64,000 nt of DNA from Pontibacter sp. G13 (GTDB taxonomy: Bacteria; Bacteroidota; Bacteroidia; J057). The position numbers and the translations under genes were made by a program. The notes beneath the pieces were generated by a model. It ran no database searches and was not told the DNA's origin. It was given only the letters and a program-made list of their open reading frames with translations. The stretch is from assembly GCF_031851795.1 (NCBI RefSeq), contig NZ_CP134696.1:7254001-7318000 (forward strand). The letters are read 5' to 3'. Numbering within the stretch: position 1 is the stretch's first letter; each line of letters opens with the position of its first letter. Positions 1 to 64,000 of this stretch are shown here, piece after piece.

Positions 1-1070
1 GGCCAATCCTTCAGATTTTTCAGAATGACACAAGGGGTTCTTCTTGTTATCCACCCCATCGCTTCATTCCAAGCAGGCATGTGCCGCGGCCTGTGTGTTG
101 GGCTTGGGATGCTGCCCTTTCGGGCTTCTTTTTCTTCAAGGTGCCCACGAGGGACAGGTGCCCACGAGGGGCACCTCTACAAAAAGGGATAGGAAGCAAG
201 CGCTGTAGGCGCGACATATCACAGTCAAGGGTTTTCAACCCTTGACCTGCTGTGGGTGCTTCTTCCTGCATACCATAATTTCTATCCCATCGCATCATTC
301 CATAAAGGTATAAGCCGGGGCCTGTGTGTCGGGGCCTTATGTGGAATCTCCCTGCGCTTGAAACTTTCCCGCCCCCACTTCTATGCCTCATCCCGCAAAA
401 TTTCGCAGCGGTGGGATCTGTGGGTGGGGAAATTTATGCGGGATCTCACGCCTCGTGTATGCTAGGGCTTGTATGTTGCCGAGCGAGGAACTGCTTGCCA
501 AGCCCGCTCCACAAGCCCCTTGGAGATCTCTCTTGGGATACCTGAAAAGCTGAACGGGGACCGGATTATCCACTGGCCAGTGCGCTTGCCGAAATCTCCT
601 CGACAAACTTGGTTCAGCCCTGCGTGCGCCCAATCGCGAATCCTATTGCAGGGACGTGTGATCCCTGATAAATCTTCCTCACCCGCCATGTCATCCTGAA
701 CGGTCATAGCCAAGGCCGCGAGCGATGGTGGCCGATTCAGGATCTTGCGGCAACCTTGACATTCATTCATGGCTAGATTCTGAATAAATCTCTTACCCGG
801 AGGCCAATCCTTCAGATTTTTCAGAATGACACAAGGGGTTCTTCTTGTTATCCACCCCATCGCTTCATTCCAAGCAGGCATGTGCCGCGGCCTGTGTGTG
901 GGCTTGGGATGTTGCCCTTTCGGGCTTCTTTTTCTTCAAGGTGCCCACGAGGGACAGGTGCCCACGAGGGGCACCTCTACGAAAAAGGGATGGAAAGAAA
1001 GCGCTGTAGGCGCGACATATCACAAGCAAGGGTTTTCAACCCTTGACCAACCCTTGTTTGGCATCTAGGC
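1..1070. repeat. Mosaic dispersed-repeat block, left flank of the CRISPR locus
   Basis: No convincing gene. The block is built from modules that recur at 15488-18000. Bases 1-31 are the end of the terminal-inverted-repeat element complete at 689-831. Bases 32-245 recur at 832-1045 and about 17796-17996 and include a segment GCGCTGTAGGCGCGACATAT, followed by a palindrome of two arms (CAAGGGTT / AACCCTTG) around TTC at 225-245 and 1027-1045. Bases 250-640 are a second module, recognisable by ATCCCGCAAAATTTCGCAGC near 390, which occurs four more times on the right flank. Short open frames here are repeated with the DNA and show no protein features, so they are treated as chance. The origin of the block lies outside the window. 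Confidence 0.85.
689..831. repeat. 143-bp element with 11-bp terminal inverted repeats, copy 1
   Basis: The element begins TGTCATCCTGA and ends TCAGAATGACA, which are inverted repeats of each other with one mismatch. A second full copy of identical length lies at 17653-17795 and the right end of a third at 1-31. It is non-coding and too small to encode a transposase. A miniature inverted-repeat element or REP-like sequence moved in trans is the likely identity, inferred from size and ends. Confidence 0.7.
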
Positions 1071-1174
1071 TCCTCCCATTTTTTTAAAAAAACAGTGACA
1101 ATAGCTGGCACATATTGAGTGGTTATTGCAGATGCATTCGTCGACTGATCGGATAGTCGCGAGAAATCAATCGT

Positions 1175-1696
1175 ATGATGGCACTAACGAAAAATTGGAT
1201 ATTCCTGCTCTTGATTTGGGGAATTCCACTGGCAGGCGTTCACGGTCAGGATTTAAACCAGATGCAAATTCTTTTGGATGGAGATCTGGATGGAAATGGC
1301 CAATTAGAACAAATTGAACGCACTATGACCTTCATCGCCACGGATGGATTCGAGACCATTGTCCAGAATGAAGATGGGCAATATCATTTCAAAGCGGAGC
1401 GTGCTTGGGTCGGCCATTTATTTGTCTTGTATGCTCGGATGTTTCAGCTCTACGTACAGGAATACGATCTGAAAAGGGGAACCTACGATTACCTTCAAGC
1501 TCGGTTGGTTCTGGAGGCAATGTTGCTCGGGCGACTGGATGGTACGCTAGCGGATTGTCAACGGCTTTATAGAAATCTTTCAGGACTGACCTCCCTGTCC
1601 GCATTGATGGTATTTGAGGGGCTAGTCGAGTCTGATGGCGTTTTAGCTCGGCAACTGATTTTGGAGCACAGGAACCTGTATCAGAAATTCTATTAA
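1175..1696 (+). CDS. Small secreted protein with one EF-hand-type calcium loop
   Basis: A 173-residue protein with a clear signal peptide: a hydrophobic stretch from about residue 8 to 22, with a cleavage-like end at HGQ. Directly after it, residues 37-48 read DLDGNGQLEQIE, which has Asp at loop positions 1 and 3, Asn at 5, Gly at 6 and Glu at 12, the pattern of an EF-hand calcium-binding loop. The remainder (residues 55-173) looks helical and I do not recognise it. Two adjacent ATG codons (1175, 1178) are possible starts. It is followed after 8 nt by another secreted protein on the same strand, so the two are probably co-transcribed. It lies between the left repeat block and the CRISPR operon. 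Function is unknown; calcium binding is inferred from the one motif. Confidence 0.6.
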   Translation: MMALTKNWIFLLLIWGIPLAGVHGQDLNQMQILLDGDLDGNGQLEQIERTMTFIATDGFETIVQNEDGQYHFKAERAWVGHLFVLYARMFQLYVQEYDLKRGTYDYLQARLVLEAMLLGRLDGTLADCQRLYRNLSGLTSLSALMVFEGLVESDGVLARQLILEHRNLYQKFY

Positions 1697-1704
1697 TCGG
1701 AAAA

Positions 1705-2097
1705 ATGAATCATAGAGAATGTTTTGCCCAAAAATCGAAATATATGATATGTTTCATGTTTTCTCTCTTTGGGTTTGTTCAGTGGGTCGAAGCCCAATCT
1801 GTGAATTGCGCGGAACTCATCCATTCTGTGGAGCAGGAAGGGCACCGGAGAGAATTCATCGGCCCCGTGTCATTGGTGAATTCTCATTGGCTATATTCTG
1901 TTGCACTCTATGAACTGGATGGCAGCTATGCTGTGATTGCGGTCATTAAACAGGGATTCATCGGGAGGAAATATGTGTTCTGCGACATATCAAAAAGTCG
2001 CTGGACTGCCTTTCGGAGTGGACTCAATGACCTTGGAACCACCTTCGGAGAACGATTTCAACAATATATCATGGAGTGTCGATGTGATTGTTCGTGA
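1705..2097 (+). CDS. Small secreted protein of unknown function
   Basis: A 130-residue protein. Residues 12-31 form a hydrophobic segment ending in VEAQS, a plausible signal peptide, so it is probably periplasmic or secreted. The mature part contains a short beta-rich stretch (YAVIAVIKQ, KYVFCDISKS) and ends in a small Cys cluster, ECRCDCS. It resembles short uncharacterised Bacteroidota proteins with a similar Cys-rich tail, but I cannot name a family with assurance. It starts 8 nt after the upstream EF-hand-motif gene. An ATG at codon 14 is an alternative start that would leave only the hydrophobic part in front. No functional assignment is made. Confidence 0.5.
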   Translation: MNHRECFAQKSKYMICFMFSLFGFVQWVEAQSVNCAELIHSVEQEGHRREFIGPVSLVNSHWLYSVALYELDGSYAVIAVIKQGFIGRKYVFCDISKSRWTAFRSGLNDLGTTFGERFQQYIMECRCDCS

Positions 2098-2523
2098 TAA
2101 AGAGGAAAGAATCTGGGGCAGGAGATCTCTTCGGCCCCGGATTCCAATTGCTCACAAATATAGTTTCAGAAATTGAGGCCATATGTCAAAAATTGATGGA
2201 CTGGGCAGGGGAAATCGGGTAAAAGGGAAGATATGTTCATTGGCATGCCATTTGGATTTGGAGATTATCGCAGAAATGAAAGCGTATACGTCTGTTAAAT
2301 TTTTTCAAGAGGAATATATTTATATTCCCAATGTGTGAAAGTCTCTGAGGAGATGAAGGGTCTCATTGAAGACAGAAAATACGTATAAATACGGGGGTAA
2401 ATATTCTGTCGATATGGGTATATTTGGGTATGTCTAAATCTACGATTTGTCGACATGAATTTGGTATTTGTATATTGATGTTCAACTAAATCTGTAGAGA
2501 TCGATTGCTAACGGACCAACTAG
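2098..2523. other. A/T-rich non-coding region upstream of the cas operon
   Basis: A 426-nt gap with no credible gene. It becomes A/T-rich towards cas6 and must hold the operon promoter. A string matching the Bacteroidota -7 consensus TAnnTTTG is at 2419-2426 (TATATTTG), about 98 nt before the cas6 start, but no good -33 TTG is seen at the right distance. A loose sigma-54-like string (TGGCAT-N5-TTGGA) is at 2241-2256; it fails the invariant GC at -12. Neither site is firm. Confidence 0.4.
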
Positions 2524-3222
2524 ATGATACAAGATGCTTTTCACTTAAAGGTACTGAAGGTGGTATTTGATACTGAAATCGCACCTTGGGAGGTGCCAGC
2601 CTTCCGTGGTGCGGTAGCGAACAAAGCGGGACACGAGCATGTCCTTTTCCACAATCACGATGGGGAAAAATACAGGTATAGTTACCCGCTCATCCAATAC
2701 AAGCGCCTAGGCCGAAAACCCGCGCTGGTATGTCTTGGCGACGGCGTAGAGGAGGTGCACCGGTTCTTCGAGCAGCGGGATTGGGGAATCGAGATCTCAG
2801 GGCGGCGGTTGGAGATGGTAATAGACAGGATGGAGGTGACTACATCCCATCTGGAGGTTCTGGATAAACAAGCGCCTTTTAAGATCAAGGATTGGATTGC
2901 ATTGAGCCAAAAGAACTGGGGAGAATATAACTCACTGGAGCGGGAGGTCGACCGGATCATATATCTGGAAAAGAAGTTAACTGCCAATATTCTGTCTTTT
3001 GCCAAAGGAATTGGATGGCATGTAGACAATGAAATCCAAACACAAATCACTAGTCCTGTCAAAATACATTCCGTCAACCACAAACGAGTTGCCTTTCAGG
3101 GGCATGACTTGGAGTTCAAGGTGAATATCCAGTTGCCATCAGGAATTGGACTTGGGAAAGCTGCGAGTTCCGGTTGTGGACTAATCTTGAAAAATGATTC
3201 ACCTTCAAATTTTGCGGCATGA
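2524..3222 (+). CDS. cas6: Cas6-family CRISPR RNA endoribonuclease
   Basis: A 232-residue protein and first gene of the type III-B operon. The diagnostic feature is the glycine-rich loop near the C-terminus, LPSGIGLGKAASSGCGLI (about residues 204-221), typical of Cas6 RAMP proteins, which cut pre-crRNA inside each repeat and leave an 8-nt 5' handle. The N-terminal half is the expected first RRM-like fold, with His at 37, 39, 43 and 45 as possible catalytic residues; which one acts cannot be told from sequence. Its stop overlaps the cmr1 start in an ATGA arrangement, indicating translational coupling. Repeats of the array at 14872-15486 end in ATTAAGAC, a plausible handle for this enzyme. The family is divergent, so the call rests on the loop and on context. 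Confidence 0.8.
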   Translation: MIQDAFHLKVLKVVFDTEIAPWEVPAFRGAVANKAGHEHVLFHNHDGEKYRYSYPLIQYKRLGRKPALVCLGDGVEEVHRFFEQRDWGIEISGRRLEMVIDRMEVTTSHLEVLDKQAPFKIKDWIALSQKNWGEYNSLEREVDRIIYLEKKLTANILSFAKGIGWHVDNEIQTQITSPVKIHSVNHKRVAFQGHDLEFKVNIQLPSGIGLGKAASSGCGLILKNDSPSNFAA

Positions 3223-4196
3223 GTATATATAAATGTAAGGTGCTGACCCCCATGTTTATGGCTGGGGCAGATCAGACTAAGGCAGAGTTACGATCTGCTT
3301 CATTTAAAGGAGCTTTGCGATTTTGGTGGCGGGCGCTTTATGGAGGGAAGGATGTAAGGGGAATGCGCAAACAGGAGCGCGAACTATTTGGAGGGGTAGG
3401 TGAAAATGGAGAAGCTAGAAGAAGTAAGGTGCTTCTAAGGGTAGTGGGAAAGCCAAATGGAAGTAAGGCTCCAATTTCAACGAAAAAAGACTTTCAGGTA
3501 AACGGACATGAAGTAAGCATATTTAGCTATTTAGGATATGGTTCAATGGGTAGCAATAATGCCTTACAAGAATACATTCCTCAAAGTACTGCTTTTGAAT
3601 TGACGGTAGATTGTCCAGAAGAATTTAAAGAGCAAATAGAAAACAGCTTGGCTGTTATGGCAAGTATAGGGGGAGTAGGTGCTAGATCAAGGAATGGATT
3701 TGGAACTTTTGAAGTTCTAGAAAGTTCCATTCCTAGTGCAGAAGCTGTTTTTCAGCGATTCGCATCAGGGGAGATAAACTCCTACACTTCCCTTTCTGAT
3801 AAGTCTCGACTTTTTAAAACTACCGATAGTTTTGAAAGCCCATTAGAAGCTTTTCGTACAATTGGTTTATTGTACAGAAAGGCAAGACTAGATATCGATG
3901 ACCCTAAAATATATGACAATCGAAAATTTATTGGTGCACCTCTTAATCAGGATAAACTCATAATATCTAAACCTAGGTCGGAAAAGAAAGAATTGAACAG
4001 ACATTCCAAACCATTTTTCATAGGAGTGGAAAAAACAGATAGTGAAACATATAATGGATATTTAGCATATCTGCCTTATAGGTTTCTAGAAAAACATGAT
4101 GAAGCTAAGGATCCAAACTTGCAGCGCAATTATTTTCATGCTATGGAACTTATGAATAGTATTTTTTCACAATCCTCAGCACTAACCGAAGTTTAA
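3219..4196 (+). CDS. cmr1: Type III-B CRISPR RAMP protein Cmr1 (Cas7 group)
   Basis: A 325-residue protein. The N-terminus carries the Cmr1 hallmark SASFKGALRFWWRALYGG (about residues 27-44) after a strand ending in LTPMFMAGAD. A second glycine-rich stretch near residues 148-162 (IGGVGARSRNGFGTFEV) matches the RAMP G-loop. Cmr1 caps the Cmr effector at the end that meets the 3' part of the crRNA/target duplex. It starts inside the cas6 stop and ends one base before cmr2, so it is part of a tightly packed operon. Length is close to that usual for the family. No damage is seen. Confidence 0.93.
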   Translation: MSIYKCKVLTPMFMAGADQTKAELRSASFKGALRFWWRALYGGKDVRGMRKQERELFGGVGENGEARRSKVLLRVVGKPNGSKAPISTKKDFQVNGHEVSIFSYLGYGSMGSNNALQEYIPQSTAFELTVDCPEEFKEQIENSLAVMASIGGVGARSRNGFGTFEVLESSIPSAEAVFQRFASGEINSYTSLSDKSRLFKTTDSFESPLEAFRTIGLLYRKARLDIDDPKIYDNRKFIGAPLNQDKLIISKPRSEKKELNRHSKPFFIGVEKTDSETYNGYLAYLPYRFLEKHDEAKDPNLQRNYFHAMELMNSIFSQSSALTEV

Positions 4197-4197
4197 A

Positions 4198-6021
4198 ATG
4201 AAATACCTATTCCTATTCACCATAGGTCCGGTGCAATCTTTCATTGCTCAGGCCAGAAAGACGAAAGACCTGTTTGCAGGTAGCATGATTCTGTCAGAAT
4301 TGATAGGCGATGCGCTGAAGGAAACGCAAAGCGTTTTTAAGGAAGTGGGAAGTGCCCAATTTATTTTTCCTGCATTCGATGGAACAGATACCAAGGAGGC
4401 TTTGCCCAATCGGTTCTTGGTCGAGGTTGATCTCAGAGAGGAAGTTGACCTGAGGACTTATGGCAATCGAATCGAGCAGTTTGTCAGAACTAGCTGGGCA
4501 AAAATGGGCGATGAAGCCTTGGAAAGAAACGTAAAAGGCAGATTGTCCGATGATTTTCATACTCGGTTCAACGATCAAATGAATGGACATCTTGAGGTGT
4601 ATTGGATATTCCAGCCTATCGGAGATGATGGGTATGCAGAGGCATATAAGGCGGTGGAGCGCAATTTGGGTTCAGTGAAAAACCTGAGGCCTTTCGTTCA
4701 GATTTCCCAAGCAGGATTTCCTGAGAATCATCGGAAATGTTCCGTTTCTGGGACCCGAGATGCTGTATTCTTTCGAGAAAAAGATAAACCTGCTTTTGCA
4801 TACGAAGATGCTGCAAAAATCGAGGAAAAGTCTGGGTATGAATTGAATATCGGAGAGGGCTTGTCAGCACCTGTGTTTACAAAACGATTCTTCAAGGAAA
4901 AAGCGAAATTCCACTCTACGGCAGAAATTGCCGTCGAACCTTGGAAGGAAAAAGTGAAAAAGTGTAAGGAGGGAAGTCGCCTGTTGGAAAGTTTCAGTAT
5001 TCAGACTGGATCTTCTAAGGATGGACAATTGTACTTCATAGATAATTGGTCTGAAGCTTATTTGAAGAAGCATGAACTCAAGAGTCTCGCAATAGCAAAA
5101 GAAAAGACCAAGGAAATCTTAAAATCCCTATATGGTTCTTTCGGGAAGCCAGCTCCTTATTACGCCTTGGTTTCCTTCGATGGAGACAAAATGGGAGAAT
5201 GGCTCAATGGAATATCTAAGGGAGTAAAGGAAGATCAATTGATGTCCTATCACCAGAAGCTTTCTGCACTATTCTCAAAGTTTGCTGGCTATGCGAAAGA
5301 GTATGTAGACCAAGGAAGAGGGAAAACGGTGTATGCAGGCGGAGATGATTTTTTGGGGTTCTTGCACGTAAATACCCTGTTGGAGACGATGGAACACCTG
5401 AGAGTGGAATTCAACTCGATGGTAGCAGATCCAATCAAGTCAGATTATGGCATAGGGGGAAAAGATCGATTGAGCTTTTCAGTCGGAATCATCATTGCCC
5501 ACTATAAAATGCCGTTGAACTCGGTGGTTCAACAAGCCAAGGAGGTCGAAAAAGTCGCCAAGAAGAAGGGAGGACGGGATGCCTTTGCAATTCGTGTTAT
5601 TAAGCATTCAGGTGAGATCAACGAAATGTATGCGAAATGGGAATTTGACCCAGATTCAAAATCCTGCAAGGCGATTGCCCGGATGAATTATATCATCCAT
5701 TCCCTAAAGGAGAAGAGGTTTTCCAATAAATACATATCCTCGATAACCCAGACTTTTCAAGAGGTGTTTGGTCGAGAAGGATATTCCTTTGATAAAAGTA
5801 ACTCGGAATTGGGTGAAGCAAAAAAATGGTTGCCTATGGAACTTGGCAGACTAGTTCGCCGCTCCAAGCAGGTAGGAACATCCGAAAGTCAAATAGAAGA
5901 GATGGTTCATTGCATCCAAGAGACCTTTACACAATCAAAAAAAGTAAATGCTGATTCCTTTTCCATTTTCAACTATATCTATGGACTCCATGCCATGGAT
6001 TTTATTAGCAGATACGTATGA
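4198..6021 (+). CDS. cmr2: Cmr2 (Cas10) cyclase subunit without an HD domain
   Basis: A 607-residue large subunit of the Cmr complex. It opens directly with FTIGPVQSFIAQARKTKDLF, the start of the first palm region; the roughly 200-residue HD nuclease domain that precedes this in long Cmr2 proteins is absent. The second palm domain has the metal-binding string DGDKMG (residues 328-333) and an intact GGDD at 381-384 (bases 5338-5349), so cyclic-oligoadenylate synthesis on target-RNA binding is expected while ssDNA cleavage is not. The region around residue 180, where many homologues have a four-Cys zinc site, has only one Cys (NHRKCSVSGTRDAV). The last 4 nt overlap the start of cmr3. Family knowledge: GGDD makes the second messengers sensed by CARF proteins, several of which are encoded in this locus. 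Confidence 0.95.
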   Translation: MKYLFLFTIGPVQSFIAQARKTKDLFAGSMILSELIGDALKETQSVFKEVGSAQFIFPAFDGTDTKEALPNRFLVEVDLREEVDLRTYGNRIEQFVRTSWAKMGDEALERNVKGRLSDDFHTRFNDQMNGHLEVYWIFQPIGDDGYAEAYKAVERNLGSVKNLRPFVQISQAGFPENHRKCSVSGTRDAVFFREKDKPAFAYEDAAKIEEKSGYELNIGEGLSAPVFTKRFFKEKAKFHSTAEIAVEPWKEKVKKCKEGSRLLESFSIQTGSSKDGQLYFIDNWSEAYLKKHELKSLAIAKEKTKEILKSLYGSFGKPAPYYALVSFDGDKMGEWLNGISKGVKEDQLMSYHQKLSALFSKFAGYAKEYVDQGRGKTVYAGGDDFLGFLHVNTLLETMEHLRVEFNSMVADPIKSDYGIGGKDRLSFSVGIIIAHYKMPLNSVVQQAKEVEKVAKKKGGRDAFAIRVIKHSGEINEMYAKWEFDPDSKSCKAIARMNYIIHSLKEKRFSNKYISSITQTFQEVFGREGYSFDKSNSELGEAKKWLPMELGRLVRRSKQVGTSESQIEEMVHCIQETFTQSKKVNADSFSIFNYIYGLHAMDFISRYV

Positions 6022-7109
6022 AGATATTTATTGAGCCCTTCGATACGCTTTTCTTCAAGGATGGAAAGCCTTTTTCTATGGGAGAGGATAATTGGGCAGA
6101 TGGCCATTTTCCCCCAATGCCCTCTGTCTTCTACGGAGCATTGCGATCTGCCTATTTTTCCCAAAACCCGAATCAATTGCATTTGGCAAATGAAGAGGGA
6201 GATCCGACTCAAGATTTAGTGATATCTAGGATTCATGTTGCCAGAAATGATAAAAGGCGTGTTGTTGGATATATTCCTTGTCCGATGGACGTGGTGAAGG
6301 AAAAGAACAACAATAGCAATCAGGACCAATATCACATACTTGAGGTAGGAAATTCTGACAGCAGTCAAATTTCTAGTTCTCCGATTCCAACTCAATTGAG
6401 GTCTTCGGCTCCCGAACGGGTGGAGTATGACAAATCTTCATGGTTCAATTTAGGAAATTGGAATAAGTATGCTACAGGAGAAATTCGGGAAAGTAGCTTA
6501 AAAAATACGAGTAAATTTTTAATCCATGAACCTAAAATCGGGATTGGGAGAAGCAGGTATACTGGTAGCTCAGAGGAGGGCCAATTGTATCGGGTTGGAA
6601 TGAAAAGAATGTGCAAGAACTATGGATTTGTGGTGGAATTCTCGGGCCTGGATTCTCTTCAATCAAATGGGATTCTCAAGTTGGGTGCCGAAGGGAAAGG
6701 AGCTTCTTATCATGAGATAGACAAACCTTTTGATATCCCCAATACTCCTCGCAAAACTGAACCAAAGAAGGTGAAGATGATCTTTACTACTCCTGCTGTC
6801 TTTAGTCAAGGTTGGCTTCCCAAAGGGGTAGATTTAAAATCTCTTGAGGGTGTATGGAATGGGTTTAAATTGAAAGTAACTCACGTATGTGTGGGGGCTT
6901 TCGTTTCGATTGGCGGATTTAACATGAAGGCTGGAAAAGGGATGAAAGTTGGGCCTAAACCCATGTATAGGGCAATACCTGCTGGTTCTGTTTTCTATGT
7001 CGAACCTGAAGACTTTGATGGCTTCATTGAGGCATTTCACGACCGTTGCATATCAGAATTCGGCCTATCTCGAGAAGGTTTTGGGCATATTTTATTACAG
7101 GTGGTATAA
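6018..7109 (+). CDS. cmr3: Type III-B CRISPR protein Cmr3 (Cas5 group)
   Basis: A 363-residue protein. The N-terminus FIEPFDTLFFKDGKPF followed by FPPMPSVFYGALRSAY is the characteristic Cmr3 opening, and a C-terminal stretch GGFNMKAGKGMKVGPKPMYR contains the RAMP G-loop. Cmr3 binds the crRNA 5' handle next to Cmr2 and anchors the guide. It begins within the cmr2 stop codon region (ATGA overlap). Length and motifs are as expected, and nothing appears broken. The next reading frame on the strand starts 18 nt after its stop. Confidence 0.93.
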   Translation: MKIFIEPFDTLFFKDGKPFSMGEDNWADGHFPPMPSVFYGALRSAYFSQNPNQLHLANEEGDPTQDLVISRIHVARNDKRRVVGYIPCPMDVVKEKNNNSNQDQYHILEVGNSDSSQISSSPIPTQLRSSAPERVEYDKSSWFNLGNWNKYATGEIRESSLKNTSKFLIHEPKIGIGRSRYTGSSEEGQLYRVGMKRMCKNYGFVVEFSGLDSLQSNGILKLGAEGKGASYHEIDKPFDIPNTPRKTEPKKVKMIFTTPAVFSQGWLPKGVDLKSLEGVWNGFKLKVTHVCVGAFVSIGGFNMKAGKGMKVGPKPMYRAIPAGSVFYVEPEDFDGFIEAFHDRCISEFGLSREGFGHILLQVV

Positions 7110-7127
7110 TATTCAAAATCATAAGTC

Positions 7128-7229
7128 ATGAAGGTCATTACAACAGTTGGGACATCAATTTTTTCCAATTATTTTGATAGTAAAAGGTCAATACCTCAAG
7201 AATTTAAAGAGGTATATAACGATACCTAA
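7128..7229 (+). pseudogene. Amputated N-terminus of the CARF nuclease, ended by an in-frame TAA
   Basis: An ATG at 7128, placed 18 nt after cmr3 as expected for the next operon gene, encodes 33 residues beginning MKVITTVGTSIFSNYF. That string is a CARF-domain first strand with the GTS ligand-binding turn. The frame hits TAA at 7227-7229 and then continues open, in the same frame, through KKDADEYSDFEDIDI into the 7293-8579 gene. Changing one base of the stop (for instance to AAA, GAA or CAA) restores a protein of about 484 residues. The stop sits beside a run of A residues (TAAAAAAAGG), so a sequencing or assembly error is possible, although no frameshift is needed on either side. Confidence 0.75.
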
Positions 7230-7292
7230 AAAAAGGACGCGGATGAATATTCAGATTTTGAAGATATCGACATTCCGACGCTGAAGGATGGA

Positions 7293-8579
7293 TTGAAGGA
7301 GGGGTATATCCCATGGATAAAGAAGGAGTTATCTATATCTGCGGAAATACAAACATTAGAAAAGCTTTACAATGAGAAGTTTCTAGACACCGGTTTGGAG
7401 AAAAAAGGGAAAACTTTCAAAGTCTTTCTGCTTGCAACGGATTCGATTCACTCAATTGTTGCCTGTGAGTTGATCAAGGAGTTTTTAGAGGAATCCGAAC
7501 TGCAAAATATCAGCGTTCACTTTAGTCGAGAAGGAACCGTATTGAAAGGGATGAAAATTGATGATGCAGAGGAGTTCCGCCAATCTGGCATCATGAATTT
7601 GTTTGAACAGGTTCATTCAATTTGGAAGGGGGGAGAATCATCAGAAAATATTCATAAAAAAAAGGGGACAATTAAGGAGCTAGTTATCCTAAATATATCT
7701 GGAGGATATAAAGCTATGGCTCCTTTTATGGTCTTGATGGGGCTTCTTTATCAAATTCCAACCGTGTATATGTATGAAGGGGAAGAGGAATTACTAGAGT
7801 TTCCTCAGCTTCCATTCAGGTTTGCATTCGGCATTATGGATGAATTCCAATACTTCGCGAAAAAGGAATCATTTGTTTTGCCAACTGAAAATAGCTCGGA
7901 GGGAAAAGTATTAAGAACTCTTGTAAATGATTACCATTTATTCTCCATAGATAAGGAATCAAGCAAATATTCCATAACTGCCCTAGGGGATCTTTTTTCC
8001 GAATTTATGAGGAGGAACCACCTAGAATCTGACAGGGTTTTGGGGCAATATGTAGAGCTGTTGATGTACAAAGAACTTTCTGAGAATAGACCCTACGAGG
8101 ATCGTAAAATGATTCATAGTCGGGAGATTTCCTGTATGGTGGAAGGAAAGGAAATCGAAAGTGAGCTTGATTTTCTGTTCGACCACGAAAGCGCGGAGGA
8201 TGGCATTATCTTTTATGAGGTAAAATCAGCCAGGTTACTCATCGACTTTGGAGAGAGTGTCAAAACTCAAATACTGAAGCAACTGAAAATCTTGAAACAT
8301 CTAGGAGAAGATGTGAAACAAGCAGTATTGGTAATATATTTCACTGTAGAAAAATATCAAGACACTTCAATCCTAGATGCCTGGATTTTAGAAATTTCCG
8401 AAGCAGTAAGAGAATTTTCCAATCAATCAACTGAGTTTGCTGTGAAATATATGGAATTGAAGTTGAAACCAGCTTCGTTTAAGGATAGCAATCCATATCT
8501 GGCGCTATTCTCAGGGAAAAACCAGCATAGATTTCAACCTAAACCTTGGACGATTCAAACAACAGAACAACATGTATAA
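7293..8579 (+). CDS. CARF / winged-helix / PD-(D/E)XK nuclease, N-terminally truncated (Can2/Card1-like)
   Basis: The intact remainder encodes up to 428 residues from a TTG at 7293. Residues about 45-190 carry the rest of a CARF fold, with a strand and loop LVILNISGGYKAMAPF typical of APE2256-type CARF proteins. A helix-turn-helix-like middle follows (about 205-265). The C-terminal third has a restriction-like nuclease core: ESELDFLF (about 290-297) and IIFYEVKSAR (about 307-316), giving the D...ExK triad. This order matches the cyclic-tetra-adenylate-activated nucleases Can2/Card1. Loss of the first CARF strand by the upstream TAA should abolish ligand binding, so the product may be dead or unregulated. 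It overlaps cmr4 by 8 nt, and its position inside the cmr operon shows it belongs to the system. An internal ATG would be even shorter. Confidence 0.7.
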   Translation: MKEGYIPWIKKELSISAEIQTLEKLYNEKFLDTGLEKKGKTFKVFLLATDSIHSIVACELIKEFLEESELQNISVHFSREGTVLKGMKIDDAEEFRQSGIMNLFEQVHSIWKGGESSENIHKKKGTIKELVILNISGGYKAMAPFMVLMGLLYQIPTVYMYEGEEELLEFPQLPFRFAFGIMDEFQYFAKKESFVLPTENSSEGKVLRTLVNDYHLFSIDKESSKYSITALGDLFSEFMRRNHLESDRVLGQYVELLMYKELSENRPYEDRKMIHSREISCMVEGKEIESELDFLFDHESAEDGIIFYEVKSARLLIDFGESVKTQILKQLKILKHLGEDVKQAVLVIYFTVEKYQDTSILDAWILEISEAVREFSNQSTEFAVKYMELKLKPASFKDSNPYLALFSGKNQHRFQPKPWTIQTTEQHV

Positions 8580-9528
8580 AAAAGCAAAACCGCTAGTACT
8601 CGTCTGCGAAACTCCCATGCACGCCGGTGCAGGGAACGATTTGGGGATTGTTGATCTCCCTATCCAGCGCGAACGACACACTTCATTTCCCAAAATTGAA
8701 AGCTCCAGCTTCAAAGGGGCTGTCCGAGAAAGACTAACAGGATTGCTTGAAAATGGAGATACGGATGCCCTAAATGACATTAATCGGACATTTGGTCCAC
8801 CCAGTGAGGCCGAGGACAAGCATGCTGGAGCGCTTGGATTTACAGATGCGCGTCTCCTGTTCTTTCCGATCAAGTCCATGAAGGGAGTTTTCGCCTATGC
8901 TACCTGCCCAATGATTTTGGAGCGATTTGCCAAAGATTTGAAGCAGGCAGGAGTTGCTCCTGAGGTTGATTTCAGTAATTTTTCGATCCCTGATGATACG
9001 GCTTGGGTACACAGAAATACAGCCATTGTGATTAACCATGGTGCCACTAAAAAGTCTGTCATCTTGGAAGCTTATGCTTTTTCAGCGAAAGTGAAGGACG
9101 AAGTTGGAGAGTTCGCGAATTGGCTTGGAGGTTCCGTATTCTCCGGAATGGGAGAGGTGTTCCAAATGCGGATTATGCAGAATCTAGTGATTCTTCCGAA
9201 TGACGATTTCAAAGATTTTGTCAATCTGTCTACCGAGGTCATCACAAGAACCAAAATCGACCAGGCTTCTGGTACTGTTCAAGATGGCGCATTGTTTACG
9301 GAGGAATACCTTCCTCCCGAATCGATTCTTTATACCCTTGTATTGGCAGCTCCAGTTTTTTCCGTCAAAAAGAATGATCCACGCAAACTGTCAGGAGGCG
9401 GTGAAGAAGCCGAAGATGTGCTTCAATTCTTCGAGAAAGCTTTGAATGAAAAAGCGAAAAGTCGCCTTCGAATTGGCGCGAATGCCACGCTAGGAAAAGG
9501 CATCGTTCAAACCACATTTATCAAATAA
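8572..9528 (+). CDS. cmr4: Type III-B CRISPR backbone RNase Cmr4 (Cas7 group)
   Basis: A 318-residue protein. Cmr4 forms the helical backbone of the complex and cuts target RNA every six nucleotides. The N-terminal motif PMHAGAGNDLGIVDLPIQRE (residues 15-34) contains His17 and Asp28, which align with the His15 and catalytic Asp26 described for archaeal Cmr4; SSSFKGAVRERL follows. The C-terminal IGANATLGKGIV is the RAMP G-loop. Slicing of target RNA is therefore expected to be intact. The ATG lies inside the end of the CARF nuclease gene, so the broken gene could affect Cmr4 translation by polarity. cmr5 starts 4 nt after its stop. Confidence 0.95.
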   Translation: MYKKAKPLVLVCETPMHAGAGNDLGIVDLPIQRERHTSFPKIESSSFKGAVRERLTGLLENGDTDALNDINRTFGPPSEAEDKHAGALGFTDARLLFFPIKSMKGVFAYATCPMILERFAKDLKQAGVAPEVDFSNFSIPDDTAWVHRNTAIVINHGATKKSVILEAYAFSAKVKDEVGEFANWLGGSVFSGMGEVFQMRIMQNLVILPNDDFKDFVNLSTEVITRTKIDQASGTVQDGALFTEEYLPPESILYTLVLAAPVFSVKKNDPRKLSGGGEEAEDVLQFFEKALNEKAKSRLRIGANATLGKGIVQTTFIK

Positions 9529-9532
9529 GGAC

Positions 9533-9946
9533 ATGGGAGAATTGACAAAATCAAAGAGGACCACGATCGAGCAGGGAAGAGCTGCCTTTGCTTTCGAAAA
9601 GGTCGAAAGTGTCCCCGAAAAAAATATCAAGGAGTATCGCTCTTTAGCTAAAAAGCTCCCAATGTATATAAAAACCAATGGATTAGGAGGAGCATTCGCT
9701 TTTTCTCATTCCAAAAGTAAATCGGGAAACGAGCATGAATTGATCTTGAAACATATTAGCAGTTGGTTGGGAGATCCAAAATCCTTTGTGCCTTTTGATT
9801 TGCCTTCAGATAGCAAAGGCCTTTTAGAGGAATTGATAAACATGGATTCAACAGCTTATCGAATGATAACTACTGAAGTGCTGTCTTACCTGAACTGGGT
9901 GAGGAGGTTTGCTGACTCAAAGGTTGAGGAACTTAAATCCAAATGA
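9533..9946 (+). CDS. cmr5: Type III-B CRISPR small subunit Cmr5 (Cas11)
   Basis: A 137-residue protein, predicted helical, within the usual length of Cmr5. The segment EYRSLAKKLPMYIKTNGLGG (about residues 38-57) followed by FAFSHSK matches the family's characteristic 'K-x-LP-x-I-x-x-NGLG' region. Cmr5 packs along the Cmr4 backbone and helps bind the target strand. It lies 4 nt after cmr4 and directly abuts cmr6. The call is strongly supported by both motif and position between cmr4 and cmr6. Confidence 0.9.
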   Translation: MGELTKSKRTTIEQGRAAFAFEKVESVPEKNIKEYRSLAKKLPMYIKTNGLGGAFAFSHSKSKSGNEHELILKHISSWLGDPKSFVPFDLPSDSKGLLEELINMDSTAYRMITTEVLSYLNWVRRFADSKVEELKSK

Positions 9947-9947
9947 T

Positions 9948-11153
9948 ATGATTGAGGCAAAAATTCGAGTTATCATAAAAGATGGAGGAATAGAAGCCAA
10001 AGTTCGACTAGAGAAAAACAGGAAAGCCTGGAAATATGCTAATGAGTTTGAATTTGGTTTCGTTACGAATGGATGGGAGAAATGTCTAATCAATGGATGG
10101 CCCGATTTCTCTGAAATAGAGTACAATGGGAAAACTATCCCAATAAATGAACTGATTTTGCATGAAAGGGAGACTGAAGCACAGAAAAAGGAAGAAAGAA
10201 ACTTAGCGCGGAAAGAAGCAGAGAGACTTCAAGAGGCGCTAAAAAAAAGCGATTTGGGGCATTTACTTCCCAAGGATACGCGAAAAGTTCTGGCATTTGT
10301 AGAACCCAAATCCATTGATTCTCTCCATCAATACATTAACCTCGCACTTCCAACTGATCGCCCGAAAAGTAAGGAGTCTAAGGACGAGTTATCCCTTGCT
10401 CGATTCAAAAACCAATCCTTCCAAGATCAGGGACTCCCTGACAACATGGAACACACTGCAAGGGAGCTGCTAGGAGAGGCTTTAACGGCCACTTTGACTT
10501 GCAAAACTTCTAGTCGCCTAGCATTAGGCCTGGGAGGCGGTAGTGTTTACGAAACTGGCCTTACCCTCCATCATGTCTATGGAATCCCTTACATTCCCGC
10601 CAGTTCGGTAAAGGGAGCTGCGAGATCTTGGATTATCCAACAAGTATTCGACGGAAAAGAAAGTTTGGCAATTAAGAATCAGCGGTTTTGCGACTTGTTT
10701 GGCTGCCCCTCGGTGCTGTTGGTGGAAGAGGGTGGAAAGAAGAATCAAGTAACAAGCTATTATGAGGGCTTGGGAGATCCTTCCATTTCCGGCTCCCGCC
10801 AAGGCTGCATTACTTTCTTCGATGCATTTCCAGTAGGTGAAGGGCAAGTGGAAAAAGATATCATGACCCCGCACTATGGGGATTATTACACGAAATCGGA
10901 TGATACTCCTCCAGCTGATTATCTGGAACCATCCCCTATTGAATTCCTCACAGTAGCAGCGAATACTAAATTCAAATTCATCCTCGGGCAGCATCGAAAT
11001 TTGCCATTGGCTCCTGCTGGAAATACCCAGATCTTGGGCGGGGAGGGTGACTCCTATTTGGCAATTGCCTTCCATTGGTTAGAACTGGCACTGTTGCAGC
11101 GCGGCATAGGCGCCAAAACTGCAGTAGGATACGGATTTATGGAAAAGGTGTAA
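9948..11153 (+). CDS. cmr6: Type III-B CRISPR RAMP protein Cmr6 (Cas7 group)
   Basis: A 401-residue protein from the ATG at 9948, one base after the cmr5 stop; an in-frame TTG at 9909 inside cmr5 would add 13 residues and is less likely. The first 150 residues are lysine- and glutamate-rich (for example around EAQKKEERNLARKEAERLQE) and look like an extension with coiled-coil character. The RAMP core follows, with the Cmr6 signature LTLHHVYGIPYIPASSVKGA (about 207-226) and a final GIGAKTAVGYGFM G-loop. Cmr6 caps the backbone near Cmr1. The N-terminal extension is longer than in archaeal Cmr6. Confidence 0.93.
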   Translation: MIEAKIRVIIKDGGIEAKVRLEKNRKAWKYANEFEFGFVTNGWEKCLINGWPDFSEIEYNGKTIPINELILHERETEAQKKEERNLARKEAERLQEALKKSDLGHLLPKDTRKVLAFVEPKSIDSLHQYINLALPTDRPKSKESKDELSLARFKNQSFQDQGLPDNMEHTARELLGEALTATLTCKTSSRLALGLGGGSVYETGLTLHHVYGIPYIPASSVKGAARSWIIQQVFDGKESLAIKNQRFCDLFGCPSVLLVEEGGKKNQVTSYYEGLGDPSISGSRQGCITFFDAFPVGEGQVEKDIMTPHYGDYYTKSDDTPPADYLEPSPIEFLTVAANTKFKFILGQHRNLPLAPAGNTQILGGEGDSYLAIAFHWLELALLQRGIGAKTAVGYGFMEKV

Positions 11154-11171
11154 AAACGGAATGTGATAACT

Positions 11172-11564
11172 ATGGGAACCAAATTGTTTCTGCTCTTTTC
11201 CCATTCTTTGGGAGAAGAGCAGAAGGAGGATGCGAGAAGGAGATTTGGGGTAGAGCAATTTGTCCCGCTCCCAGAGTCCCTGCAAAAAGCATGGAGTAAT
11301 GTGCCTCCGGATTTACCAGAGTTGAAGGACTTTCAACTTCCCATCAGGAATTGGCTGTTTCAACATGCCACGGCTGGAGACTACGTATTGGCTCAGGGGG
11401 ATTTTGGGATGGTATATCATGCCGTACAAGATGCTTGGAATCTCGGGTTGATTCCGGTTTATGCAACGACTTCCAGAGAGTCCAAGGAAACAATCCAAGC
11501 TGATGGTTCTGTTAGGACCCAGCGAATCTTCAAACACGTTCAATTTAGAATTTACGGAAAATAG
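11172..11564 (+). CDS. csx20: Csx20-like CRISPR ancillary protein, putative ring nuclease
   Basis: A 130-residue protein from the ATG at 11172 (an in-frame GTG lies at 11163). Recognisable pieces are LFLLFSHSLGEEQKEDARR near the start, then FVPLPESLQKAWSNVPPDL, GDYVLAQGDFGMVYHAV and IPVYATTSRES. I recognise this layout as Csx20, a small family restricted to type III loci; from memory, members have been reported as ring nucleases that degrade cyclic tetra-adenylate, which would switch the effectors off. It is encoded between cmr6 (18 nt upstream) and the Csx1 gene (2 nt downstream), consistent with dose-matched production of an effector and its brake. The family name is a recollection and needs a profile search; the CRISPR linkage is clear from the operon. 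Confidence 0.6.
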   Translation: MGTKLFLLFSHSLGEEQKEDARRRFGVEQFVPLPESLQKAWSNVPPDLPELKDFQLPIRNWLFQHATAGDYVLAQGDFGMVYHAVQDAWNLGLIPVYATTSRESKETIQADGSVRTQRIFKHVQFRIYGK

Positions 11565-11566
11565 CC

Positions 11567-12919
11567 ATGGCGAATATTCTTGTTTTGATGTTGGGGACCG
11601 GTAGAGCTTCGCTAACAGAGGGAAAACAGTTGGAATACCGGACTGGAACGTATGTTCGATCGGATGGTGGTCAAGGTGAGGTGATTACCTCATTTGTCGG
11701 AGAGGCGATTGTCCGCTTGTTTTCTGAGGAGTCATTTGATAAAGTCTATATCCTTGGCACTAAAAATTCACAATGGCACTCTGTGTATGCCCATAGCATC
11801 AACGAAACTGCTACTGACAAGGAGCTCGACTGGTTTGAGAAAATTTCTGAAGAAATTGATCGTCCTCAACCAACTAGACCAGCTTGGATCAAGGAAGTGG
11901 AGCGAGCTTTTGGAGAGAAAATCGGGGTAAAGGTTGAATGTCAAATTACACCTGTAGGTAGAAACGAGGAGGAGCTGTGGAACCTGTTTGAGACAATTGT
12001 TAAGATTCCTGCTGAGGGAGATAAAATATCAATTGACATTACGCATGGGCTTAGGTTTCAACCCATGTTCATGTTGTTGGGACTCAATTATTTGAAAAGT
12101 ATTGCTGAGAATATCCAGATTGGGCGAATTTTCTATGGCGCATGGGAACTCGGGAATGAATATTATGAGGGGAAAGCACCTATCTATGATCTTTCTACTT
12201 TTCTGGACTTGGTTGATTGGATTGATGGAGCCAATTCACTTCAGCGTTATGGCGATATGAAACCCATTCTAGATATCGCAAAGGAAAAAGGGTTTCCAAG
12301 CGCTTTCATTCAGAAGGGGAAGGAGTTTGATCTTGCTCTTCAGCTTAACAAAGCAGGGCTGTTGAGTTACCAGGCTGGAGCTTTCCACAGTCAATTGATG
12401 AAGGTGAAGAAAGATGAGACATTAGACTTCAAGCCGTATCAATTGGTTTCGAAAGCCATCGAGCGTCTTCCTGCCCAGATTCTCAAAGAACAACAACCAT
12501 GGCGGGAAATGCTGTTGATGGCCGAAAGGCATCTCGATAAAGAGAATCAAATGACCTTAGCTATACTTGCCACATGGGAAGCAATTATTACCAGATTGGA
12601 GGCGCTATATCCAAGTATTACAGGCCTACAAGGGTTCGATAAATACAAGAAAATGGGATATGTTGCCCGAAACGGAAAGGTTGATGAAATTCGAGGCACA
12701 CTTACGAACTTTTCTAAAAATGCCAAGCGACTTAGTGAGTTTCGGAACTATGTAGCACATGTTCGAATAGAGGAAAAGGACACTCTGAACCCTAAAATAA
12801 TCTTGGACGAGTTTCCTCAATTGTTTAAATATTTCAAACAAGCGCTTGAATCTTCGGAAATGGACTTAATTCCCCAGAAACTCCCAATTTCTCCAAAGGA
12901 GGCAGTTGACGTCCCCTAA
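11567..12919 (+). CDS. csx1: Csx1-type CARF-HEPN ribonuclease (DxTHG family)
   Basis: A 450-residue protein. The N-terminal CARF domain (about 1-200) contains DITHG at residues 157-161, the signature of the DxTHG branch of Csx1. The C-terminal domain has an R-x4-H motif, Arg393 to His398 in FRNYVAHV, the active site of HEPN ribonucleases. Such proteins dimerise, bind cyclic oligoadenylate made by Cas10 and then degrade RNA non-specifically. Both key motifs are intact, so this is likely the working effector of the locus. It starts 2 nt after the Csx20-like gene and its last 4 nt overlap, tail to tail, the convergent sigma-54-type regulator. The last 25 residues (LIPQKLPISPKEA...) are a low-complexity tail. 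Confidence 0.88.
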   Translation: MANILVLMLGTGRASLTEGKQLEYRTGTYVRSDGGQGEVITSFVGEAIVRLFSEESFDKVYILGTKNSQWHSVYAHSINETATDKELDWFEKISEEIDRPQPTRPAWIKEVERAFGEKIGVKVECQITPVGRNEEELWNLFETIVKIPAEGDKISIDITHGLRFQPMFMLLGLNYLKSIAENIQIGRIFYGAWELGNEYYEGKAPIYDLSTFLDLVDWIDGANSLQRYGDMKPILDIAKEKGFPSAFIQKGKEFDLALQLNKAGLLSYQAGAFHSQLMKVKKDETLDFKPYQLVSKAIERLPAQILKEQQPWREMLLMAERHLDKENQMTLAILATWEAIITRLEALYPSITGLQGFDKYKKMGYVARNGKVDEIRGTLTNFSKNAKRLSEFRNYVAHVRIEEKDTLNPKIILDEFPQLFKYFKQALESSEMDLIPQKLPISPKEAVDVP

Positions 12920-14361
12920 TCCGCATACTTAATCACCGTATTCGGAGACACTCCAAGAAGCTCTTTCGCGCGACGCTTGTTCCCGCCGCAAAGCTGTACT
13001 ACTTTCTGGATGTGGGCGCGTTTGACCGATTCCAGCGTCAGGTCTGCTTTCGGGTTCACATTCCGATAATCTGGCGGTAGGGCATCTATGCCCACACATT
13101 CTTCGCCATACACATTCAGATAGGTGAGGATGTTGGCCAGCTCCCGATAGTTGCCCGGAAATTCATAGAGCGCGAGCCATTCGGTCAATGCTTCGTCAAA
13201 TGCCAGTGGCTTGGCTCTTTTCCCTTGCTCTGAAAATTGGCCATTCATCCGTTGGATCACCTCCATTCGCTCATGCATCGGATATTCCCGCAAACTGGGC
13301 AGATGAATCGGTACCTGCGAAATTCGGAAGTATAGATCCCATCTGAAGGCGCCGGTTTCACAGTGGCTCCGAAGGTTTTGGTGGGTCGCGGTGATCAATC
13401 GTACTTGGACGGCAGATTCCGTCGTTTCACCGATCGGTAGAACTTTTCCATCTTGGAGCGCTCGAAGCAATGATACCTGTGTCTCTGGGCTGATTTCTCC
13501 GATTTCATCGAGGAACAAGGTCCCATGATCTGCCTGCTGGAAGAATCCCACTTGATCCCGATTCGCTCCGGTGAAGGCTCCTTGCTTATGTCCGAACAAA
13601 CGAGACTCGATCAGATCCCCGCGGATCGCTCCGCAATTCACCGAGACCAGTCGATTTCCAGCGCGCGGAGAATGCTGATGAATATGACGTGCCAATAGTT
13701 CCTTGCCTGTGCCCGTTTCCCCCTGAATCAGAATAGAAACCTCTTCCCGCGCTGCCCGCTCTGCATGTCGATAAACCGATTCTAGGCACGGTGCGAGCCA
13801 ATTGTTTGATAACGAACTCTTTTGGTGGAATGCCTGCAGCCGGTAGGCTACCTTGGAGTTGCTGATCACGAGCTCCCCAAATTCGTGCGGGTTTCCCGTT
13901 ACCTCCTTTCCCTTTCCTTGAATCAATCGGGTGTTCAGGTCGTTTTGCTCGAGATGGATCAGGCACCAGCCGAGGCGTTGCGCAGTCGTGCCCGTATTGA
14001 ACAAAATATCGATATCATCCTCCCGGAATTCCCGCAGTACCGCCTCTTCTGCGCGCTTGATTTCTAACGTATCAAACTTGTCGGTGAGCGGCACTATCCG
14101 TAATTCGATGTCTCGATCGGGAAAGGCTTTTCGGATTTTCCCAAGCAGCATCTCTGCCTTATAGAGTACATCGTCGGCTGTTTCATGGCAACAGAGGACA
14201 TGTTTGCTATGTGGACGATCCTGCCCAAAAAACAATCGGTGTAGGTTCAGATTGGGGCTATCTGGCGAGATGTTGGAGTAGGGGGGAGGAAAAGCGTCAG
14301 GATGCGGGTGTTGCAAGAAATCCGAGGTGAATGCCACCCAGGACACGATGATATGGGCCAT
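12916..14361 (-). CDS. CARF-like / sigma-54 AAA+ / HTH transcription regulator (RtcR-like)
   Basis: A 481-residue enhancer-binding protein. Residues 1-180 form an alpha/beta region ending in DILFNTGTTAQRLGW, which resembles the CARF domain of RtcR. The AAA+ domain follows: Walker A GETGTGKE (214-221), GAFTGA (261-266, the sigma-54 contact loop), Walker B LFLDEIGE (about 282-289), and a helix-turn-helix at 455-481 (GGNKRRAKELLGVSPNTVIK). It should remodel RNA polymerase holding sigma-54 at an unknown promoter. Classical RtcR controls RNA-repair genes; no rtcA/rtcB is nearby, whereas a cyclic-oligoadenylate-producing locus is adjacent and convergent. It lies between the cas operon and the array leader. 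A role in tuning cas or array transcription, or in spreading the alarm, is an inference. Confidence 0.8.
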   Translation of the reverse strand: MAHIIVSWVAFTSDFLQHPHPDAFPPPYSNISPDSPNLNLHRLFFGQDRPHSKHVLCCHETADDVLYKAEMLLGKIRKAFPDRDIELRIVPLTDKFDTLEIKRAEEAVLREFREDDIDILFNTGTTAQRLGWCLIHLEQNDLNTRLIQGKGKEVTGNPHEFGELVISNSKVAYRLQAFHQKSSLSNNWLAPCLESVYRHAERAAREEVSILIQGETGTGKELLARHIHQHSPRAGNRLVSVNCGAIRGDLIESRLFGHKQGAFTGANRDQVGFFQQADHGTLFLDEIGEISPETQVSLLRALQDGKVLPIGETTESAVQVRLITATHQNLRSHCETGAFRWDLYFRISQVPIHLPSLREYPMHERMEVIQRMNGQFSEQGKRAKPLAFDEALTEWLALYEFPGNYRELANILTYLNVYGEECVGIDALPPDYRNVNPKADLTLESVKRAHIQKVVQLCGGNKRRAKELLGVSPNTVIKYAD

Positions 14362-14461
14362 GTGTAGAAGGTTTGGGGAAGCGAATATACCGGAACCAAA
14401 GGTGCATTCAAACGCTTAGCTCGGAATAGTTGTGCGCTGTTGATTCGAGGTGTCATGGGGA

Positions 14462-14652
14462 TTTGGGTGTGTCCTGCCGATCTGGAAATGGTGAGTTCCA
14501 TCTGGATAGTCGAGTCGGCAGGTCGGTCCCTTTCGCGCTCGCTGGCGCTCGGTCTCGGATCTGGGGGCGAGAGATCGCCGCTCCCAGATCCGAGACTCCG
14601 CCTATCGGCGGCCGCTTCAGGCACCTCACACCACACCAGCCATCCGCACACT
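14462..14652 (+). repeat. GC-rich dispersed intergenic element, copy 1
   Basis: One of five related elements (others at 20501, 27334, 48461 and 50441). This copy starts with TTGGGTGTGTCCTGCC, contains GGTCGGTCCCTTTCGCGCTC, a perfect-looking hairpin of two arms around 14562-14602 (CTCGGATCTGGG / CCCAGATCCGAG) and ends ATCCGCACAC. It separates the regulator gene from the array leader. Copies are GC-rich, non-coding and found in both orientations, as expected of a REP-like family. Confidence 0.7.
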
Positions 14653-14871
14653 TGATTCTGGCTTCGAGAATGCCCGTTTTAGGCGAATAATCTGTATATT
14701 GGAAAGGATTCGCTCATTGAAATATGGTATTGCATAGGTTAAATATTTTATCTAATTTTGTCCCTCCAAAAATGAGGGGGACCACTTTTCGCCAATTGGC
14801 TGGAATCGCCGTTTCTCAACAGGGTCAAAACAGTTAGTTTGTTGATTATCAGTATTTTATAAAATGTTGCT
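14653..14871 (+). promoter_or_regulatory. Probable CRISPR leader
   Basis: An A/T-rich stretch directly before the first perfect repeat, ending in GTTGATTATCAGTATTTTATA. It is placed at the leader end because the opposite array end has a truncated repeat and because the repeat's ATTAAGAC end would then form the crRNA 5' handle, as in other type III arrays. It should carry the array promoter; no definite -7/-33 pair was identified. It contains no gene. Confidence 0.5.
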
Positions 14872-15486
14872 CTCGCAGACCCTTCTCCACTATAACAAGG
14901 ATTAAGACAGTGTCGCGTCTTGCTTCCAGTTACCTGTTACTACAGCTCGCAGACCCTTCTCCACTATAACAAGGATTAAGACTGGTTTCCCGAAAACTCT
15001 GAGAACCACTTCCGATGGACTCGCAGACCCTTCTCCACTATAACAAGGATTAAGACTCTTTTGGGCAGGATCAGTCATGTATTTTACATCGCTCGCAGAC
15101 CCTTCTCCACTATAACAAGGATTAAGACTCGCAACTAGTTTACCGTTAAGATATTCATCAGTAACTCGCAGACCCTTCTCCACTATAACAAGGATTAAGA
15201 CCCACGCAATGCGTTGAATACTTTCTTTTGAGACGCTCGCAGACCCTTCTCCACTATAACAAGGATTAAGACCCCGAATGCTACTCCGAACTCCTCCCAA
15301 GAGGAGACTCGCAGACCCTTCTCCACTATAACAAGGATTAAGACCTCCGCAGGCCCCCTTGATACTACTACTTAACCTTAACTCGCAGACCCTTCTCCAC
15401 TATAACAAGGATTAAGACGAAGTTGCGTCTTTCTTATACTCTTCCAACATCTTCCTCGCAGACCCTTCTCCACTATAACAAGGATT
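14872..15486 (+). CRISPR. Type III CRISPR array: nine repeats, eight spacers
   Basis: The repeat is 37 nt, beginning CTCGCAGACCCTTCTCCACT and ending ACAAGGATTAAGAC. Repeats start at 14872, 14946, 15020, 15092, 15165, 15236, 15308, 15382 and 15455. The first eight are identical; the ninth matches only its first 32 nt (15455-15486), lacks AAGAC and is followed at once by the right-hand dispersed repeats. Spacers are 37, 37, 35, 36, 34, 35, 37 and 36 nt and all differ. The repeat end ATTAAGAC resembles the 8-nt handle of type III crRNAs, which supports transcription on the + strand. No spacer target was recognised in this window. The array lies 2 kb after the cas operon, beyond the regulator, and no cas1/cas2 accompanies it. 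Confidence 0.98.
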
Positions 15487-15487
15487 T

Positions 15488-18000
15488 CGGGGTTGCGGGT
15501 GCTTCTTCTTAAATACCATAATTTCTATCCCATCGCATCATTCCATAAAGGCATGTGCCGCGGCCTGTGTGTCGGGGCCTTATGTGGAATCTCCTTGCGC
15601 TTGAAACTTTCCCGCCCCCACTTCTATGCCTCATCCCGCAAAATTTCGCAGCGGTGGGATCTGTGGGTGGGGAAATTTATGCGGGATCTCACGCCTCGTG
15701 TATGCTAGGGCTTGTATGTTGCCGAGCGAGGAACGGCTGAAAAGCTGAACGGGGGCCGGATTATCCACTGGCCAGTGCGTTTGCCGAAATCTCCTCGACA
15801 AACTTGGTTCAGCCCTGCGTGCGCCCAATCGCGAATCCCATTGCAGGGACGTGGGATCCCTGATAAATCCCCCTGCGCACAGGTTCCATCGCTGGGATTT
15901 TCAGGGATGAGGCAATTGGATGTGGAGGGAGGTGTTTGATTCTGTCTTTCCGGTTTTTTCCCCATCGCTTCATTCCAAGCAGGCATGTGCCGCGGCCTGT
16001 GTGTGGGGACCTTATGTGGAATCTCCCTGCGCTTGAAACTTTCCCGACCCCACTTCTATGCCTCATCCCGCAAAATTTCGCAGCGGTGGGGTCTGTGGGT
16101 GGGGAAATTTATGCGGGATCTCACGCCTCGTGTATGCTAGGGTTTGTATGTTGCCGAGAGAGGAACTGCTGACAAGCTGAACGGGGTCCGGATTATCCAC
16201 TGGCCAGTGCGTTTGCCGAAATCTCCTTAACAAACTTGGTTCAGCCCTGCATGCGCCCAACCACGAATCCCATTGCAGGGACGTGTGATCCCTGATAAAT
16301 CCCCCTGCGCACAGGTTCCATCACTGGGATTTTCAGGGATGAGGCAATGGATATGGAGGGAGGTGTTTGATTCTGTCTTTCCGGTTTTTTTCCCAATTCT
16401 TCATTCCAGAAAGGTATAAGCCGCGGCCTGTGTGTGGGCTTCGAATGCTGCCCTTTCGGGCTTCTTTTTCTTCAAGGTGCCCACGAGGGGCGCCTTGAAG
16501 AAAAAGAATGGAAGGAAAGCGCTGTAGGCGCGACATATCACAAGCAAGGGTTTTCAACCCTTGACCTGCTGTGGGTGCTTCTTCCTGCATACCATAATTT
16601 CTATCCCATCGCATCATTCCATAAAGGCATGTGCCGCGGCCTGTGCGTCGGGGCCTTATGTGGAGTCTCCCTGCGCTTGAAACTTTCCCGACCCCACTGC
16701 TATGCCTCATCCCGCAAAATTTCGCAGCGGTGGGGTCTGTGGGTGGGGAAATTTATGCGGGATCTCACGCCTCGTGTATGCTAGGGCTTGTATGTTGCCG
16801 AGCGAGGAACTGCTTGCCGAGCCCGCTCCACAAGCCCCTTGGCGATCTCTCTTGGGATACCTGACAAGCTGAACGGGGGCCGGATTATCCACTGGCCTGT
16901 GCGTTTGCCGAAATCTCCTCAACAAACTTGATTCAGCCCTGCGTGCGCCCAATCGCGAATCCCATTGCAGGGACGTGTGATCCCTGATAAATCCCCCTGC
17001 GCACAGGTTCCATCGCTGGGATTTTCAGGGATGAGGCAATGGATATGGAGGGAGGTGTTTGTTTCTGTCTTTCCAGTTTTTTCCCAATTCTGCATTCCAG
17101 AAAGGTATAAGCCGCGGCCTGTGTGATGGGCTTGGGATGCTGCCCTTTCGGACTTCTTTTTCTTCAAGGTGCCCACGAGGGGCACCTCTACGAAAAAGAA
17201 TGGAAGGGAAGCGCTGTAGGCGCGACATATCACAGTCAAGGGTTTTCAACCCTTGACCTGCTGTGAGTGCTTCTTCCTGCATACCATAATTTCTATCCCA
17301 TCGCATCATTCCAGAAAGGTATAAGCCGCGGACTGTGTGTGGGGACCTTATGTGGAATCTCCCTGCGCTTGAAACTTTCCCGACCCCACTTCTATGCCTC
17401 ATCCCGCAAAATTTCGCAGCGGTGGGATCTGTGGGTGGGGAAATTTATGCGGGATCTCACGCCTCGTGTATGCTAGGGCTTGTATGTTGCCGAGAGAGGA
17501 ACGGCTGAAAAGCTGAACGGGGGCCGGATTATCCACTGGCCAGTGCGCTTGCCGAAATCTCCTCGACAAACATGGTTCAGCCCTGCGTGCGCCCAATCAC
17601 GAATCCCCATTACAGAGACGTGTGATCCCTGATAAATCTTCCTCACCCGCCATATCATCCTGAACGGTCATAGCCAAGGCCGCGAGCGATGGTGGCCGAT
17701 TCAGGATCTTGCGGCAACCTTGACATTCATTCATGGCTAGATTCTGAATAAATCTCTTACCCGGAGGCCAATCCTTCAGATTTTTCAGAATGACACAAGG
17801 GGTTCTTCTTGTTATCCACCCCATCGCTTCATTCCAAGCAGGCATGTGCTGCGGCCTGTGTGTGGGCTTGGAATGCTGCCCTTTCGGGCTTCTTTTTCTT
17901 CAAGGTGCCCACGCGAGGGGGGGCACCTCTATGAAAAAGAATGAAATGGAAGCGCTGTAGGCGCGACATATCACAAGCAAGGGTTTTCAACCCTTGACCT
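15488..18000. repeat. Mosaic dispersed-repeat block, right flank of the CRISPR locus
   Basis: About 2.5 kb without a convincing gene, made of the same modules as 1-1070. The module with ATCCCGCAAAATTTCGCAGC occurs near 15633, 16065, 16707 and 17401. The module with GCGCTGTAGGCGCGACATAT and the CAAGGGTT/AACCCTTG palindrome occurs near 16519-16563, 17211-17256 and 17951-17996. A third module (GTTCCATC, then GGGATTTTCAGGGATGAGGC) occurs near 15885, 16315 and 17007 and is absent on the left flank. Copies differ by small insertions, deletions and substitutions and are joined in different orders. The block begins within about 10 bp of the truncated final CRISPR repeat. Repeated short open frames inside are ignored. 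Confidence 0.88.
17653..17795. repeat. 143-bp element with terminal inverted repeats, copy 2
   Basis: Same length and nearly the same sequence as 689-831, ending in TCAGAATGACA; the left end here reads TATCATCCTGA, one base different from copy 1. As on the left flank it is followed by the module that ends in the CAAGGGTT/AACCCTTG palindrome, so the element and its neighbour were duplicated together. Confidence 0.7.
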
Positions 18001-18233
18001 GTGGCCTGGCGGCCCGGCCCGGCGACCCATTGGCCGAACGGAACCACGATGCCGAGCTCGCCGGGACACCCTATCCAGATCTCATCCCCCCAAACGCAGG
18101 GGCTCCAATTCCCTAAAATACCGGAAACCGTGACATTAGCTGGCATCGTAGATTCGGTAATTGTCAATGATTCCCACTCGGGAGTGTCCAGATTGGCTTC
18201 ACATTCAGGTATAAATCAATCTATTCAATCCAC

Positions 18234-18668
18234 ATGATGTATTTCCTTGCCTCTGCCATTGTCTTGTATGTATCGCGCCAGATGTTCTTCACGGGACCGA
18301 GCTGGGAGGACCGCCAAAATCGTATCGAGGGCGAAAAGCCCGTCTATGCCAAAGCCAGCGGTTCGCTCAAGGAGCGCAATGAGTTGTACGCCAGCCTACT
18401 TAGGAAGGCGGGACTCAAGAAGATCCTCAAGGGATCGGATACGGAAATCACGCGAAATATGAAATTGTCCGCTGGAGCACTGTTTGCAGACAGCAAGCCT
18501 GCCTGGATAGACATTACATTGAAGATCGACCGGAAAAATAAGCGATTTCAGATCTTCCTGGCATTTGAGGATCGCAAGCCATTGAATGCCTGTTTCTTCT
18601 ATTATTATGAGTACGAAGACCTCTGGATCAAGCGGGGAGGATTCAAGATCGATATGCCTGATTCTTGA
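18234..18668 (+). CDS. Hypothetical protein with N-terminal membrane segment
   Basis: A 144-residue protein. Residues 1-20 (MMYFLASAIVLYVSRQMFF) look like a signal anchor or signal peptide. The rest is charged, with alternating strands towards the end (WIDITLKIDRKNKRFQIFL, then a Tyr-rich stretch FFYYYEYEDLW at about 117-127). I do not recognise the family. Two adjacent ATG codons (18234, 18237) are possible starts. The gene begins 230 nt after the right repeat block and ends just before a strong hairpin shared with the convergent sorting-domain gene. It could be the first ordinary gene beyond the accessory region. No function is assigned. Confidence 0.5.
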   Translation: MMYFLASAIVLYVSRQMFFTGPSWEDRQNRIEGEKPVYAKASGSLKERNELYASLLRKAGLKKILKGSDTEITRNMKLSAGALFADSKPAWIDITLKIDRKNKRFQIFLAFEDRKPLNACFFYYYEYEDLWIKRGGFKIDMPDS

Positions 18669-18696
18669 GTCTTCTACTCGCCTTGCCAACAACCAA

Positions 18697-18729
18697 AAGG
18701 GTGCCCGCAGTCTCGCTACGGGCACCCTT
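18697..18729. terminator. Bidirectional hairpin terminator
   Basis: Arms AAGGGTGCCCG and CGGGCACCCTT surround a 10-nt loop between two convergent genes ending at 18668 (+) and 18771 (-). A run of A residues precedes the hairpin, which gives a U tract for the - strand. Confidence 0.75.
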
Positions 18730-18770
18730 AACTTCAAATAACTACAAGTAGCTACAAGAGAAAGTCCTGA

Positions 18771-20258
18771 TTATTGAACGATCACCTTGAAGGTCTCGAC
18801 TTTCTGGTCGGAGGTGGCATTGAGGATGTAGATCCCGGCAGCCAGATCAGCGACGTCAATGGTCATGCGATCCGCTCCACGGCGAACACGGCCTTCCAGC
18901 GCAATCTGCTGCCCAAGGGTGTTGACCAAGTTGAGGTCGGTCGTCTGGGCTTCTGAGCTGGTCAGCTCGATGACCGCATCTACTGGGTTAGCGCCCAATT
19001 CGATCCAGGCGGTTTCTTCGGCCAACTCATCGCTGGCTTGACGCCAAGCACCACCAGCAGGACGAAGCTTCCAGTACACAGTGGAGTAGTCTCCGTAGGT
19101 GGCGGCATCCAAGGCATTGGTATATGGCCAGCTCTTGTCATTTCTGCTCGCCAAGGCTGCATTTCCGGTATAGAAATCGTTCGGCAGCTGGTTGATTTCG
19201 CGGTAATTGGTTCCGCCCCAAAGCGTCATGGAAGGCACGTCCAACTCTTTGGTGAGAACATCGCGGAAAGGCCCCGGCGTGAATCCACAGCCAGAGTATT
19301 CTGCGCTCCATGCGAAAATGACCTGATCTTCCTTGTAGGTAACCACGGGTTTGCGGTTGCTGCAAGGCTCCAACATTGGGTTGACCTGATACAGGGGTTG
19401 TGGAACACCACCAATGAATGTGTGGCCAATGATAAAGCTACCTGCACCTCCTTGATCTTCAGCTACAACGGTGTAATCCATTGGGGACAAGAAAGGCGCG
19501 TTTTTGGCTGCAGCAATCCGTGGGAACTGATATTGACCGATCGGAGGATAGTTGAATCCAGCGATGTTCACAAGGGCACCCGCCTGCAATGCAGAATAAT
19601 CGTACCACTCGATGATCAATTGTCCGCCTTGAACATAGGTCAGGAAGACTACTTTTCCATTGTCAGAAAGGGCAACATCTGGCTGGATACCAGGTCCTAC
19701 CACCTGTAGAGGGGCGATGAAGGAAGATCCGCCACCGGGGGTGAAGGCTCCCAAGATGATCATGCCTCCTTTTTCATAAGCAAATGCCCCGTCACCCTTT
19801 TGGTTCATGTCCAAGTTAGGGTAGGTACCACCAGACAACGGGTTGGTGTTCCCCAAGACATAGTGAGGAGAAGGAATGGTGTTGAGATAATACACATCCA
19901 GCACGACCCCGCCACCGGACCAATCAGTAGAGATGACGCAGCTCAAATCGGCGTTTTTGTAATAGCCCACGTCTGGGTCGGCACCCGGCATGACGTAGGA
20001 GTTCAAGAATGCACCAGATTGATTGTACCACTGAACCTCGTGAACCGGAGCGCCCGGATCGTCATAGGCAAGGATCATGTAGTTATGAACCCCTGGGTCA
20101 TAGGAAGATAGGGCAACACTGGTGTTGGGGGATGGGGCCGGAAGGCTAGGCGCCACTACAGGATTGTCCGGCTGCGTAGCGGGACCGACAAATTGTGCTT
20201 GTACTAAACCAGCGCTGAATACAAGTAGCATCAGCAGAATCCATGGAGACTTTTTCAT
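18771..20258 (-). CDS. Secreted protein with type IX secretion sorting domain
   Basis: A 495-residue protein. The signal peptide is clear (MKKSPWILLMLLVFSAGLVQA, residues 1-21). The body (30-400) is a beta-rich, Gly/Pro/Tyr-rich region that looks like a beta-propeller or similar fold, with repeated short 'GGxx..V.L.YY/W' stretches, but the family is unknown. The last 75 residues (about 420-495) have the layout of a type A C-terminal sorting domain, ending in AGIYILNATSDQKVETFKVI. That domain directs export through the type IX secretion system and attachment or release at the cell surface. The upstream region is A/T-rich. It is transcribed alone and ends facing the hairpin at 18697-18729. Confidence 0.85.
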   Translation of the reverse strand: MKKSPWILLMLLVFSAGLVQAQFVGPATQPDNPVVAPSLPAPSPNTSVALSSYDPGVHNYMILAYDDPGAPVHEVQWYNQSGAFLNSYVMPGADPDVGYYKNADLSCVISTDWSGGGVVLDVYYLNTIPSPHYVLGNTNPLSGGTYPNLDMNQKGDGAFAYEKGGMIILGAFTPGGGSSFIAPLQVVGPGIQPDVALSDNGKVVFLTYVQGGQLIIEWYDYSALQAGALVNIAGFNYPPIGQYQFPRIAAAKNAPFLSPMDYTVVAEDQGGAGSFIIGHTFIGGVPQPLYQVNPMLEPCSNRKPVVTYKEDQVIFAWSAEYSGCGFTPGPFRDVLTKELDVPSMTLWGGTNYREINQLPNDFYTGNAALASRNDKSWPYTNALDAATYGDYSTVYWKLRPAGGAWRQASDELAEETAWIELGANPVDAVIELTSSEAQTTDLNLVNTLGQQIALEGRVRRGADRMTIDVADLAAGIYILNATSDQKVETFKVIVQ

Positions 20259-20500
20259 CGTGCAAAGAAATTAGTCAGACGATAGTGGGGATGGAGTTAG
20301 TAAGAATACTTGGACCATCCATTTTTTCGTCTTGGTTAAAATAAAAGAACATATCAATAATTATAATATACGGAATAAATTTATTGCAATCCTAGAAAGA
20401 ATGTCCTGTCGTAATTTAACACTGTTCGAACTACCGTTAAATACCTACGTGAATCATGCATTTTAAAGGGTAAGAAATTATTTTTTTTGATTTTTGGGAG
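20259..20500. promoter_or_regulatory. A/T-rich promoter region of the secreted-protein gene
   Basis: A 240-nt stretch very rich in A and T (for example ATATCAATAATTATAATATA near 20348), between the start of the - strand secreted-protein gene and the GC-rich element at 20501. It presumably contains that gene's promoter. No gene is seen. Confidence 0.4.
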
Positions 20501-20720
20501 TTGGGCGTGCCCCTGCCGATCGGAGCTAAAGTTCCTGCAACATTTCTTGCGGCAGGGTCGGGCCGTGCAGGAGTACGCGGTGCTCCCGTCCTCGGATCGA
20601 ACGGTGGGAAGGAATGGGGATAAGCTGCCTGAAAAGGAAGGAAGGCCTAGGTGGGGGCCGTCTTCCTCGGACCTCGGCTACGCCTCGTCCTTACCACCCC
20701 TCACGCGGGGCATTCATCCT
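20501..20720 (+). repeat. GC-rich dispersed intergenic element, copy 2
   Basis: Begins TTGGGCGTGCCCCTGCCGAT and contains GCAGGGTCGGGCCGTGCAGG, GGACCTCGGCTACGCCTCGT and a final CACGCGGGGCATTCATCC. The opening matches copies at 48461 and, inverted, 27519 and 50607. Open reading frames running through it are produced by its GC content and are not credible genes. Confidence 0.65.
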
Positions 20721-20944
20721 ATCAAGGATTCAATCCTCAAAGGCCAAAAATGAACACTTCAGGGAGAGGGGGCCATAAGAATGTTTCCTATTTCTGGTCA
20801 GGCTAGATTTCAGGGGATTCTGGACTGTTTCTTAAAAAATTAGATCAAGTACGATTATTGGAAATATCCGATTGGGATTGGTCGAATGCCCGATTCCTTG
20901 TATTTTTCCATGCGTGATTGTTTGTTATTCGGTAAATAGGCAAC

Positions 20945-21514
20945 GTGGAGAGACCCTTCGAGACAACTACCTTTTTTGCAAATCGGACTACCAGTCAACC
21001 GTTCCGGATGGAGGACTTGGTGGATATTCTGTATGGGGACCTGGTAAAACTGGCTGGGATGATTCGAAGTGAAAAAGCCCCGCACCTTACTTTCAGGACC
21101 ACAGATCTCGTTCACGAAGCTTATTTGAAATTGCTGAATCAGGCAGATCGAACCTACCAGAACCGAAAGCATTTCCTCCGAACAGCGGCATGTGCCATTC
21201 GCCAGATTATCCTCAACCGCTATCGAGATCGTCAAGCTCAAAAACGAGGTGGAGATTTAGTGGCTGTCACCCTATCCAAGGCAGACTTGTTGCCTGCTCA
21301 TTGGACATCTGGCGATGACTGGGAAACCCTATCTCTGTTGTTGACACGGCTGGCGCAGAGTTTTCCTCGGCAAGCGGAAGTGGTGGATTGTCGATTTTTT
21401 GCCGGATACGGCATTGAGGAGACCGCCGAACTGCTGGATATTTCCCCTGCTACCGTGAAAAGAGACTGGGAATTCGCCAAATCTTGGCTGTTTCTCCATC
21501 TGACAAAAGCGTGA
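20945..21514 (+). CDS. ECF-type RNA polymerase sigma factor (TIGR02999-like)
   Basis: A 189-residue sigma factor. Region 2 is seen in MEDLVDILYGDLVKLAGMIR (from residue 22) and TTDLVHEAYLKLLNQ; FLRTAACAIRQIILNRYRDR (about 78-97) matches the -10-binding part of the ECF group typical of Planctomycetes and some Bacteroidota. Region 4 has a clear helix-turn-helix, IEETAELLDISPATVKRDWE (about 156-175). The GTG start at 20945 keeps the full region 2; an ATG at 21008 would remove part of it. The stop lies 4 nt before a large Ser/Thr kinase gene, so the two form an operon. In such pairs the kinase is thought to act upstream of the sigma factor; that link is inferred here. Confidence 0.85.
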   Translation: MERPFETTTFFANRTTSQPFRMEDLVDILYGDLVKLAGMIRSEKAPHLTFRTTDLVHEAYLKLLNQADRTYQNRKHFLRTAACAIRQIILNRYRDRQAQKRGGDLVAVTLSKADLLPAHWTSGDDWETLSLLLTRLAQSFPRQAEVVDCRFFAGYGIEETAELLDISPATVKRDWEFAKSWLFLHLTKA

Positions 21515-21518
21515 ATTC

Positions 21519-23942
21519 ATGTATATCGATCGTTCCAAACTATTCGCTACCGCCAATGACCTTCCGCCTGAACAACGGAGGGCGTATCTGGAGACCCAAA
21601 CGGATGACGTGTCGATCATCGAGGAAATCCTCGCCATGATCAATCTCCAAACTCAGGCAGATCGGTATTTCGATCAGGTGGCCAGCCAAATTCAAGATTC
21701 CCTTCAAGGCTCATTTCCGGGGATTGGGTCTGAGATTGGACCATACAGGTTGAATGAACTGCTGGGCGAAGGAGGCTGGGCTTGCGTGTTCTCCGCCTCC
21801 CGGATAGATGGCGCATTTCAACAGCAAGTGGCCATCAAGGTGCTGCGAAATCCGCTTTTGACTCCGGAAAAGCGGCGGATGTTCGAGTCTGAAAAGAATG
21901 TCTTGGCCAGACTGGATCATGCCTCCATTGTCAGGATCTTGGATGCAGGAACGACCGAGGCGGGATTTCCATACTTGGTGATGCCGTTGGTAGAAGGTGA
22001 ACCCATGGAGTCGCTTGGACAGTCCCTTCGCCATGACTCAGCGGTTTTCTTGGAGATTTGCCAAGGAGTGGCGTATGCCCACCGAAACTTGGTGGTCCAT
22101 CTGGATATCAAGCCCGGCAACATCCTCATCGATCCCGAAACCGGGGCCCCTAAACTGTTGGACTTCGGTATCTCGCATCTGCTCACAGAGGCTGAGCCAG
22201 ATGTCCCCCATAACTTCCATACACCTGCTTATGCCGCACCAGAACAACTAATTGGAGCGCCTACCGGAACTTGGACGGATATCTACCAACTGGGCAATTT
22301 GGGGAAAAACATGCTCTCCTATGCCAAGTACTCCAAGAAGCGCAAAGAGGAGGTCCATGCTATTTGGGAAAGATGCATGGCGGAAGATCCGGGCCGGAGA
22401 TATGGGACAGTAGGGGAATTGATTGCAGATTTCAAAGCCTTCGAGCAAGATCGGCCTGTTTCTGCAGTTCACGGAGATTGGACCTATCGGATCGGCAAAA
22501 CCATCGCCCGCAACCGTCGGCTTATTGCATTGACCGCTACTCTGGGCCTTGGCATCCTCATTGCCTCCTTGGTGGCGGTGTTCAATGGCCAGCAAGCCGA
22601 TCAGCAAGAAGCTCGGGGAACTTCCCTCTTCGAGACTTTCACGGGGTTGTTTCAGGCGCCTAACCCCTATGATTCGCCGATCCCGATCGAGGAGGTGGAT
22701 TTTCCCAATTTGACGGTAAAGGAGTTTCTCGGACATACCGAAGAGGAATTGATGAATTCCTATCCTGATGCGCCTTCTACCTATTTCGAATTGTTGCTCA
22801 GTTGGCGATCGATGTACATCGGCCTGAATCTCATGGAAGAAACCCAGTCCGTGGAAACCAAAATCCGTCAAGTTCTCGCCAATCCCGAGGGACTGCCACA
22901 GGAGCCAATCTTCCGAGCGCAGGCGCATCTGGCCAATGGCCATTTGCTGCGAAATGAATTTGAACCCGCCGATTCTATCCTTAGAAGATTGTTGCCAGAA
23001 TTGGATGCGCAGGTATCTGAGGAACAGCTGTTTGTGCTCAATAATGCCATTCAGGTTGCCGGGAATCTCGGGCAAATGGATCGCTTCGATTCCCTGATGA
23101 CTCGATCCATGTTGATCCAGCCAGATTCCTATGATGATTCCACGCAGTTCTCCTTTATCCTCAAATCCAAATCATTTGTGGAAGTGCAAATGGGCGATTT
23201 TGAGGAGGCCATTCAAACTTTGAGGGCTTCTGAGTCCTACTTGTACGGTTTGGGCAAATCGGGCTCCATGAGTCATGCGGACTTGTTGGATTATCTGGGA
23301 GATGCCTATTTGCGGGTCTCAAAATTGGATTCTGCACGGGAAGCCTATGAGCGGAGTATGGAATTGACCACGAAATTCGTCGGCGAATCCCATCCCTATG
23401 TGTACGAATCAAGGCGAAGCATCGCCAATATCATGGGGCTTCAGGGAGATTCCTTGGGGCAATATGAAGAATTGAATTCCATTGTGCGGGAAATGGAGGC
23501 AAACGCCTTGGACAATAGCATGTTTTACGTCAACGCGATCCACAATCTCGGCAATGCAGAACTAGCGCTTGGCAAGGCCCAACAAGCCAAGCAACATGTC
23601 CAGAAAAGTTTGTCCATGCTGGAGCAAATGGGCCATCAGGGAATTGCTGTCCCAATCTTCAGATTGTCCCTCGCTCGTGCTGAATTCGAGCTGGGAAACT
23701 TCCGGGAATCTCTGGCATCGGTCCACACCGGACAAGCAGCTATGGCGCAAATGGGAGATGCCGACCACTATCTGGTTCAATATCTAGCGGTCATGGAAGG
23801 GGGAAACTTGATCAAACTGGATTCGGTGGAAAAGGGGAGAGCGGTCATTGAGGCGACTATTCCCAAGCTTTCCGGGCAAACTCACAATGCCGCTGGGAAA
23901 TATGAGGCCATCGCAAGAAATTTCCTGAAAGAGGCACCGTAA
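21519..23942 (+). CDS. Membrane Ser/Thr protein kinase with TPR-rich C-terminus
   Basis: An 807-residue protein. The kinase domain spans about 73-320: glycine loop GEGGWACVF (83-91), ATP-binding Lys in VAIK (107), catalytic loop HLDIKPGN (194-201), DFG at 215-217 and APE in AAPEQ. The usual HRD Arg is Leu (HLD), so it is not an RD kinase. A single membrane helix lies at about 330-350 (LIALTATLGLGILIASLVAV). The C-terminal 450 residues are helical with several TPR-like repeats, for example LLDYLGDAYLRVSKLDSARE, and would lie outside the cytoplasm. The first 70 residues may be a docking segment. It is co-transcribed with the ECF sigma factor 4 nt upstream and ends at a strong terminator. Confidence 0.88.
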   Translation: MYIDRSKLFATANDLPPEQRRAYLETQTDDVSIIEEILAMINLQTQADRYFDQVASQIQDSLQGSFPGIGSEIGPYRLNELLGEGGWACVFSASRIDGAFQQQVAIKVLRNPLLTPEKRRMFESEKNVLARLDHASIVRILDAGTTEAGFPYLVMPLVEGEPMESLGQSLRHDSAVFLEICQGVAYAHRNLVVHLDIKPGNILIDPETGAPKLLDFGISHLLTEAEPDVPHNFHTPAYAAPEQLIGAPTGTWTDIYQLGNLGKNMLSYAKYSKKRKEEVHAIWERCMAEDPGRRYGTVGELIADFKAFEQDRPVSAVHGDWTYRIGKTIARNRRLIALTATLGLGILIASLVAVFNGQQADQQEARGTSLFETFTGLFQAPNPYDSPIPIEEVDFPNLTVKEFLGHTEEELMNSYPDAPSTYFELLLSWRSMYIGLNLMEETQSVETKIRQVLANPEGLPQEPIFRAQAHLANGHLLRNEFEPADSILRRLLPELDAQVSEEQLFVLNNAIQVAGNLGQMDRFDSLMTRSMLIQPDSYDDSTQFSFILKSKSFVEVQMGDFEEAIQTLRASESYLYGLGKSGSMSHADLLDYLGDAYLRVSKLDSAREAYERSMELTTKFVGESHPYVYESRRSIANIMGLQGDSLGQYEELNSIVREMEANALDNSMFYVNAIHNLGNAELALGKAQQAKQHVQKSLSMLEQMGHQGIAVPIFRLSLARAEFELGNFRESLASVHTGQAAMAQMGDADHYLVQYLAVMEGGNLIKLDSVEKGRAVIEATIPKLSGQTHNAAGKYEAIARNFLKEAP

Positions 23943-23970
23943 CATTCTGCGACAAGCTCACCCATTGAAC

Positions 23971-24016
23971 AAGGGATCATGAAATGCTGGATAACAGCAC
24001 CATGATCCCTTTTTTG
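23971..24016 (+). terminator. Intrinsic terminator of the sigma factor-kinase operon
   Basis: Arms AAGGGATCATG and CATGATCCCTT enclose a 19-nt loop and are followed by a run of T, 30 nt after the kinase stop codon. Confidence 0.85.
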
Positions 24017-24095
24017 ATCGCCTCATTTTTTTGTCGAGCGATGAGCCTTTTCTGAAAGGAACTGTGTAGGGGGACATAGAACGAAATCCTGCACG

Positions 24096-24314
24096 ATGTC
24101 TTTCTTTACCCCAACTCCTTCTTTCAAAGGTTCATGCCGAATGGGACTTGTCTGTATGGGCCTTGTCCTCGCCCCACTTTTTGTGCACTCCGGAGAGGTT
24201 CAGGAATCCCTGAAGATTTCCATCCATCGGACCATTGGTCAGCGAGAAACTCGAAAACCAATGCCAATGCCTTTTCCTGCACGAGCGGGAGTATCCGCAC
24301 AAGTCCAGTTTTAG
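24096..24314 (+). CDS. Possible small exported peptide
   Basis: A 72-residue open frame with a hydrophobic segment (MGLVCMGLVLAPLFVHSG, about residues 16-33) preceded by polar residues, which could be a signal peptide, and a basic tail. It lies between the kinase terminator and the convergent DUF4861 gene. No family is recognised, no strong ribosome-binding site is seen, and it may be chance. It is listed because the hydrophobic segment is better than expected for noise in this otherwise empty 300-nt gap. Confidence 0.25.
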   Translation: MSFFTPTPSFKGSCRMGLVCMGLVLAPLFVHSGEVQESLKISIHRTIGQRETRKPMPMPFPARAGVSAQVQF

Positions 24315-24321
24315 CGAATGG

Positions 24322-25461
24322 CTAATTGTCCAGATTCGCCCAGCTCTCAGGAAATTCTGCCAAGGATGGGAATGGCGCATGTCCTCCCTCCCAGACAGCC
24401 ATCACCCAGAAGTTGGTGGACAGGTCTGCATGAAGTCCGAGCGCCAGATAGTAGGTGTCGGTGATTTCGGAATCGAAGGTCTGGATGTTTCCAAAGCCCG
24501 TTACTTCGCCGGAATCGGCAACGACGGCAATACCCAATCCCATGTCCAATTCCGCCTGAGGGCCATAGGTGTACATGGCAAATGCATCATTGGATTGATG
24601 GGTATGGAAAGTATCTGCATGGAGATTGACCACACCCGTGAGTACTTCTGTTCCCGCTGGAACGCCTTCCACAGTGATCCGATTGTGAAAACCAGAAATT
24701 CCAGCATAGATGGTGATCTCACGCTTTAGGGAAAAATGGGGTTCGACTCCGGCGGTATCCTCATACGTCAAGACCAATTTAGACATCAGCGGACCTTCGT
24801 CGAGCACTTCGAAGGTCTCCTTCATGCGATCGCCAATCGGGTAAATGGAATTCCCCGTTTTCAGTGCGACTGCTCCAGCTCCTAGCGAATTGCCCACTTT
24901 CAACACATCCATTCCCCAATCTTGGAGGTCGTGGTAGTTTTCCTCCACCCCTACGGAATGCATCACGAGGCCTGCTTGGCGCTTTCCGAAGATGTCAAAG
25001 CCATTCCGCTGATCCCAATAGGTACGAAATCCAATCAGGTCATTTTCCCACATAGGGCCTTCCGCCTGATAGATCATCGGCCGAACTGGAGTGATCAGAT
25101 CCGCAGGTCGTTCTGCCTGCGACAATTCCGTCCACTCGTTGTCGGCTTGACGCATCCCCAAATGAATGCCCGTTCCCCCATGTTCGGTGGGAGAAGTCGT
25201 CTGTTCAACGCTCCAATTTGCATCCCAAGGGGCAGCCGTAAGCACGAGGCCGTCGGAAGTGAATTGCCCTGAGAATGTTTCCCCGGAACCAGTCTTGACC
25301 AGTACCGTGCCCGGCTTGAGGGTAGATTCCTTGAAGGAGTATGCGTGAAGCTCGCCGTGGGAATAGACGAGATCTGGTTGTTTGCTATCGGTGGATGGAG
25401 GGCCCTGACAGGACACCACTAGCATAGGCAAACATGCGAGAAGGTAGAAGATCCGGTTCAT
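24322..25461 (-). CDS. DUF4861-family lipoprotein of a pectin/uronate locus
   Basis: A 379-residue protein from the ATG at 25461, which gives a lipoprotein signal (MNRIFYLLACLPMLVVSCQ, with a Cys after VVS); in-frame codons further upstream would spoil that signal. The mature part is beta-rich and resembles carbohydrate-active sandwich folds; it contains WENDLIGFRTYWDQRNGFDI and NLHADTFHTHQ, which I associate with DUF4861, a Bacteroidota family found with unsaturated-uronate genes. It lies 36 nt after kduD and is the third gene of the operon kduI-kduD-DUF4861. A role at the outer membrane or periplasm in handling pectin- or alginate-type oligosaccharides is inferred from neighbours; no catalytic residue is assigned. 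Confidence 0.75.
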   Translation of the reverse strand: MNRIFYLLACLPMLVVSCQGPPSTDSKQPDLVYSHGELHAYSFKESTLKPGTVLVKTGSGETFSGQFTSDGLVLTAAPWDANWSVEQTTSPTEHGGTGIHLGMRQADNEWTELSQAERPADLITPVRPMIYQAEGPMWENDLIGFRTYWDQRNGFDIFGKRQAGLVMHSVGVEENYHDLQDWGMDVLKVGNSLGAGAVALKTGNSIYPIGDRMKETFEVLDEGPLMSKLVLTYEDTAGVEPHFSLKREITIYAGISGFHNRITVEGVPAGTEVLTGVVNLHADTFHTHQSNDAFAMYTYGPQAELDMGLGIAVVADSGEVTGFGNIQTFDSEITDTYYLALGLHADLSTNFWVMAVWEGGHAPFPSLAEFPESWANLDN

Positions 25462-25496
25462 AATGATATGCTTTGGGAGTTTGCTACAGATTGGGG

Positions 25497-26258
25497 CTAT
25501 CTGCCCATCCAGCCACCATCTACCAGCAAGGTGGCACCACTCATGTAATCGGAAGCTGGGGATGCCAAGAACACGGTCGGACCTTTGAAATCCTCCGGTT
25601 TTCCCCATCGGCCAGCAGGAATCCGAGCCAAGATGGAGCTGCTGCGGTCAGGATTGTTGCGGAGTGCCTCGGTGTTGTCGGTGGCGATGTATCCCGGTGC
25701 GATTGCGTTGACTTGGATATTGTGGCCCGCCCATTCGTTGGAGAGTGCCATGGTCAATTGTCCGATGGCGCCTTTGGAGGCCGCATAGCCTGGCACGGTA
25801 ATGCCGCCTTGGAAGGTCAGCAAAGAAGCCGTGAAAATGATCTTGCCGCTTCCTCGCTCGATCATGGCCTTGCCAAACTCTCGTGAGAGCACAAATTGGG
25901 CATTGAGATTCACCTCGATCACCTTGTTCCAATATTCGTCGGGATGCTCAGCAGCGGGTTTCCGGAGGATGGTGCCTGCATTGTTGACAAGGATGTCTGG
26001 CGTTCCGTGATCGGCCAAGACTTGCTGGGCAAAGGCATGCACTGCCGTGCGGTCGCTAAAATCGCATTGGAATGCCTTGAAATTGCGTCCCTTGGCTTTG
26101 ATGGCTTGTTCGATCTGTGAGCCTTCCAGCTCCAGAGAGGCCGATACACCGATGATGTCTGCACCGGCTTCAGCCAAACCTTCGGCCATGGCGAATCCGA
26201 TACCGCGCTTGCAGCCAGTGACAAGCGCGGTTTTTCCGGTAAGGTCAAATAAGTTCAT
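25497..26258 (-). CDS. kduD: 2-dehydro-3-deoxy-D-gluconate 5-dehydrogenase KduD
   Basis: A 253-residue classical short-chain dehydrogenase from the ATG at 26258. It has the NAD-binding TGCKRGIGFAMA (about 13-24), NNAG (about 90), catalytic Ser in FTASLLTFQG and the YAASK pair (Tyr and Lys, about 156-160). KduD reduces 2,5-diketo-3-deoxygluconate to 2-keto-3-deoxygluconate in pectin breakdown. The preceding gene kduI ends 2 nt upstream of this start, and KduI makes its substrate, so the identity is strongly backed by context. An upstream in-frame codon would add 39 residues overlapping kduI and is not used. Confidence 0.9.
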   Translation of the reverse strand: MNLFDLTGKTALVTGCKRGIGFAMAEGLAEAGADIIGVSASLELEGSQIEQAIKAKGRNFKAFQCDFSDRTAVHAFAQQVLADHGTPDILVNNAGTILRKPAAEHPDEYWNKVIEVNLNAQFVLSREFGKAMIERGSGKIIFTASLLTFQGGITVPGYAASKGAIGQLTMALSNEWAGHNIQVNAIAPGYIATDNTEALRNNPDRSSSILARIPAGRWGKPEDFKGPTVFLASPASDYMSGATLLVDGGWMGR

Positions 26259-26260
26259 TG

Positions 26261-27091
26261 CTAGTAGATATCGGTCAATGGAATGCCGTCCATATCGGTG
26301 AATGCCTGATTCTCTCCAGCCATTCCCCATGCGAATTTGTAGGCAATTGTTCCTGCCCCAGCGTGAATGGACCAAGGCGGAGAAATAGCCGCTTCATGGT
26401 TGCGCATGACCAAGTTGCGTGTGTTGTTGCCGGGCCCCATGAAGTGCATGACGAGGTGATCTTCGGGTAGATCGAAGTACATGTATACTTCCATGCGGCG
26501 ATCGTGGGTGTGCGGCGGGAAGGTGTTCCAGACGCTACCGGAAATCATCTCGGTATAGCCCATGACGAGCTGGCAACTCTTGATGCCGTTTTCATGGATG
26601 AATTGGAACAGTACTCGCTCGTTGGCGGTCTCGGGGGTACCCAGTTCCACGCGGTTGGCCTCAGCCTTCAAGCCCAATGTGGTCGGGTGAGCGGCATGCG
26701 CAGGGGCGGAATTCAGGTAGAGGAGGGCAGGGGAGGCTTCGTCGGCAGATTGGAAGCTCACGGATTCTGCGCCCCGTCCGATGTATAGGATGTTTCCGTT
26801 TTCAAGAGAATAAGCGGTGCCATCGACTGTGACCTCTGCTGTACCACCGACATTCAGGATGCCGGATTCTCTGCGTTGGTGGAAAAAGTCGGATTGCAAC
26901 TCTGGATAGGAAGGCAAAGACAAGGATTCGGTCGTGGGCTGGATGTAGCCAAAGACAAAGCGATCGTAGTGCGTGTAGGTCAGGGAAATTTTTCCCGATT
27001 CGAAGCCCGATGGGGCATGGAATTCTTCCCGAAGACGGTCGGTTCCATATTGCTGGAAATCGTTCGGGTGAACAGCAAATTTGATATTCAT
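26261..27091 (-). CDS. kduI: 5-dehydro-4-deoxy-D-glucuronate isomerase KduI
   Basis: A 276-residue protein of the usual KduI length. The cupin metal site is visible in NTFPPHTHDRRMEVYMYFDL (about residues 191-210), which supplies two His and a Glu for zinc. The N-terminal part contains REEF and LPSYPELQSDFFHQRRESGI, also typical. KduI converts 5-keto-4-deoxyuronate, the open form of the unsaturated uronate released by pectin lyases, into 2,5-diketo-3-deoxygluconate, the substrate of KduD encoded next. First gene of the three-gene operon; its upstream region (27092-27333) should hold the promoter. Confidence 0.93.
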   Translation of the reverse strand: MNIKFAVHPNDFQQYGTDRLREEFHAPSGFESGKISLTYTHYDRFVFGYIQPTTESLSLPSYPELQSDFFHQRRESGILNVGGTAEVTVDGTAYSLENGNILYIGRGAESVSFQSADEASPALLYLNSAPAHAAHPTTLGLKAEANRVELGTPETANERVLFQFIHENGIKSCQLVMGYTEMISGSVWNTFPPHTHDRRMEVYMYFDLPEDHLVMHFMGPGNNTRNLVMRNHEAAISPPWSIHAGAGTIAYKFAWGMAGENQAFTDMDGIPLTDIY

Positions 27092-27333
27092 ACAGGGATA
27101 GTCTGAAGGTTGGGATCAATTGAGATTCCCGAAAGGCAAACATCTTGATAGATCCGACGAATTGCAAATATGCCAGATCCGGTCTAGTGGGCAAGAAGTT
27201 CATTTCTGGGGTGAAAAAAGTGACCGATTGTCCCAAAATATGCCAATGAGGGGTTTTGAGGCCTATTTGGAGGGCATGGAAAAGGGGCAATGCATCATCC
27301 CGATGTTGAATAAGGAATAGCTTATGATGAAAG
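27092..27333. promoter_or_regulatory. Non-coding region upstream of kduI
   Basis: A 240-nt gap between the kduI start and the GC-rich element at 27334. It should contain the promoter of the kdu operon. Short open frames on the + strand have no protein features. No operator palindrome was identified. Confidence 0.35.
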
Positions 27334-27519
27334 GTGCGATGGCCTTGCAGCGGCGTAAGGTGCCTGGCGTGGCCTCCGTCAGGAGGAGTCCGAGATCTGT
27401 GGGCGGCGATCTATCGCCCACAGATCTCGGACCGAGCATCGCGAGCACAAAAGGGACCGACCCCGCGACATGGGAGCCAGGCGAAATTCCAATTGTCAAG
27501 CTCGCGGGGATACGCCCAA
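27334..27519 (-). repeat. GC-rich dispersed intergenic element, copy 3
   Basis: Inverted relative to copies 1 and 2. On the + strand it begins GTGCGATGGCC, then GCGGCGTAAGGTGCCTGGCG, a hairpin of arms CCGAGATCTGTGGGC and GCCCACAGATCTCGG (about 27390-27428), AAGGGACCGACCCCGCGAC, and ends TACGCCCAA. The hairpin and the GGGACCGACC string match copy 1 read backwards. Confidence 0.7.
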
Positions 27520-27646
27520 CACATGCCCAAGCTCCAAACTCCCTCCATGAAAAAGCGGCCACCTCCAGAAGAGATAGCCGCAGTATGTATAAAAACAAAG
27601 TCATTGGGAGCTTCGGTCGTCCTCCGCTCCCACCTTTGGGCGAAGG

Positions 27647-28171
27647 TTAAACATTGGCGTAGACCCGTTCAGCCACGCGGTCCCAGACATCGCGGAACCA
27701 GAATGTGAAGGCTTCGGGATCTGCTTGAATAGCGGCGTCGATTTCCGCTCGTGTCATCCATTTGTACTCGACGACCTCTTCGGGGTTGGGGGCTGGCACA
27801 CCTTCCCAATGGCCGATGATGACATGGTCCAACTCATGCTCGATCAGTCCCGTGCCGAAGTCGCAATGATAAATGAAGGAAAATACGGGTTCCAATTCAC
27901 AGACGAATCCCATCTCCTCGACAAGCCGGGTCTTGGCCTCCGAAATCAGGGTTTTATCGTCCGTAGGGTGACTACAGCAGGTATTGGTCCAGAGCCCGGG
28001 CGAATGATATTTTTCCAAGGCTCTGCGCTGAAGCAGGAGCTTTTTGTCGGAATCGAAAACGAAAATGGAGAATGCCCGGTGAAGGAGCCCCTTCTCGTGG
28101 GCTTCCATTTTTTCCATGAACCCTTGCGGCTCATCTTTTTCATTTACCAGTAAGACTTGGTTGGTTGCCAT
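27647..28171 (-). CDS. idi: Isopentenyl-diphosphate delta-isomerase, type 1
   Basis: A 174-residue Nudix-fold enzyme. The active-site Cys is in GLWTNTCCSHP (about 59-69), and the metal-binding HRAFSIFVFD (about 31-40) and Glu in LIEHELDHV (about 109-117) match type 1 Idi. It interconverts isopentenyl and dimethylallyl diphosphate for isoprenoids such as the menaquinone side chain. It follows kmo on the same strand, but a terminator-like hairpin lies between, so it is probably transcribed separately. Length is normal for bacterial Idi. Confidence 0.93.
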   Translation of the reverse strand: MATNQVLLVNEKDEPQGFMEKMEAHEKGLLHRAFSIFVFDSDKKLLLQRRALEKYHSPGLWTNTCCSHPTDDKTLISEAKTRLVEEMGFVCELEPVFSFIYHCDFGTGLIEHELDHVIIGHWEGVPAPNPEEVVEYKWMTRAEIDAAIQADPEAFTFWFRDVWDRVAERVYANV

Positions 28172-28210
28172 AGGCGCGCGTTACAAAAGCTGGAAGAATT
28201 CCGTCAAACA

Positions 28211-28246
28211 AAAAATCTTGTGTTTCCGTGAATAGAAACACAAGAT
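28211..28246 (-). terminator. Intrinsic terminator after kmo
   Basis: Arms ATCTTGTGTTTC and GAAACACAAGAT form a 12-bp stem with an 8-nt loop. The run of A on the + strand before it gives a U tract for - strand transcripts from kmo. Confidence 0.8.
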
Positions 28247-28272
28247 CGGCAAGATTGTTTAATTTTTTATAA

Positions 28273-29616
28273 TTATTGTTCAACAATCATGTGTTTGGCT
28301 CGCTCAATGTCGACATCATCGGGATGATCGAGGTTTTCCATCAACTCAGCCAGTATCTCCATGTTGCGTTCACCTTGGCGGTAGGCATCGGCATAGGGGA
28401 TGGTGCTAAAGGAAACGAGCTCGTAGCGGGACTTGTAGGCATCGATATTTCTGCCGATGACGTGTTCGACCTTCTTGCGGAAGAGGAAATCTTCGTCCGC
28501 GGTCTTGTCACGCATTTCGATGAAGTTTTCGAGGGCCATGTTGGCGATGGCATCAGCGTGGACTTTGCGCTGCTTTTGATAATCCTCAAAAATGGCTTTC
28601 CAATCATCATTTCCCTGATCGACGCATGCAGCCATGACGGTGCAATCCTCGAAAGCGGCATTCATCCCTTGTCCGAAAAACGGCACGATCGCATGGCTCG
28701 CATCTCCCAGCAGGGCAATCTTGTCCGCCAAAATCCACGGATAGCATCTAATCGTCACAAGCGAAGAGGTCGGATTCTCGAAGTAATCATCCAGCAAGGT
28801 CGGCATCAGCGGAATTGCATCCGGGAATTCCGCCTCGAAGAATGCCTGCACTTCTTCACGGGTATTGAGCGCGTCGAAACTTTGAGGGCCTTCGAATGGG
28901 AAGAACAAGGTGCAGGTAAAGGACCCATCCATGTTGGGTAGCGCGATCATCATGAAATGCCCGCGAGGCCAAATGTGGAGAGCGTTTTTGTCCAATTGGA
29001 ACTCGCCGTTGGGACCTGCTGGAATGGTCAATTCCTTGTATCCATGCGCGAGGTAATCTTGGGAGAAATCGAACCGAGGCATTTTCTGCATCGCGTATCT
29101 GACTGCAGAAAAAGCACCATCTGCTGCGATGGTCCGCTCACCGGGAGCTTGGAATGTGGAGCCATCTTGAAGGTTCTTGAGGGTGATCTCCCCAGTTTTT
29201 AGGTTTACATCGTCGGCTGCTACATCGAACTGGAAATGAACGTTTTCATGCGATTCCGCCAAGGTCATGAGTCGCATATTCAACTCTGCTCGGGAAACGG
29301 AATAAATGCAGGATTTGCCGTCGTTGGAGTAGGACTGGTGGGTGATGGTTCCTTCCTTGCCATGCATGATTCGGCCATACATGGGGATGGAGATTTCCAT
29401 GATATCTTCGAGAAGTCCTGTTTCCTCTAGGGCCTTGATTCCACGTGCGGAAAGGGCGAGGTTGATGGATCGGCCTCCATCCAGGGTGTTTTTGCGCATA
29501 TCGGGGCGTCGCTCAAACACATGCACCTCGTGACCTTTTTGGGCGAGATAGACCGTCATCAGGGAACCGGCGAGTCCGGCGCCCACCAAGTTAAAAGTTG
29601 TCTTTGGGTTGTCCAT
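28273..29616 (-). CDS. kmo: Kynurenine 3-monooxygenase
   Basis: A 447-residue FAD monooxygenase. The N-terminus has the dinucleotide motif VGAGLAGSLMTVYLAQKGHE and then VFERRPDMR; DGGRSINLALSARGIKALEE (about 46-65) is specific to kynurenine monooxygenases. The second FAD motif is ALLGDASHAIVPFFGQGMN (about 309-327). The enzyme hydroxylates kynurenine on the path from tryptophan to NAD or to 3-hydroxyanthranilate. No other kynurenine gene is adjacent in the window. It has a terminator just downstream, and mqnA lies upstream on the same strand 165 nt away. Confidence 0.93.
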   Translation of the reverse strand: MDNPKTTFNLVGAGLAGSLMTVYLAQKGHEVHVFERRPDMRKNTLDGGRSINLALSARGIKALEETGLLEDIMEISIPMYGRIMHGKEGTITHQSYSNDGKSCIYSVSRAELNMRLMTLAESHENVHFQFDVAADDVNLKTGEITLKNLQDGSTFQAPGERTIAADGAFSAVRYAMQKMPRFDFSQDYLAHGYKELTIPAGPNGEFQLDKNALHIWPRGHFMMIALPNMDGSFTCTLFFPFEGPQSFDALNTREEVQAFFEAEFPDAIPLMPTLLDDYFENPTSSLVTIRCYPWILADKIALLGDASHAIVPFFGQGMNAAFEDCTVMAACVDQGNDDWKAIFEDYQKQRKVHADAIANMALENFIEMRDKTADEDFLFRKKVEHVIGRNIDAYKSRYELVSFSTIPYADAYRQGERNMEILAELMENLDHPDDVDIERAKHMIVEQ

Positions 29617-29780
29617 AGGTTCTGTAGTAGCGTAGGTGCGTGGGCAAATGCCACAAAGGGGGATGCTGTTTCCGGACCAAAGATCCAGCTCAGGCGGAAG
29701 TTCATGTTATCCTCGGACCTACGATCCCGCAATTTACAAAGAATTGCGGGGAAAAAAGGATGGATTTGGGGACAGGGATG

Positions 29781-30560
29781 TCAGGATTGTGGAGCGGGAA
29801 TTTGGATTTCCTTCAAAAGGGAGAGATACCATTCCATCGCCCGGTGTTTGTCTGGATCAAACCGATAGTCAATGCATCTGTGGAGGTAATGATCGGCATA
29901 GGCGGGATCGATCTGGTAGTGGTCTGCCCATCTCTGCGCACTTTGCCGGGCATTGGCGACTCCATAGCCCATCGCGGTTTCCAGTTGACCTAGCACCTTG
30001 GGGGAGAATGCATCGGGTTGGTATGCCCAAACTGCGAATGCAAATGGGAGTCCCGTGAGGTCTTGCCATGCTGCGGAGAGATCGTAGACATACGGATAAT
30101 CATGGTATACCCGGATAGCTTGATCTCCGATGATAACCCCGGCGGTCTTGCCTTGAATCTGGTCAAAATCTCGTTGGAGCGGCCGTTTGATTTGTGGGGA
30201 AATGTTCCAATGGTGCTTGAGGAGGATCATCGCCAAACCGTTGGAGCTTCGGGAGTGGCTATCCAGAATCAAGGTGTCGACCTCTTCAATCGGGACATGG
30301 GAAAAAATGCAAACGGATTCCACAGGACCGTTGGCTCCGATGCAGTAGTTGGGCAATATGCCGATCTGCTGAAAGTCCAACAGAGAGCCTACCGGGACGA
30401 GGGCCATTTGGCAATCTCCCGAATGCAAATGCCGCGCGCAGTCTGCGGGCGGCATTAAATGAAATTCTATACCCTCGCCATGAAAATACCGATCAAACCC
30501 ATCCATGAAAGGACGTGTGTTGATATAGGAAACGAGGGCGATATGGAGGGTCTCCATCAT
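29781..30560 (-). CDS. mqnA: Chorismate dehydratase MqnA (futalosine pathway)
   Basis: A 259-residue protein. The N-terminal strand IALVSYINTRPFMDGF and MALVPVGSLLDF (about 51-62) mark the MqnA family, which removes water from chorismate to give 3-enolpyruvylbenzoate, the first step of the futalosine route to menaquinone. LILDSHSRSSNGLAMILL (about 95-112) supplies the conserved Ser/Thr-rich substrate loop. The fold is a periplasmic-binding-protein type, but no signal peptide is present and the enzyme is cytoplasmic. mqnE lies two genes upstream on the same strand. Two ATG codons at 30560 and 30557 are possible starts. Confidence 0.92.
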   Translation of the reverse strand: MMETLHIALVSYINTRPFMDGFDRYFHGEGIEFHLMPPADCARHLHSGDCQMALVPVGSLLDFQQIGILPNYCIGANGPVESVCIFSHVPIEEVDTLILDSHSRSSNGLAMILLKHHWNISPQIKRPLQRDFDQIQGKTAGVIIGDQAIRVYHDYPYVYDLSAAWQDLTGLPFAFAVWAYQPDAFSPKVLGQLETAMGYGVANARQSAQRWADHYQIDPAYADHYLHRCIDYRFDPDKHRAMEWYLSLLKEIQIPAPQS

Positions 30561-30578
30561 AGCGGAGAATTCGTCTAG

Positions 30579-31208
30579 CTAGTTGAAATTCAGATGTGAA
30601 GTGTCGTTGAGAAGCTCGAGCGTTGCAGGGCCGTCTCCTCCGAATTTGACGATGCTGAGGGCGGTATTGTCGTGCTTATAGCGTTCCATCTCACGCATTT
30701 CAGTGCCGAGTAGGCTCGATAGGATGACGCGGAGCTGGCGACCATGGGAGCATACCAAGATTCGTTGACCTGCATGCTTTTCGGCGATTTCCTCGAAGAA
30801 GGACTTGGCGCGATCCCATGCCTCGATGGGGGATTCTCCCTCGGGCACCCGGAGATCCAATTGGCCTTCAGACCATTTGGAGAGGATTCCCAAAAATTCC
30901 TTTCGCTGCTCTGGAGTAGGCACAACGCCTTCGTGAACTCCCCAGCTCAATTCATTCAACCCCGCATGTGTCTCGAATGAATAACCTGAATCCACCCAAG
31001 GGCCCAACGTCTGTTGTGTACGCTTCAGCTTGGAAGCATAGACCGCATCAAAAGTCAGATGGGCATACGTCTTGAAAAACGCTTCTGCCTGTTGCCTGCC
31101 CAGATCGTTGAGGTCAGAATCGACCCCGCCTCCCTGCACGATTCCCCGACGGTTGTAGTCGGTTTCGCCATGTCTGAAGAAGTAGATATGTACGCGGCTA
31201 TCTGCCAT
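30579..31208 (-). CDS. Histidine phosphatase family protein
   Basis: A 209-residue member of the phosphoglycerate-mutase-like superfamily. The catalytic RHGE is at residues 12-15 (FFRHGETDYN) and the second catalytic His is in LVCSHGRQLR (about 150-159); the acidic residue is in LNELSWGVHEG. These enzymes act through a phosphohistidine on small phosphoesters; the substrate cannot be told from sequence. It lies between mqnE and mqnA on the same strand with gaps of 32 and 18 nt, suggesting a three-gene operon. A link to menaquinone synthesis is possible but unproven. Confidence 0.85.
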   Translation of the reverse strand: MADSRVHIYFFRHGETDYNRRGIVQGGGVDSDLNDLGRQQAEAFFKTYAHLTFDAVYASKLKRTQQTLGPWVDSGYSFETHAGLNELSWGVHEGVVPTPEQRKEFLGILSKWSEGQLDLRVPEGESPIEAWDRAKSFFEEIAEKHAGQRILVCSHGRQLRVILSSLLGTEMREMERYKHDNTALSIVKFGGDGPATLELLNDTSHLNFN

Positions 31209-31240
31209 GTCGTGTTGATTTTGAATAAAAGGATGGGTGC

Positions 31241-32422
31241 TTAGGCATCTACGGATTCCGGCTCGAATTCCTCGACTTCGAAATCGTGAATGACATTGTA
31301 GATGGTATCTCGTTCGATCGGGTGCATGCCTGCCCGTTTGACCATATCGATCAATTCCGGGGTGGACATAGCAGGATTCTGATCTTCGGCTCCAGCCATA
31401 GAGTAGATCTTGGTGGTGTCGTCGATGGTTCCGTCGATGTCATTGACTCCAAAAGAGAGCGACAATTGAGCGGTTTTCCTGCCGATCATCGGCCAGTAAG
31501 CCTTGATGTGGTCGAAGTTGTCCAGATAAATTCGTGCGATGGCATAATTGCGGAGATCTTCGATGACGGAGACTTCCGGCAAATGAGACATCTCATTGTT
31601 CTGGTTGCGGAACTTCAGGGGAATGAATGTCTGGAATCCGCCTGTGCGGTCTTGTAGTTCGCGGAGTTGGCGCATGTGATCCACGCGGTGCCAATATTCC
31701 TCGATGTGACCATAAAGCATGGTGGCATTGGTGCGGATGCCCTGATTGTGGGAGATTTCATGGATTTCGAGCCATTCGTCTCCGCTACATTTTCCGCCGG
31801 CAATTTGATCGCGAATCTCTGGGTGGAAGATTTCTGCGCCACCGCCAGGCATGGAGTCTAGGCCAGCTTCGATCATGGCCTTCATGCCCTCTTCGTAGCT
31901 GACTTTGGCTTTCTTGAAAATGTAGTGATACTCGACTGGGGTCAGGGCCTTGATATGCAATTCAGGGCGATGTTCTTTGATCGCCTGGAAGAGATCGATG
32001 TAGAACTGGTAGTTGTATTGAGGCAAAACGCCTCCTACGATGTGTACTTCCGTGACCGGTTTGCCGTCATAGGCTTTCACCTGATCCAGCATTTCGTCCA
32101 AGGTGAATTCCCAGCCGTCTTCCCGTTTCTTGATTCTGCGCGAATAGGAGCAGAAGGAACAGGTATAAATGCAGACATTGGTGGGCTCAATGTGGAAGTT
32201 GCGGTTGAAGTAGGTTTTTCTCCCGTGCTTGCGCGTGCGAATGTGATGGGCCAGCATCGAGAGGAAGGGCAAATCTGCATGCTCATACAGATAGATGGCA
32301 TCCTCGTCAGAAATTCGCTGATCGTTCAGGACTTTTTCTGCGATGGCAGAAGCTTGTGGGGATAGATGTCCAGCGGAGTGAATATGGCTTAACAAACGCA
32401 TGAGGGTCTTCTCAAAATCCAA
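31241..32422 (-). CDS. mqnE: Aminofutalosine synthase MqnE (radical SAM)
   Basis: A 393-residue radical SAM enzyme. The cluster motif is CIYTCSFC (C-x3-C-x2-C, about 83-90) in PTNVCIYTCSFCSYSRRI. NATMLYGHIEEYWHRVDHMR (about 232-251) and GGFQTFIPLKFRNQNNEMSH separate it from the related MqnC. It joins 3-enolpyruvylbenzoate (the MqnA product) to SAM to give aminofutalosine. First gene of the mqnE-phosphatase-mqnA group. Later pathway genes (mqnB, mqnC, mqnD) are not in the window. Length is as usual for the family. Confidence 0.92.
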   Translation of the reverse strand: MDFEKTLMRLLSHIHSAGHLSPQASAIAEKVLNDQRISDEDAIYLYEHADLPFLSMLAHHIRTRKHGRKTYFNRNFHIEPTNVCIYTCSFCSYSRRIKKREDGWEFTLDEMLDQVKAYDGKPVTEVHIVGGVLPQYNYQFYIDLFQAIKEHRPELHIKALTPVEYHYIFKKAKVSYEEGMKAMIEAGLDSMPGGGAEIFHPEIRDQIAGGKCSGDEWLEIHEISHNQGIRTNATMLYGHIEEYWHRVDHMRQLRELQDRTGGFQTFIPLKFRNQNNEMSHLPEVSVIEDLRNYAIARIYLDNFDHIKAYWPMIGRKTAQLSLSFGVNDIDGTIDDTTKIYSMAGAEDQNPAMSTPELIDMVKRAGMHPIERDTIYNVIHDFEVEEFEPESVDA

Positions 32423-32576
32423 CTTGTGTGCAACTTACAATAATTTCTGAAAGTTGCATATCGACTGAAACGAACAAGTACGGGAACGGTTCGCTCCAAT
32501 TGGCGCCAAATTTCCAGAAATCTCTTCGATTAACCAATCCCGACCTTCAGTTTTGGGAAGATTCCTAACAGGAGTT

Positions 32577-32611
32577 CGCCCAAATGATCTCTGGGAGAAA
32601 CCATTTGGGCG
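32577..32611 (-). terminator. Hairpin after the sorting-domain gene
   Basis: Arms CGCCCAAATG and CATTTGGGCG form a 10-bp stem with a 15-nt loop, just downstream of the - strand gene that ends at 32628. There is no good U tract, so termination is only probable. Confidence 0.45.
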
Positions 32612-32627
32612 ACAGGAAAGAATCGGA

Positions 32628-33686
32628 TTATTCGATCACGAGTTTGCCGGAGCGGATGTCACCATCCAAGGCAATTTCAATCTGATAGACGCCAGCGGGA
32701 AGATGTCCCACATTCAGTCGAGGCGCCTGAGGTGAAATGGCCTGTTGCCAAACTTTTCTTCCTTGAAGGTCGAAAATCGACAGTTCTGCTTGTTGATCGA
32801 AAGTATGCCCCAAATCCAGGTTCAATGCGCCTTGGGTGGGGTTTGGGTACATGCCTAATGGTTGTTGCACGCGATGATTGGCCAACGGTCCAAGGTTGCG
32901 GAAAATGTCAATGTATTCAACACTGGTGATCACCTCGGTTCCGAGAGAGTCATTGACGATCGCATTGATTTGTAGGACAGGGAGTCCCTCTTCTTGGGCC
33001 AACCACTTGTACTGACGGGTCTTGGGACGCTGAATGGAAAACCCGGACCCGTTGATGGAGATCGTATCATCTCCCACGATATCGGTGACCATGTGAAGGA
33101 CATTGAACGTGCCGTAAGGCGTGATGAGTGTTCCCCAGCCATCACAGTGATTCCACCTTTTGGAATTCTGCTGAACATATATTCCGAATGCATTCAACGT
33201 GGCAGAAGCGACGGATGAATCCACTCTTGTGTACAAGAGCGGCAGGGTCAGAACCGAATCGGTAGGGTTGTTGGCCAGCGTAACGGGCAGGCCGTTGATG
33301 GTTGCGCCGTACCCCATATTGTGGAAAGCCCCCATCTGTGTATCGAAAAACTCATACACTTCTTGGATCGCAAAGCCCCCGATTGAATCTGGGGCGGACT
33401 GGACCCGCACGACATCTGCGCCGAAAAACAAGATCTGATAGGAAAAGGGTGCCTGAGAAGGACTGATAAAGCTATCTCTTCGCTGACTGATAGGGCTGAG
33501 GGAAGAATAATCCCATGTGATCCCTTCCCCCGTCAAACCCGGATCGCCGATCATCAAGGTGTCGGCAATGGATACCCAAGGGGCATATCCCGGCGTGGGC
33601 ATGTGGGTCATATCCAACGTAATCTGGGCGTTGAGCGTCAGGTGAGCGGAGAGGAAGAACAGGAGACCTGTAAAAAATCGAATCAT
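32628..33686 (-). CDS. Secreted protein with type IX secretion sorting domain
   Basis: A 352-residue protein with a signal peptide (residues 1-20, ending LTLNAQ). The central part (20-265) resembles a family of Bacteroidota exoproteins that begin with a 'tWDYS' segment (EGITWDYSSLSPISQ, about 54-68) and have no known function. The last 75 residues start MYPNPTQGALNLDL and end LPAGVYQIEIALDG...KLVIE, a textbook type A sorting domain. It should be exported by the type IX system and anchored at or released from the cell surface. It is transcribed divergently from the SNF2 helicase gene. Confidence 0.85.
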   Translation of the reverse strand: MIRFFTGLLFFLSAHLTLNAQITLDMTHMPTPGYAPWVSIADTLMIGDPGLTGEGITWDYSSLSPISQRRDSFISPSQAPFSYQILFFGADVVRVQSAPDSIGGFAIQEVYEFFDTQMGAFHNMGYGATINGLPVTLANNPTDSVLTLPLLYTRVDSSVASATLNAFGIYVQQNSKRWNHCDGWGTLITPYGTFNVLHMVTDIVGDDTISINGSGFSIQRPKTRQYKWLAQEEGLPVLQINAIVNDSLGTEVITSVEYIDIFRNLGPLANHRVQQPLGMYPNPTQGALNLDLGHTFDQQAELSIFDLQGRKVWQQAISPQAPRLNVGHLPAGVYQIEIALDGDIRSGKLVIE

Positions 33687-33867
33687 GCCATTAACATTGT
33701 GTTAGAAAAAAGCTACGATGACCTAAAGATTTTCGGCAAAACAGACATTTTTTATGATTTCTGTAAAAAACTTCTGCGAAAATCTAAAATAAATGTATCT
33801 TTAAGCTTGGTTTCTCTTAGTTCTCAGCTAGGATTAGAGAAATCAAGAAATTGAGCTGTACAGATTT

Positions 33868-36726
33868 ATGCGCCTGGTTGACCACACCGAACCTTTTCAA
33901 GTCGCGTACTCCATTTACCACCATGAGTACTTGGGATACTTGATTTCAGCCCACTATGTCCAGTTGTTGCCCAATGGAAGCCTCAGCTTGGTACATCAGG
34001 GGGCTTATCCCGACAATATCTCCCAGTTTTCACATGGATTAGAGGAGGGAGACTCCGAGTTGATCAAACTATCTGGGGAAATTTTACCTCGTGAAATTAT
34101 CAAAAAATTCGGAGGTAATCCGAGACAGGAAGCCGAGTTTTTTCTCAAACGGTTTGATGGAGAGGTCAAAAAGCTCATTGACGCGTATATCCAGCGAAGA
34201 TTGGCGTCTATCCTGCCTTTGCTGAGAGGCAAACACGTTTTTGCGATGGGAAAGGACAGCTATCCTGCCCAACACCCCATCAAGGTTCTGGAAGAAGAGG
34301 CTTCCGTACTTTTTCACTTTCGTCGAAAAGAGACCTTCACCCGCTACTTTCCCACCATCAAATTGCGGGAAGAAAAGATCGAATTCCAGAACAAGGGAGC
34401 GATCATGCTTTGCCTAGATCCAGCTTGGATCTTGCTGGAAGGAGAAATTTTCACTTTCGAAGAACATCTTGACGGCAAAAAGCTCAAGCCATTCTTGCTG
34501 AAGGAGTTCATCTCCATTCCTCGTGAGCGAGAAGAAGAGTATTACCGGAAATTTGTCACACAGATTGTTGAAAGATATCCGGTATATGCCAAAGGATTCG
34601 AGATTCGACAGGTCCACAAAACTCCCGAATTCTCCCTATTGGTGCAGGAGCATGATCAGAATGCATTCTCATTTTCCCGACAAGTAGGATACGACCGATT
34701 TCACTTCCCACTCGACAAGCCGGGAGGTACTAAGGCTTCTTTTGAAATCGAAGAAGGAGAATACCTGTTCTACAAAGTCATCCGGGACACTGATGCAGAA
34801 GCCAAGATCCGAACATTGTTGGACGGTGTGGCGCCAAACTCCAATAGCTTGACGCCTTGGGAGTATGTAGATAAGGAAAAAGGCCTGCAATGGCTTTCAG
34901 CGCATTCGGCTGAATTGCAAGGAAATGGCGTTCGAATCATTCAATCTAGCGAACGGTATCAGATCACGCTGGATAGACCAGAGGTGGTCATTTCCACGCA
35001 GGAATCAGGAGACTGGTTCGATATCAAGGCTGTCGTCCGGATCGGAGCCTTTGAAATTCCCTTCATCAAATTCAAACAGCATATCCTGCGCAACAAGCGT
35101 GAATATCTCCTCCCAGATGGTACAGTTGCCATCTTGCCGGATGAATGGTTTTCCGATTATCGCCACTTGATGGAAGTGTCGGATGAACCCAATGGAGAAG
35201 TGCTGCGCATCAAGAAATATCAGGCGCCTTTGCTGAACTTCCCTTCCACTCCAAATGGGTTGAAGGAAAAGATTCGGAATCTGGCCAATTATGAAGGAGT
35301 GCCGGAGGTTACCCCGCCTAAAAATCTGAAAGCTAAGCTGAGAAATTATCAGGAAGAAGGCTACAATTGGCTCCATTTCATGAAGGAGCAGGGGATGGGA
35401 GGAATTCTTGCCGATGATATGGGGCTTGGTAAAACCCTCCAGACGCTTTCTCTGCTTCAATCTGAATACGAGAATGGCGCGGAAATCCCCACCTTGGTCG
35501 TGTTGCCTACTTCCTTGATCCACAACTGGCAAAAGGAGGCAACCAAGTTTACCCCTGATCTGACCATTCACCTTCATATCGGAGTTGGTCGAACGAAAGA
35601 CCTCGCGGTGTTCGCTTCCAAGCATTTGATTATCACGACTTACGGGATTGTGCGTCAGGATATCGAATTGCTCAAGGACTTCCCCTTCCACTACGTGGTG
35701 CTGGATGAATCCCAGATGATCAAGAATCCGGATTCCAAAACTGCCAAGGCTGTTCGGAAATTGGCTGCCAGACATCGTTTGTCTCTGACGGGTACGCCGA
35801 TCGAGAATACGGTCATGGATATTTGGTCTCAAATGTCCTTCTTGAACCCCGGTTTGTTGGGCAATGAGTCTTTCTTCAAGAAATTCTACGTATTGCCGAT
35901 CGAGCGTGAAAGTGACGAAAAGCGTTCGGAGAAGCTTCGCAGAATCATCTATCCATTTATCCTCCGCCGAAAAAAGGAGCAAGTGGAAAAGGATCTTCCG
36001 CCCAAAATCGAGAAACTGCATTATTGCGGCATGACCAGCAATCAGCAGTCACTCTATGAGGAAACGAAGAATACCTACCGCAACTACTTGATGGAGCTGA
36101 TCAGCCAGAATATCTGGAAGAAGAACAAACTCAATATCCTGACGGGTCTCCAGAAATTGCGGCAGATTGCCATTCACCCCAAGATGCTGGAGCCGGATGA
36201 AACTGAATTGAAGGATTCCGGAAAGTATCAGGAAGTCAAGCGGATGCTTCAGACGGTGCTGTCCAAGGAGGGTTCCAAAGTCCTGATCTTTTCCCAATTC
36301 GTCAAAATGCTGCACATTCTCCGAGATGATCTCAAGGAGCAAGGCATTACCTACAACTATCTGGATGGAGCGACCAAGGACCGACAAGGACAGGTGGATT
36401 CCTTTCAGGAGAATGACGATATCCGGGTATTCCTCATCAGCTTGAAGGCTGGGGGAGTGGGACTCAACCTGACTGCTGCCGATTATGTGTTCATTCTCGA
36501 TCCCTGGTGGAATCCAGCAGTTGAATCTCAGGCGGTTGACCGTTCTCACCGGATCGGCCAAAAGCACACCGTCATTTACTACAAGTTCATCACCAAGGAC
36601 ACCATCGAGGAAAAGATCCTCAATCTTCAGCGGGTAAAAGCCAAATTGTCGGATGACATCATCGCTGTGGAAGAGGATATCTACAAGTCGCTCGATGCAG
36701 TAGATCTGGAAGAATTGCTGAAATAG
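33868..36726 (+). CDS. SNF2-family DEAD/DEAH-box helicase
   Basis: A 952-residue protein. The SWI2/SNF2 ATPase occupies about residues 490-940: Walker A ILADDMGLGKTLQTLSLLQS, the DESQ box in VVLDESQMIKNPDSKTAKAV (a DEAH variant), SLTGTPIENTVMDIWSQMSF, then the second RecA lobe with LISLKAGGVGLNLTAADYV and QAVDRSHRIGQ. The N-terminal 480 residues hold no SWIM zinc finger that I can see and are typical of Bacteroidota SNF2 proteins. Such proteins translocate on double-stranded DNA and are linked to repair or transcription recycling. The gene starts 181 nt from a divergent neighbour and is followed after 2 nt by a methyltransferase, so the two are co-transcribed. Confidence 0.9.
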   Translation: MRLVDHTEPFQVAYSIYHHEYLGYLISAHYVQLLPNGSLSLVHQGAYPDNISQFSHGLEEGDSELIKLSGEILPREIIKKFGGNPRQEAEFFLKRFDGEVKKLIDAYIQRRLASILPLLRGKHVFAMGKDSYPAQHPIKVLEEEASVLFHFRRKETFTRYFPTIKLREEKIEFQNKGAIMLCLDPAWILLEGEIFTFEEHLDGKKLKPFLLKEFISIPREREEEYYRKFVTQIVERYPVYAKGFEIRQVHKTPEFSLLVQEHDQNAFSFSRQVGYDRFHFPLDKPGGTKASFEIEEGEYLFYKVIRDTDAEAKIRTLLDGVAPNSNSLTPWEYVDKEKGLQWLSAHSAELQGNGVRIIQSSERYQITLDRPEVVISTQESGDWFDIKAVVRIGAFEIPFIKFKQHILRNKREYLLPDGTVAILPDEWFSDYRHLMEVSDEPNGEVLRIKKYQAPLLNFPSTPNGLKEKIRNLANYEGVPEVTPPKNLKAKLRNYQEEGYNWLHFMKEQGMGGILADDMGLGKTLQTLSLLQSEYENGAEIPTLVVLPTSLIHNWQKEATKFTPDLTIHLHIGVGRTKDLAVFASKHLIITTYGIVRQDIELLKDFPFHYVVLDESQMIKNPDSKTAKAVRKLAARHRLSLTGTPIENTVMDIWSQMSFLNPGLLGNESFFKKFYVLPIERESDEKRSEKLRRIIYPFILRRKKEQVEKDLPPKIEKLHYCGMTSNQQSLYEETKNTYRNYLMELISQNIWKKNKLNILTGLQKLRQIAIHPKMLEPDETELKDSGKYQEVKRMLQTVLSKEGSKVLIFSQFVKMLHILRDDLKEQGITYNYLDGATKDRQGQVDSFQENDDIRVFLISLKAGGVGLNLTAADYVFILDPWWNPAVESQAVDRSHRIGQKHTVIYYKFITKDTIEEKILNLQRVKAKLSDDIIAVEEDIYKSLDAVDLEELLK

Positions 36727-36728
36727 CC

Positions 36729-37649
36729 ATGCCCAAGTGGTATTTCAAGGCGGCACTTCAACGAGGGATTTCCTTGTTGCCCTATTCCCATCGGATCAAC
36801 CATTGGGTACAGCGGCGCATGGGAACCCTTCAACTTTCCTCTTTCTTTCTGGAAGATCGACTGATTGCCGTGAAAAGGCATCTAGATGCTGCACGTTCCT
36901 GTTTTCAGGGAGCAATGCCACAAAAGATGCTTGAGGTCGGAACCGGCTGGTATCCAGTGGTTCCGATTGGACTATTCTTGTCAGGCGTGGAGGAAGTTTG
37001 GAGCATGGATGTGAGGTCTCTGAGCTCCTTGGCCCAAATCCGTGAATTGGTCCTCTATCTATCTACTCCGGAAATCAAAGCCCTACTGAATCAGCATTTG
37101 GGAGACTGGGATAAACGGAAATTTCAAGCGCTCCAGCAAGCTGTTGCCAAAAGCCCTACATCCAATCTGGATAGACTCTCAGCATTGGGAATTCATTTCA
37201 AGATTGGAGATGCAAGATCAATTCCGATCGATTGGGGGAAATTTGACTGGATTACCTCCAACAATACATTTGAGCATATCCCAGAACCTGTGCTCGTGGA
37301 CATGCTTTCAGGTATGTACGAAGTAGTGGAATCGGGAGGAGGAATGAGTCATTACATTGATATGGTAGATCATTACCATTATGCCGACCCTGAGATTTCT
37401 CCCATCCATTTTCTGAGGTTTTCCGCTAATCAATGGAGTTGGGTGGAGAATTCCCTCCATTATCAAAATCGCCTGAGACTATCCGAATATCGGGCCTGCT
37501 ATGCACGAGCTGGGGTGCCCATCCATCACGTCGATATGGAACATCTTCCAGAGGATGCATTGAATGCGGTCAATCTCCATCCTCAATATCAAGATCTGCC
37601 TCAAGATGACTTGTTGGTGGGGTATGCTTCCATCGTTTCCCGAAAATAA
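36729..37649 (+). CDS. Class I SAM-dependent methyltransferase
   Basis: A 306-residue protein. Motif I is MLEVGTGWYPVVPIGLFLSG (about 60-79), the acidic loop VWSMDV follows, and KIGDARSIPIDWGKFDWITS (about 159-178) gives the next two motifs, with NNTFEHIPEP after it. This is the seven-strand methyltransferase fold; the substrate is not known. A basic N-terminal stretch suggests contact with nucleic acid, a membrane or a polysaccharide, but that is not firm. It begins 2 nt after the SNF2 helicase gene. Confidence 0.8.
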   Translation: MPKWYFKAALQRGISLLPYSHRINHWVQRRMGTLQLSSFFLEDRLIAVKRHLDAARSCFQGAMPQKMLEVGTGWYPVVPIGLFLSGVEEVWSMDVRSLSSLAQIRELVLYLSTPEIKALLNQHLGDWDKRKFQALQQAVAKSPTSNLDRLSALGIHFKIGDARSIPIDWGKFDWITSNNTFEHIPEPVLVDMLSGMYEVVESGGGMSHYIDMVDHYHYADPEISPIHFLRFSANQWSWVENSLHYQNRLRLSEYRACYARAGVPIHHVDMEHLPEDALNAVNLHPQYQDLPQDDLLVGYASIVSRK

Positions 37650-37721
37650 CCATGTCAGAGGTCTCCCATTTAGGATTGGAACGATTGGTGGAATTCCCGG
37701 ATACTTGCTTCAAATAGATCC

Positions 37722-38288
37722 ATGAAGCAATCTGCCTTAGCGAATTGGTCGCTCCTGATAGCATTCGCCCTACTGATTTCCTTTGCTCCCAAAAATGTGC
37801 TGGCTCAATCTCCAGAGGCAGAGGAAGCGGAACCCTTTTTTCGGCATAAATTCGCCTATGTCGCAGGCTATACCTGGACCCCTCAAGGCCGGAATGAAAT
37901 CACGGACGAGCGCCAAACGATTATTGCTCCTGTTGTGGGGCTTGACTACGAATTTTGGTTTTCGGAGCGGTGGGGAATCGGCACATTCAATGAACTGGAA
38001 ATCATCAATATCCGCATCGAGCGAAATAGCGGGGATTTCCTGAGACGTGAAAATGTAGTGGTGTTGTCGGCGGGACCGTTATTTCAAATATTACCCCGAT
38101 GGTCGGCATCTGCAGCCATCGGGGCGGAAATAGATACGCATGCTACCTTATTGGTATTGAGGTTGGGAACGGAATATGCCTTTATCGAATCAGGACCTTG
38201 GGAAGTGGCAGTGTCCTTTGATTTTATCAACAAGGAAATCTACGACAACTTCGGCCTAGGTTTGGTGGTAGCATACAGGTTGAAATGA
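37722..38288 (+). CDS. Predicted outer-membrane beta-barrel protein
   Basis: A 188-residue protein with a signal peptide (residues 1-29, ending NVLAQ). The mature protein alternates aromatic and hydrophobic residues in strands such as FAYVAGYTWTP, IAPVVGLDYEFWFSERWGIG and ENVVVLSAGPLFQILPRWSA, ending FGLGLVVAYRLK with a penultimate-strand pattern of small eight-strand barrels. It belongs to the outer-membrane barrel superfamily; no specific function is known. It is downstream of the methyltransferase by 72 nt and convergent with the next gene. Confidence 0.65.
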   Translation: MKQSALANWSLLIAFALLISFAPKNVLAQSPEAEEAEPFFRHKFAYVAGYTWTPQGRNEITDERQTIIAPVVGLDYEFWFSERWGIGTFNELEIINIRIERNSGDFLRRENVVVLSAGPLFQILPRWSASAAIGAEIDTHATLLVLRLGTEYAFIESGPWEVAVSFDFINKEIYDNFGLGLVVAYRLK

Positions 38289-38294
38289 TTGTAA

Positions 38295-38657
38295 TCAGTT
38301 GTCTACCAGCTCTATCTGTGCGACCTCCATTTTGACGCGTCCCATCTCTTCGTCAATCTCTCCAGTCAGAACCACATGTTGTGTCTGGTCAAAAGGCATA
38401 TTGGGCATGATCTCTTCGTCGATCTCCACCTTCAGCCTTCCGGAGGAATCCTCGAACCAGAATTCTTCATCTGAAATCTGCTCGGCGATGAAGCCTTTCA
38501 CTTGCACCACGGCCTCCCTGTGATCGAGGTCGTCGGCATTGTCCATGATGTGAGCCACGTTTATGGACTCCACCCTATTTTCTTTGGGCCCTTGATATTG
38601 GGCGTATGTACAGCTGAATCCCAAAAGGCATATCAGCGTGAGGATCAGAGTTTTCAT
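38295..38657 (-). CDS. BOF-domain periplasmic protein (YgiW/YdeI type)
   Basis: A 120-residue exported protein. The signal peptide spans residues 1-19 (MKTLILTLICLLGFSCTYA); the Cys at 16 could also serve as a lipoprotein site. The mature part has the bacterial OB-fold signature: EAVVQVKGFIAEQISDEEFW, FEDSSGRLKVEID, then VVLTGEIDEE. Relatives (YgiW, YdeI, NirD group) are small periplasmic proteins tied to stress tolerance and cation or peptide binding. The gene stands alone and is convergent with the barrel protein, 6 nt apart. Confidence 0.75.
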   Translation of the reverse strand: MKTLILTLICLLGFSCTYAQYQGPKENRVESINVAHIMDNADDLDHREAVVQVKGFIAEQISDEEFWFEDSSGRLKVEIDEEIMPNMPFDQTQHVVLTGEIDEEMGRVKMEVAQIELVDN

Positions 38658-38731
38658 GCATGTGAGGTTAAGTTTTGGAATATGTCCTTAACACGCATGG
38701 GGGAAGGTTGTTCGATGCGCTCAGAATTTCC

Positions 38732-39472
38732 CTATCTGGGTTTCCATACCTCTCTGGGGTAATTTCTGAGCTTGAGATCTGGATTTTGTAGCTCTCTGAG
38801 TACGTCGTGGGCTACCCATCTCGCGCCTTTCGAATTCTGATTTTTGATCCTGCCGGCAAGGGCAATCGCCGAATCTCTGAGATTGGGGTTTCTTTTTCCG
38901 ATCCCTCGTAGCGCCCAACTAACCGCTTTTTTGACGAAGTTCCGCTCATCGTATGCATAGGTTTCGATGAGTGGAAAGAACGTCTGAAAGTAGGGATCTG
39001 GTTGGGATTTGTACCGATGGGCAGCTCCAGCGATGGTCGCGAAAGGCGTTCTGCGAATGAATTCTGCCTCTTGGATTGCCCAACCCACCAAATGGGATCG
39101 GTAGTCAGGTTGAAGAACAATGATCTGAGTGCTGACGGTATCGCACAGATCCCAGCTGTCGAAGGCTTCCACCCACTGATTTAGGGTTTCCCAATCAAAC
39201 TGTTTAGGGTCCGCCATCAAAGCTGCCAGTAACCGATGCTCATGAACAGAGGATTTGTAAAGCTCGAGGGCCCACGCATGATGGGTTCCAATTGGCTTGG
39301 CAAAAGCTTTGATTTCCTTCATGGATATCCCCAGCATGTTGCCGGCAGTGATGCGAAATGCTTTGGCACGCTTGGCGGCAAGTTCTGGATCTCCCAACAT
39401 GGCGAATCCTGATTTTAGGGCTTCGAGGGAAGAAAATGGTAGAGGTTCAGGCATGGGATTCATTTCCCGCAA
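38732..39472 (-). CDS. DNA alkylation repair protein (AlkD-like)
   Basis: A 246-residue protein made of HEAT-like helical repeats. Recognisable pieces are GISMKEIKAFAKPIGTHHAW (about 48-67), SVHEHRLLAALMAD, FDSWDLCDTVSTQ (about 108-120, with the conserved Trp and Asp) and FVKKAVSWALRGIGKRNPNL. These match the AlkD/AlkC-type DNA glycosylase family, which removes alkylated purines. Methionines at codons 1, 4 and 7 are alternative starts. It stands alone; the repeat array at 39561-39860 lies upstream of it. Confidence 0.8.
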   Translation of the reverse strand: MREMNPMPEPLPFSSLEALKSGFAMLGDPELAAKRAKAFRITAGNMLGISMKEIKAFAKPIGTHHAWALELYKSSVHEHRLLAALMADPKQFDWETLNQWVEAFDSWDLCDTVSTQIIVLQPDYRSHLVGWAIQEAEFIRRTPFATIAGAAHRYKSQPDPYFQTFFPLIETYAYDERNFVKKAVSWALRGIGKRNPNLRDSAIALAGRIKNQNSKGARWVAHDVLRELQNPDLKLRNYPREVWKPR

Positions 39473-39560
39473 AATAAGGAATTCACCGTCTGATCTGTAT
39501 ATCGGAAGCTATTTGGAATTCATTTTATTGGAGTTGAATGTCCAAGCCCAGCAAGCATTT

Positions 39561-39860
39561 TTCGAAGCGAAAAGGACCAGTTTTAGGTTCTCAAGCCGGC
39601 ATTTTTCGCCGGGCATAGTGGTTCTATGTTCGAAGAAAATGGCCCATTGAGGTTCTGAAAATGGGCATTTGCAGCCGAAATTGGAACCCAAGCCTGAAGC
39701 TGTTTAAGGGGGGGGAATTTCGAAGCGAAAAGGACCAGTTTTAGGTTCTCAAGCCGGCATTTTCGCCGGGCATAGTGGTTCTATGTTCGAAGAAAATGGC
39801 AAATTGAGGTTCTGAAAATGGGCATTTGCAGCCGAAATTGGAACCCTTAAACAGCTTCTA
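39561..39860. repeat. Tandem pair of a dispersed intergenic repeat (period 158)
   Basis: Two near-identical units start at 39561 and 39719 with TTCGAAGCGAAAAGGACCAG. Each contains AGGTTCTCAAGCCGGCATTT, a CCGGC..GCCGG hairpin, GTGGTTCTATGTTCGAAGAA, AGGTTCTGAAAATGGGCATT and ends near GGAACCC with AAGCTGTTTAA or AAACAGCTTCT at the edges. An eight-G run (39708-39715) separates the units. A diverged copy lies at 52111-52357, also with an eight-G run. Non-coding. Confidence 0.8.
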
Positions 39861-39870
39861 ACAAAAGCAA

Positions 39871-39897
39871 AAGGCTGCCCCAATGGGACAGCCTTCT
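39871..39897 (-). terminator. Intrinsic terminator of the esterase gene
   Basis: Arms AAGGCTGCCC and GGGACAGCCTT around CAAT form a stem with one mismatch, 32 nt downstream of the - strand esterase stop; the A-rich side gives a U-rich tail on the - strand. Confidence 0.7.
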
Positions 39898-39928
39898 TCC
39901 TGGCAAGCTTAGTTAAAGTTTCTTTTCA

Positions 39929-40924
39929 TTACGAATCATGGCTGGCTGGAGCCAAATGCTCAAGAGATTGACTGTCGTAGACTTGGTTGAGCTCTTCCCG
40001 AATGAATTGGTACGCCTTCAATACTCGCTTGGAAAGCTTCGGTAGGTTCATGAACCCGTGTACCAATCCCTTGGATTCCAAGTATGTTACCGGCACTCCG
40101 GCAGATTTGAGCTTTTCGGCATAGGCGTATCCTTCATCTCGCAGCGGGTCGTACTGGGCTGTCAAGATGATGGCAGGTGGCAGCCCCTGTAGGTTTTCGT
40201 TGAGCAATAAAGCGCTGTAGGTATTGCCCATATCCATCCCATCGGGGGCATATTGGCTGTAAAACCATTCCATCAATTCCTTGGTGAGGATGAATCCTTT
40301 GCCAAACTGTTGGGTGGAAGGCATCACGAATCTTCCATCCGTACAGGGGTAAAGGAGTACCTGTTGAAGGATTTTGGGACCTTGGTTGTTGCGAGCCATC
40401 AGTGCTACTGCTCCTGCAAGGTTTCCGCCTGCACTGTCGCCCATAACCACCAATCGTTCTGGATCTGCTCCAAAGCTTTCGGCATGCTGGGCAACCCATT
40501 CAGTTGCGTCGTAGGCATCGTGTACAGCCGCAGGATATTTGTGCTCGGGAGCGAGCCGATATCCTACAGATACCACAATAGACCTATTGTCTCGTGCCAA
40601 TCTCCGGCACACTCGGTCGTGTGTTTCGATACTTCGAAGCACAAATCCACCACCGTGGAAATAGACGATTACAGGAAGGCTCTCCGATTGTTCGGGCTTG
40701 TAAATCCGAATCGGGATCTTGCACGACCTGCCATCTATTTGGCGGTCTTCGACTTCGAAAAGTCGGACGGGTTTGTAATCAAATAAGCGTTGCGCCAGAT
40801 AATACATTCTGTCAGTACGAAGCCGGGCTTCCTGGGGGGTCATTTGGTGAACCGGTTTCTTTGCTGCGATTTTCAGGGACCAAAGCAGCACCCGGATCTT
40901 GAAAGGCATTTCAGGCACGATCAC
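39929..40924 (-). CDS. Alpha/beta-hydrolase, HSL-type esterase
   Basis: A 331-residue hydrolase of the hormone-sensitive-lipase family. The oxyanion-hole motif HGGGFV is at about residues 89-94, the nucleophile is Ser in VVMGDSAGGNLAGAVALM (GDSAGG, about 163-168), Asp is in LTAQYDPLRDEG (about 259) and the final His in GLVHGFMNL (about 290). It should hydrolyse short acyl esters or lactones; the natural substrate is unknown. No signal peptide, so it is cytoplasmic. It is divergent from the fadA-fadB operon, 176 nt away, which may hint at a link with acyl-CoA metabolism. Confidence 0.88.
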   Translation of the reverse strand: MIVPEMPFKIRVLLWSLKIAAKKPVHQMTPQEARLRTDRMYYLAQRLFDYKPVRLFEVEDRQIDGRSCKIPIRIYKPEQSESLPVIVYFHGGGFVLRSIETHDRVCRRLARDNRSIVVSVGYRLAPEHKYPAAVHDAYDATEWVAQHAESFGADPERLVVMGDSAGGNLAGAVALMARNNQGPKILQQVLLYPCTDGRFVMPSTQQFGKGFILTKELMEWFYSQYAPDGMDMGNTYSALLLNENLQGLPPAIILTAQYDPLRDEGYAYAEKLKSAGVPVTYLESKGLVHGFMNLPKLSKRVLKAYQFIREELNQVYDSQSLEHLAPASHDS

Positions 40925-41100
40925 ACATTCAAAATTGGTTTTGTTTTACTTTTGGAAATTACACCCTTATAACGGAGAAAAGTCAAAAAATGTAGCCAAG
41001 GAATCGGAGGAAAATTTAGAAAAAATTATTTTTTCCATAATTTGATAAGAGAACCCTAGCAGACCATACACGAAATTCTCAAACTTTCACCCGAAATGCC

Positions 41101-42309
41101 ATGCCAGAAGCCTATATCTATGACGCTGTAAGAACTCCCAGAGGAAAGGGGAGTTTTCGGGGCGCACTCGCAGAAGTAACTCCCACACGCCTTGCGGTCC
41201 ATCTATTGGAGGCAATCCGCGAACGAAACGATCTGGACACCTCTATGGTGGAGGATGTGATCTTGGGATGTGTAACCCAGATCGGTGAGCAGGGGGCCAA
41301 TGTCGCCAAAACTGCCGCTCAGGAAGCGGGATATGCAGATACGGTGGCTGCTGTCACCCTCAACCGGTTTTGCGCTTCCGGATTGGAAGCGGTCAATCAG
41401 GCCGCTGCCTATGTGATGTCCGGTCAGGTAGACCTACTGATCGCGGGAGGAGTCGAGTCTATGTCACGGGCCAAAATGGGTTCGGATGGCGGTGCCATAT
41501 TCATGGACCCGGCAGTAGCGGTCCCGCAATATTTTGTGCCGCAGGGAATCTCAGCGGATTTGATCGCCACCATGCATCAATTCAAACGGGAGGATGTAGA
41601 TCATTTTGGCATGATTTCCCAACAACGTGCCAATTCGGCATGGGAACAAGGACGGTTCGATCGGTCTGTCATTCCCGTTCAGGACATCAACGGATTTACC
41701 ATCTTGGATAAAGACGAAAACCTCCGTCCCCAAACAACCCTAGAGGGACTGGGAACCTTGACCCCTTCTTTTCAGATGATGGGACAAATGGCTGGTTATG
41801 ACTCCGTTGCGATGCAAAAATATCCTCAGGTGGAGCGGATCGACCATGTACATCATGCCGGAAACTCCTCGGCCATTGTGGATGGATCGGGGATGATGCT
41901 GATTGGTTCCAAAGAAATCGGCCAGTCCCTCGGACTCAAGCCACGGGCCAAGATTCGGGGGTTTGCCGTCATTGGCACCGAACCGACCATTATGCTTGTT
42001 GGGCCTGCTCCTGCTTCCAAAAAAGCCTTGAAGCGAGCTGGATTGTCAGCACAGGATATCGACCTATTCGAAGTCAATGAGGCTTTCGCAGCAGTTGTCA
42101 TGCGATTCATGGAGGAAATGGAGGTATCCCATGACCGGGTCAACGTCAATGGAGGCGCTATCGCCATGGGGCATCCGCTGGGTGCGACTGGCTGCATCAT
42201 CGCCGGAACCTTGCTGGACGAATTGGAGCGGCAAGACAAGGCTTTGGGGCTTGCGAGCCTATGTGTAGGAGGCGGTATGGGAATCGCCACCATCATCGAA
42301 CGTGTTTAA
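41101..42309 (+). CDS. fadA: Acetyl-CoA acyltransferase (thiolase) of beta-oxidation
   Basis: A 402-residue thiolase. The acylated Cys is in NRFCASGLEAVNQAA (about 88-102), and the second active site has NVNGGAIAMGHPLGATG (His at about 358) and the C-terminal CVGGGMG (catalytic Cys about 391). It splits 3-ketoacyl-CoA into acetyl-CoA and a shortened acyl-CoA. The partner fadB gene begins 23 nt downstream, and together they encode the usual two-subunit fatty-acid oxidation complex. N-terminal YIYDAVRTPRGKG is typical of long-chain thiolases. Cytoplasmic. Confidence 0.92.
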   Translation: MPEAYIYDAVRTPRGKGSFRGALAEVTPTRLAVHLLEAIRERNDLDTSMVEDVILGCVTQIGEQGANVAKTAAQEAGYADTVAAVTLNRFCASGLEAVNQAAAYVMSGQVDLLIAGGVESMSRAKMGSDGGAIFMDPAVAVPQYFVPQGISADLIATMHQFKREDVDHFGMISQQRANSAWEQGRFDRSVIPVQDINGFTILDKDENLRPQTTLEGLGTLTPSFQMMGQMAGYDSVAMQKYPQVERIDHVHHAGNSSAIVDGSGMMLIGSKEIGQSLGLKPRAKIRGFAVIGTEPTIMLVGPAPASKKALKRAGLSAQDIDLFEVNEAFAAVVMRFMEEMEVSHDRVNVNGGAIAMGHPLGATGCIIAGTLLDELERQDKALGLASLCVGGGMGIATIIERV

Positions 42310-42332
42310 CCAACCCTCCAACGACCAACAAC

Positions 42333-44477
42333 ATGTCTACTACATATACTCACGATCAAATACTTACTTACGAAGTGTCTGATGGGATTGCCCTGCTGAC
42401 ACTTGATATGAAATCCCATCCCACCAATCTCATGGGATTTGATACCCTGCCCGTCATTGTGGAGGCCTTGGAGCGGGCGACCGACGATGAAGAGGTAAAA
42501 GGAATCATCATCAGATCTGCCCGAAAGGATTTTATGGCGGGAGGAGACTTGAAGGGAATGCTGGAATTGACCGATCCGAAGGAGGTGTTTGAAGGACTAT
42601 TGAAGGTTCATGCCGGATTCCGGAAAGCTGAAACCAGCGGTAAACCCCTCGTAGCATGCATCGCAGGAAATGCCTTGGGAGGCGGTTTTGAATTGGCGCT
42701 GCTTTGCCATCATCGAATTTGCGTGAATGATACCCGAATTCGGGTAGGACTGCCGGAAGTCAAACTGGGCTTGTTGCCCGGTGCAGGTGGGACCCAGCGG
42801 CTCCCTCGGCTGATAGGAATCGAGAAATCGCTGGAATACATCCTGCAAGCCAGAACCGTCCGGCCGGAAAAAGCCCTCAAAGATGGATTGGTGAGCGAGT
42901 TGGTCGATTCTCCTGATGATTTGATGCCTGCGGCCCGATCCTTCATCGAAACGCATTTGGAATCCAAGCAGCCTTGGGATGCTCCAAAATATCGGATTCC
43001 CGGAGGCAAGGTCCTTTCTCCCAAGGGAGTTCAGGTATTCGCAGCGGGCTCGGGGCTCCTACGTCAGCAAACCAAAGGCAACTATCCCAGCGCGCAGTAT
43101 GCCATGAGCTGCGTGTATGAGGGCTTGCAATTGCCCTTCGAACGCGCGACAACTGTGGAATCTCGATATTTCACCAAATCCCTTTTCACTCCCGAGGCAA
43201 GAAACATTATCCGTACGGGCTTCTTTGCTATCAATCGCGCATCCAAAGGTGCCGCTAGACCTCAGGCGATTGAACGGAAATCTTTTGGGAAAATCGGTGT
43301 GCTGGGGGCAGGAATGATGGGAGCGGGGATCGCCTATGTCGCTGCGAAAGCGGGTTTGGACGTGGTGCTCAAGGATATTTCTAAGGAGAATGCCGAAAAG
43401 GGGAAAGCCTATTCGGATAAATTGGTCCAAAAATCGATCGCTCGGAAACGCATGGATGAGGCACGAGGTGAACAACTGCTTCAACGGATTTATCCCACCG
43501 ATCGGGTTCAGGACCTTTCTGACTGCGAATGGGTGATAGAAGCGGTGTTCGAAGATCGTGAACTCAAAGCCAGAGTCACACAGGAATCAGAATCTGTGAT
43601 GGAAACGACTGCTTTTTTCGCCAGCAATACCTCCACATTGCCTATCACTGGCTTGGCGGAAGCATCCCAGCGCCCAGATCAATTTATCGGTCTGCACTTC
43701 TTTTCCCCGGTAGATAAGATGCCTCTGGTGGAGATCATCGTAGGCGAAAAAACATCTGAAGAAACGCTTGCTGCTGCAGTGGACCTCGTTGTCCAAATGC
43801 GAAAAACGCCCATCGTGGTGCAAGACAGCCGGGGATTCTTCACCTCTCGGGTCTTTGCGACCTTCGCGATGGAGGGGATCACCATGTTGTCCGAAGGGAT
43901 TCCTCCTGCCATGATCGAACATGCAGCTATCGACGCCGGCATGCCTGTCGGGCCTTTGGCGGTCTCCGACGAGGTAAGCATCGAATTGATGTACAAAATC
44001 AGGAAGCAGACGGAGGCAGATTTAGGGAGACCAGATGGAAAAACATCCACGAAGATCATCAACCAATTTGTGGAGGATTTTGGGCGACTCGGGAAGAAAT
44101 CGGGAAAAGGATTCTACGAGTATCCCGCAAAAGGTGAGAAGTTTCTCTGGCCTGAGCTAGCGAAGCACTTTCCTGTTTCGGCTGAGTGGCCACCCTATCA
44201 AGAGTTGAAAGACCGTTTTCTGACGATTATGGCGCTGGAATCTGTTCGATGCCTAGAGGAAGGTGTACTCAGGCAGGCAGAAGATGCCGACGTTGGATCA
44301 CTGCTGGCGTTTGGATATCCACCTTACACCGGCGGGGTGATTTCCTACATCGACTATGTGGGTCTGCGATCATTCGTGGTGCGTTGCCGGAGATTTGCCG
44401 ACAAATATGGAGGTCGATTTACGCCGACCCATGGCTTGATGGATGCTGCTGGTCAACGGGAACTGTTCCGGCAATAA
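42333..44477 (+). CDS. fadB: Enoyl-CoA hydratase / 3-hydroxyacyl-CoA dehydrogenase
   Basis: A 714-residue bifunctional protein from the ATG at 42333 (an in-frame codon at 42261 lies inside fadA and is not used). The N-terminal crotonase domain has [20 protein letters not shown] and [20 protein letters not shown] (about 132-151), supplying the two catalytic Glu. The dehydrogenase domain begins [20 protein letters not shown] (about 324-343, NAD motif) and has [17 protein letters not shown] (catalytic His) near 450. The C-terminal dehydrogenase repeat follows. It forms an operon with fadA and ends before a strong hairpin. Confidence 0.92.
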
Positions 44478-44497
44478 GGTTGAGCATGCTCAATGAG

Positions 44498-44528
44498 ATT
44501 CCCCCGGAGGTCCTTCCTTCGGGGGAAT
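44498..44528. terminator. Hairpin between convergent fadB and deacylase genes
   Basis: Arms ATTCCCCC and GGGGGAAT with an inner GGAGG/CCTTC pairing, 20 nt after the fadB stop and 7 nt before the end of the convergent gene. It can act in both directions. Confidence 0.7.
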
Positions 44529-44534
44529 GCTTGT

Positions 44535-45020
44535 TTAGGATGACTGTTGGGATTTTCGACTTCGGGCAAATGAAGCAACATGCGGTTGAACGATGGCTTC
44601 GAAATCCGCATAGGGAATCCGTACCAATTCCGAATGGGACCCAGCCATGAAGGCGATCTTTTCCCGATCTGTCAATGTGGAATCCACCCAGACAGGAATG
44701 TCATAGAGATTGCCTAATGGCGGCATAGCACCTAGTTCGCTCTCGGGAAAGAGGTCCCGAAATTCGCGTTCGCTGCATAGTTTGACTTCTTGAGTGCCGA
44801 GGGCTTCACGCACTTTGTCGAAATCCACTCTGCAAGCAGCGGGAAGAACCAGCATGGTGATCTGTCCTTCTACATCGGCAATCACGGTTTTGGCAAAAGA
44901 CCAACCCGGTACATGGGCAGCTGCAGCGGCTTTTTGGGAGGTAAAGGCCCGACTGTGGCGGATAATGTCATAGTCAATCCCGCGGTCAGCCAGCAGGGCC
45001 TTGATTTTTTGTAGTGGCAT
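44535..45020 (-). CDS. YbaK/EbsC-type aminoacyl-tRNA deacylase
   Basis: A 161-residue protein of the YbaK/ProX superfamily. The conserved Lys is in WSFAKTVIADVEG (about 41-53), followed by LVLPAACRVDFDKVREAL and the hairpin ELGAMPPLGNLYDIPVWVDS (about 95-114), which includes the usual GxxxP loop, then FMAGSHSELVRI. Relatives hydrolyse misacylated tRNA, for example Cys- or Ala-tRNA(Pro), in trans. The exact substrate is not known. It stands alone between convergent fadB and the amidohydrolase-like gene on the same strand. Confidence 0.8.
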   Translation of the reverse strand: MPLQKIKALLADRGIDYDIIRHSRAFTSQKAAAAAHVPGWSFAKTVIADVEGQITMLVLPAACRVDFDKVREALGTQEVKLCSEREFRDLFPESELGAMPPLGNLYDIPVWVDSTLTDREKIAFMAGSHSELVRIPYADFEAIVQPHVASFARSRKSQQSS

Positions 45021-45126
45021 AGTCGCGTGTTAGGGATATGGGAAACACATTTGATTGGATAGAGGTAACCCGAAAATCACGCGATAGTTTTTGGGCTGGA
45101 TTTTCCGAAATTCTTGCGAAATACAA

Positions 45127-45159
45127 CACAGCCCATTCCGTCTATTGGAATGGGCTGTG
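45127..45159 (-). terminator. Intrinsic terminator after the amidohydrolase-like gene
   Basis: A 13-bp perfect stem, arms CACAGCCCATTCC and GGAATGGGCTGTG, with a 7-nt loop, 29 nt downstream of the - strand stop at 45188. Confidence 0.8.
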
Positions 45160-45187
45160 CTGTTTTGAGGCCAATCAAGCGGCTGAG

Positions 45188-46474
45188 TTACTCGACCAGT
45201 TTTCCTTGATCTACGACGATGACTCCACCTTGAACGACGTATTGTACGTTTTGGAGAGCGCTGATTTCTTCCCAAGGCGCTCCTTTGACGATGAGGAGAT
45301 CCGCCAAATAGCGTGGTTTGATCAGGCCAAGGTGATGGTCTGACTTGAGGTATCGAGCAGCGGTGGTGGTCGCTGATTGCAGAATCTCAGGGGCTGGCAT
45401 CCCGATTCGCTCAAGTTCGAGCATTTCCTCGATCAGGCTGCTCCCAAATGCGCCACCGGTTTTGGCTCCTGCACCGATGCCCAACTGTACTGAATCTCGA
45501 TACAGAATCTCCGCGTTTTCGAGCCGCTGAGGATCAGTTGGATGATTTTTTAGGGCAGGAATGTACAGTACATCGGATGCCTTGAGCTGAGAAAGCGTGA
45601 GACTGTCCAGCTCCGCATCTGTTCCATATTCGATCATATTGGCACCAGCGCCGATCGCAGCCTGAATCTCTTCATTGCTTTCCGTGAGTACGGACACCCA
45701 TAGGCTCCGGTCGTTTGCTGCTTTTACCAAGGCATTCAGCGTTTCCGCCGCAATCCGTGGGTGCTCCCCCTTGCCTTCGTAATAGCTGATCCTGATCCCG
45801 TTGACACGATTGTCGGCCATCCATTGTACTTGCTCAATGCCTTCTTGGGTAGAGGAAATCTGTCTGGTGGCCTGCTCGGTTAGATAATCATCGCCCTGAA
45901 ACAAGACCGCTGGATACCCCTCGGGAGCTGTGAGGGTAGGGCCTGCCACAAAGAGCCGAGGGCCTTGGAATTCCTTGTCTTGAAGTTGCTTTCTCAGTAG
46001 CAGAATATTGTCAATGGCATCTCCGACACTGCGAATGGAGGTGACGCCTGCCAGTTGATAGTCTTTGCGGGTGCTGGGGTGCTGCTTGATCAGGTCGAGC
46101 GTTTGGGAAAAGGCGCCTTCTTGCTGTTGGGCGACATCCAAGCTGTAAAAGCCACATTGCATGTCCACCAACCCCGGCATGAGGGAGAGATCCGTCCCGT
46201 CCACGATCCGGAAATCAGCCGGAATCTCACAGTCGGTCCCTACACACTGGATTTCGTCCTTGCGAATGATCACAGTCTGGTCCTGAAGCACGGTCCCATC
46301 TCCCACAAACACATCGATGTTTTTGAACGCGACGCCTTCGTAGTCAGGCTCTTCGTATTTGTACAGGCCAGAATTCATGAGGGTGAACATGACCGCTGCC
46401 GAGATGGACGAAAAGGCGATCACGCTGATGAGGAATATGCGGAAGTATTTACTGCGTGGGGAGGCGTTTGCCAT
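45188..46474 (-). CDS. Amidohydrolase-fold membrane-anchored protein lacking metal ligands
   Basis: A 428-residue protein with an N-terminal membrane anchor (about residues 11-33), so the body should be periplasmic. The fold is that of imidazolonepropionase-like amidohydrolases: VDGTDLSLMPGLVD leads to the first metal site, but the expected HxH is QCG (Gln106, Gly108). The next expected His positions read SVLTESNEEIQAAIGAGANM and IEYGTD instead of 'vHa..' and 'IEHG', and the usual GTDAG loop is GAKTGG. All metal-binding positions I can locate are thus replaced, while length and scaffold are kept, suggesting a pseudoenzyme with a binding or structural role. It is followed by a terminator and is not obviously in an operon. 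Confidence 0.75.
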   Translation of the reverse strand: MANASPRSKYFRIFLISVIAFSSISAAVMFTLMNSGLYKYEEPDYEGVAFKNIDVFVGDGTVLQDQTVIIRKDEIQCVGTDCEIPADFRIVDGTDLSLMPGLVDMQCGFYSLDVAQQQEGAFSQTLDLIKQHPSTRKDYQLAGVTSIRSVGDAIDNILLLRKQLQDKEFQGPRLFVAGPTLTAPEGYPAVLFQGDDYLTEQATRQISSTQEGIEQVQWMADNRVNGIRISYYEGKGEHPRIAAETLNALVKAANDRSLWVSVLTESNEEIQAAIGAGANMIEYGTDAELDSLTLSQLKASDVLYIPALKNHPTDPQRLENAEILYRDSVQLGIGAGAKTGGAFGSSLIEEMLELERIGMPAPEILQSATTTAARYLKSDHHLGLIKPRYLADLLIVKGAPWEEISALQNVQYVVQGGVIVVDQGKLVE

Positions 46475-46618
46475 GGATTTTGAACGTTTTGATAGATGCA
46501 GGGGTATTCATCCCCAAAGTGAAGGCTTCATGACCTTCGATGCAAAAATCGGGAACAACTCAGGGGTATGCAACCCTCAAGCTATTCCCGATTTAAGAGA
46601 TTTCGAAAAATGTGTGAA

Positions 46619-47428
46619 TTACTCCTCGTCTTCGATCATCATCGCGTCGGCGATCCCCATGCTGGAGAATCCTCCGTCGTGGAAGAGATTCTGCATGGTC
46701 ACCTTGCGGGTGTAGTCGGAGAATAGGGACAAGCAGTAATCTGCGCAATCATCCGCAGTAGCGTTGCCCAATGGAGACATTTTCGCGCCGTAGTCCAACA
46801 TCTTCTGGAATCCTTTGATACCCTGACCAGCAGTGGTGGGGGTAGGGGATTGGGAGATGGTGTTGATACGGACGTTTTTCTTGTTTCCGTAGTGGTATCC
46901 AAAGCTACGAGCGATAGATTCGAGGAGCGCTTTCGCCTCGGCCATGTCGCTGTACTTGGAGAAGGTCCGCTGTGCAGCGATGTAGCTCAATGCCACGATG
47001 GAGCCCCATTCGTTCATCAAATCACGCTGATACAGAGATTGCAGGATTTTGTGGAACGAGATGGCGGATACATCATATCCTTTGTTCAACCAGTCGTAGT
47101 TGAGGTTGGTATATTCGCGCTTCTTGCGGACGTTGACGGACATTCCGATAGCGTGGAGGACAAAGTCCACCTTGCCGAATTGTTCTTCAGCAGCGTCAAG
47201 AAGTTTTCCAATGTCTTCGAGAGAGGTCGCATCAGCAGGAACGACTTGGGCGTTCGTCTTTTCTGCGAGCTCGTTGATTTTGCCCATGCGCAATGCAACA
47301 GGAGCGTTGGTCAGGAGGATCTCGGCTCCTTCGGCATGTGCCTTTTCCGCTACTTTCCAAGCAATGGACATTTCGTCCAGAGCCCCGAAAATAATGCCTT
47401 TTTTGCCTTCCAGAAGTTGATGTGCCAT
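46619..47428 (-). CDS. fabI: Enoyl-[acyl-carrier-protein] reductase FabI
   Basis: A 269-residue reductase. The N-terminal GKKGIIFGALDEMSIAWKVA gives the FabI-type nucleotide-binding loop, FVLHAIGMSV (about 90-99) the cofactor strand, and YSDMAEAKA (about 158-166) the catalytic Tyr-x6-Lys. INTISQSPTPTTAGQGIKGF (about 188-207) covers the substrate-binding loop. It reduces trans-2-enoyl-ACP with NADH in the last step of each fatty-acid elongation cycle. The C-terminus ends in an acidic MMIEDEE. It is a stand-alone gene transcribed away from the glycosyltransferase gene at 47584. Confidence 0.93.
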   Translation of the reverse strand: MAHQLLEGKKGIIFGALDEMSIAWKVAEKAHAEGAEILLTNAPVALRMGKINELAEKTNAQVVPADATSLEDIGKLLDAAEEQFGKVDFVLHAIGMSVNVRKKREYTNLNYDWLNKGYDVSAISFHKILQSLYQRDLMNEWGSIVALSYIAAQRTFSKYSDMAEAKALLESIARSFGYHYGNKKNVRINTISQSPTPTTAGQGIKGFQKMLDYGAKMSPLGNATADDCADYCLSLFSDYTRKVTMQNLFHDGGFSSMGIADAMMIEDEE

Positions 47429-47583
47429 AATGGAACTAGTCTATTTGGCCGTCCAAGTACGAAAGTTTTTCGATTCTACGCAACATTTACCCGCGAACAC
47501 CTCCAAAAGCACCGGAGAATTTTTGAACTTGGAAAATGATTTAATTTATTTGCTCAGTTTTTGAAATATCAGGGACCCGCTGC

Positions 47584-48381
47584 ATGTCGAATAAAATTGT
47601 CATCGTACCTACGTACAACGAGAAGGAGAATATTGAGCTTCTGATCCACAAGGTCATGGAGGTGTTGCCTGATACCCACATGCTCATTGTTGAGGATAGC
47701 TCACCAGACGGGACTGCCGACATTGTGCGGAGACTCATGGATCAGAATTATTCCGGGAGGCTTCACATGGAGGAACGCCAAGGAAAATTGGGACTCGGTA
47801 CCGCCTATGTGCATGGGTTCAAATGGGCGCTAGAACGGGGATATGACTATATCTTCGAGATGGACGCCGACTTTTCCCACAACCCCAAAGCCTTACCGTC
47901 GCTCTTGCGACCTTGTGAGGAAGAGGGATTTGACATGACCATCGGCTCCCGATACGTCAATGGAGTCAATGTCGTCAACTGGCCGATGGGAAGGGTGCTG
48001 ATGAGCTACTACGCCAGTGCCTATGTCCGTTTCATCACCGGGATGACTATCCGGGATGCCACAGCAGGTTTCAAGTGCTACACACGACCTGTGTTGGAAA
48101 CCATCCTCGCCGAACCCGTGAAATTCGTGGGATACGCCTTCCAGATCGAGATGAAATTCCGCACTTGGAAATATGGATTCAAGATCAAGGAAGTGCCGAT
48201 CATCTTCCGCGACCGGACACAAGGAGAGTCCAAGATGTCCTCCAAAATCTTCAAAGAAGCCGTTTTTGGCGTGATTTCTATGAAGATCTCCTCGTGGTTC
48301 CGCAAATGGAATCGCCCTGAGGGCCTGCCAGCGTCCACGGAAAAGACCCAATCGCTCGATCCGAGCCTTGATCAAGGTTGA
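47584..48381 (+). CDS. Polyprenol-phosphate sugar transferase (DPM1-like, GT2)
   Basis: A 265-residue family 2 glycosyltransferase. It opens IVIVPTYNEKENIELLI; the nucleotide-sugar and metal residues are in LIVEDSSPDGTADIV (about 34-48) and FEMDADFSHNP (DAD, about 92-94). GFKCYTRPVLETI and VPIIFRDRTQGESKMSSKI (about 200-218) are typical of dolichyl/polyprenyl-phosphate mannose synthases. It lacks the C-terminal membrane helices of long DPM forms, so it is probably a soluble or peripheral enzyme that loads a sugar onto undecaprenyl phosphate. The sugar donor is not certain. Ends at a terminator hairpin. Confidence 0.88.
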   Translation: MSNKIVIVPTYNEKENIELLIHKVMEVLPDTHMLIVEDSSPDGTADIVRRLMDQNYSGRLHMEERQGKLGLGTAYVHGFKWALERGYDYIFEMDADFSHNPKALPSLLRPCEEEGFDMTIGSRYVNGVNVVNWPMGRVLMSYYASAYVRFITGMTIRDATAGFKCYTRPVLETILAEPVKFVGYAFQIEMKFRTWKYGFKIKEVPIIFRDRTQGESKMSSKIFKEAVFGVISMKISSWFRKWNRPEGLPASTEKTQSLDPSLDQG

Positions 48382-48403
48382 GGATTCAGAGGAAAAATCA
48401 TAC

Positions 48404-48439
48404 AAAAGGGACCTGCTCATTCATGGAGGAGGTCCCTTT
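48404..48439 (+). terminator. Intrinsic terminator of the sugar transferase gene
   Basis: Arms AAAGGGACCT and AGGTCCCTTT enclose a 15-nt loop, followed by a T-rich stretch, 23 nt after the stop codon. Confidence 0.8.
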
Positions 48440-48460
48440 CATTTTGGAGAGGCTGGGGAC

Positions 48461-48625
48461 TAGGGCGTGCCCCAGCGTGTCTGATCCTTTGGCCGCGCTT
48501 GGCTTGAATGACGCTGGGTCTGGCCCTTACAGGCTCGCTGAACGCTCGGTCCCTCCGCGAGCTCCGGGACTTCGGCCGCGCCTCACCTTTCAGGCCCATC
48601 ACGCCGCACCTGCCAGCCGCACTAT
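48461..48625 (+). repeat. GC-rich dispersed intergenic element, copy 4
   Basis: Begins TAGGGCGTGCCCCAGCG, contains GCTCGCTGAACGCTCGGTCC and CTTCGGCCGCGCCTCACC, and ends CACGCCGCACCTGCCAGCCG followed by CACTATG. The end, read backwards, shares GTGCGG..GG..GGTGCGGCGT with copies 1 and 5. It fills the gap between the convergent sugar transferase and ATP-grasp genes. Confidence 0.7.
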
Positions 48626-48638
48626 GATTGAATGAGCA

Positions 48639-49706
48639 TCACGAGGACAGTTTAGCAAGCTTCTTTTGCCGGAAATGTCCCAAGATGCCGGACAAGCCTT
48701 CGCGAAAACTCATGGCGTCAACTTCTGCTTGTCGATTGGCCTTGGCGATCGAATAGATGGTATTCCATTGCCTGAACAGTTCTCTGTACGCCTTCCAGAT
48801 GGAGTATCCCGGCTGATAAATGTGGGTAGGCTCGGCCTTTACACCATTGATTTCGAGGATCTTGAAACGCTCGCCTCGTTTGAGATGATCGAGACTCTGG
48901 CATTTGATGTCGTATCTCCCGAAATAGATCCCATCCAAATCCGAGGTGATTTGATCAAAGGTCTGCCGCAGGGATTCGTCGATCTGATCATGGCCATTCA
49001 GGAAGATGGTGCCGCGGGCATGATTGCCGATCTGTTCCAGGATGAAGGTTTCGCCTTCTTCAAGCACGCGATTCCACTCGTCCTGCCATTTTGCATGAAG
49101 GGATTGGCCTTTTAGCAGGGCGCGAGGATCGTTGAGCACCAGCGATTCCAAGGTCTGTTGCCCGTCTCCCTGGACTTGAAGCATCTGCTTGAGTGTGAGG
49201 GAACTCACCGTGCCTGTCACTTCCCCCGGAAATCGGTAATACAAGACGGATACTTCTTCTGGATATCCGATGAATTCCTGCAAAACCAGATCGGCGTGAA
49301 GCGTTTGGAGATATCCCGCCAGTTGAGCTTCATGCCTGATTTTCTCCACGAGAAATCCCCGTTCCCCCAGATTGGGCTTGAGAATGACCGGAAATGAAAG
49401 GTCTGCCTGGTTCATTATCTCCATGATTTCTTCCGCCGAGGTGCCTGCCTGAATGAATCGGGTTGTTGGGAGATAGGCACCCGGGATCTTGTCCAAGATG
49501 TCTATCTTGGTGTCTGCAAAAAGTCCCCCAAATGGAATCCCCGGATTGGTATAGGCGAAGAACAAGAAGTTTCGCGCCCGGATCGAAAGCCATAGCCAGT
49601 ACAGGTACACGGGGGCATAGACAAGATGCATGGGCCAAAACTCCCAGTTGAGCCATTTGAAGGCCCAAGTGCGGAGCTTTTGTGTTGGGGAGGCCGAGGA
49701 GTTCAT
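48639..49706 (-). CDS. ATP-grasp protein with N-terminal membrane segment
   Basis: A 355-residue protein. Residues about 26-50 (MHLVYAPVYLYWLWLSIRAR) form a hydrophobic segment near the membrane. The ATP-grasp core follows: FPVILKPNLGERGFLVEKI (about 104-122, phosphate and Lys), VLQEFIGYPEEVSVLYYRF (about 140-158), and the metal-binding FKILEINGVKAEPTHIYQPG (about 281-300). It is of the D-alanine-D-alanine-ligase type, so it likely ligates a carboxylate to an amine with ATP, but the substrate is unknown. The gene is 10 nt downstream of the DinB-like gene on the same strand, so the two are probably co-transcribed. Confidence 0.75.
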   Translation of the reverse strand: MNSSASPTQKLRTWAFKWLNWEFWPMHLVYAPVYLYWLWLSIRARNFLFFAYTNPGIPFGGLFADTKIDILDKIPGAYLPTTRFIQAGTSAEEIMEIMNQADLSFPVILKPNLGERGFLVEKIRHEAQLAGYLQTLHADLVLQEFIGYPEEVSVLYYRFPGEVTGTVSSLTLKQMLQVQGDGQQTLESLVLNDPRALLKGQSLHAKWQDEWNRVLEEGETFILEQIGNHARGTIFLNGHDQIDESLRQTFDQITSDLDGIYFGRYDIKCQSLDHLKRGERFKILEINGVKAEPTHIYQPGYSIWKAYRELFRQWNTIYSIAKANRQAEVDAMSFREGLSGILGHFRQKKLAKLSS

Positions 49707-49716
49707 AATCGGGAGG

Positions 49717-50226
49717 TTAGGAGGATTGGTATCTGAGCGTGGAGGGAGCTAGGCCGAACTCAGTTGGGAGCGAGATCTGGGGATCGACGAATTTCAATCC
49801 GATTCGGATCATGGCCATGTGATGGATGGCATGTTCGATGTTGTAGATGAGTTCTCTCTCCAACGTGGTAGGAACCCGATGCGGGGCCAAGTGATTGTCA
49901 TAGGCACATTCCAGAATCAACTCCTTGGCGCAGGGATTGCTTTTCAGCCATTCATTGATGTGTGCGATGGCCTGGGCGGCGGCTCGGGGAGATTGCTCAA
50001 TCCGGGTGTCGCGTTTTCTCTGCTCGTAGTTGATGATTCCGGAGGAGTATTGCTGGGACAGGCATTGGAAGAATTCGATGACGTGTCGGGTGTGTTTGCC
50101 GATGCTGGATTGGTTGAAGATGTCGAGGGGTTTTCGATAGTCCTCTGCGGACAAATCTTGCAGGACGAGTTGAAGGGAGTTTAAGGTATGGATGGTGACA
50201 TGTGAGAGGGAAGAAGGGGACTTCAT
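49717..50226 (-). CDS. DinB-family four-helix protein
   Basis: A 169-residue helical protein. His residues that would form the DinB metal site are seen in SIGKHTRHVIEF (about 41-52) and YNIEHAIHHMAMIRIGLKFV (about 129-148); the third ligand pattern HxxxH is kept. DinB-superfamily proteins bind a divalent metal; some transfer thiol groups, others have no known reaction. It precedes the ATP-grasp gene by 10 nt. No function beyond the family is assigned. Confidence 0.7.
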   Translation of the reverse strand: MKSPSSLSHVTIHTLNSLQLVLQDLSAEDYRKPLDIFNQSSIGKHTRHVIEFFQCLSQQYSSGIINYEQRKRDTRIEQSPRAAAQAIAHINEWLKSNPCAKELILECAYDNHLAPHRVPTTLERELIYNIEHAIHHMAMIRIGLKFVDPQISLPTEFGLAPSTLRYQSS

Positions 50227-50440
50227 GCTAGGTTAGGTATAAGGTTTCGGATAGAACAAAGTACCCATCTTGTGGAAGGACGACCGTAAGCTGCGCGACA
50301 TCCGGCAAGAAATGGCTTGTCAGATCCGTAAAACAGAAATGTATCTGAATTTGGAATATCGCCAATTGTGGGCAGTATTCCTATTGGTGGAGGAGGAGAT
50401 AGGGGGCTGTATGGACTTCCGGTAGGGATGTTGACTGAAT
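50227..50440. other. Non-coding upstream region of the dinB-like gene
   Basis: About 210 nt between the DinB-like start and the GC-rich element at 50441. It presumably holds that gene's promoter. No gene or clear motif was recognised. Confidence 0.3.
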
Positions 50441-50607
50441 GTGCGGATGACCTGTGCGGCGTAAGGGATGGGAATGGTGCGACCTCAGGAGCAGTCCGGA
50501 GCCTTCAGCGGAGGACGGAGCGCCAGCGACCCATGGATCAGCCCGGTCCGGCGTCTGATTGCCCGAGGAGGAACAATCTAGCCGAGCACGCCGGCATACG
50601 CCCAAAA
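50441..50607 (-). repeat. GC-rich dispersed intergenic element, copy 5
   Basis: On the + strand begins GTGCGGATGACCTGTGCGGC, then GTAAGG, contains CAGCCCGGTCCGGCGTCTGA and ends GCCGGCATACGCCCAAAA. Inverted relative to copies 1, 2 and 4. The start matches the reverse of the ends of copies 1 and 4. Confidence 0.7.
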
Positions 50608-50668
50608 GCTCCCAGAAGCCCCCTAGGGACTTTGGAGTCATGAATAGAAGGCGGCCTATAAAAACGAC

Positions 50669-50700
50669 AAGCCAGTGATCGAGTGTGCGATCACTGGCTT
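50669..50700. terminator. Orphan perfect hairpin
   Basis: Perfect 13-bp arms AAGCCAGTGATCG and CGATCACTGGCTT around 6 nt, with A residues before it (AAAACGAC). No gene ends nearby on either strand, so it may be the end of a non-coding transcript or of a decayed gene. Confidence 0.45.
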
Positions 50701-51346
50701 GCATATTCCCCAAAGATAGGTTCAAGGGAGCAACCTATCTAGCCTGCCCGGGTCTAGGCGAGGCATCGCTCTTTTCGTGAGCATGTCTTCTGACCGGACT
50801 TGGGTCTTCCTCTAGGTCCCGTGCGCGTCCGGGCGCCGGTTGTACGGCTGGAGCGGAGGCTGAGATACTGAGCGGGCTGCTGGCTTGAGTCGCATTCAAG
50901 TAGTTCATAGGAAAAAATTGAACAGATTCCGAACATCAGACATGGCAGCGAGCAGGAGAGAGGCGAGTACTTCGGGGGTAGGATATTACGGCCGTAGCCA
51001 ATAATATATCCAATATATGAAAATATGGTGAATATTCTCATCCCCAGCCGAACGAGCGTTTCTTCCTGACGGCCAAGTCCTTCGTTCATACCCCGTTGGG
51101 TAAATGTACACAACTAGTACGAGCCTTGCCGAAATCCTCCCTCAGATCGTTCAAAGTTCATGCCTCCTAGCGAGAATGTTGCATGAACCTCTAGGATGCG
51201 CAAATGGTCATCGTAAGGTTTGGTCAGGATTGGGAAGTAGGCAGTTGAAAAGTATTCAATCATCTCGCAAAACGCTTATCTTGTTCAAACCGATTCAATA
51301 GCGGCTGGTTGGCTCGCCTTATCCTTGAATTCTATCATTCACCCCT
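50701..51346. other. Long region without a recognisable gene
   Basis: About 645 nt. An open frame on the - strand (50754-51113) has an irregular, Arg/Ser-rich composition with no signal peptide or motif and is not accepted. Parts are A/T-rich, such as GAAAATATGGTGAATATTCT near 51017. Nothing else is recognised; the last portion should carry the promoter of the DUF2071 gene. Confidence 0.35.
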
Positions 51347-52093
51347 ATGGCCTCAACAAACTTTCTGACTGCTGAATGGAATGACCTCCTGCTGGCCAAC
51401 TATGCCGTGGACCCGGCAATCCTCCAGCCTCACGTTCCCATTGGAACCGAGCTGGATCTCTATGAGGGAGTCGCCTATGTCAGTTTGGTGGCTTTTCGGT
51501 TTGAGGATACCCGGCTTTTGGGGATTCCAATTCCGTTCCATATCAATTTCGAGGAAGTGAATCTCCGCTTCTATGTCAAGGCTTTTCAGGATGGCGAATG
51601 GAAGCGCGGGGTGGTATTTGTGAAGGAAATCGTTCCGAAGCCTGCCATTGCCTGGGTGGCTAATGTAGTGTATCGGGAGCCTTATGTCACTCGCCGGATG
51701 GATCACAAGCTCGAAATGTCGGAGGATCATCGCACCATCCAATATCGCTGGAAGGAAGGGCAGGAATGGCAGGAAATCAGCGCTGTAGCCGATGCCCAAT
51801 CTGTTCCGCTTTATTCGGTAGATCCCGCTGCTACTTTCATCACGGAGCATTACTGGGGATATACCAAATGGAGCGATCGTAAGACCACAGGATATGAGGT
51901 CGTGCATCCCAGTTGGGAGGTGTTTCCGATTCGTCAGTACCGCATATCCGTGGATGTTGCAGCTACCTACGGCCCCCAATGGGCAGAGGCCATGCCTTCC
52001 AGTCCAGATTCGGTCTTCTGGGCTCAAGGCTCCGAGGTGGCCGTGAGATCGGGATTTACCCTCACGGAAGGGGCCAAATCTTCGCCAGTTTGA
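51347..52093 (+). CDS. DUF2071 (YqjF-type) protein
   Basis: A 248-residue cytoplasmic protein. The opening FLTAEWNDLLLANYAVDPAI, followed by LQPHVPIGTELDLYEG and YVSLVAFRFEDTRLLG, is characteristic of DUF2071, as are VNLRFYVK and GVVFVKEIVPK. The family has an acetoacetate-decarboxylase-like fold, but the biochemical role is unknown. Length is normal for the group. It is a single gene; the dispersed repeat at 52111-52357 follows its stop. Confidence 0.8.
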   Translation: MASTNFLTAEWNDLLLANYAVDPAILQPHVPIGTELDLYEGVAYVSLVAFRFEDTRLLGIPIPFHINFEEVNLRFYVKAFQDGEWKRGVVFVKEIVPKPAIAWVANVVYREPYVTRRMDHKLEMSEDHRTIQYRWKEGQEWQEISAVADAQSVPLYSVDPAATFITEHYWGYTKWSDRKTTGYEVVHPSWEVFPIRQYRISVDVAATYGPQWAEAMPSSPDSVFWAQGSEVAVRSGFTLTEGAKSSPV

Positions 52094-52110
52094 TTTCAGC
52101 TCCCAGGAAG

Positions 52111-52357
52111 CTGGTGCTATGTGCTCAAAAGTGCCTCATTGAGGTTCTGGAAATGGACCATTGCATCCGGCAGAGCACGGGGGGGGTGCTGGGAGAAGCT
52201 GTTCTTGGGGGGATCTGTTGAAGCGAAAAGGATCAGTTTCAGGTTCTCAATCCGCCATTTTTTTCGTGCATAGTGGTGCTATGTGCTCAAAAAATGGCTC
52301 ATTGAGGTTCTGGAAATGGACCTTTGCAGCCAACAGAGCACCCCACGAACAGCTTCC
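52111..52357. repeat. Dispersed intergenic repeat, diverged copy and partial copy
   Basis: Bases 52218-52357 match the 39561 family: TTGAAGCGAAAAGGATCAGT, CAGGTTCTCAATCCGCCATT, GTGGTGCTATGTGCTC, GAGGTTCTGGAAATGGACC and a final AACAGCTTCCAT. Bases 52111-52205 are a partial copy (CTGGTGCTATGTGCTCAAAA and GAGGTTCTGGAAATGGACC), ended by an eight-G run near 52182. Non-coding. Confidence 0.7.
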
Positions 52358-52365
52358 ATAAAAAA

Positions 52366-52394
52366 ACAGGGCCCCCATTTCTGGGAAGCCCTGT
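52366..52394 (-). terminator. Intrinsic terminator of yidC
   Basis: Arms ACAGGGC and GCCCTGT around CCCCATTTCTGGGAA, with a run of A residues on the + strand side giving a U tract for - strand transcription, 25 nt after the yidC stop. Confidence 0.75.
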
Positions 52395-52418
52395 AAGATA
52401 TATCTAAGTCGGTGGAAA

Positions 52419-54341
52419 TTACTTGCGGCCTTTGCGGTTAGAACCTTGGTTCTTGGCGCGTTGCTGCTGCTTCATGATTTCCTGTTGCTTTTTCTGCTGG
52501 TCTTCCATCCATTTCTGGAGACGGCCCTTAGGGGCTGATCCGCCTCCTTTTTTGCCCTTCTTACCCTTCTTGGATTGGCGCTGAGTTTCCTTCATTTGCT
52601 CGAGGATCTTCTCATCATTCAGAGACAGACGAATCAAGGAAGTCTGCGTGATCTGGATGATGTTGGAGATCAGGTAGTACAAGCTCAATCCAGAAGCGTA
52701 GTTGTTCAAGAACCCAAGCAGGAAGATCGGCATGATGTAGGCGATGTACTTCATCTGGTTACCAGCTGCGGAAGTCGGCTGGGACTTCTGTTGGTAGTAG
52801 GTGTAGATGAAGGTCGAGATCGCCATCAACAAGGTGAACAAGCTCACATGGTCGCCATACATCGGAATGGTGAATGGCAATTGGAAGATACTATCGTAGG
52901 TGGACAGGTCATTGGCCCAAAGGAAAGGCTGCTGACGAAGTTCTACAGATTGCGGGAAGAAGAAGAAGAACGCAATCAGGAACGGATAGGACAACAACAT
53001 CGGGACACATCCTCCAAACATGCTTACGCCCATCTCGCGATAGACCTGCATTTTGGCCATCTGGAGCTTCTGTGGATCATCTTTGTGCTTGGCATCTAGG
53101 GCCTTCATCTCGTCGGTGTTGTTGATCACCCGCATTTTGGCCATAGAGACGTAGCTCTTATAGGAAAGCGGGAACATCAACAAGCGGATCATGAAGGCCA
53201 TGATGATGATGATCAGGCCGTAGCTTGGAATGTATTTTTCGAGGAACTTGAAGACGTAGGTGGTTCCCATGTTGATGTAGGAAATGAACCACCATCCCAA
53301 GTCCAGTTGTTTCTGGTACTTGCGCTTGTAGCTATTGAGCGTGGCAAATTCGTTTGGCCCCATGAACATGGAGAACTCGGTCACCACATCGTCGGTAGGC
53401 TGCATGTCCACGAACAACTCTGTCCTCATGACGCGCGCAACTTGGTCATTCTCCGGGGTAGTCATGATGGACTTACCCTTGCGGAATGGACGCTTGCTAT
53501 CGAGAATTTGGCTAAAGAATTGGCTCTTGTAGGAGATCCATTCTAGGCCTGCGCCCATTTCAGCTTCCTCGATGTCGTCGGTGTAGGAGAATTTTTCCAC
53601 ATCGTCTCCCAAGCGGTAGGCGATGGTAGATTTTTGACGCTGGTTTTTAATGGCCAATTCCGTCTTGGGAATGTGAGACTCCCAGAGCAGGTTGAAGGTG
53701 GACAGGTTGCCCAGCTCCTTCTTGATGCCGTGGAAACGAATTTCATATCCCAAATCATAGCGATCGCCTTTCAAGGTGTAGATCTGCTCAATGTAGCGAT
53801 CTCCGCCGATGTCGGCACGCATGACAAACTTGGCACTGTCTGATCCGGTAACTGTCAGGTCCTTCACCGAAGGCGAGAAGGCCAACATGGTATTGTTGAT
53901 TGCCCGGTTGTTGTAGCTAAAGTCAAAGCGGAAGATATTGGCTTCATTCGGCGCAATGACAGGTAGCGGAAGGGAATCGAATGTCTTGTATTCGTTCAGG
54001 TAGGCAGCATGGAGGTTACCTCCCACTGTATTGAATTCCAAGGTGAACTTGTCAGTTACGACCTTGATGATTTCATTTTCTTGGTCTACGAGGCTGAAAA
54101 AGTCGCTGTAGGTATCCCGCAATCTAGCCGTCTCCGCGGAATCGAGTTGGAGGGAATCCATTGGGGTAGCGGCTTGGTCGGTCGTTGTGACCGCCTCGGG
54201 TGTTTCGGTAGTAGTTACGGTCTGCTCGGTCTGAGCAGGAGCGTTCTGCGGCTGCTCTTCAGGCGTTTCCACAAAGAACATGAAGTAAACTACCGTCACG
54301 AGGACCATTAAGACCACTCCCGTGATCGAATTTCTATCCAT
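52419..54341 (-). CDS. yidC: Membrane protein insertase YidC
   Basis: A 640-residue Bacteroidota-type YidC. It has an N-terminal membrane helix (SITGVVLMVLVTVVYFMFFV), a large periplasmic domain with an acidic Thr/Glu-rich linker (about 30-60), and the conserved C-terminal insertase domain (about 360-570) with YGLIIIIMAFMIRLLMFPLS, the LLSYPFLIAFFFFFP helix and LSLYYLISNIIQITQTSLIR. The basic tail (KKGKKGKKGGG, then repeated Lys/Gln) is long and likely binds the ribosome. YidC inserts proteins into the inner membrane with or without Sec. pyrG lies directly upstream on the same strand, separated by a terminator; this gene order is common in the phylum. Confidence 0.95.
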   Translation of the reverse strand: MDRNSITGVVLMVLVTVVYFMFFVETPEEQPQNAPAQTEQTVTTTETPEAVTTTDQAATPMDSLQLDSAETARLRDTYSDFFSLVDQENEIIKVVTDKFTLEFNTVGGNLHAAYLNEYKTFDSLPLPVIAPNEANIFRFDFSYNNRAINNTMLAFSPSVKDLTVTGSDSAKFVMRADIGGDRYIEQIYTLKGDRYDLGYEIRFHGIKKELGNLSTFNLLWESHIPKTELAIKNQRQKSTIAYRLGDDVEKFSYTDDIEEAEMGAGLEWISYKSQFFSQILDSKRPFRKGKSIMTTPENDQVARVMRTELFVDMQPTDDVVTEFSMFMGPNEFATLNSYKRKYQKQLDLGWWFISYINMGTTYVFKFLEKYIPSYGLIIIIMAFMIRLLMFPLSYKSYVSMAKMRVINNTDEMKALDAKHKDDPQKLQMAKMQVYREMGVSMFGGCVPMLLSYPFLIAFFFFFPQSVELRQQPFLWANDLSTYDSIFQLPFTIPMYGDHVSLFTLLMAISTFIYTYYQQKSQPTSAAGNQMKYIAYIMPIFLLGFLNNYASGLSLYYLISNIIQITQTSLIRLSLNDEKILEQMKETQRQSKKGKKGKKGGGSAPKGRLQKWMEDQQKKQQEIMKQQQRAKNQGSNRKGRK

Positions 54342-54452
54342 GGGTATTATCGAGTTTCAAAACACATCATCCCGTCATGGGTCGTTGCCCATCTGGAATT
54401 CTTACAAGGCTGTTCCCAACAGGCGTGTAAAATTAAGGAACTATCGGCAAAA

Positions 54453-54478
54453 AACTCCGACCTCAGGAGGTCGGAGTT
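54453..54478 (-). terminator. Intrinsic terminator of pyrG
   Basis: Perfect arms AACTCCGACCT and AGGTCGGAGTT around CAGG, with AAAAA before it on the + strand, 14 nt after the pyrG stop codon. Confidence 0.88.
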
Positions 54479-54491
54479 CCTAGAAAGATGA

Positions 54492-56132
54492 TTATTCTTC
54501 TACTTCATCGCGGTTTTGCTGCACCATGTGCTCATGAGCGGCATTGATGAACGACAAGAAAAGGGGATGTGGACGTTCAACCCGGCTTTTGTATTCTGGG
54601 TGAAACTGGACGCCCATGAAATATGGGTGATCCTTCAATTCCACGATTTCCACCAATTCCGTATCGGGGTTGGTGCCCGTCAGTGCCATACCACCTTTCT
54701 CATATTGAGCTGCGTAGGAGTTGTTGAACTCGTAGCGGTGGCGGTGACGCTCTGTGATGCGGGTTTTTTGGTAGGCTTTGTGTGCCAATGAGTTGCGCTT
54801 GACTGCACATTCGTAGGCACCCAGTCGCATGGTACCCCCCATCTGCTTGACTTTCTTTTGCTCCTCCATCATGTTGATGACGGGGTGAGCCCCTTTTTCG
54901 TCAAATTCGGTACTATTGGCTCCTTCGAGGTTGAGTACGTTACGGCCAAATTCAACGACTGCGATTTGCATCCCCAAGCAGATTCCCAAGAATGGGATTT
55001 TGCTTTCCCGGGCGAATTTCACGGCGATGATCTTGCCATCAACTCCTCGAACGCCAAAACCAGGTGCGACCAGAATACCGTCTACATCTCCCAATTGGCG
55101 TACCACGTTCTCATTGGTGAGGTCTTCAGAGTGAACCCATTTGATCTTGATCTTGAGTTCGTTTTCTGCACCTGCGATTCCGAGAGATTCCACGATGGAG
55201 AGATAGGAGTCATGAAGCTCGACGTATTTACCTACCAAGGCAATCGTCACCTCATCATTGGGATTCTTGAGTCTGGTGACAAAGTCCTTCCAGTACGTCA
55301 AGTCTGGATCTTCTTTCTGATCCAAGCTCAACTGCTTCAGTACCACAGTATCCAATTTCTCCTTCTTGAGGAGGAACGGCACTTCATAGATGGTGCTGGC
55401 ATTGAGGTTTTCGATCACAGATTCCAGCTTGACATTGCAGAATCGAGCAATCTTGTCCTTGACATCCTGAGGTACCTTGTGCTCGGAGCGGCAAACAAGA
55501 ACATCAGGCTGGATACCAGATTGCAGCAACATCTTCACGGAGTGCTGTGTGGGTTTGGTCTTGAGCTCTCCAGAAGCCTGCAAATAGGGTAGGAGGGTCA
55601 AGTGGATCACGAGACAGTGCTCAGGTCCATGCTCGTAGCGGAACTGACGCAACGCCTCTATATAAGGAAGCGATTCGATGTCGCCCACGGTACCTCCAAT
55701 TTCGGTCAAAATGATGTCGAACTTGTTGGTCTCGTTGATCAGGCGGAATCTGCGCTTGATTTCATTGGTGATGTGCGGAATTACCTGCACGGTTTTTCCT
55801 CCATATTCTCCCATTCGCTCACGACGGATGACGGTCTCGTAGATACGGCCAGTCGTCACGTTGTTGGATTGAGAAGTGGGAACATTGAGGAATCGCTCAT
55901 AGTGACCGAGGTCCAAATCTGTCTCTGCACCATCATCGGTCACGTAGCACTCCCCATGTTCGTAGGGATTCAATGTGCCCGGGTCAATGTTGATGTAGGG
56001 ATCGAACTTCTGGATGGTCACATTGTATCCGCGAAGTTGAAGCAATTTGGCCAATGAAGAAGCCAAAATGCCTTTACCCAGGGAGGAGGTCACACCCCCC
56101 GTTACGAAAATATACTTAGTCTTATGGGTCAT
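54492..56132 (-). CDS. pyrG: CTP synthase
   Basis: A 546-residue enzyme from the ATG at 56132 (TKYIFVTGGVTSSLGKGILA at the N-terminus, the P-loop of the synthetase domain); an upstream in-frame start would add 22 residues with no homology. DDGAETDLDLGHYERFL and EIGGTVGDIESLPYIEALRQ follow. The glutaminase domain has the nucleophile Cys in FLGICLGMQIAVVEF (about 383) and the His-Glu pair in GVQFHPEYKSR (about 514-518). It converts UTP, ATP and glutamine to CTP. Length is standard. Confidence 0.96.
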   Translation of the reverse strand: MTHKTKYIFVTGGVTSSLGKGILASSLAKLLQLRGYNVTIQKFDPYINIDPGTLNPYEHGECYVTDDGAETDLDLGHYERFLNVPTSQSNNVTTGRIYETVIRRERMGEYGGKTVQVIPHITNEIKRRFRLINETNKFDIILTEIGGTVGDIESLPYIEALRQFRYEHGPEHCLVIHLTLLPYLQASGELKTKPTQHSVKMLLQSGIQPDVLVCRSEHKVPQDVKDKIARFCNVKLESVIENLNASTIYEVPFLLKKEKLDTVVLKQLSLDQKEDPDLTYWKDFVTRLKNPNDEVTIALVGKYVELHDSYLSIVESLGIAGAENELKIKIKWVHSEDLTNENVVRQLGDVDGILVAPGFGVRGVDGKIIAVKFARESKIPFLGICLGMQIAVVEFGRNVLNLEGANSTEFDEKGAHPVINMMEEQKKVKQMGGTMRLGAYECAVKRNSLAHKAYQKTRITERHRHRYEFNNSYAAQYEKGGMALTGTNPDTELVEIVELKDHPYFMGVQFHPEYKSRVERPHPLFLSFINAAHEHMVQQNRDEVEE

Positions 56133-56464
56133 GGAAGCCGAACGTCTGAAAACAATTGCGCAAAAGTAACACGGTTCTGCTGGATTTTGAAATTCCAACT
56201 CCCTCCAATTGTAAGATTCTTGCCACAGTAGCGGGTTCGTGCATCATCATCAAGGGATTGTCTCCTGAATTCTTGCTGGATGACATGGAAGTTTGTCCTC
56301 GGAATTGCGGGAATGAACAATTGAAAACCCTGTACGGTCGATTTTCCCATTCGTCAGTGGCGGTTTCTCCAGAGATCCTCACATGCGTAAGGCACCCATT
56401 GCCGCTAAGCAAGACTAGTCAGGCATAATGCCATTATTGGGATAAAACGATAATAGGTATTTCC

Positions 56465-56971
56465 ATGTATAGGTATTGCTTGCTCTTGGTGATTCCCGGT
56501 TTCCTCATATTGTCCCATGTATCTGCTCAGAATGCCATGTTTGTCCCCTTCGGACAGACGCATGCTGAACTGAGTTCCTACCTGCTGGCAAAAGACTACT
56601 TTGATCTTCAAACAGACAGTAGCACTTACACCATGGAGAACAGGATCTCCCCGACACAGTTTGTTCGATACGAATTTCAACAAGACCAGCTGTACGCAGT
56701 CGCGGATGTCCGAGAATTTCCTACCCGTAAACAGGCTGACAAGGCGGTGAAGAGTATCACGACCTTTTTCTCCAAGTCTGGCGGGAAGGTGCGGACACTA
56801 TCCAGCACCTTCAAGTTGACCCATTATGCCGTGGTGCGAGACGATCGGATCTTGGAGGTGAAGATTTCCAAGATTGAGGCTGACCGGACCTTGGTGGAGT
56901 TGAAGGCGATTTCCAGAGGCCACGGCCCAGTTGTGGAAACCGAAAGCTATGCCAATGAGATTGGGTTTTGA
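56465..56971 (+). CDS. Secreted protein of unknown function
   Basis: A 168-residue protein with a signal peptide (MYRYCLLLVIPGFLILSHVSAQ, residues 1-22). The mature part begins NAMFVPFGQTHAELSSYL, a start I have seen in small Bacteroidota exported proteins, and is alpha/beta with paired strands (TQFVRYEFQQDQLYAVADVR). No domain is recognised. It is followed by a 70-nt gap and a gene with Cys-rich motifs; whether they form an operon is unclear. No function is proposed. Confidence 0.55.
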   Translation: MYRYCLLLVIPGFLILSHVSAQNAMFVPFGQTHAELSSYLLAKDYFDLQTDSSTYTMENRISPTQFVRYEFQQDQLYAVADVREFPTRKQADKAVKSITTFFSKSGGKVRTLSSTFKLTHYAVVRDDRILEVKISKIEADRTLVELKAISRGHGPVVETESYANEIGF

Positions 56972-57039
56972 CTAGGTAATTCCAGATTCGTAAGTTTCCC
57001 TTGTGGGAATGGCGGGGGTTTTTATACCTTTGCTCTGAT

Positions 57040-57417
57040 ATGCGAATTTGGATAGCCATAGGATTGCTGTGGGTACTTTGCCTCAATGGCCTGATGAAAA
57101 TCGGGCTACATGGCTGGTATCAGGTCAATCAAACCTACCTTTCGCAAGTCTTGTGTATCAACAAGGATCGACCGGAGCTGCATTGTAAGGGGAAATGTAT
57201 CCTCATGCAGAAGCTCAAACAGGTGGATCTCGCCGAGGAACAGGCTGATACGCCTATCCCACCACCTGTTGTCGATGTCGAATGGTCGGTCTTCCTGACC
57301 GCGCACGCATCCTTCCATCACCCGGTCCAACCAGAACTCCAGGAGTTTGCCTACTGGACCGACCCTCATTACACCCACGATTGGGTGAAGGAGATCTTCC
57401 GCCCACCTACCGTTTGA
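57040..57417 (+). CDS. Small exported protein with C-x-NKDxPxLxCxGKC motif
   Basis: A 125-residue protein from the ATG at 57040. Residues 1-20 are a signal peptide or anchor. The conserved string LCINKDRPELHCKGKCILMQ (about residues 38-57) has three Cys spaced like a metal or redox site. Proteins with this string recur in Bacteroidota, usually beside metal-related outer-membrane genes, but have no assigned function. A His-rich tail (HASFHHPVQ, DPHYTHDW) adds further possible ligands. It lies 44 nt before a barrel-type protein with a CDVCGCS motif and may form an operon with it and the next lipoprotein. Metal handling, perhaps copper, is an inference from residues and neighbours. Confidence 0.6.
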   Translation: MRIWIAIGLLWVLCLNGLMKIGLHGWYQVNQTYLSQVLCINKDRPELHCKGKCILMQKLKQVDLAEEQADTPIPPPVVDVEWSVFLTAHASFHHPVQPELQEFAYWTDPHYTHDWVKEIFRPPTV

Positions 57418-57461
57418 CGTATCTACATATTCTCCCTTTTACGTCATTCTAATCCCCTTTC

Positions 57462-58382
57462 ATGAAAACGTTTTGGATCGCCACCCTCCTCATGGTGGCC
57501 GGTATCCAGACGTACGCCTGCGATGTGTGCGGTTGTTCCGCCACAGGTCGTACCCTAAGCCTATGGCCCAAGGGAGCACGATCGTTTGCCGGTGTACGAT
57601 ATGAGTATCGTCATTTTACCAGCGTCCATGAATCCCTGTTCGGCCAGGAACCGGAGACCTCCTCGGATGAGTACTTCCATACTTGGACGATTTGGGGACA
57701 ATGGAGAATCAATAACGCTTGGAGCTTGATGGCCCATGTACCGATACATGCTTATCGCCAAGTGTCTAAATCGGGCACATTTGATACGCATGGGGTAGGG
57801 GACCTGAGTTTGCAGATCAATTACCAGATCTGGGAGCAAATGGACTCAACCCATAGTTGGAGCCATCAACTATCTGGCGGTCTGGGGGTGAAAGCACCCA
57901 CAGGTGCCTATGATCTCATCGACCTTTCAGAAGTGGTCATTCCCAATATGCAACCGGGTACAGGTTCGTGGGATGTCTTTGCTTTTCTTAACTATGTGGG
58001 TCGAGTCGAAAAATGGGGCATACAGGCCCAGTCGAGCTTCCAGTACAATGGAGTCAACTCTTTCGGCTACCAATTTGGACAGCGGATCGTGGCCGAATTG
58101 AAGGGCTTCCGTGAGTTGCCTATCTCAAAGCGGGAAAGTGTATATCCATTTGTCAGTGTGCGGAATGATTGGGCAACCAAGGATATGATAGAAGTAGACG
58201 CCGGTGAGCTGAATGCCTTTACAGGTGGAAACTTTCTTCAAGGTTCCGCAGGTCTTCAATGGTCTACTCAATGGGGGCAGCTGGCATTTACCGGGGCCGT
58301 GCCGATTTGGCAAAATTTCGGAAGTGGAAGTATTGAGCTCAATGCTCGCTTCTCCACAGAACTCGTATTTTTTATTCCTTAA
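57462..58382 (+). CDS. Predicted outer-membrane barrel with CDVCGCS motif
   Basis: A 306-residue protein. The signal peptide ends near IQTYA, after which the mature N-terminus is CDVCGCSATG, three closely spaced Cys, the first of which could be lipidated or all could bind metal. The rest has strands with alternating aromatic residues, such as FAGVRYEYRHF, WTIWGQWRINNAWSLMAHVP and DVFAFLNYVGRVEKWGIQAQ, and ends LNARFSTELVFFIP, a typical barrel terminus. It is similar in outline to transporter-type barrels annotated in phenol-degradation or metal contexts. The gene follows the C-x-NKD protein by 44 nt and precedes the His-rich lipoprotein by 11 nt. Confidence 0.65.
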   Translation: MKTFWIATLLMVAGIQTYACDVCGCSATGRTLSLWPKGARSFAGVRYEYRHFTSVHESLFGQEPETSSDEYFHTWTIWGQWRINNAWSLMAHVPIHAYRQVSKSGTFDTHGVGDLSLQINYQIWEQMDSTHSWSHQLSGGLGVKAPTGAYDLIDLSEVVIPNMQPGTGSWDVFAFLNYVGRVEKWGIQAQSSFQYNGVNSFGYQFGQRIVAELKGFRELPISKRESVYPFVSVRNDWATKDMIEVDAGELNAFTGGNFLQGSAGLQWSTQWGQLAFTGAVPIWQNFGSGSIELNARFSTELVFFIP

Positions 58383-58393
58383 TCTTTTTCAAC

Positions 58394-58804
58394 ATGAACT
58401 TTTCGAACATCACATATACCGTTTTTGCTTTCGCTATGATGGCTATCGTCTCCCTGACTGGGTGCAAGGAAGAGGAACCCGTAGCACCTGAAGTTTCCAT
58501 GAATATTTCCGCCCCTTCAGTGGGTACCATGTTTGGGAAAGATGATACGATCCATGTCCATGCGATGGTTTCCCATGAGGAAGAAATGCATGGTTACGAG
58601 GCATTCATCCGGAATACCAGCATGGGAGATACCGTCGTCTGGTACGTCTCCGAACATGCACATGGAACGGAATTCCATATTGAGGGCGAATGGGTGAACA
58701 ATGTCCAGCATCACAGCGATATGGAGCTGATCATCAATGTAGCGGTTACCCATGATGGCGAACAGGTGTCTGATACGGTGGCATTTCACTGCCATCCGAT
58801 GTAG
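58394..58804 (+). CDS. His-rich lipoprotein, possible metal binder
   Basis: A 136-residue protein. Residues 1-24 form a lipoprotein signal with Cys at about 24 (VSLTGCKEEE). The mature domain is beta-rich (a fibronectin- or Ig-like outline) and unusually rich in His: IHVHAMVSHEEEMHG, SEHAHGTEFHIEGEW, VQHHSDMEL and the last residues FHCHPM. Such clustering suggests copper, zinc or nickel binding at the cell envelope. It starts 11 nt after the CDVCGCS barrel gene, so it is probably co-transcribed with it. No named family is recognised. Confidence 0.6.
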   Translation: MNFSNITYTVFAFAMMAIVSLTGCKEEEPVAPEVSMNISAPSVGTMFGKDDTIHVHAMVSHEEEMHGYEAFIRNTSMGDTVVWYVSEHAHGTEFHIEGEWVNNVQHHSDMELIINVAVTHDGEQVSDTVAFHCHPM

Positions 58805-58997
58805 TCGTCTCAGCCTAATGTAGGCGATCAGATCGACGACTCAATGAATCGTCTCAAGAATTTATAATCTTGGTGAAACATCTTGCCTTCCCAATTTTGG
58901 GAAGGTTATTTTTTTTGGGGTCTTCAAACAACTTCCCGCTTTGACTGGTTAGGTGAATCTATGATCGATGTGCGAAAGCACCACCAACCCAACCTAC

Positions 58998-59687
58998 ATG
59001 CAACACCCAAAATGGCTTTTGATTGGCGGAAGCAGAGGCATTGGCCGAGCCCTTGCCCTCCTCGCCTCAGATGAATATGATATCACCTTGATCTCCAGAA
59101 CTGATCCAGAAATACCCGGTATAGATTGGGTCGAAGGAGATGCCACGAAAGATGATTTGCCTGATATCCCAGGGCCTATTTCCGGACTGGCCTACTTTCC
59201 CGGGACGATTAACCTAAAACCATTCAAAGGCCTCAAAGAGAAGGATTTTCAAAGCGATTTCGAGGTCAATGTACTCGGCGCGATCCGTGTATTACAGCAC
59301 TACGAATCTGCCTTGAAGGCATCGGGAAATGCCTCCGTAGTTTTGTTCTCCACGGTTGCAGTCCAGACGGGGATGCCATTTCATGCTTCTGTTGCGGCTT
59401 CCAAAGGAGCAATAGAAGGTTTGACACGATCGCTTGCTTCGGAATGGGCGCCTGCCGTCCGAGTCAATGCCATTGCCCCTTCCATTGTGGACACGCCTTT
59501 GGCTGCAAGATTGTTGAGATCCGAAAAACAGCGTGAGGCATCTGCGGAAAGACATCCGCTCAAGCGAATTGGTGATGCCCAAGAGGTCGCCCAATTGGCC
59601 AAATTCCTGCTTTCGGAAGATGCTGGATGGATCAGTGGCCAGGTCCTGAAATTGGATGGAGGAATGTCATCTCTAAGAGGGTTGTAA
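58998..59687 (+). CDS. SDR-family protein of the cry-DASH operon
   Basis: A 229-residue short-chain dehydrogenase-like protein from the ATG at 58998 (an upstream ATG at 58968 is possible). It has LLIGGSRGIGRALALLAS (cofactor loop) and the Ser of LFSTVAVQTG, but the usual Tyr of YxxxK is Val (SVAASKGA), while Lys is kept. The C-terminal RVNAIAPSIVDTPLAARLL is normal. It overlaps the flavin reductase gene by one base. Similar proteins beside cryptochrome-DASH and flavin reductase are common in marine Bacteroidota; their reaction is unknown and the missing Tyr suggests altered chemistry. Confidence 0.8.
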   Translation: MQHPKWLLIGGSRGIGRALALLASDEYDITLISRTDPEIPGIDWVEGDATKDDLPDIPGPISGLAYFPGTINLKPFKGLKEKDFQSDFEVNVLGAIRVLQHYESALKASGNASVVLFSTVAVQTGMPFHASVAASKGAIEGLTRSLASEWAPAVRVNAIAPSIVDTPLAARLLRSEKQREASAERHPLKRIGDAQEVAQLAKFLLSEDAGWISGQVLKLDGGMSSLRGL

Positions 59688-60337
59688 TGAGCAAACCTTT
59701 CAAAACCTTCTCTCAGGCAGATGTCGCTGCGATGGATCGTATCCCGCGGCTGAAGTTCATCAACTCCATTTCCGGGTTCAAATCTGCCAATTTGGTCGGG
59801 ACGCGTGGTTCCATGGGGGAGAACTTGGCCATATTCTCCTCTGTCATCCATCTGGGCAGCAATCCCGCTTGGCTGGGAATGATCCTGAGACCGGCAACTG
59901 TCCCACGCCACACATGGGAACACATTCAGGAGACCGGCTGCTACACCATCAATCACATCACCGAATCGATGATTCAACAGGCCCATGCGGTTTCGGCGGC
60001 TTATGGCCCTGAGGTTTCAGAATTCGAGATAGCCAACCTGACTCCTGTATACCGGAAGGATTTTCCTGCTCCTTTCGTTTCGGAAAGTCCGGTCGGAATT
60101 GGTTTGGAGCTTGTGGAAACCCATGAGATCGGCAATGGTTGCAAGCTGATTGTGGGTGCTGCGAAATGGATATTTGTGGAGGAAGGCATGTTTGAGCCCG
60201 ACCATTTTGTGGATTTGGCCGAGGGGAATGTGGTGGCCATTGGGGGATTAGATGGATACTATCAGCCGCGAAAACTCGCGAGATTCGATTACGCCCGACC
60301 CGGACAACCCATTGAAGAAATCAAGCATGAAGACTGA
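59687..60337 (+). CDS. Flavin reductase-like FMN-binding protein
   Basis: A 216-residue protein from the ATG at 59687 (overlapping the SDR stop). FINSISGFKSANLVGTRG (about 22-39), LAIFSSVIHLGSNPAWLGMI and ATVPRHTWEHIQETGCYTIN (about 71-90) match the flavin reductase family, which binds FMN in a split-barrel. Its last 11 nt overlap the photolyase gene, so SDR, flavin reductase and photolyase are one operon. It may supply reduced flavin to the photolyase-type enzyme; this is inferred from context. Confidence 0.82.
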   Translation: MSKPFKTFSQADVAAMDRIPRLKFINSISGFKSANLVGTRGSMGENLAIFSSVIHLGSNPAWLGMILRPATVPRHTWEHIQETGCYTINHITESMIQQAHAVSAAYGPEVSEFEIANLTPVYRKDFPAPFVSESPVGIGLELVETHEIGNGCKLIVGAAKWIFVEEGMFEPDHFVDLAEGNVVAIGGLDGYYQPRKLARFDYARPGQPIEEIKHED

Positions 60338-61643
60338 GTCGATAGGGAAGCGAGGATTACTTTGGCTGAGATACGACCTGAGAGTGAGGGATCATGAACC
60401 CTTGATCAACCTCACCGAGATCTGCGAATTGGGCTTTGCTGTGTTCGTTTTGGATGACCGATGGTTCCAGCAGCTTTCATTGGGATTTGATCGAATGGGG
60501 CCGTTTCGCCTGAAATTTCTAAGGGAAACCCTGGTGGACATTCGCAGTGAACTCGCCAAACTGGGCATACCGCTAGTTATTCTTCAAGGAAATCCCCCCG
60601 AAGTAGTCGCAAATCTTGTGAAGACCCATCAGATCACCGATGTGTTCTTCCATGAGGAAATGGGGTGGGACGAGCGGCAGGATGAAGAGACCATGAGTCA
60701 GGCTGTGAGCCCCAAAATCCGCATCCATGTTGCTCAGGGCAATTTTCTGGTGCATCCCAAGGATTTGCCATTCGCAGTACGGGAAACCCCCAAAACATTT
60801 ACCCAATTCCGGAAAAAGGTCGAACGCAGAAATAAGTTTCTCCCTGCCTATCCGATCCCGCACCGAACGATACAGCCGCTCTTGGATATGGATCAGCCCA
60901 TGCCGGAGCTGCTCAAAGAAACTCGAGACGTGTCTATTCATCCACAATCCGCTTTTCCTTATGCCGGGGGTGAACGATCTGCTTGGCAGCGGGTGAAGCA
61001 TTATTTTTGGGATACGGATCAATTGTTTCGGTACAAGATCACCCGAAATGGCATGGAGGGAACGGAATATAGCTCCAAACTATCTCCTTGGCTTGCGTGG
61101 GGCTCCATCTCTGCCAAGTCCATCTATCTGGAGGTGAAGGCGTATGAAGCTGAACGCAAGAAAAATGATTCGACCTATTGGCTAATCTTTGAATTGCTGT
61201 GGCGGGACTTTTTCCGATATACGGCCCTCAAGCATGGAGCTGCCATGTTCAGGGTAGAGGGGATTCATCCCGGTCCACGGAAATGGCGGCAGACTCGATC
61301 TGTTTTTGAGCAATGGCGTGAAGGGACTACGGGCCAACCATTCATTGATGCCAACATGAGAGAGTTGCTTCAAACTGGATGGATGAGCAATCGCGGCCGC
61401 CAGAATGTCGCGAGTTATCTCACCAAGGACCTTGGGATTGATTGGCGATGGGGGGCTTGGTGGTTTGAGCGAAATCTGATCGATTATGATGTGGCCAGCA
61501 ATTGGGGCAATTGGATGTATCAGGCAGGGGTCGGCAATGATCCCATACAAGATCGGAGATTCAACCCCGTTTCACAAGCTCAAAGATATGATCCAAAAGG
61601 TGATTTTCAGCGATTGTGGTTGGGGCAGTCAACCGCTCGTTAG
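60327..61643 (+). CDS. Cryptochrome DASH / photolyase family protein
   Basis: A 438-residue protein from the ATG at 60327. The N-terminal photolyase domain reads GLLWLRYDLRVRDHEPLINL. The FAD-binding C-terminal domain has WLAWGSISAKSIYLEV, ELLWRDFFRYTALKHG, and SNRGRQNVASYLTKDLGIDW with WRWGAWWFERNLIDYDVASN, the region that marks the DASH branch. Such proteins repair cyclobutane dimers in single-stranded DNA or act as blue-light sensors. It is the last gene of the SDR-flavin reductase-photolyase operon. Its stop overlaps by 4 nt the end of the convergent DUF3052-like gene. Confidence 0.9.
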   Translation: MKTESIGKRGLLWLRYDLRVRDHEPLINLTEICELGFAVFVLDDRWFQQLSLGFDRMGPFRLKFLRETLVDIRSELAKLGIPLVILQGNPPEVVANLVKTHQITDVFFHEEMGWDERQDEETMSQAVSPKIRIHVAQGNFLVHPKDLPFAVRETPKTFTQFRKKVERRNKFLPAYPIPHRTIQPLLDMDQPMPELLKETRDVSIHPQSAFPYAGGERSAWQRVKHYFWDTDQLFRYKITRNGMEGTEYSSKLSPWLAWGSISAKSIYLEVKAYEAERKKNDSTYWLIFELLWRDFFRYTALKHGAAMFRVEGIHPGPRKWRQTRSVFEQWREGTTGQPFIDANMRELLQTGWMSNRGRQNVASYLTKDLGIDWRWGAWWFERNLIDYDVASNWGNWMYQAGVGNDPIQDRRFNPVSQAQRYDPKGDFQRLWLGQSTAR

Positions 61644-62035
61644 CGTAATTCCTTCCGGATCATGATTTTCAGGGCGGTCCAGATGTCGTTGATGGAGCAG
61701 ACCTTGACATCTACCCATTCGGTGGTTTTGAGCCATTGTCGAATATCTTGACCCGAAATGTCACAAGGAATATTGGCGGATTTTTTGGGCCAGGATATCC
61801 AGATTGAGCCATTTCGAGGCAAATGGGGTTGAAGCGCCAGAATTTGGTCTTCCACCGTCTCCCAGTCCGTTCCGAAAATGTGCGCCACCTCAAATGTCCC
61901 CGAAATTTCGTCCTCAAACTTTATTTCAGCTGGAATCGGATGAATCCATTCGAAGTACGATTCAGGAATTCCAGATACAAAAATGCGTTGTCCCGCCTTG
62001 AATCCCAGTTTTCGGACCAGTGGTGTACCCGACAT
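61640..62035 (-). CDS. DUF3052-like small protein
   Basis: A 131-residue protein. It opens SGTPLVRKLGFKAGQRIFVS, matching the start of DUF3052 proteins (TPLxxKLGxKxGxxv). PRNGSIWISWPKKSANIPCD (about 74-93) is also typical. The family has no known function. The start codon is at 62035; the gene is convergent with the photolyase and overlaps it by 4 nt. Cytoplasmic. Confidence 0.65.
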   Translation of the reverse strand: MSGTPLVRKLGFKAGQRIFVSGIPESYFEWIHPIPAEIKFEDEISGTFEVAHIFGTDWETVEDQILALQPHLPRNGSIWISWPKKSANIPCDISGQDIRQWLKTTEWVDVKVCSINDIWTALKIMIRKELR

Positions 62036-62422
62036 GAATAGGTGGTTTTGGTGAAAATTGAAGGAAATTTGAAGGAATTTCCAGATCTACACAATAATAA
62101 CAGATGCTATTCAGTTTCACGGGCATCATGGTCAGCAAACCATGTGATCACACAAGATTTAGGGAAAAGTGTTTTCGTCCGGGTGCCCATAAGGCCCCGG
62201 TTTTTTTATGCGCGAAGATGAGCATAGATTCCTGATTACCCCGGTTACATGCGGGAGAATTCATCCAAGAAAAGGATGGGTGATGATATGTGTTAGTCAT
62301 CATTGTGCCAATTCAAGTGACATTTGTTTATAATCCATGAGGTCGAGGACGGGCGCTTGATTCCACCTCCCACCCACCATACATTGAGGATATTTCTGCC
62401 ATGCGCCTAAATATGCTCATTA
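62036..62422. other. Non-coding region containing an orphan terminator
   Basis: About 390 nt between the DUF3052-like start and the last gene. It has no credible protein frame. A strong + strand terminator lies at 62179-62207 with no + strand gene ending nearby, so a small non-coding transcript of up to about 150 nt may lie before it. Confidence 0.4.
62179..62207 (+). terminator. Strong orphan intrinsic terminator
   Basis: Arms CCGGGTGCC and GGCCCCGG around CATAA (one bulged T) followed by seven T residues. No annotated + strand gene ends within 500 nt upstream. Confidence 0.75.
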
Positions 62423-64000
62423 ATGGATCATCTCAAGAAATTCGCTACGATCGCCTGTTTTCTGCTTTCATTCATCGCAGGGACTATGCCCTCGCTTCAT
62501 GCGGTGGACGTTTCCTCCTTTTCCGAATTCAAGACAGCTTGTGAGGATCCCCAAGTAGATACCGTTAGGATCGTCGGGGATTTTACTGCCACTTCCAAGG
62601 TACTGGTCAATCGTATTCAAAGCGGCACAAAGTTCATCTTGGCCTCTGGCCCAAGGACGATTACCATCACCAACAATGCCACCTTTTTGGAGATTCAGGC
62701 TCGAAACCTCGTTCTGCAAGGAACAGCGTCGCAGACTTTGAATGTTGAGGTCAATAGTACTTCCGCCAATAAGACCTTGAATGTGATTGTACTAAATGGG
62801 ACAGTTCATCAGACGATTGAAATCAGGCATCTGGTGATTTCAGGGGAATACAATCGTGCGATTTACGCAGGAGAAAGACGAATCAATGGCACGCTATCGG
62901 ACCAAGATCTGGGCCCTATGGAATTGTTGGTCCAGCATACCTCCATCAGTGGTTTTCGCCAAAAAGGGATTGTCATCAATCGAAAGGGCGTCCAAGCATA
63001 CACCTCTCATGCTCGGGTGGAGATCTCGGATTGTAGCTTTTCCCCAAGCTTGAATGCACGATCTGACGGCCAACATCGGGCTATTTCCTTTGACGCGGGA
63101 AATGATGGGGGGGCTTGTGGCCGTGGATGTTCGCAAGTGAGCCAGCAGGGGATTCAGGCCGCTCCAGGCCCCAAGGTGACAGTGGGCAATGGGGGACTCA
63201 AGCTTTATGGTAACCATTTCCACAATTCAGGAGTGGCATTTGCCAATTACGGCTCAGTAATTATTGGGGGAGACACCAGCCAATCCAATGATTTTCTTAT
63301 CGATGCGAATGTGATCTATAGCGGTACCTACAAATGCATCAATGTGGAGAATCAGAGCAGCGATGTGACCATTGTCAACAACCAATTTGACATTCAGGCG
63401 GAGAAGTGCCGGATTCTGTTTTTGGGTGCAGGAAGCGAGTGGATTATAGACACGAATGACCATCTGTTCCCTGCCGAACAGATCACCTTTGAGGACAATT
63501 TCTTGGTGGCGAACAGCAATCAAGTTTTGGATTATGTCTATTCCAGGGGAGTCAAGTCCGTGGAGATCGAAGGAAACAACTTCAATGGGGTAATGACACA
63601 AAATGTTCCTTTCCTTTTTGACTATGTCCACCCTACGGAGAAAGCTACTTCAGAGCGGATGGCAGAAGAGATTGTCATGGGGCCCAATATGGGAGTGGCA
63701 ACGCCTGTCTTGAGCTGCGGGAAGTCTTGGAAGCTCATTATTTATGCGAGTATCTGCAACAACTCGATAGATGAAGGTACCTTCCCTGATCCCCTGAGCT
63801 ATATCGGCTGGCAACGGAATGGGCCCTGTGTGCTAGATCCTGAGCTTCAGAAGTGTATAGATCAGGTGTCGTCATGGACTGCACATCAACATGCACCTAT
63901 CTACGCATTTCCCAACCCCGTTACGGATGGAATCCTTCGGCTGGAAGTTCAAGATGCACAGATGCTTTCTGTTGAAATTTTGAACCTTCAAGGCCAGTTG
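62423..64000 (+). CDS. Secreted beta-helix-like protein with sorting domain (partial)
   Basis: The frame is open from the ATG at 62423 to the window end, 526 codons with no stop. It begins with a signal peptide (DHLKKFATIACFLLSFIAG...LHA). The central part has short repeating strands such as ITNNATFLEIQARNLVLQG, LNVIVLNGTVHQTIEIRHLV and VTIVNNQFDIQAEKCRILFL, in the style of right-handed beta-helix proteins, often pectate-lyase-like. Residues from about 495 read IYAFPNPVTDGILRLEVQDA followed by VEILNLQGQL, the start of a type A type-IX sorting domain. The C-terminal end lies beyond the window. A polysaccharide-related role is only a possibility. Confidence 0.8.
   Translation, partial: MDHLKKFATIACFLLSFIAGTMPSLHAVDVSSFSEFKTACEDPQVDTVRIVGDFTATSKVLVNRIQSGTKFILASGPRTITITNNATFLEIQARNLVLQGTASQTLNVEVNSTSANKTLNVIVLNGTVHQTIEIRHLVISGEYNRAIYAGERRINGTLSDQDLGPMELLVQHTSISGFRQKGIVINRKGVQAYTSHARVEISDCSFSPSLNARSDGQHRAISFDAGNDGGACGRGCSQVSQQGIQAAPGPKVTVGNGGLKLYGNHFHNSGVAFANYGSVIIGGDTSQSNDFLIDANVIYSGTYKCINVENQSSDVTIVNNQFDIQAEKCRILFLGAGSEWIIDTNDHLFPAEQITFEDNFLVANSNQVLDYVYSRGVKSVEIEGNNFNGVMTQNVPFLFDYVHPTEKATSERMAEEIVMGPNMGVATPVLSCGKSWKLIIYASICNNSIDEGTFPDPLSYIGWQRNGPCVLDPELQKCIDQVSSWTAHQHAPIYAFPNPVTDGILRLEVQDAQMLSVEILNLQGQL

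Follow-up and report, generated by a model that had tools for sequence, protein, structure and literature searches.

The type III-B CRISPR–Cas locus in the window (the whole 64,000-nucleotide stretch of DNA analysed here) carries, between cmr3 and cmr4, the gene of a CARF effector whose reading frame is interrupted by a single nonsense codon, TAA 7227–7229, and is open beyond it. The neighbouring genes are unbroken, homologues share a conserved start equivalent to that of the interrupted frame, and a Runella plasmid carries an independent in-frame stop in the same kind of gene, of which an unbroken, near-identical allele exists elsewhere. We consider it probable that one of two effectors was lost here by nonsense mutation, probably recently, from a locus that should otherwise still work; that function was lost, that this happened recently in the window genome and that the remaining system is still active are what we infer from these observations.

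An in-frame stop within an unbroken operon

The features of the locus, in window positions, are as follows.

2524–3222, plus strand: cas6 (PADLOC Cas6, 7.6e-44)
3219–4196, plus strand: cmr1 (PADLOC Cmr1, 9.6e-29; PF03787)
4198–6021, plus strand: cas10/cmr2 (PF22335, 2.5e-32; PADLOC Cas10, 3.8e-82)
6018–7109, plus strand: cmr3 (PF09700, 3e-42)
7128–7229, plus strand: N-terminal piece of the effector, CARF strand 1 and TTVGTS loop (aligned with homologue N-termini)
7230–8579, plus strand: remainder of the effector, with SAE helix, GGYK motif, winged helix and PD-(D/E)XK nuclease (ELDF...YEVKS) (PF09651, 3.2e-18; Cdn1 profile match, 2.8e-4; predicted structure)
7293–8579, plus strand: longest product past the stop with an ATG, GTG or TTG start (TTG 7293), without residues 1–55
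8572–9528, plus strand: cmr4 (PADLOC Cmr4, 1.9e-70), its ATG overlapping the effector end by 8 bases
9533–9946, plus strand: cmr5 (PF09701, 1.7e-34)
9948–11153, plus strand: cmr6, start approximate (PADLOC Cmr6, 5.1e-43)
11163–11564, plus strand: csx20, ring nuclease family (NF040559, 4.7e-46, above cut-off)
11567–12919, plus strand: csx1 (CARF-HEPN), second effector, unbroken (PADLOC, 1.4e-57; TIGR02221, 8.8e-37)
14872–15486, no strand assigned: CRISPR array of 9 repeats of about 37 bases, the last incomplete (repeat detection)

The effector frame opens with ATG 7128, 18 bases past the cmr3 stop, runs for 33 codons (MKVITTVGTSIFSNYF...NDT) to TAA 7227–7229, which runs into a tract of seven A, and then stays open in the identical frame for 449 codons, ending with TAA 8577–8579 at cmr4. 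The initial annotation had described such an interruption with continuation beyond it, and the description is correct. Codon usage in the effector frame resembles that of the neighbouring genes, both over the 63 bases from the stop to TTG 7293 (7230–7292; +0.40 bits per codon) and over the rest (+0.25), whereas the remaining two frames over the effector region score −0.43 to −0.61 bits per codon. Because coding-like usage is confined to this frame and the N-terminal piece (7128 onward) aligns with homologues that have an equivalent start after cmr3, the two stretches are, on this sequence evidence, one gene, a chance overlap being ruled out. The uninterrupted frame of a functional type III effector gene is lacking, owing to TAA 7227–7229. 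In the window, the first standard start (ATG, GTG or TTG) after the stop is TTG 7293, which is preceded by AAGGATGGA.

The nine neighbouring genes from cas6 to csx1 are all open and match their families, bearing out the earlier view that the surrounding cas genes are intact. The Cas10/Cmr2 translation has a GGDD motif (YAGGDDFLGF), and Csx1 carries DITHGLR and RNYVAH, the latter of which we take to be its HEPN motif. In the whole genome (7.67 Mb in three contigs) a single Cas10 palm match was found, which gives no sign of another type III locus as a source of the effector, and a protein search with the downstream piece as query found no second copy of the effector in the genome. The 8-base overlap between the cmr4 start and the effector end means that a polar effect on cmr4 and later genes is possible.

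Several features lie around these genes. A gene for a sigma-54 activator (12916–14361, minus strand) separates csx1 from the CRISPR array; the activator scores 251.8 bits with RtcR (NF038308), for which the cut-off is 650, and its first 190 residues match the PADLOC family RtcR_PspF2 CARF_AAA_HTH (1.1e-6), so that it may be a third CARF sensor, controlling transcription. Within the array (14872–15435), repeat copies 1 and 8 are alike into the spacer (91% over 54 bases, as compared with 74–78% for the others). The only two Cas1 matches in the genome (contig 1, 1663221–1664099 and 6678462–6679184) are far from the III-B locus, and spacer uptake by the window array would therefore depend on these distant genes. 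Furthermore, the locus is flanked by long direct repeats (1–1050 and 15399–18001; for example, 642–941 and 17606–17905 are 98% identical over 300 bases), through which recombination could, judging by their sequence, delete or move the whole III-B locus; across the genome, these 300 bases find 130 matches, three of them full length.

Homologues and a second break in a Runella plasmid

Homologues were collected by genome searches, one contig scan (27 loci) and a plasmid search (3 records). From the resulting loci L001–L050 and the window, we retained a working set of 23 CARF plus PD-(D/E)XK proteins, the window's included. Second copies of one gene (L001, L034, L007, L015, L031, L035 and L050) were dropped, as were CARF-RelE, other-CARF or short proteins (L004, L005, L010, L012, L014, L019, L020, L022, L025, L028, L029, L032, L033 and L043–L049) and L042, a 592-codon frame of possibly the same kind. 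Nuclease-type proteins were judged from alignments; the motif expression alone missed 9 of the 23. Counts out of 22 omit the Runella protein, a near-identical allele of L023; both are in the set of 23. No effector homologue was found in the order's 21 further genomes, of which 12 belong to the family, in a first contig scan with a single effector protein or in a viral-contig scan with the effector alignment. Likewise, one DNA pattern from the effector region had no exact match in viral contigs, and no DNA similar to that region was found in phages.

Twenty-one of the 23 effectors have an unbroken frame that opens at the position corresponding to 7128, in two of them (L016 and L027) with TTG/GTG instead of ATG, and all 21 share strand 1 and a GTS-type loop at the N-terminus; the two broken members are the window gene and that of Runella sp. 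SP2. The initial annotation had raised the possibility that homologues naturally start downstream of 7293, which this distribution contradicts: the stop is a lesion. The gene lies between cmr3 and cmr4 in 22 of the 23 loci; in L009, cmr1 additionally lies between, and the L021 contig stops short of cmr4. Some other loci show peculiarities, and three of the dropped ones are marked as broken. L028 (Thermoanaerobacterium saccharolyticum NTOU1, 7995–9150) encodes a CARF homologue, probably RelE-type, with frameshifts at A-tracts, the first of them just past the conserved SAE motif; the genome is a draft, and this may be a sequencing error. L005 matches the nuclease part weakly (E 9.7e-4) and contains one internal TAA, and L046 (a 191-codon frame) has stops at the end of its CARF match. 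In the further locus L026 (13579–15291) csx1 and csx20 are seemingly fused into a 571-residue frame.

On plasmid pSP2_2 of Runella sp. SP2 (NZ_CP031032.1), the effector has its own in-frame TAA in the same insert and is annotated as two hypothetical proteins flanking the stop. This type III-B locus shares the cas6-to-cmr6 order and the effector family with the window and keeps Csx1 and Csx20, but is plasmid-borne, has csx1 before csx20, and encodes an effector of 24.6% protein identity with an independent nonsense position. Past this stop, no ATG, GTG or TTG occurs until ATG 9986, which follows the invariant Ala-Glu; in the deposited annotation, the second protein begins with an ATT (9947) just ahead of the Ala-Glu. 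Among the eight nuclease-type loci judged for csx1 (the window and 7 of 17 examined, those with at least 3 kb past the last core gene), a small sample, five have csx1, both broken genes among them.

L023, from a Cytophagales metagenome-assembled genome, carries a near-identical unbroken allele of the Runella gene (456 residues), the DNA of the two being 92.2% identical over a 6-kb match that includes cas genes. In L023, cmr6 and csx1 are separated by a gene for an AAA-type ATPase (12165–13322; motif GPRQSGKTTL); none is annotated there in Runella. The two effector genes differ at 42 positions over 455 codons. The 374 codons past the Runella stop hold 8 nonsynonymous and 20 synonymous differences (dN/dS 0.095), and ahead of it dN/dS is 0.167; the ratio is 0.112 for cmr3, 0.205 for cas10, 0.219 for cmr1, 0.307 for cmr6, 0.329 for cmr4 and 0.47 for cmr5 (3 differences), cas6 being too divergent. 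With the cmr3 value as the constrained ratio, the probability of at most 8 nonsynonymous differences is 0.087 if the Runella frame was neutral for 10% of the branch, 0.012 for 20% and 2e-12 for 100%, which makes neutrality for more than about 10–20% of the branch unlikely. Thus, either selection still acts on the frame or the Runella gene was broken recently. The differences are unevenly spread (none in codons 226–300), which suggests recombination and weakens this estimate.

The window gene shows some signs of decay. It keeps the smallest share of columns conserved at the 80% level (41 of 57; next lowest, 42 of 55) and at the 90% level (31 of 38; next lowest, 32 of 37), and alone among the 22 deviates at columns 142 and 206. 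It also retains the universally conserved residues and coding-like usage past the stop, 7230–7292 included. The lower conservation is compatible with mild or older decay, or with an old divergent lineage.

Sensor, nuclease and the position of the stop

The effector part after the stop matches the Pfam family PF09651 (APE2256) with 66.3 bits against a cut-off of 24.8, as do all four homologues scanned, and this is the only family above cut-off for the sensor. The top PADLOC labels for the downstream piece are CARF_RelE (1.5e-37 over 8–258 and 6e-37 over 2–319), which agrees with the sensor but disagrees with the C-terminus; the library label alone would file the effector there. Instead of a RelE domain, the C-terminus has the invariant residues Asp348, Glu364 and Lys366, and the PD-(D/E)XK motif residues, as in Can2/Card1, are present in 22 of 22 sequences. 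A profile built from 17 sequences matches the nuclease part of Cdn1 (8z4i; E 2.8e-4), and the C-terminus scores 21.9 bits with the SfsA RE-domain, slightly below the cut-off of 22.8. We modelled the read-through chain, with alanine at the stop, together with 16 homologues (mean pLDDT 74.4, pTM 0.59); residues 1–300 of the model resemble Cami1, Sis0811 and Sso1393 (Z 19.3–20.8). From the PF09651 match, these structural likenesses and the Cdn1 profile match, the effector is, as modelled, a Crn1/Cami1-type CARF sensor joined to a winged helix and a PD-(D/E)XK nuclease. The domain order that had been proposed for it, CARF, winged helix and PD-(D/E)XK, is thus upheld. So is its disruption through a single nonsense codon.

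When the sequences are aligned, the stops of the window and of Runella both lie in a stretch of variable sequence that separates strand 1 from the conserved (Ser/Cys)-Ala-Glu helix; a helical bundle inserted directly after strand 1 is described for the SSO1393/sll7062 group (PMC4012209). If stops fell evenly, the chance that both nonsense breaks lie in this one insert would be about 0.018, a value computed post hoc. Fifteen columns are identical in all 22 sequences, the window's among them: three (Gly8, Ser10 and Asn14) precede the stop and twelve follow it, including Glu73, GGYK 192–195 and Asp348/Glu364/Lys366. Ser10 and Lys195 align with the ring-nuclease residues S12 and K169 of Sis0811, whose structures carry mutations there (S12A; S12G/K169G). 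In the CARF7-RelE protein SyCsm6 of Synechocystis, ring-nuclease activity has been linked to S12 and E70, and ligand binding to K167 (PMC9676260); the counterpart of E70 is presumably Glu73. In Cdn1, Thr9 and Gln11 of the N-terminal loop contact the bound cyclic oligoadenylate (PMC12825302). The window stop separates the GTS-loop Ser10 from Lys195 of GGYK, which are not encoded in one polypeptide, and no downstream product from an ATG, GTG or TTG therefore has a complete cyclic-oligoadenylate pocket. Re-initiation, which the initial annotation had offered as one option, could in the window give, from a standard start, only a product without Gly8, Ser10 and Asn14.

Origin of the break and relation to known effectors

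We propose that the ancestral gene encoded an effector activated by cyclic oligoadenylate, with a CARF7/APE2256 sensor and a predicted self-limiting ring-nuclease pocket, and that it was disabled, probably not long ago, when a nonsense mutation arose in the insert that follows CARF strand 1. The 33-residue peptide would be useless, and products started downstream would lack strand 1 and the Gly-Thr-Ser loop of the pocket. Cas10 most likely still makes cyclic oligoadenylate, to which Csx1 would respond and which Csx20 would degrade; the arm lost would be a nuclease that attacks nucleic acid, and the III-B locus should keep working via Cmr, Cas10 signalling and Csx1. Active ring-nuclease function has been reported for Csx20, along with a strong association with Csx1 (PMC12409355). 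Effectors that share one messenger commonly co-occur (Csx1 alone in 284 loci, combined in 127; PMC11229360), and losing one of two should thus be tolerable. Of the options raised in the initial annotation, we favour gene loss; silencing to limit toxicity, which it had also raised, may have played a part, and the locus retains a second effector (Csx1) and a ring nuclease (Csx20). The occurrence of both known nonsense breaks in the same insert speaks against a plain random loss, which does not strongly predict it.

A sequencing or assembly error, with an unbroken gene and an active effector in the organism, is unlikely. The stop is read from the deposited assembly alone and runs into the seven-A tract, and the remaining frame is open with the universally conserved residues retained. 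After an indel in a homopolymer, the two sides would be in different frames; they share one, so an error would have to consist of two compensating errors or a consensus substitution; moreover, the nine neighbouring cas and csx genes are open, and an independent nonsense codon occurs in a Runella plasmid deposited as complete. If the break is real, the N-terminal peptide and a body re-initiated at TTG 7293 could assemble into a low-dose CARF protein. The position of both known breaks, in a variable insert where a cut may plausibly be tolerated, is consistent with such a split, as are the purifying selection on the frame past the Runella stop, the sequence AAGGATGGA ahead of TTG 7293 in the window and the Runella annotation that starts the second protein at ATT 9947, ahead of the invariant Ala-Glu. 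A recent break explains the selection signal equally well, however, and in Runella the first standard start (ATG 9986) lies beyond the Ala-Glu, so that a complete body requires the rare ATT; 7230–7292 would be untranslated despite its coding-like usage, and the 23 proteins include no third split member. We regard a split effector as improbable. The same low standing applies to the broader proposal that a break past CARF strand 1 is a recurrent, tolerated dial-down, of separate origin in the window lineage and Runella, which leaves two polypeptides or a trace of full chain as a low-dose effector beside Csx1.

Read-through or recoding, which would supply a trace of full-length effector and keep toxicity low, is very improbable: the initial annotation had listed it, and the in-frame continuation and the conserved catalytic residues accord with it, but we found no support for read-through of UAA. 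Both release factors recognise UAA, the least leaky of the stop codons; the context of the Runella stop differs, and in a search of window positions 1–20000 with Rfam no known RNA element reached the gathering score. Phase variation, with the gene turned on or off by slippage within the A-tract that follows the stop, has next to no probability. A T followed by seven A stands at the stop and the Thermoanaerobacterium homologue L028 is frameshifted at A-tracts, but the Runella stop lies outside an A-tract, and TAA survives any number of A in this frame, so that slippage cannot open it. The reading that we prefer is a real lesion and a gene loss that is most likely recent and ordinary in kind.

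The interest of the case lies in the second, independent break and in the unbroken family. Surveys of type III effectors typically scan annotated proteins, and the loss of an effector through a single nonsense codon, as in the window and Runella, is easily missed; near-identical loci may differ in their effector by one codon. Among the literature matches listed, naturally broken or split CARF effectors are not the topic of any title or abstract opening, and in a paper on Ligilactobacillus salivarius CRISPR–Cas (PMC11288051) 'premature stop codon' occurs once. In the unbroken family, a sensor of the Crn1/Cami1 type, which by prediction cleaves the molecule that activates it, is joined to a Can2-like nuclease; Can1 and Can2 are reported to be without intrinsic ring-nuclease activity (PMC12409355), and if the prediction is true, the family would be their self-limiting counterpart.

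Cami1 (CARF-RelE; PDB 8phb and 8phj) resembles the window effector in sensor and winged helix: it gives the best Foldseek matches (E 1.1e-12), superposes on the effector model with Z 20.2 over 244 residues (rmsd 4.0), and is named as APE2256 family in the PDB, to which PF09651 likewise assigns the window sensor; its C-terminus is RelE, whereas that of the window effector is PD-(D/E)XK, and the window copy is interrupted. The Crn1-like proteins Sis0811 and Sso1393 (7pq3, 3qyf) resemble residues 1–299 in CARF and winged helix (7pq3: Z 20.8, rmsd 3.5, 263 aligned), but have no C-terminal nuclease, and ring-nuclease activity of the window effector is a prediction. Can2, Card1 and Cdn1 share the overall logic of a sensor joined to PD-(D/E)XK (Card1 in Foldseek, 7.8e-7). 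The likeness to Can2/Card1 thus stands for the nuclease part, which is Cdn1-like, and falls for the sensor part: this is of the APE2256/Crn1/Cami1 kind and not the CARF4 kind of Can2/Card1 (Z about 20 with Sis0811 and Cami1, about 12 with Card1 and Cdn1), and whole-chain superposition with the Can2/Card1/Cdn1 group is poor (Z 10–12, rmsd 21–24).
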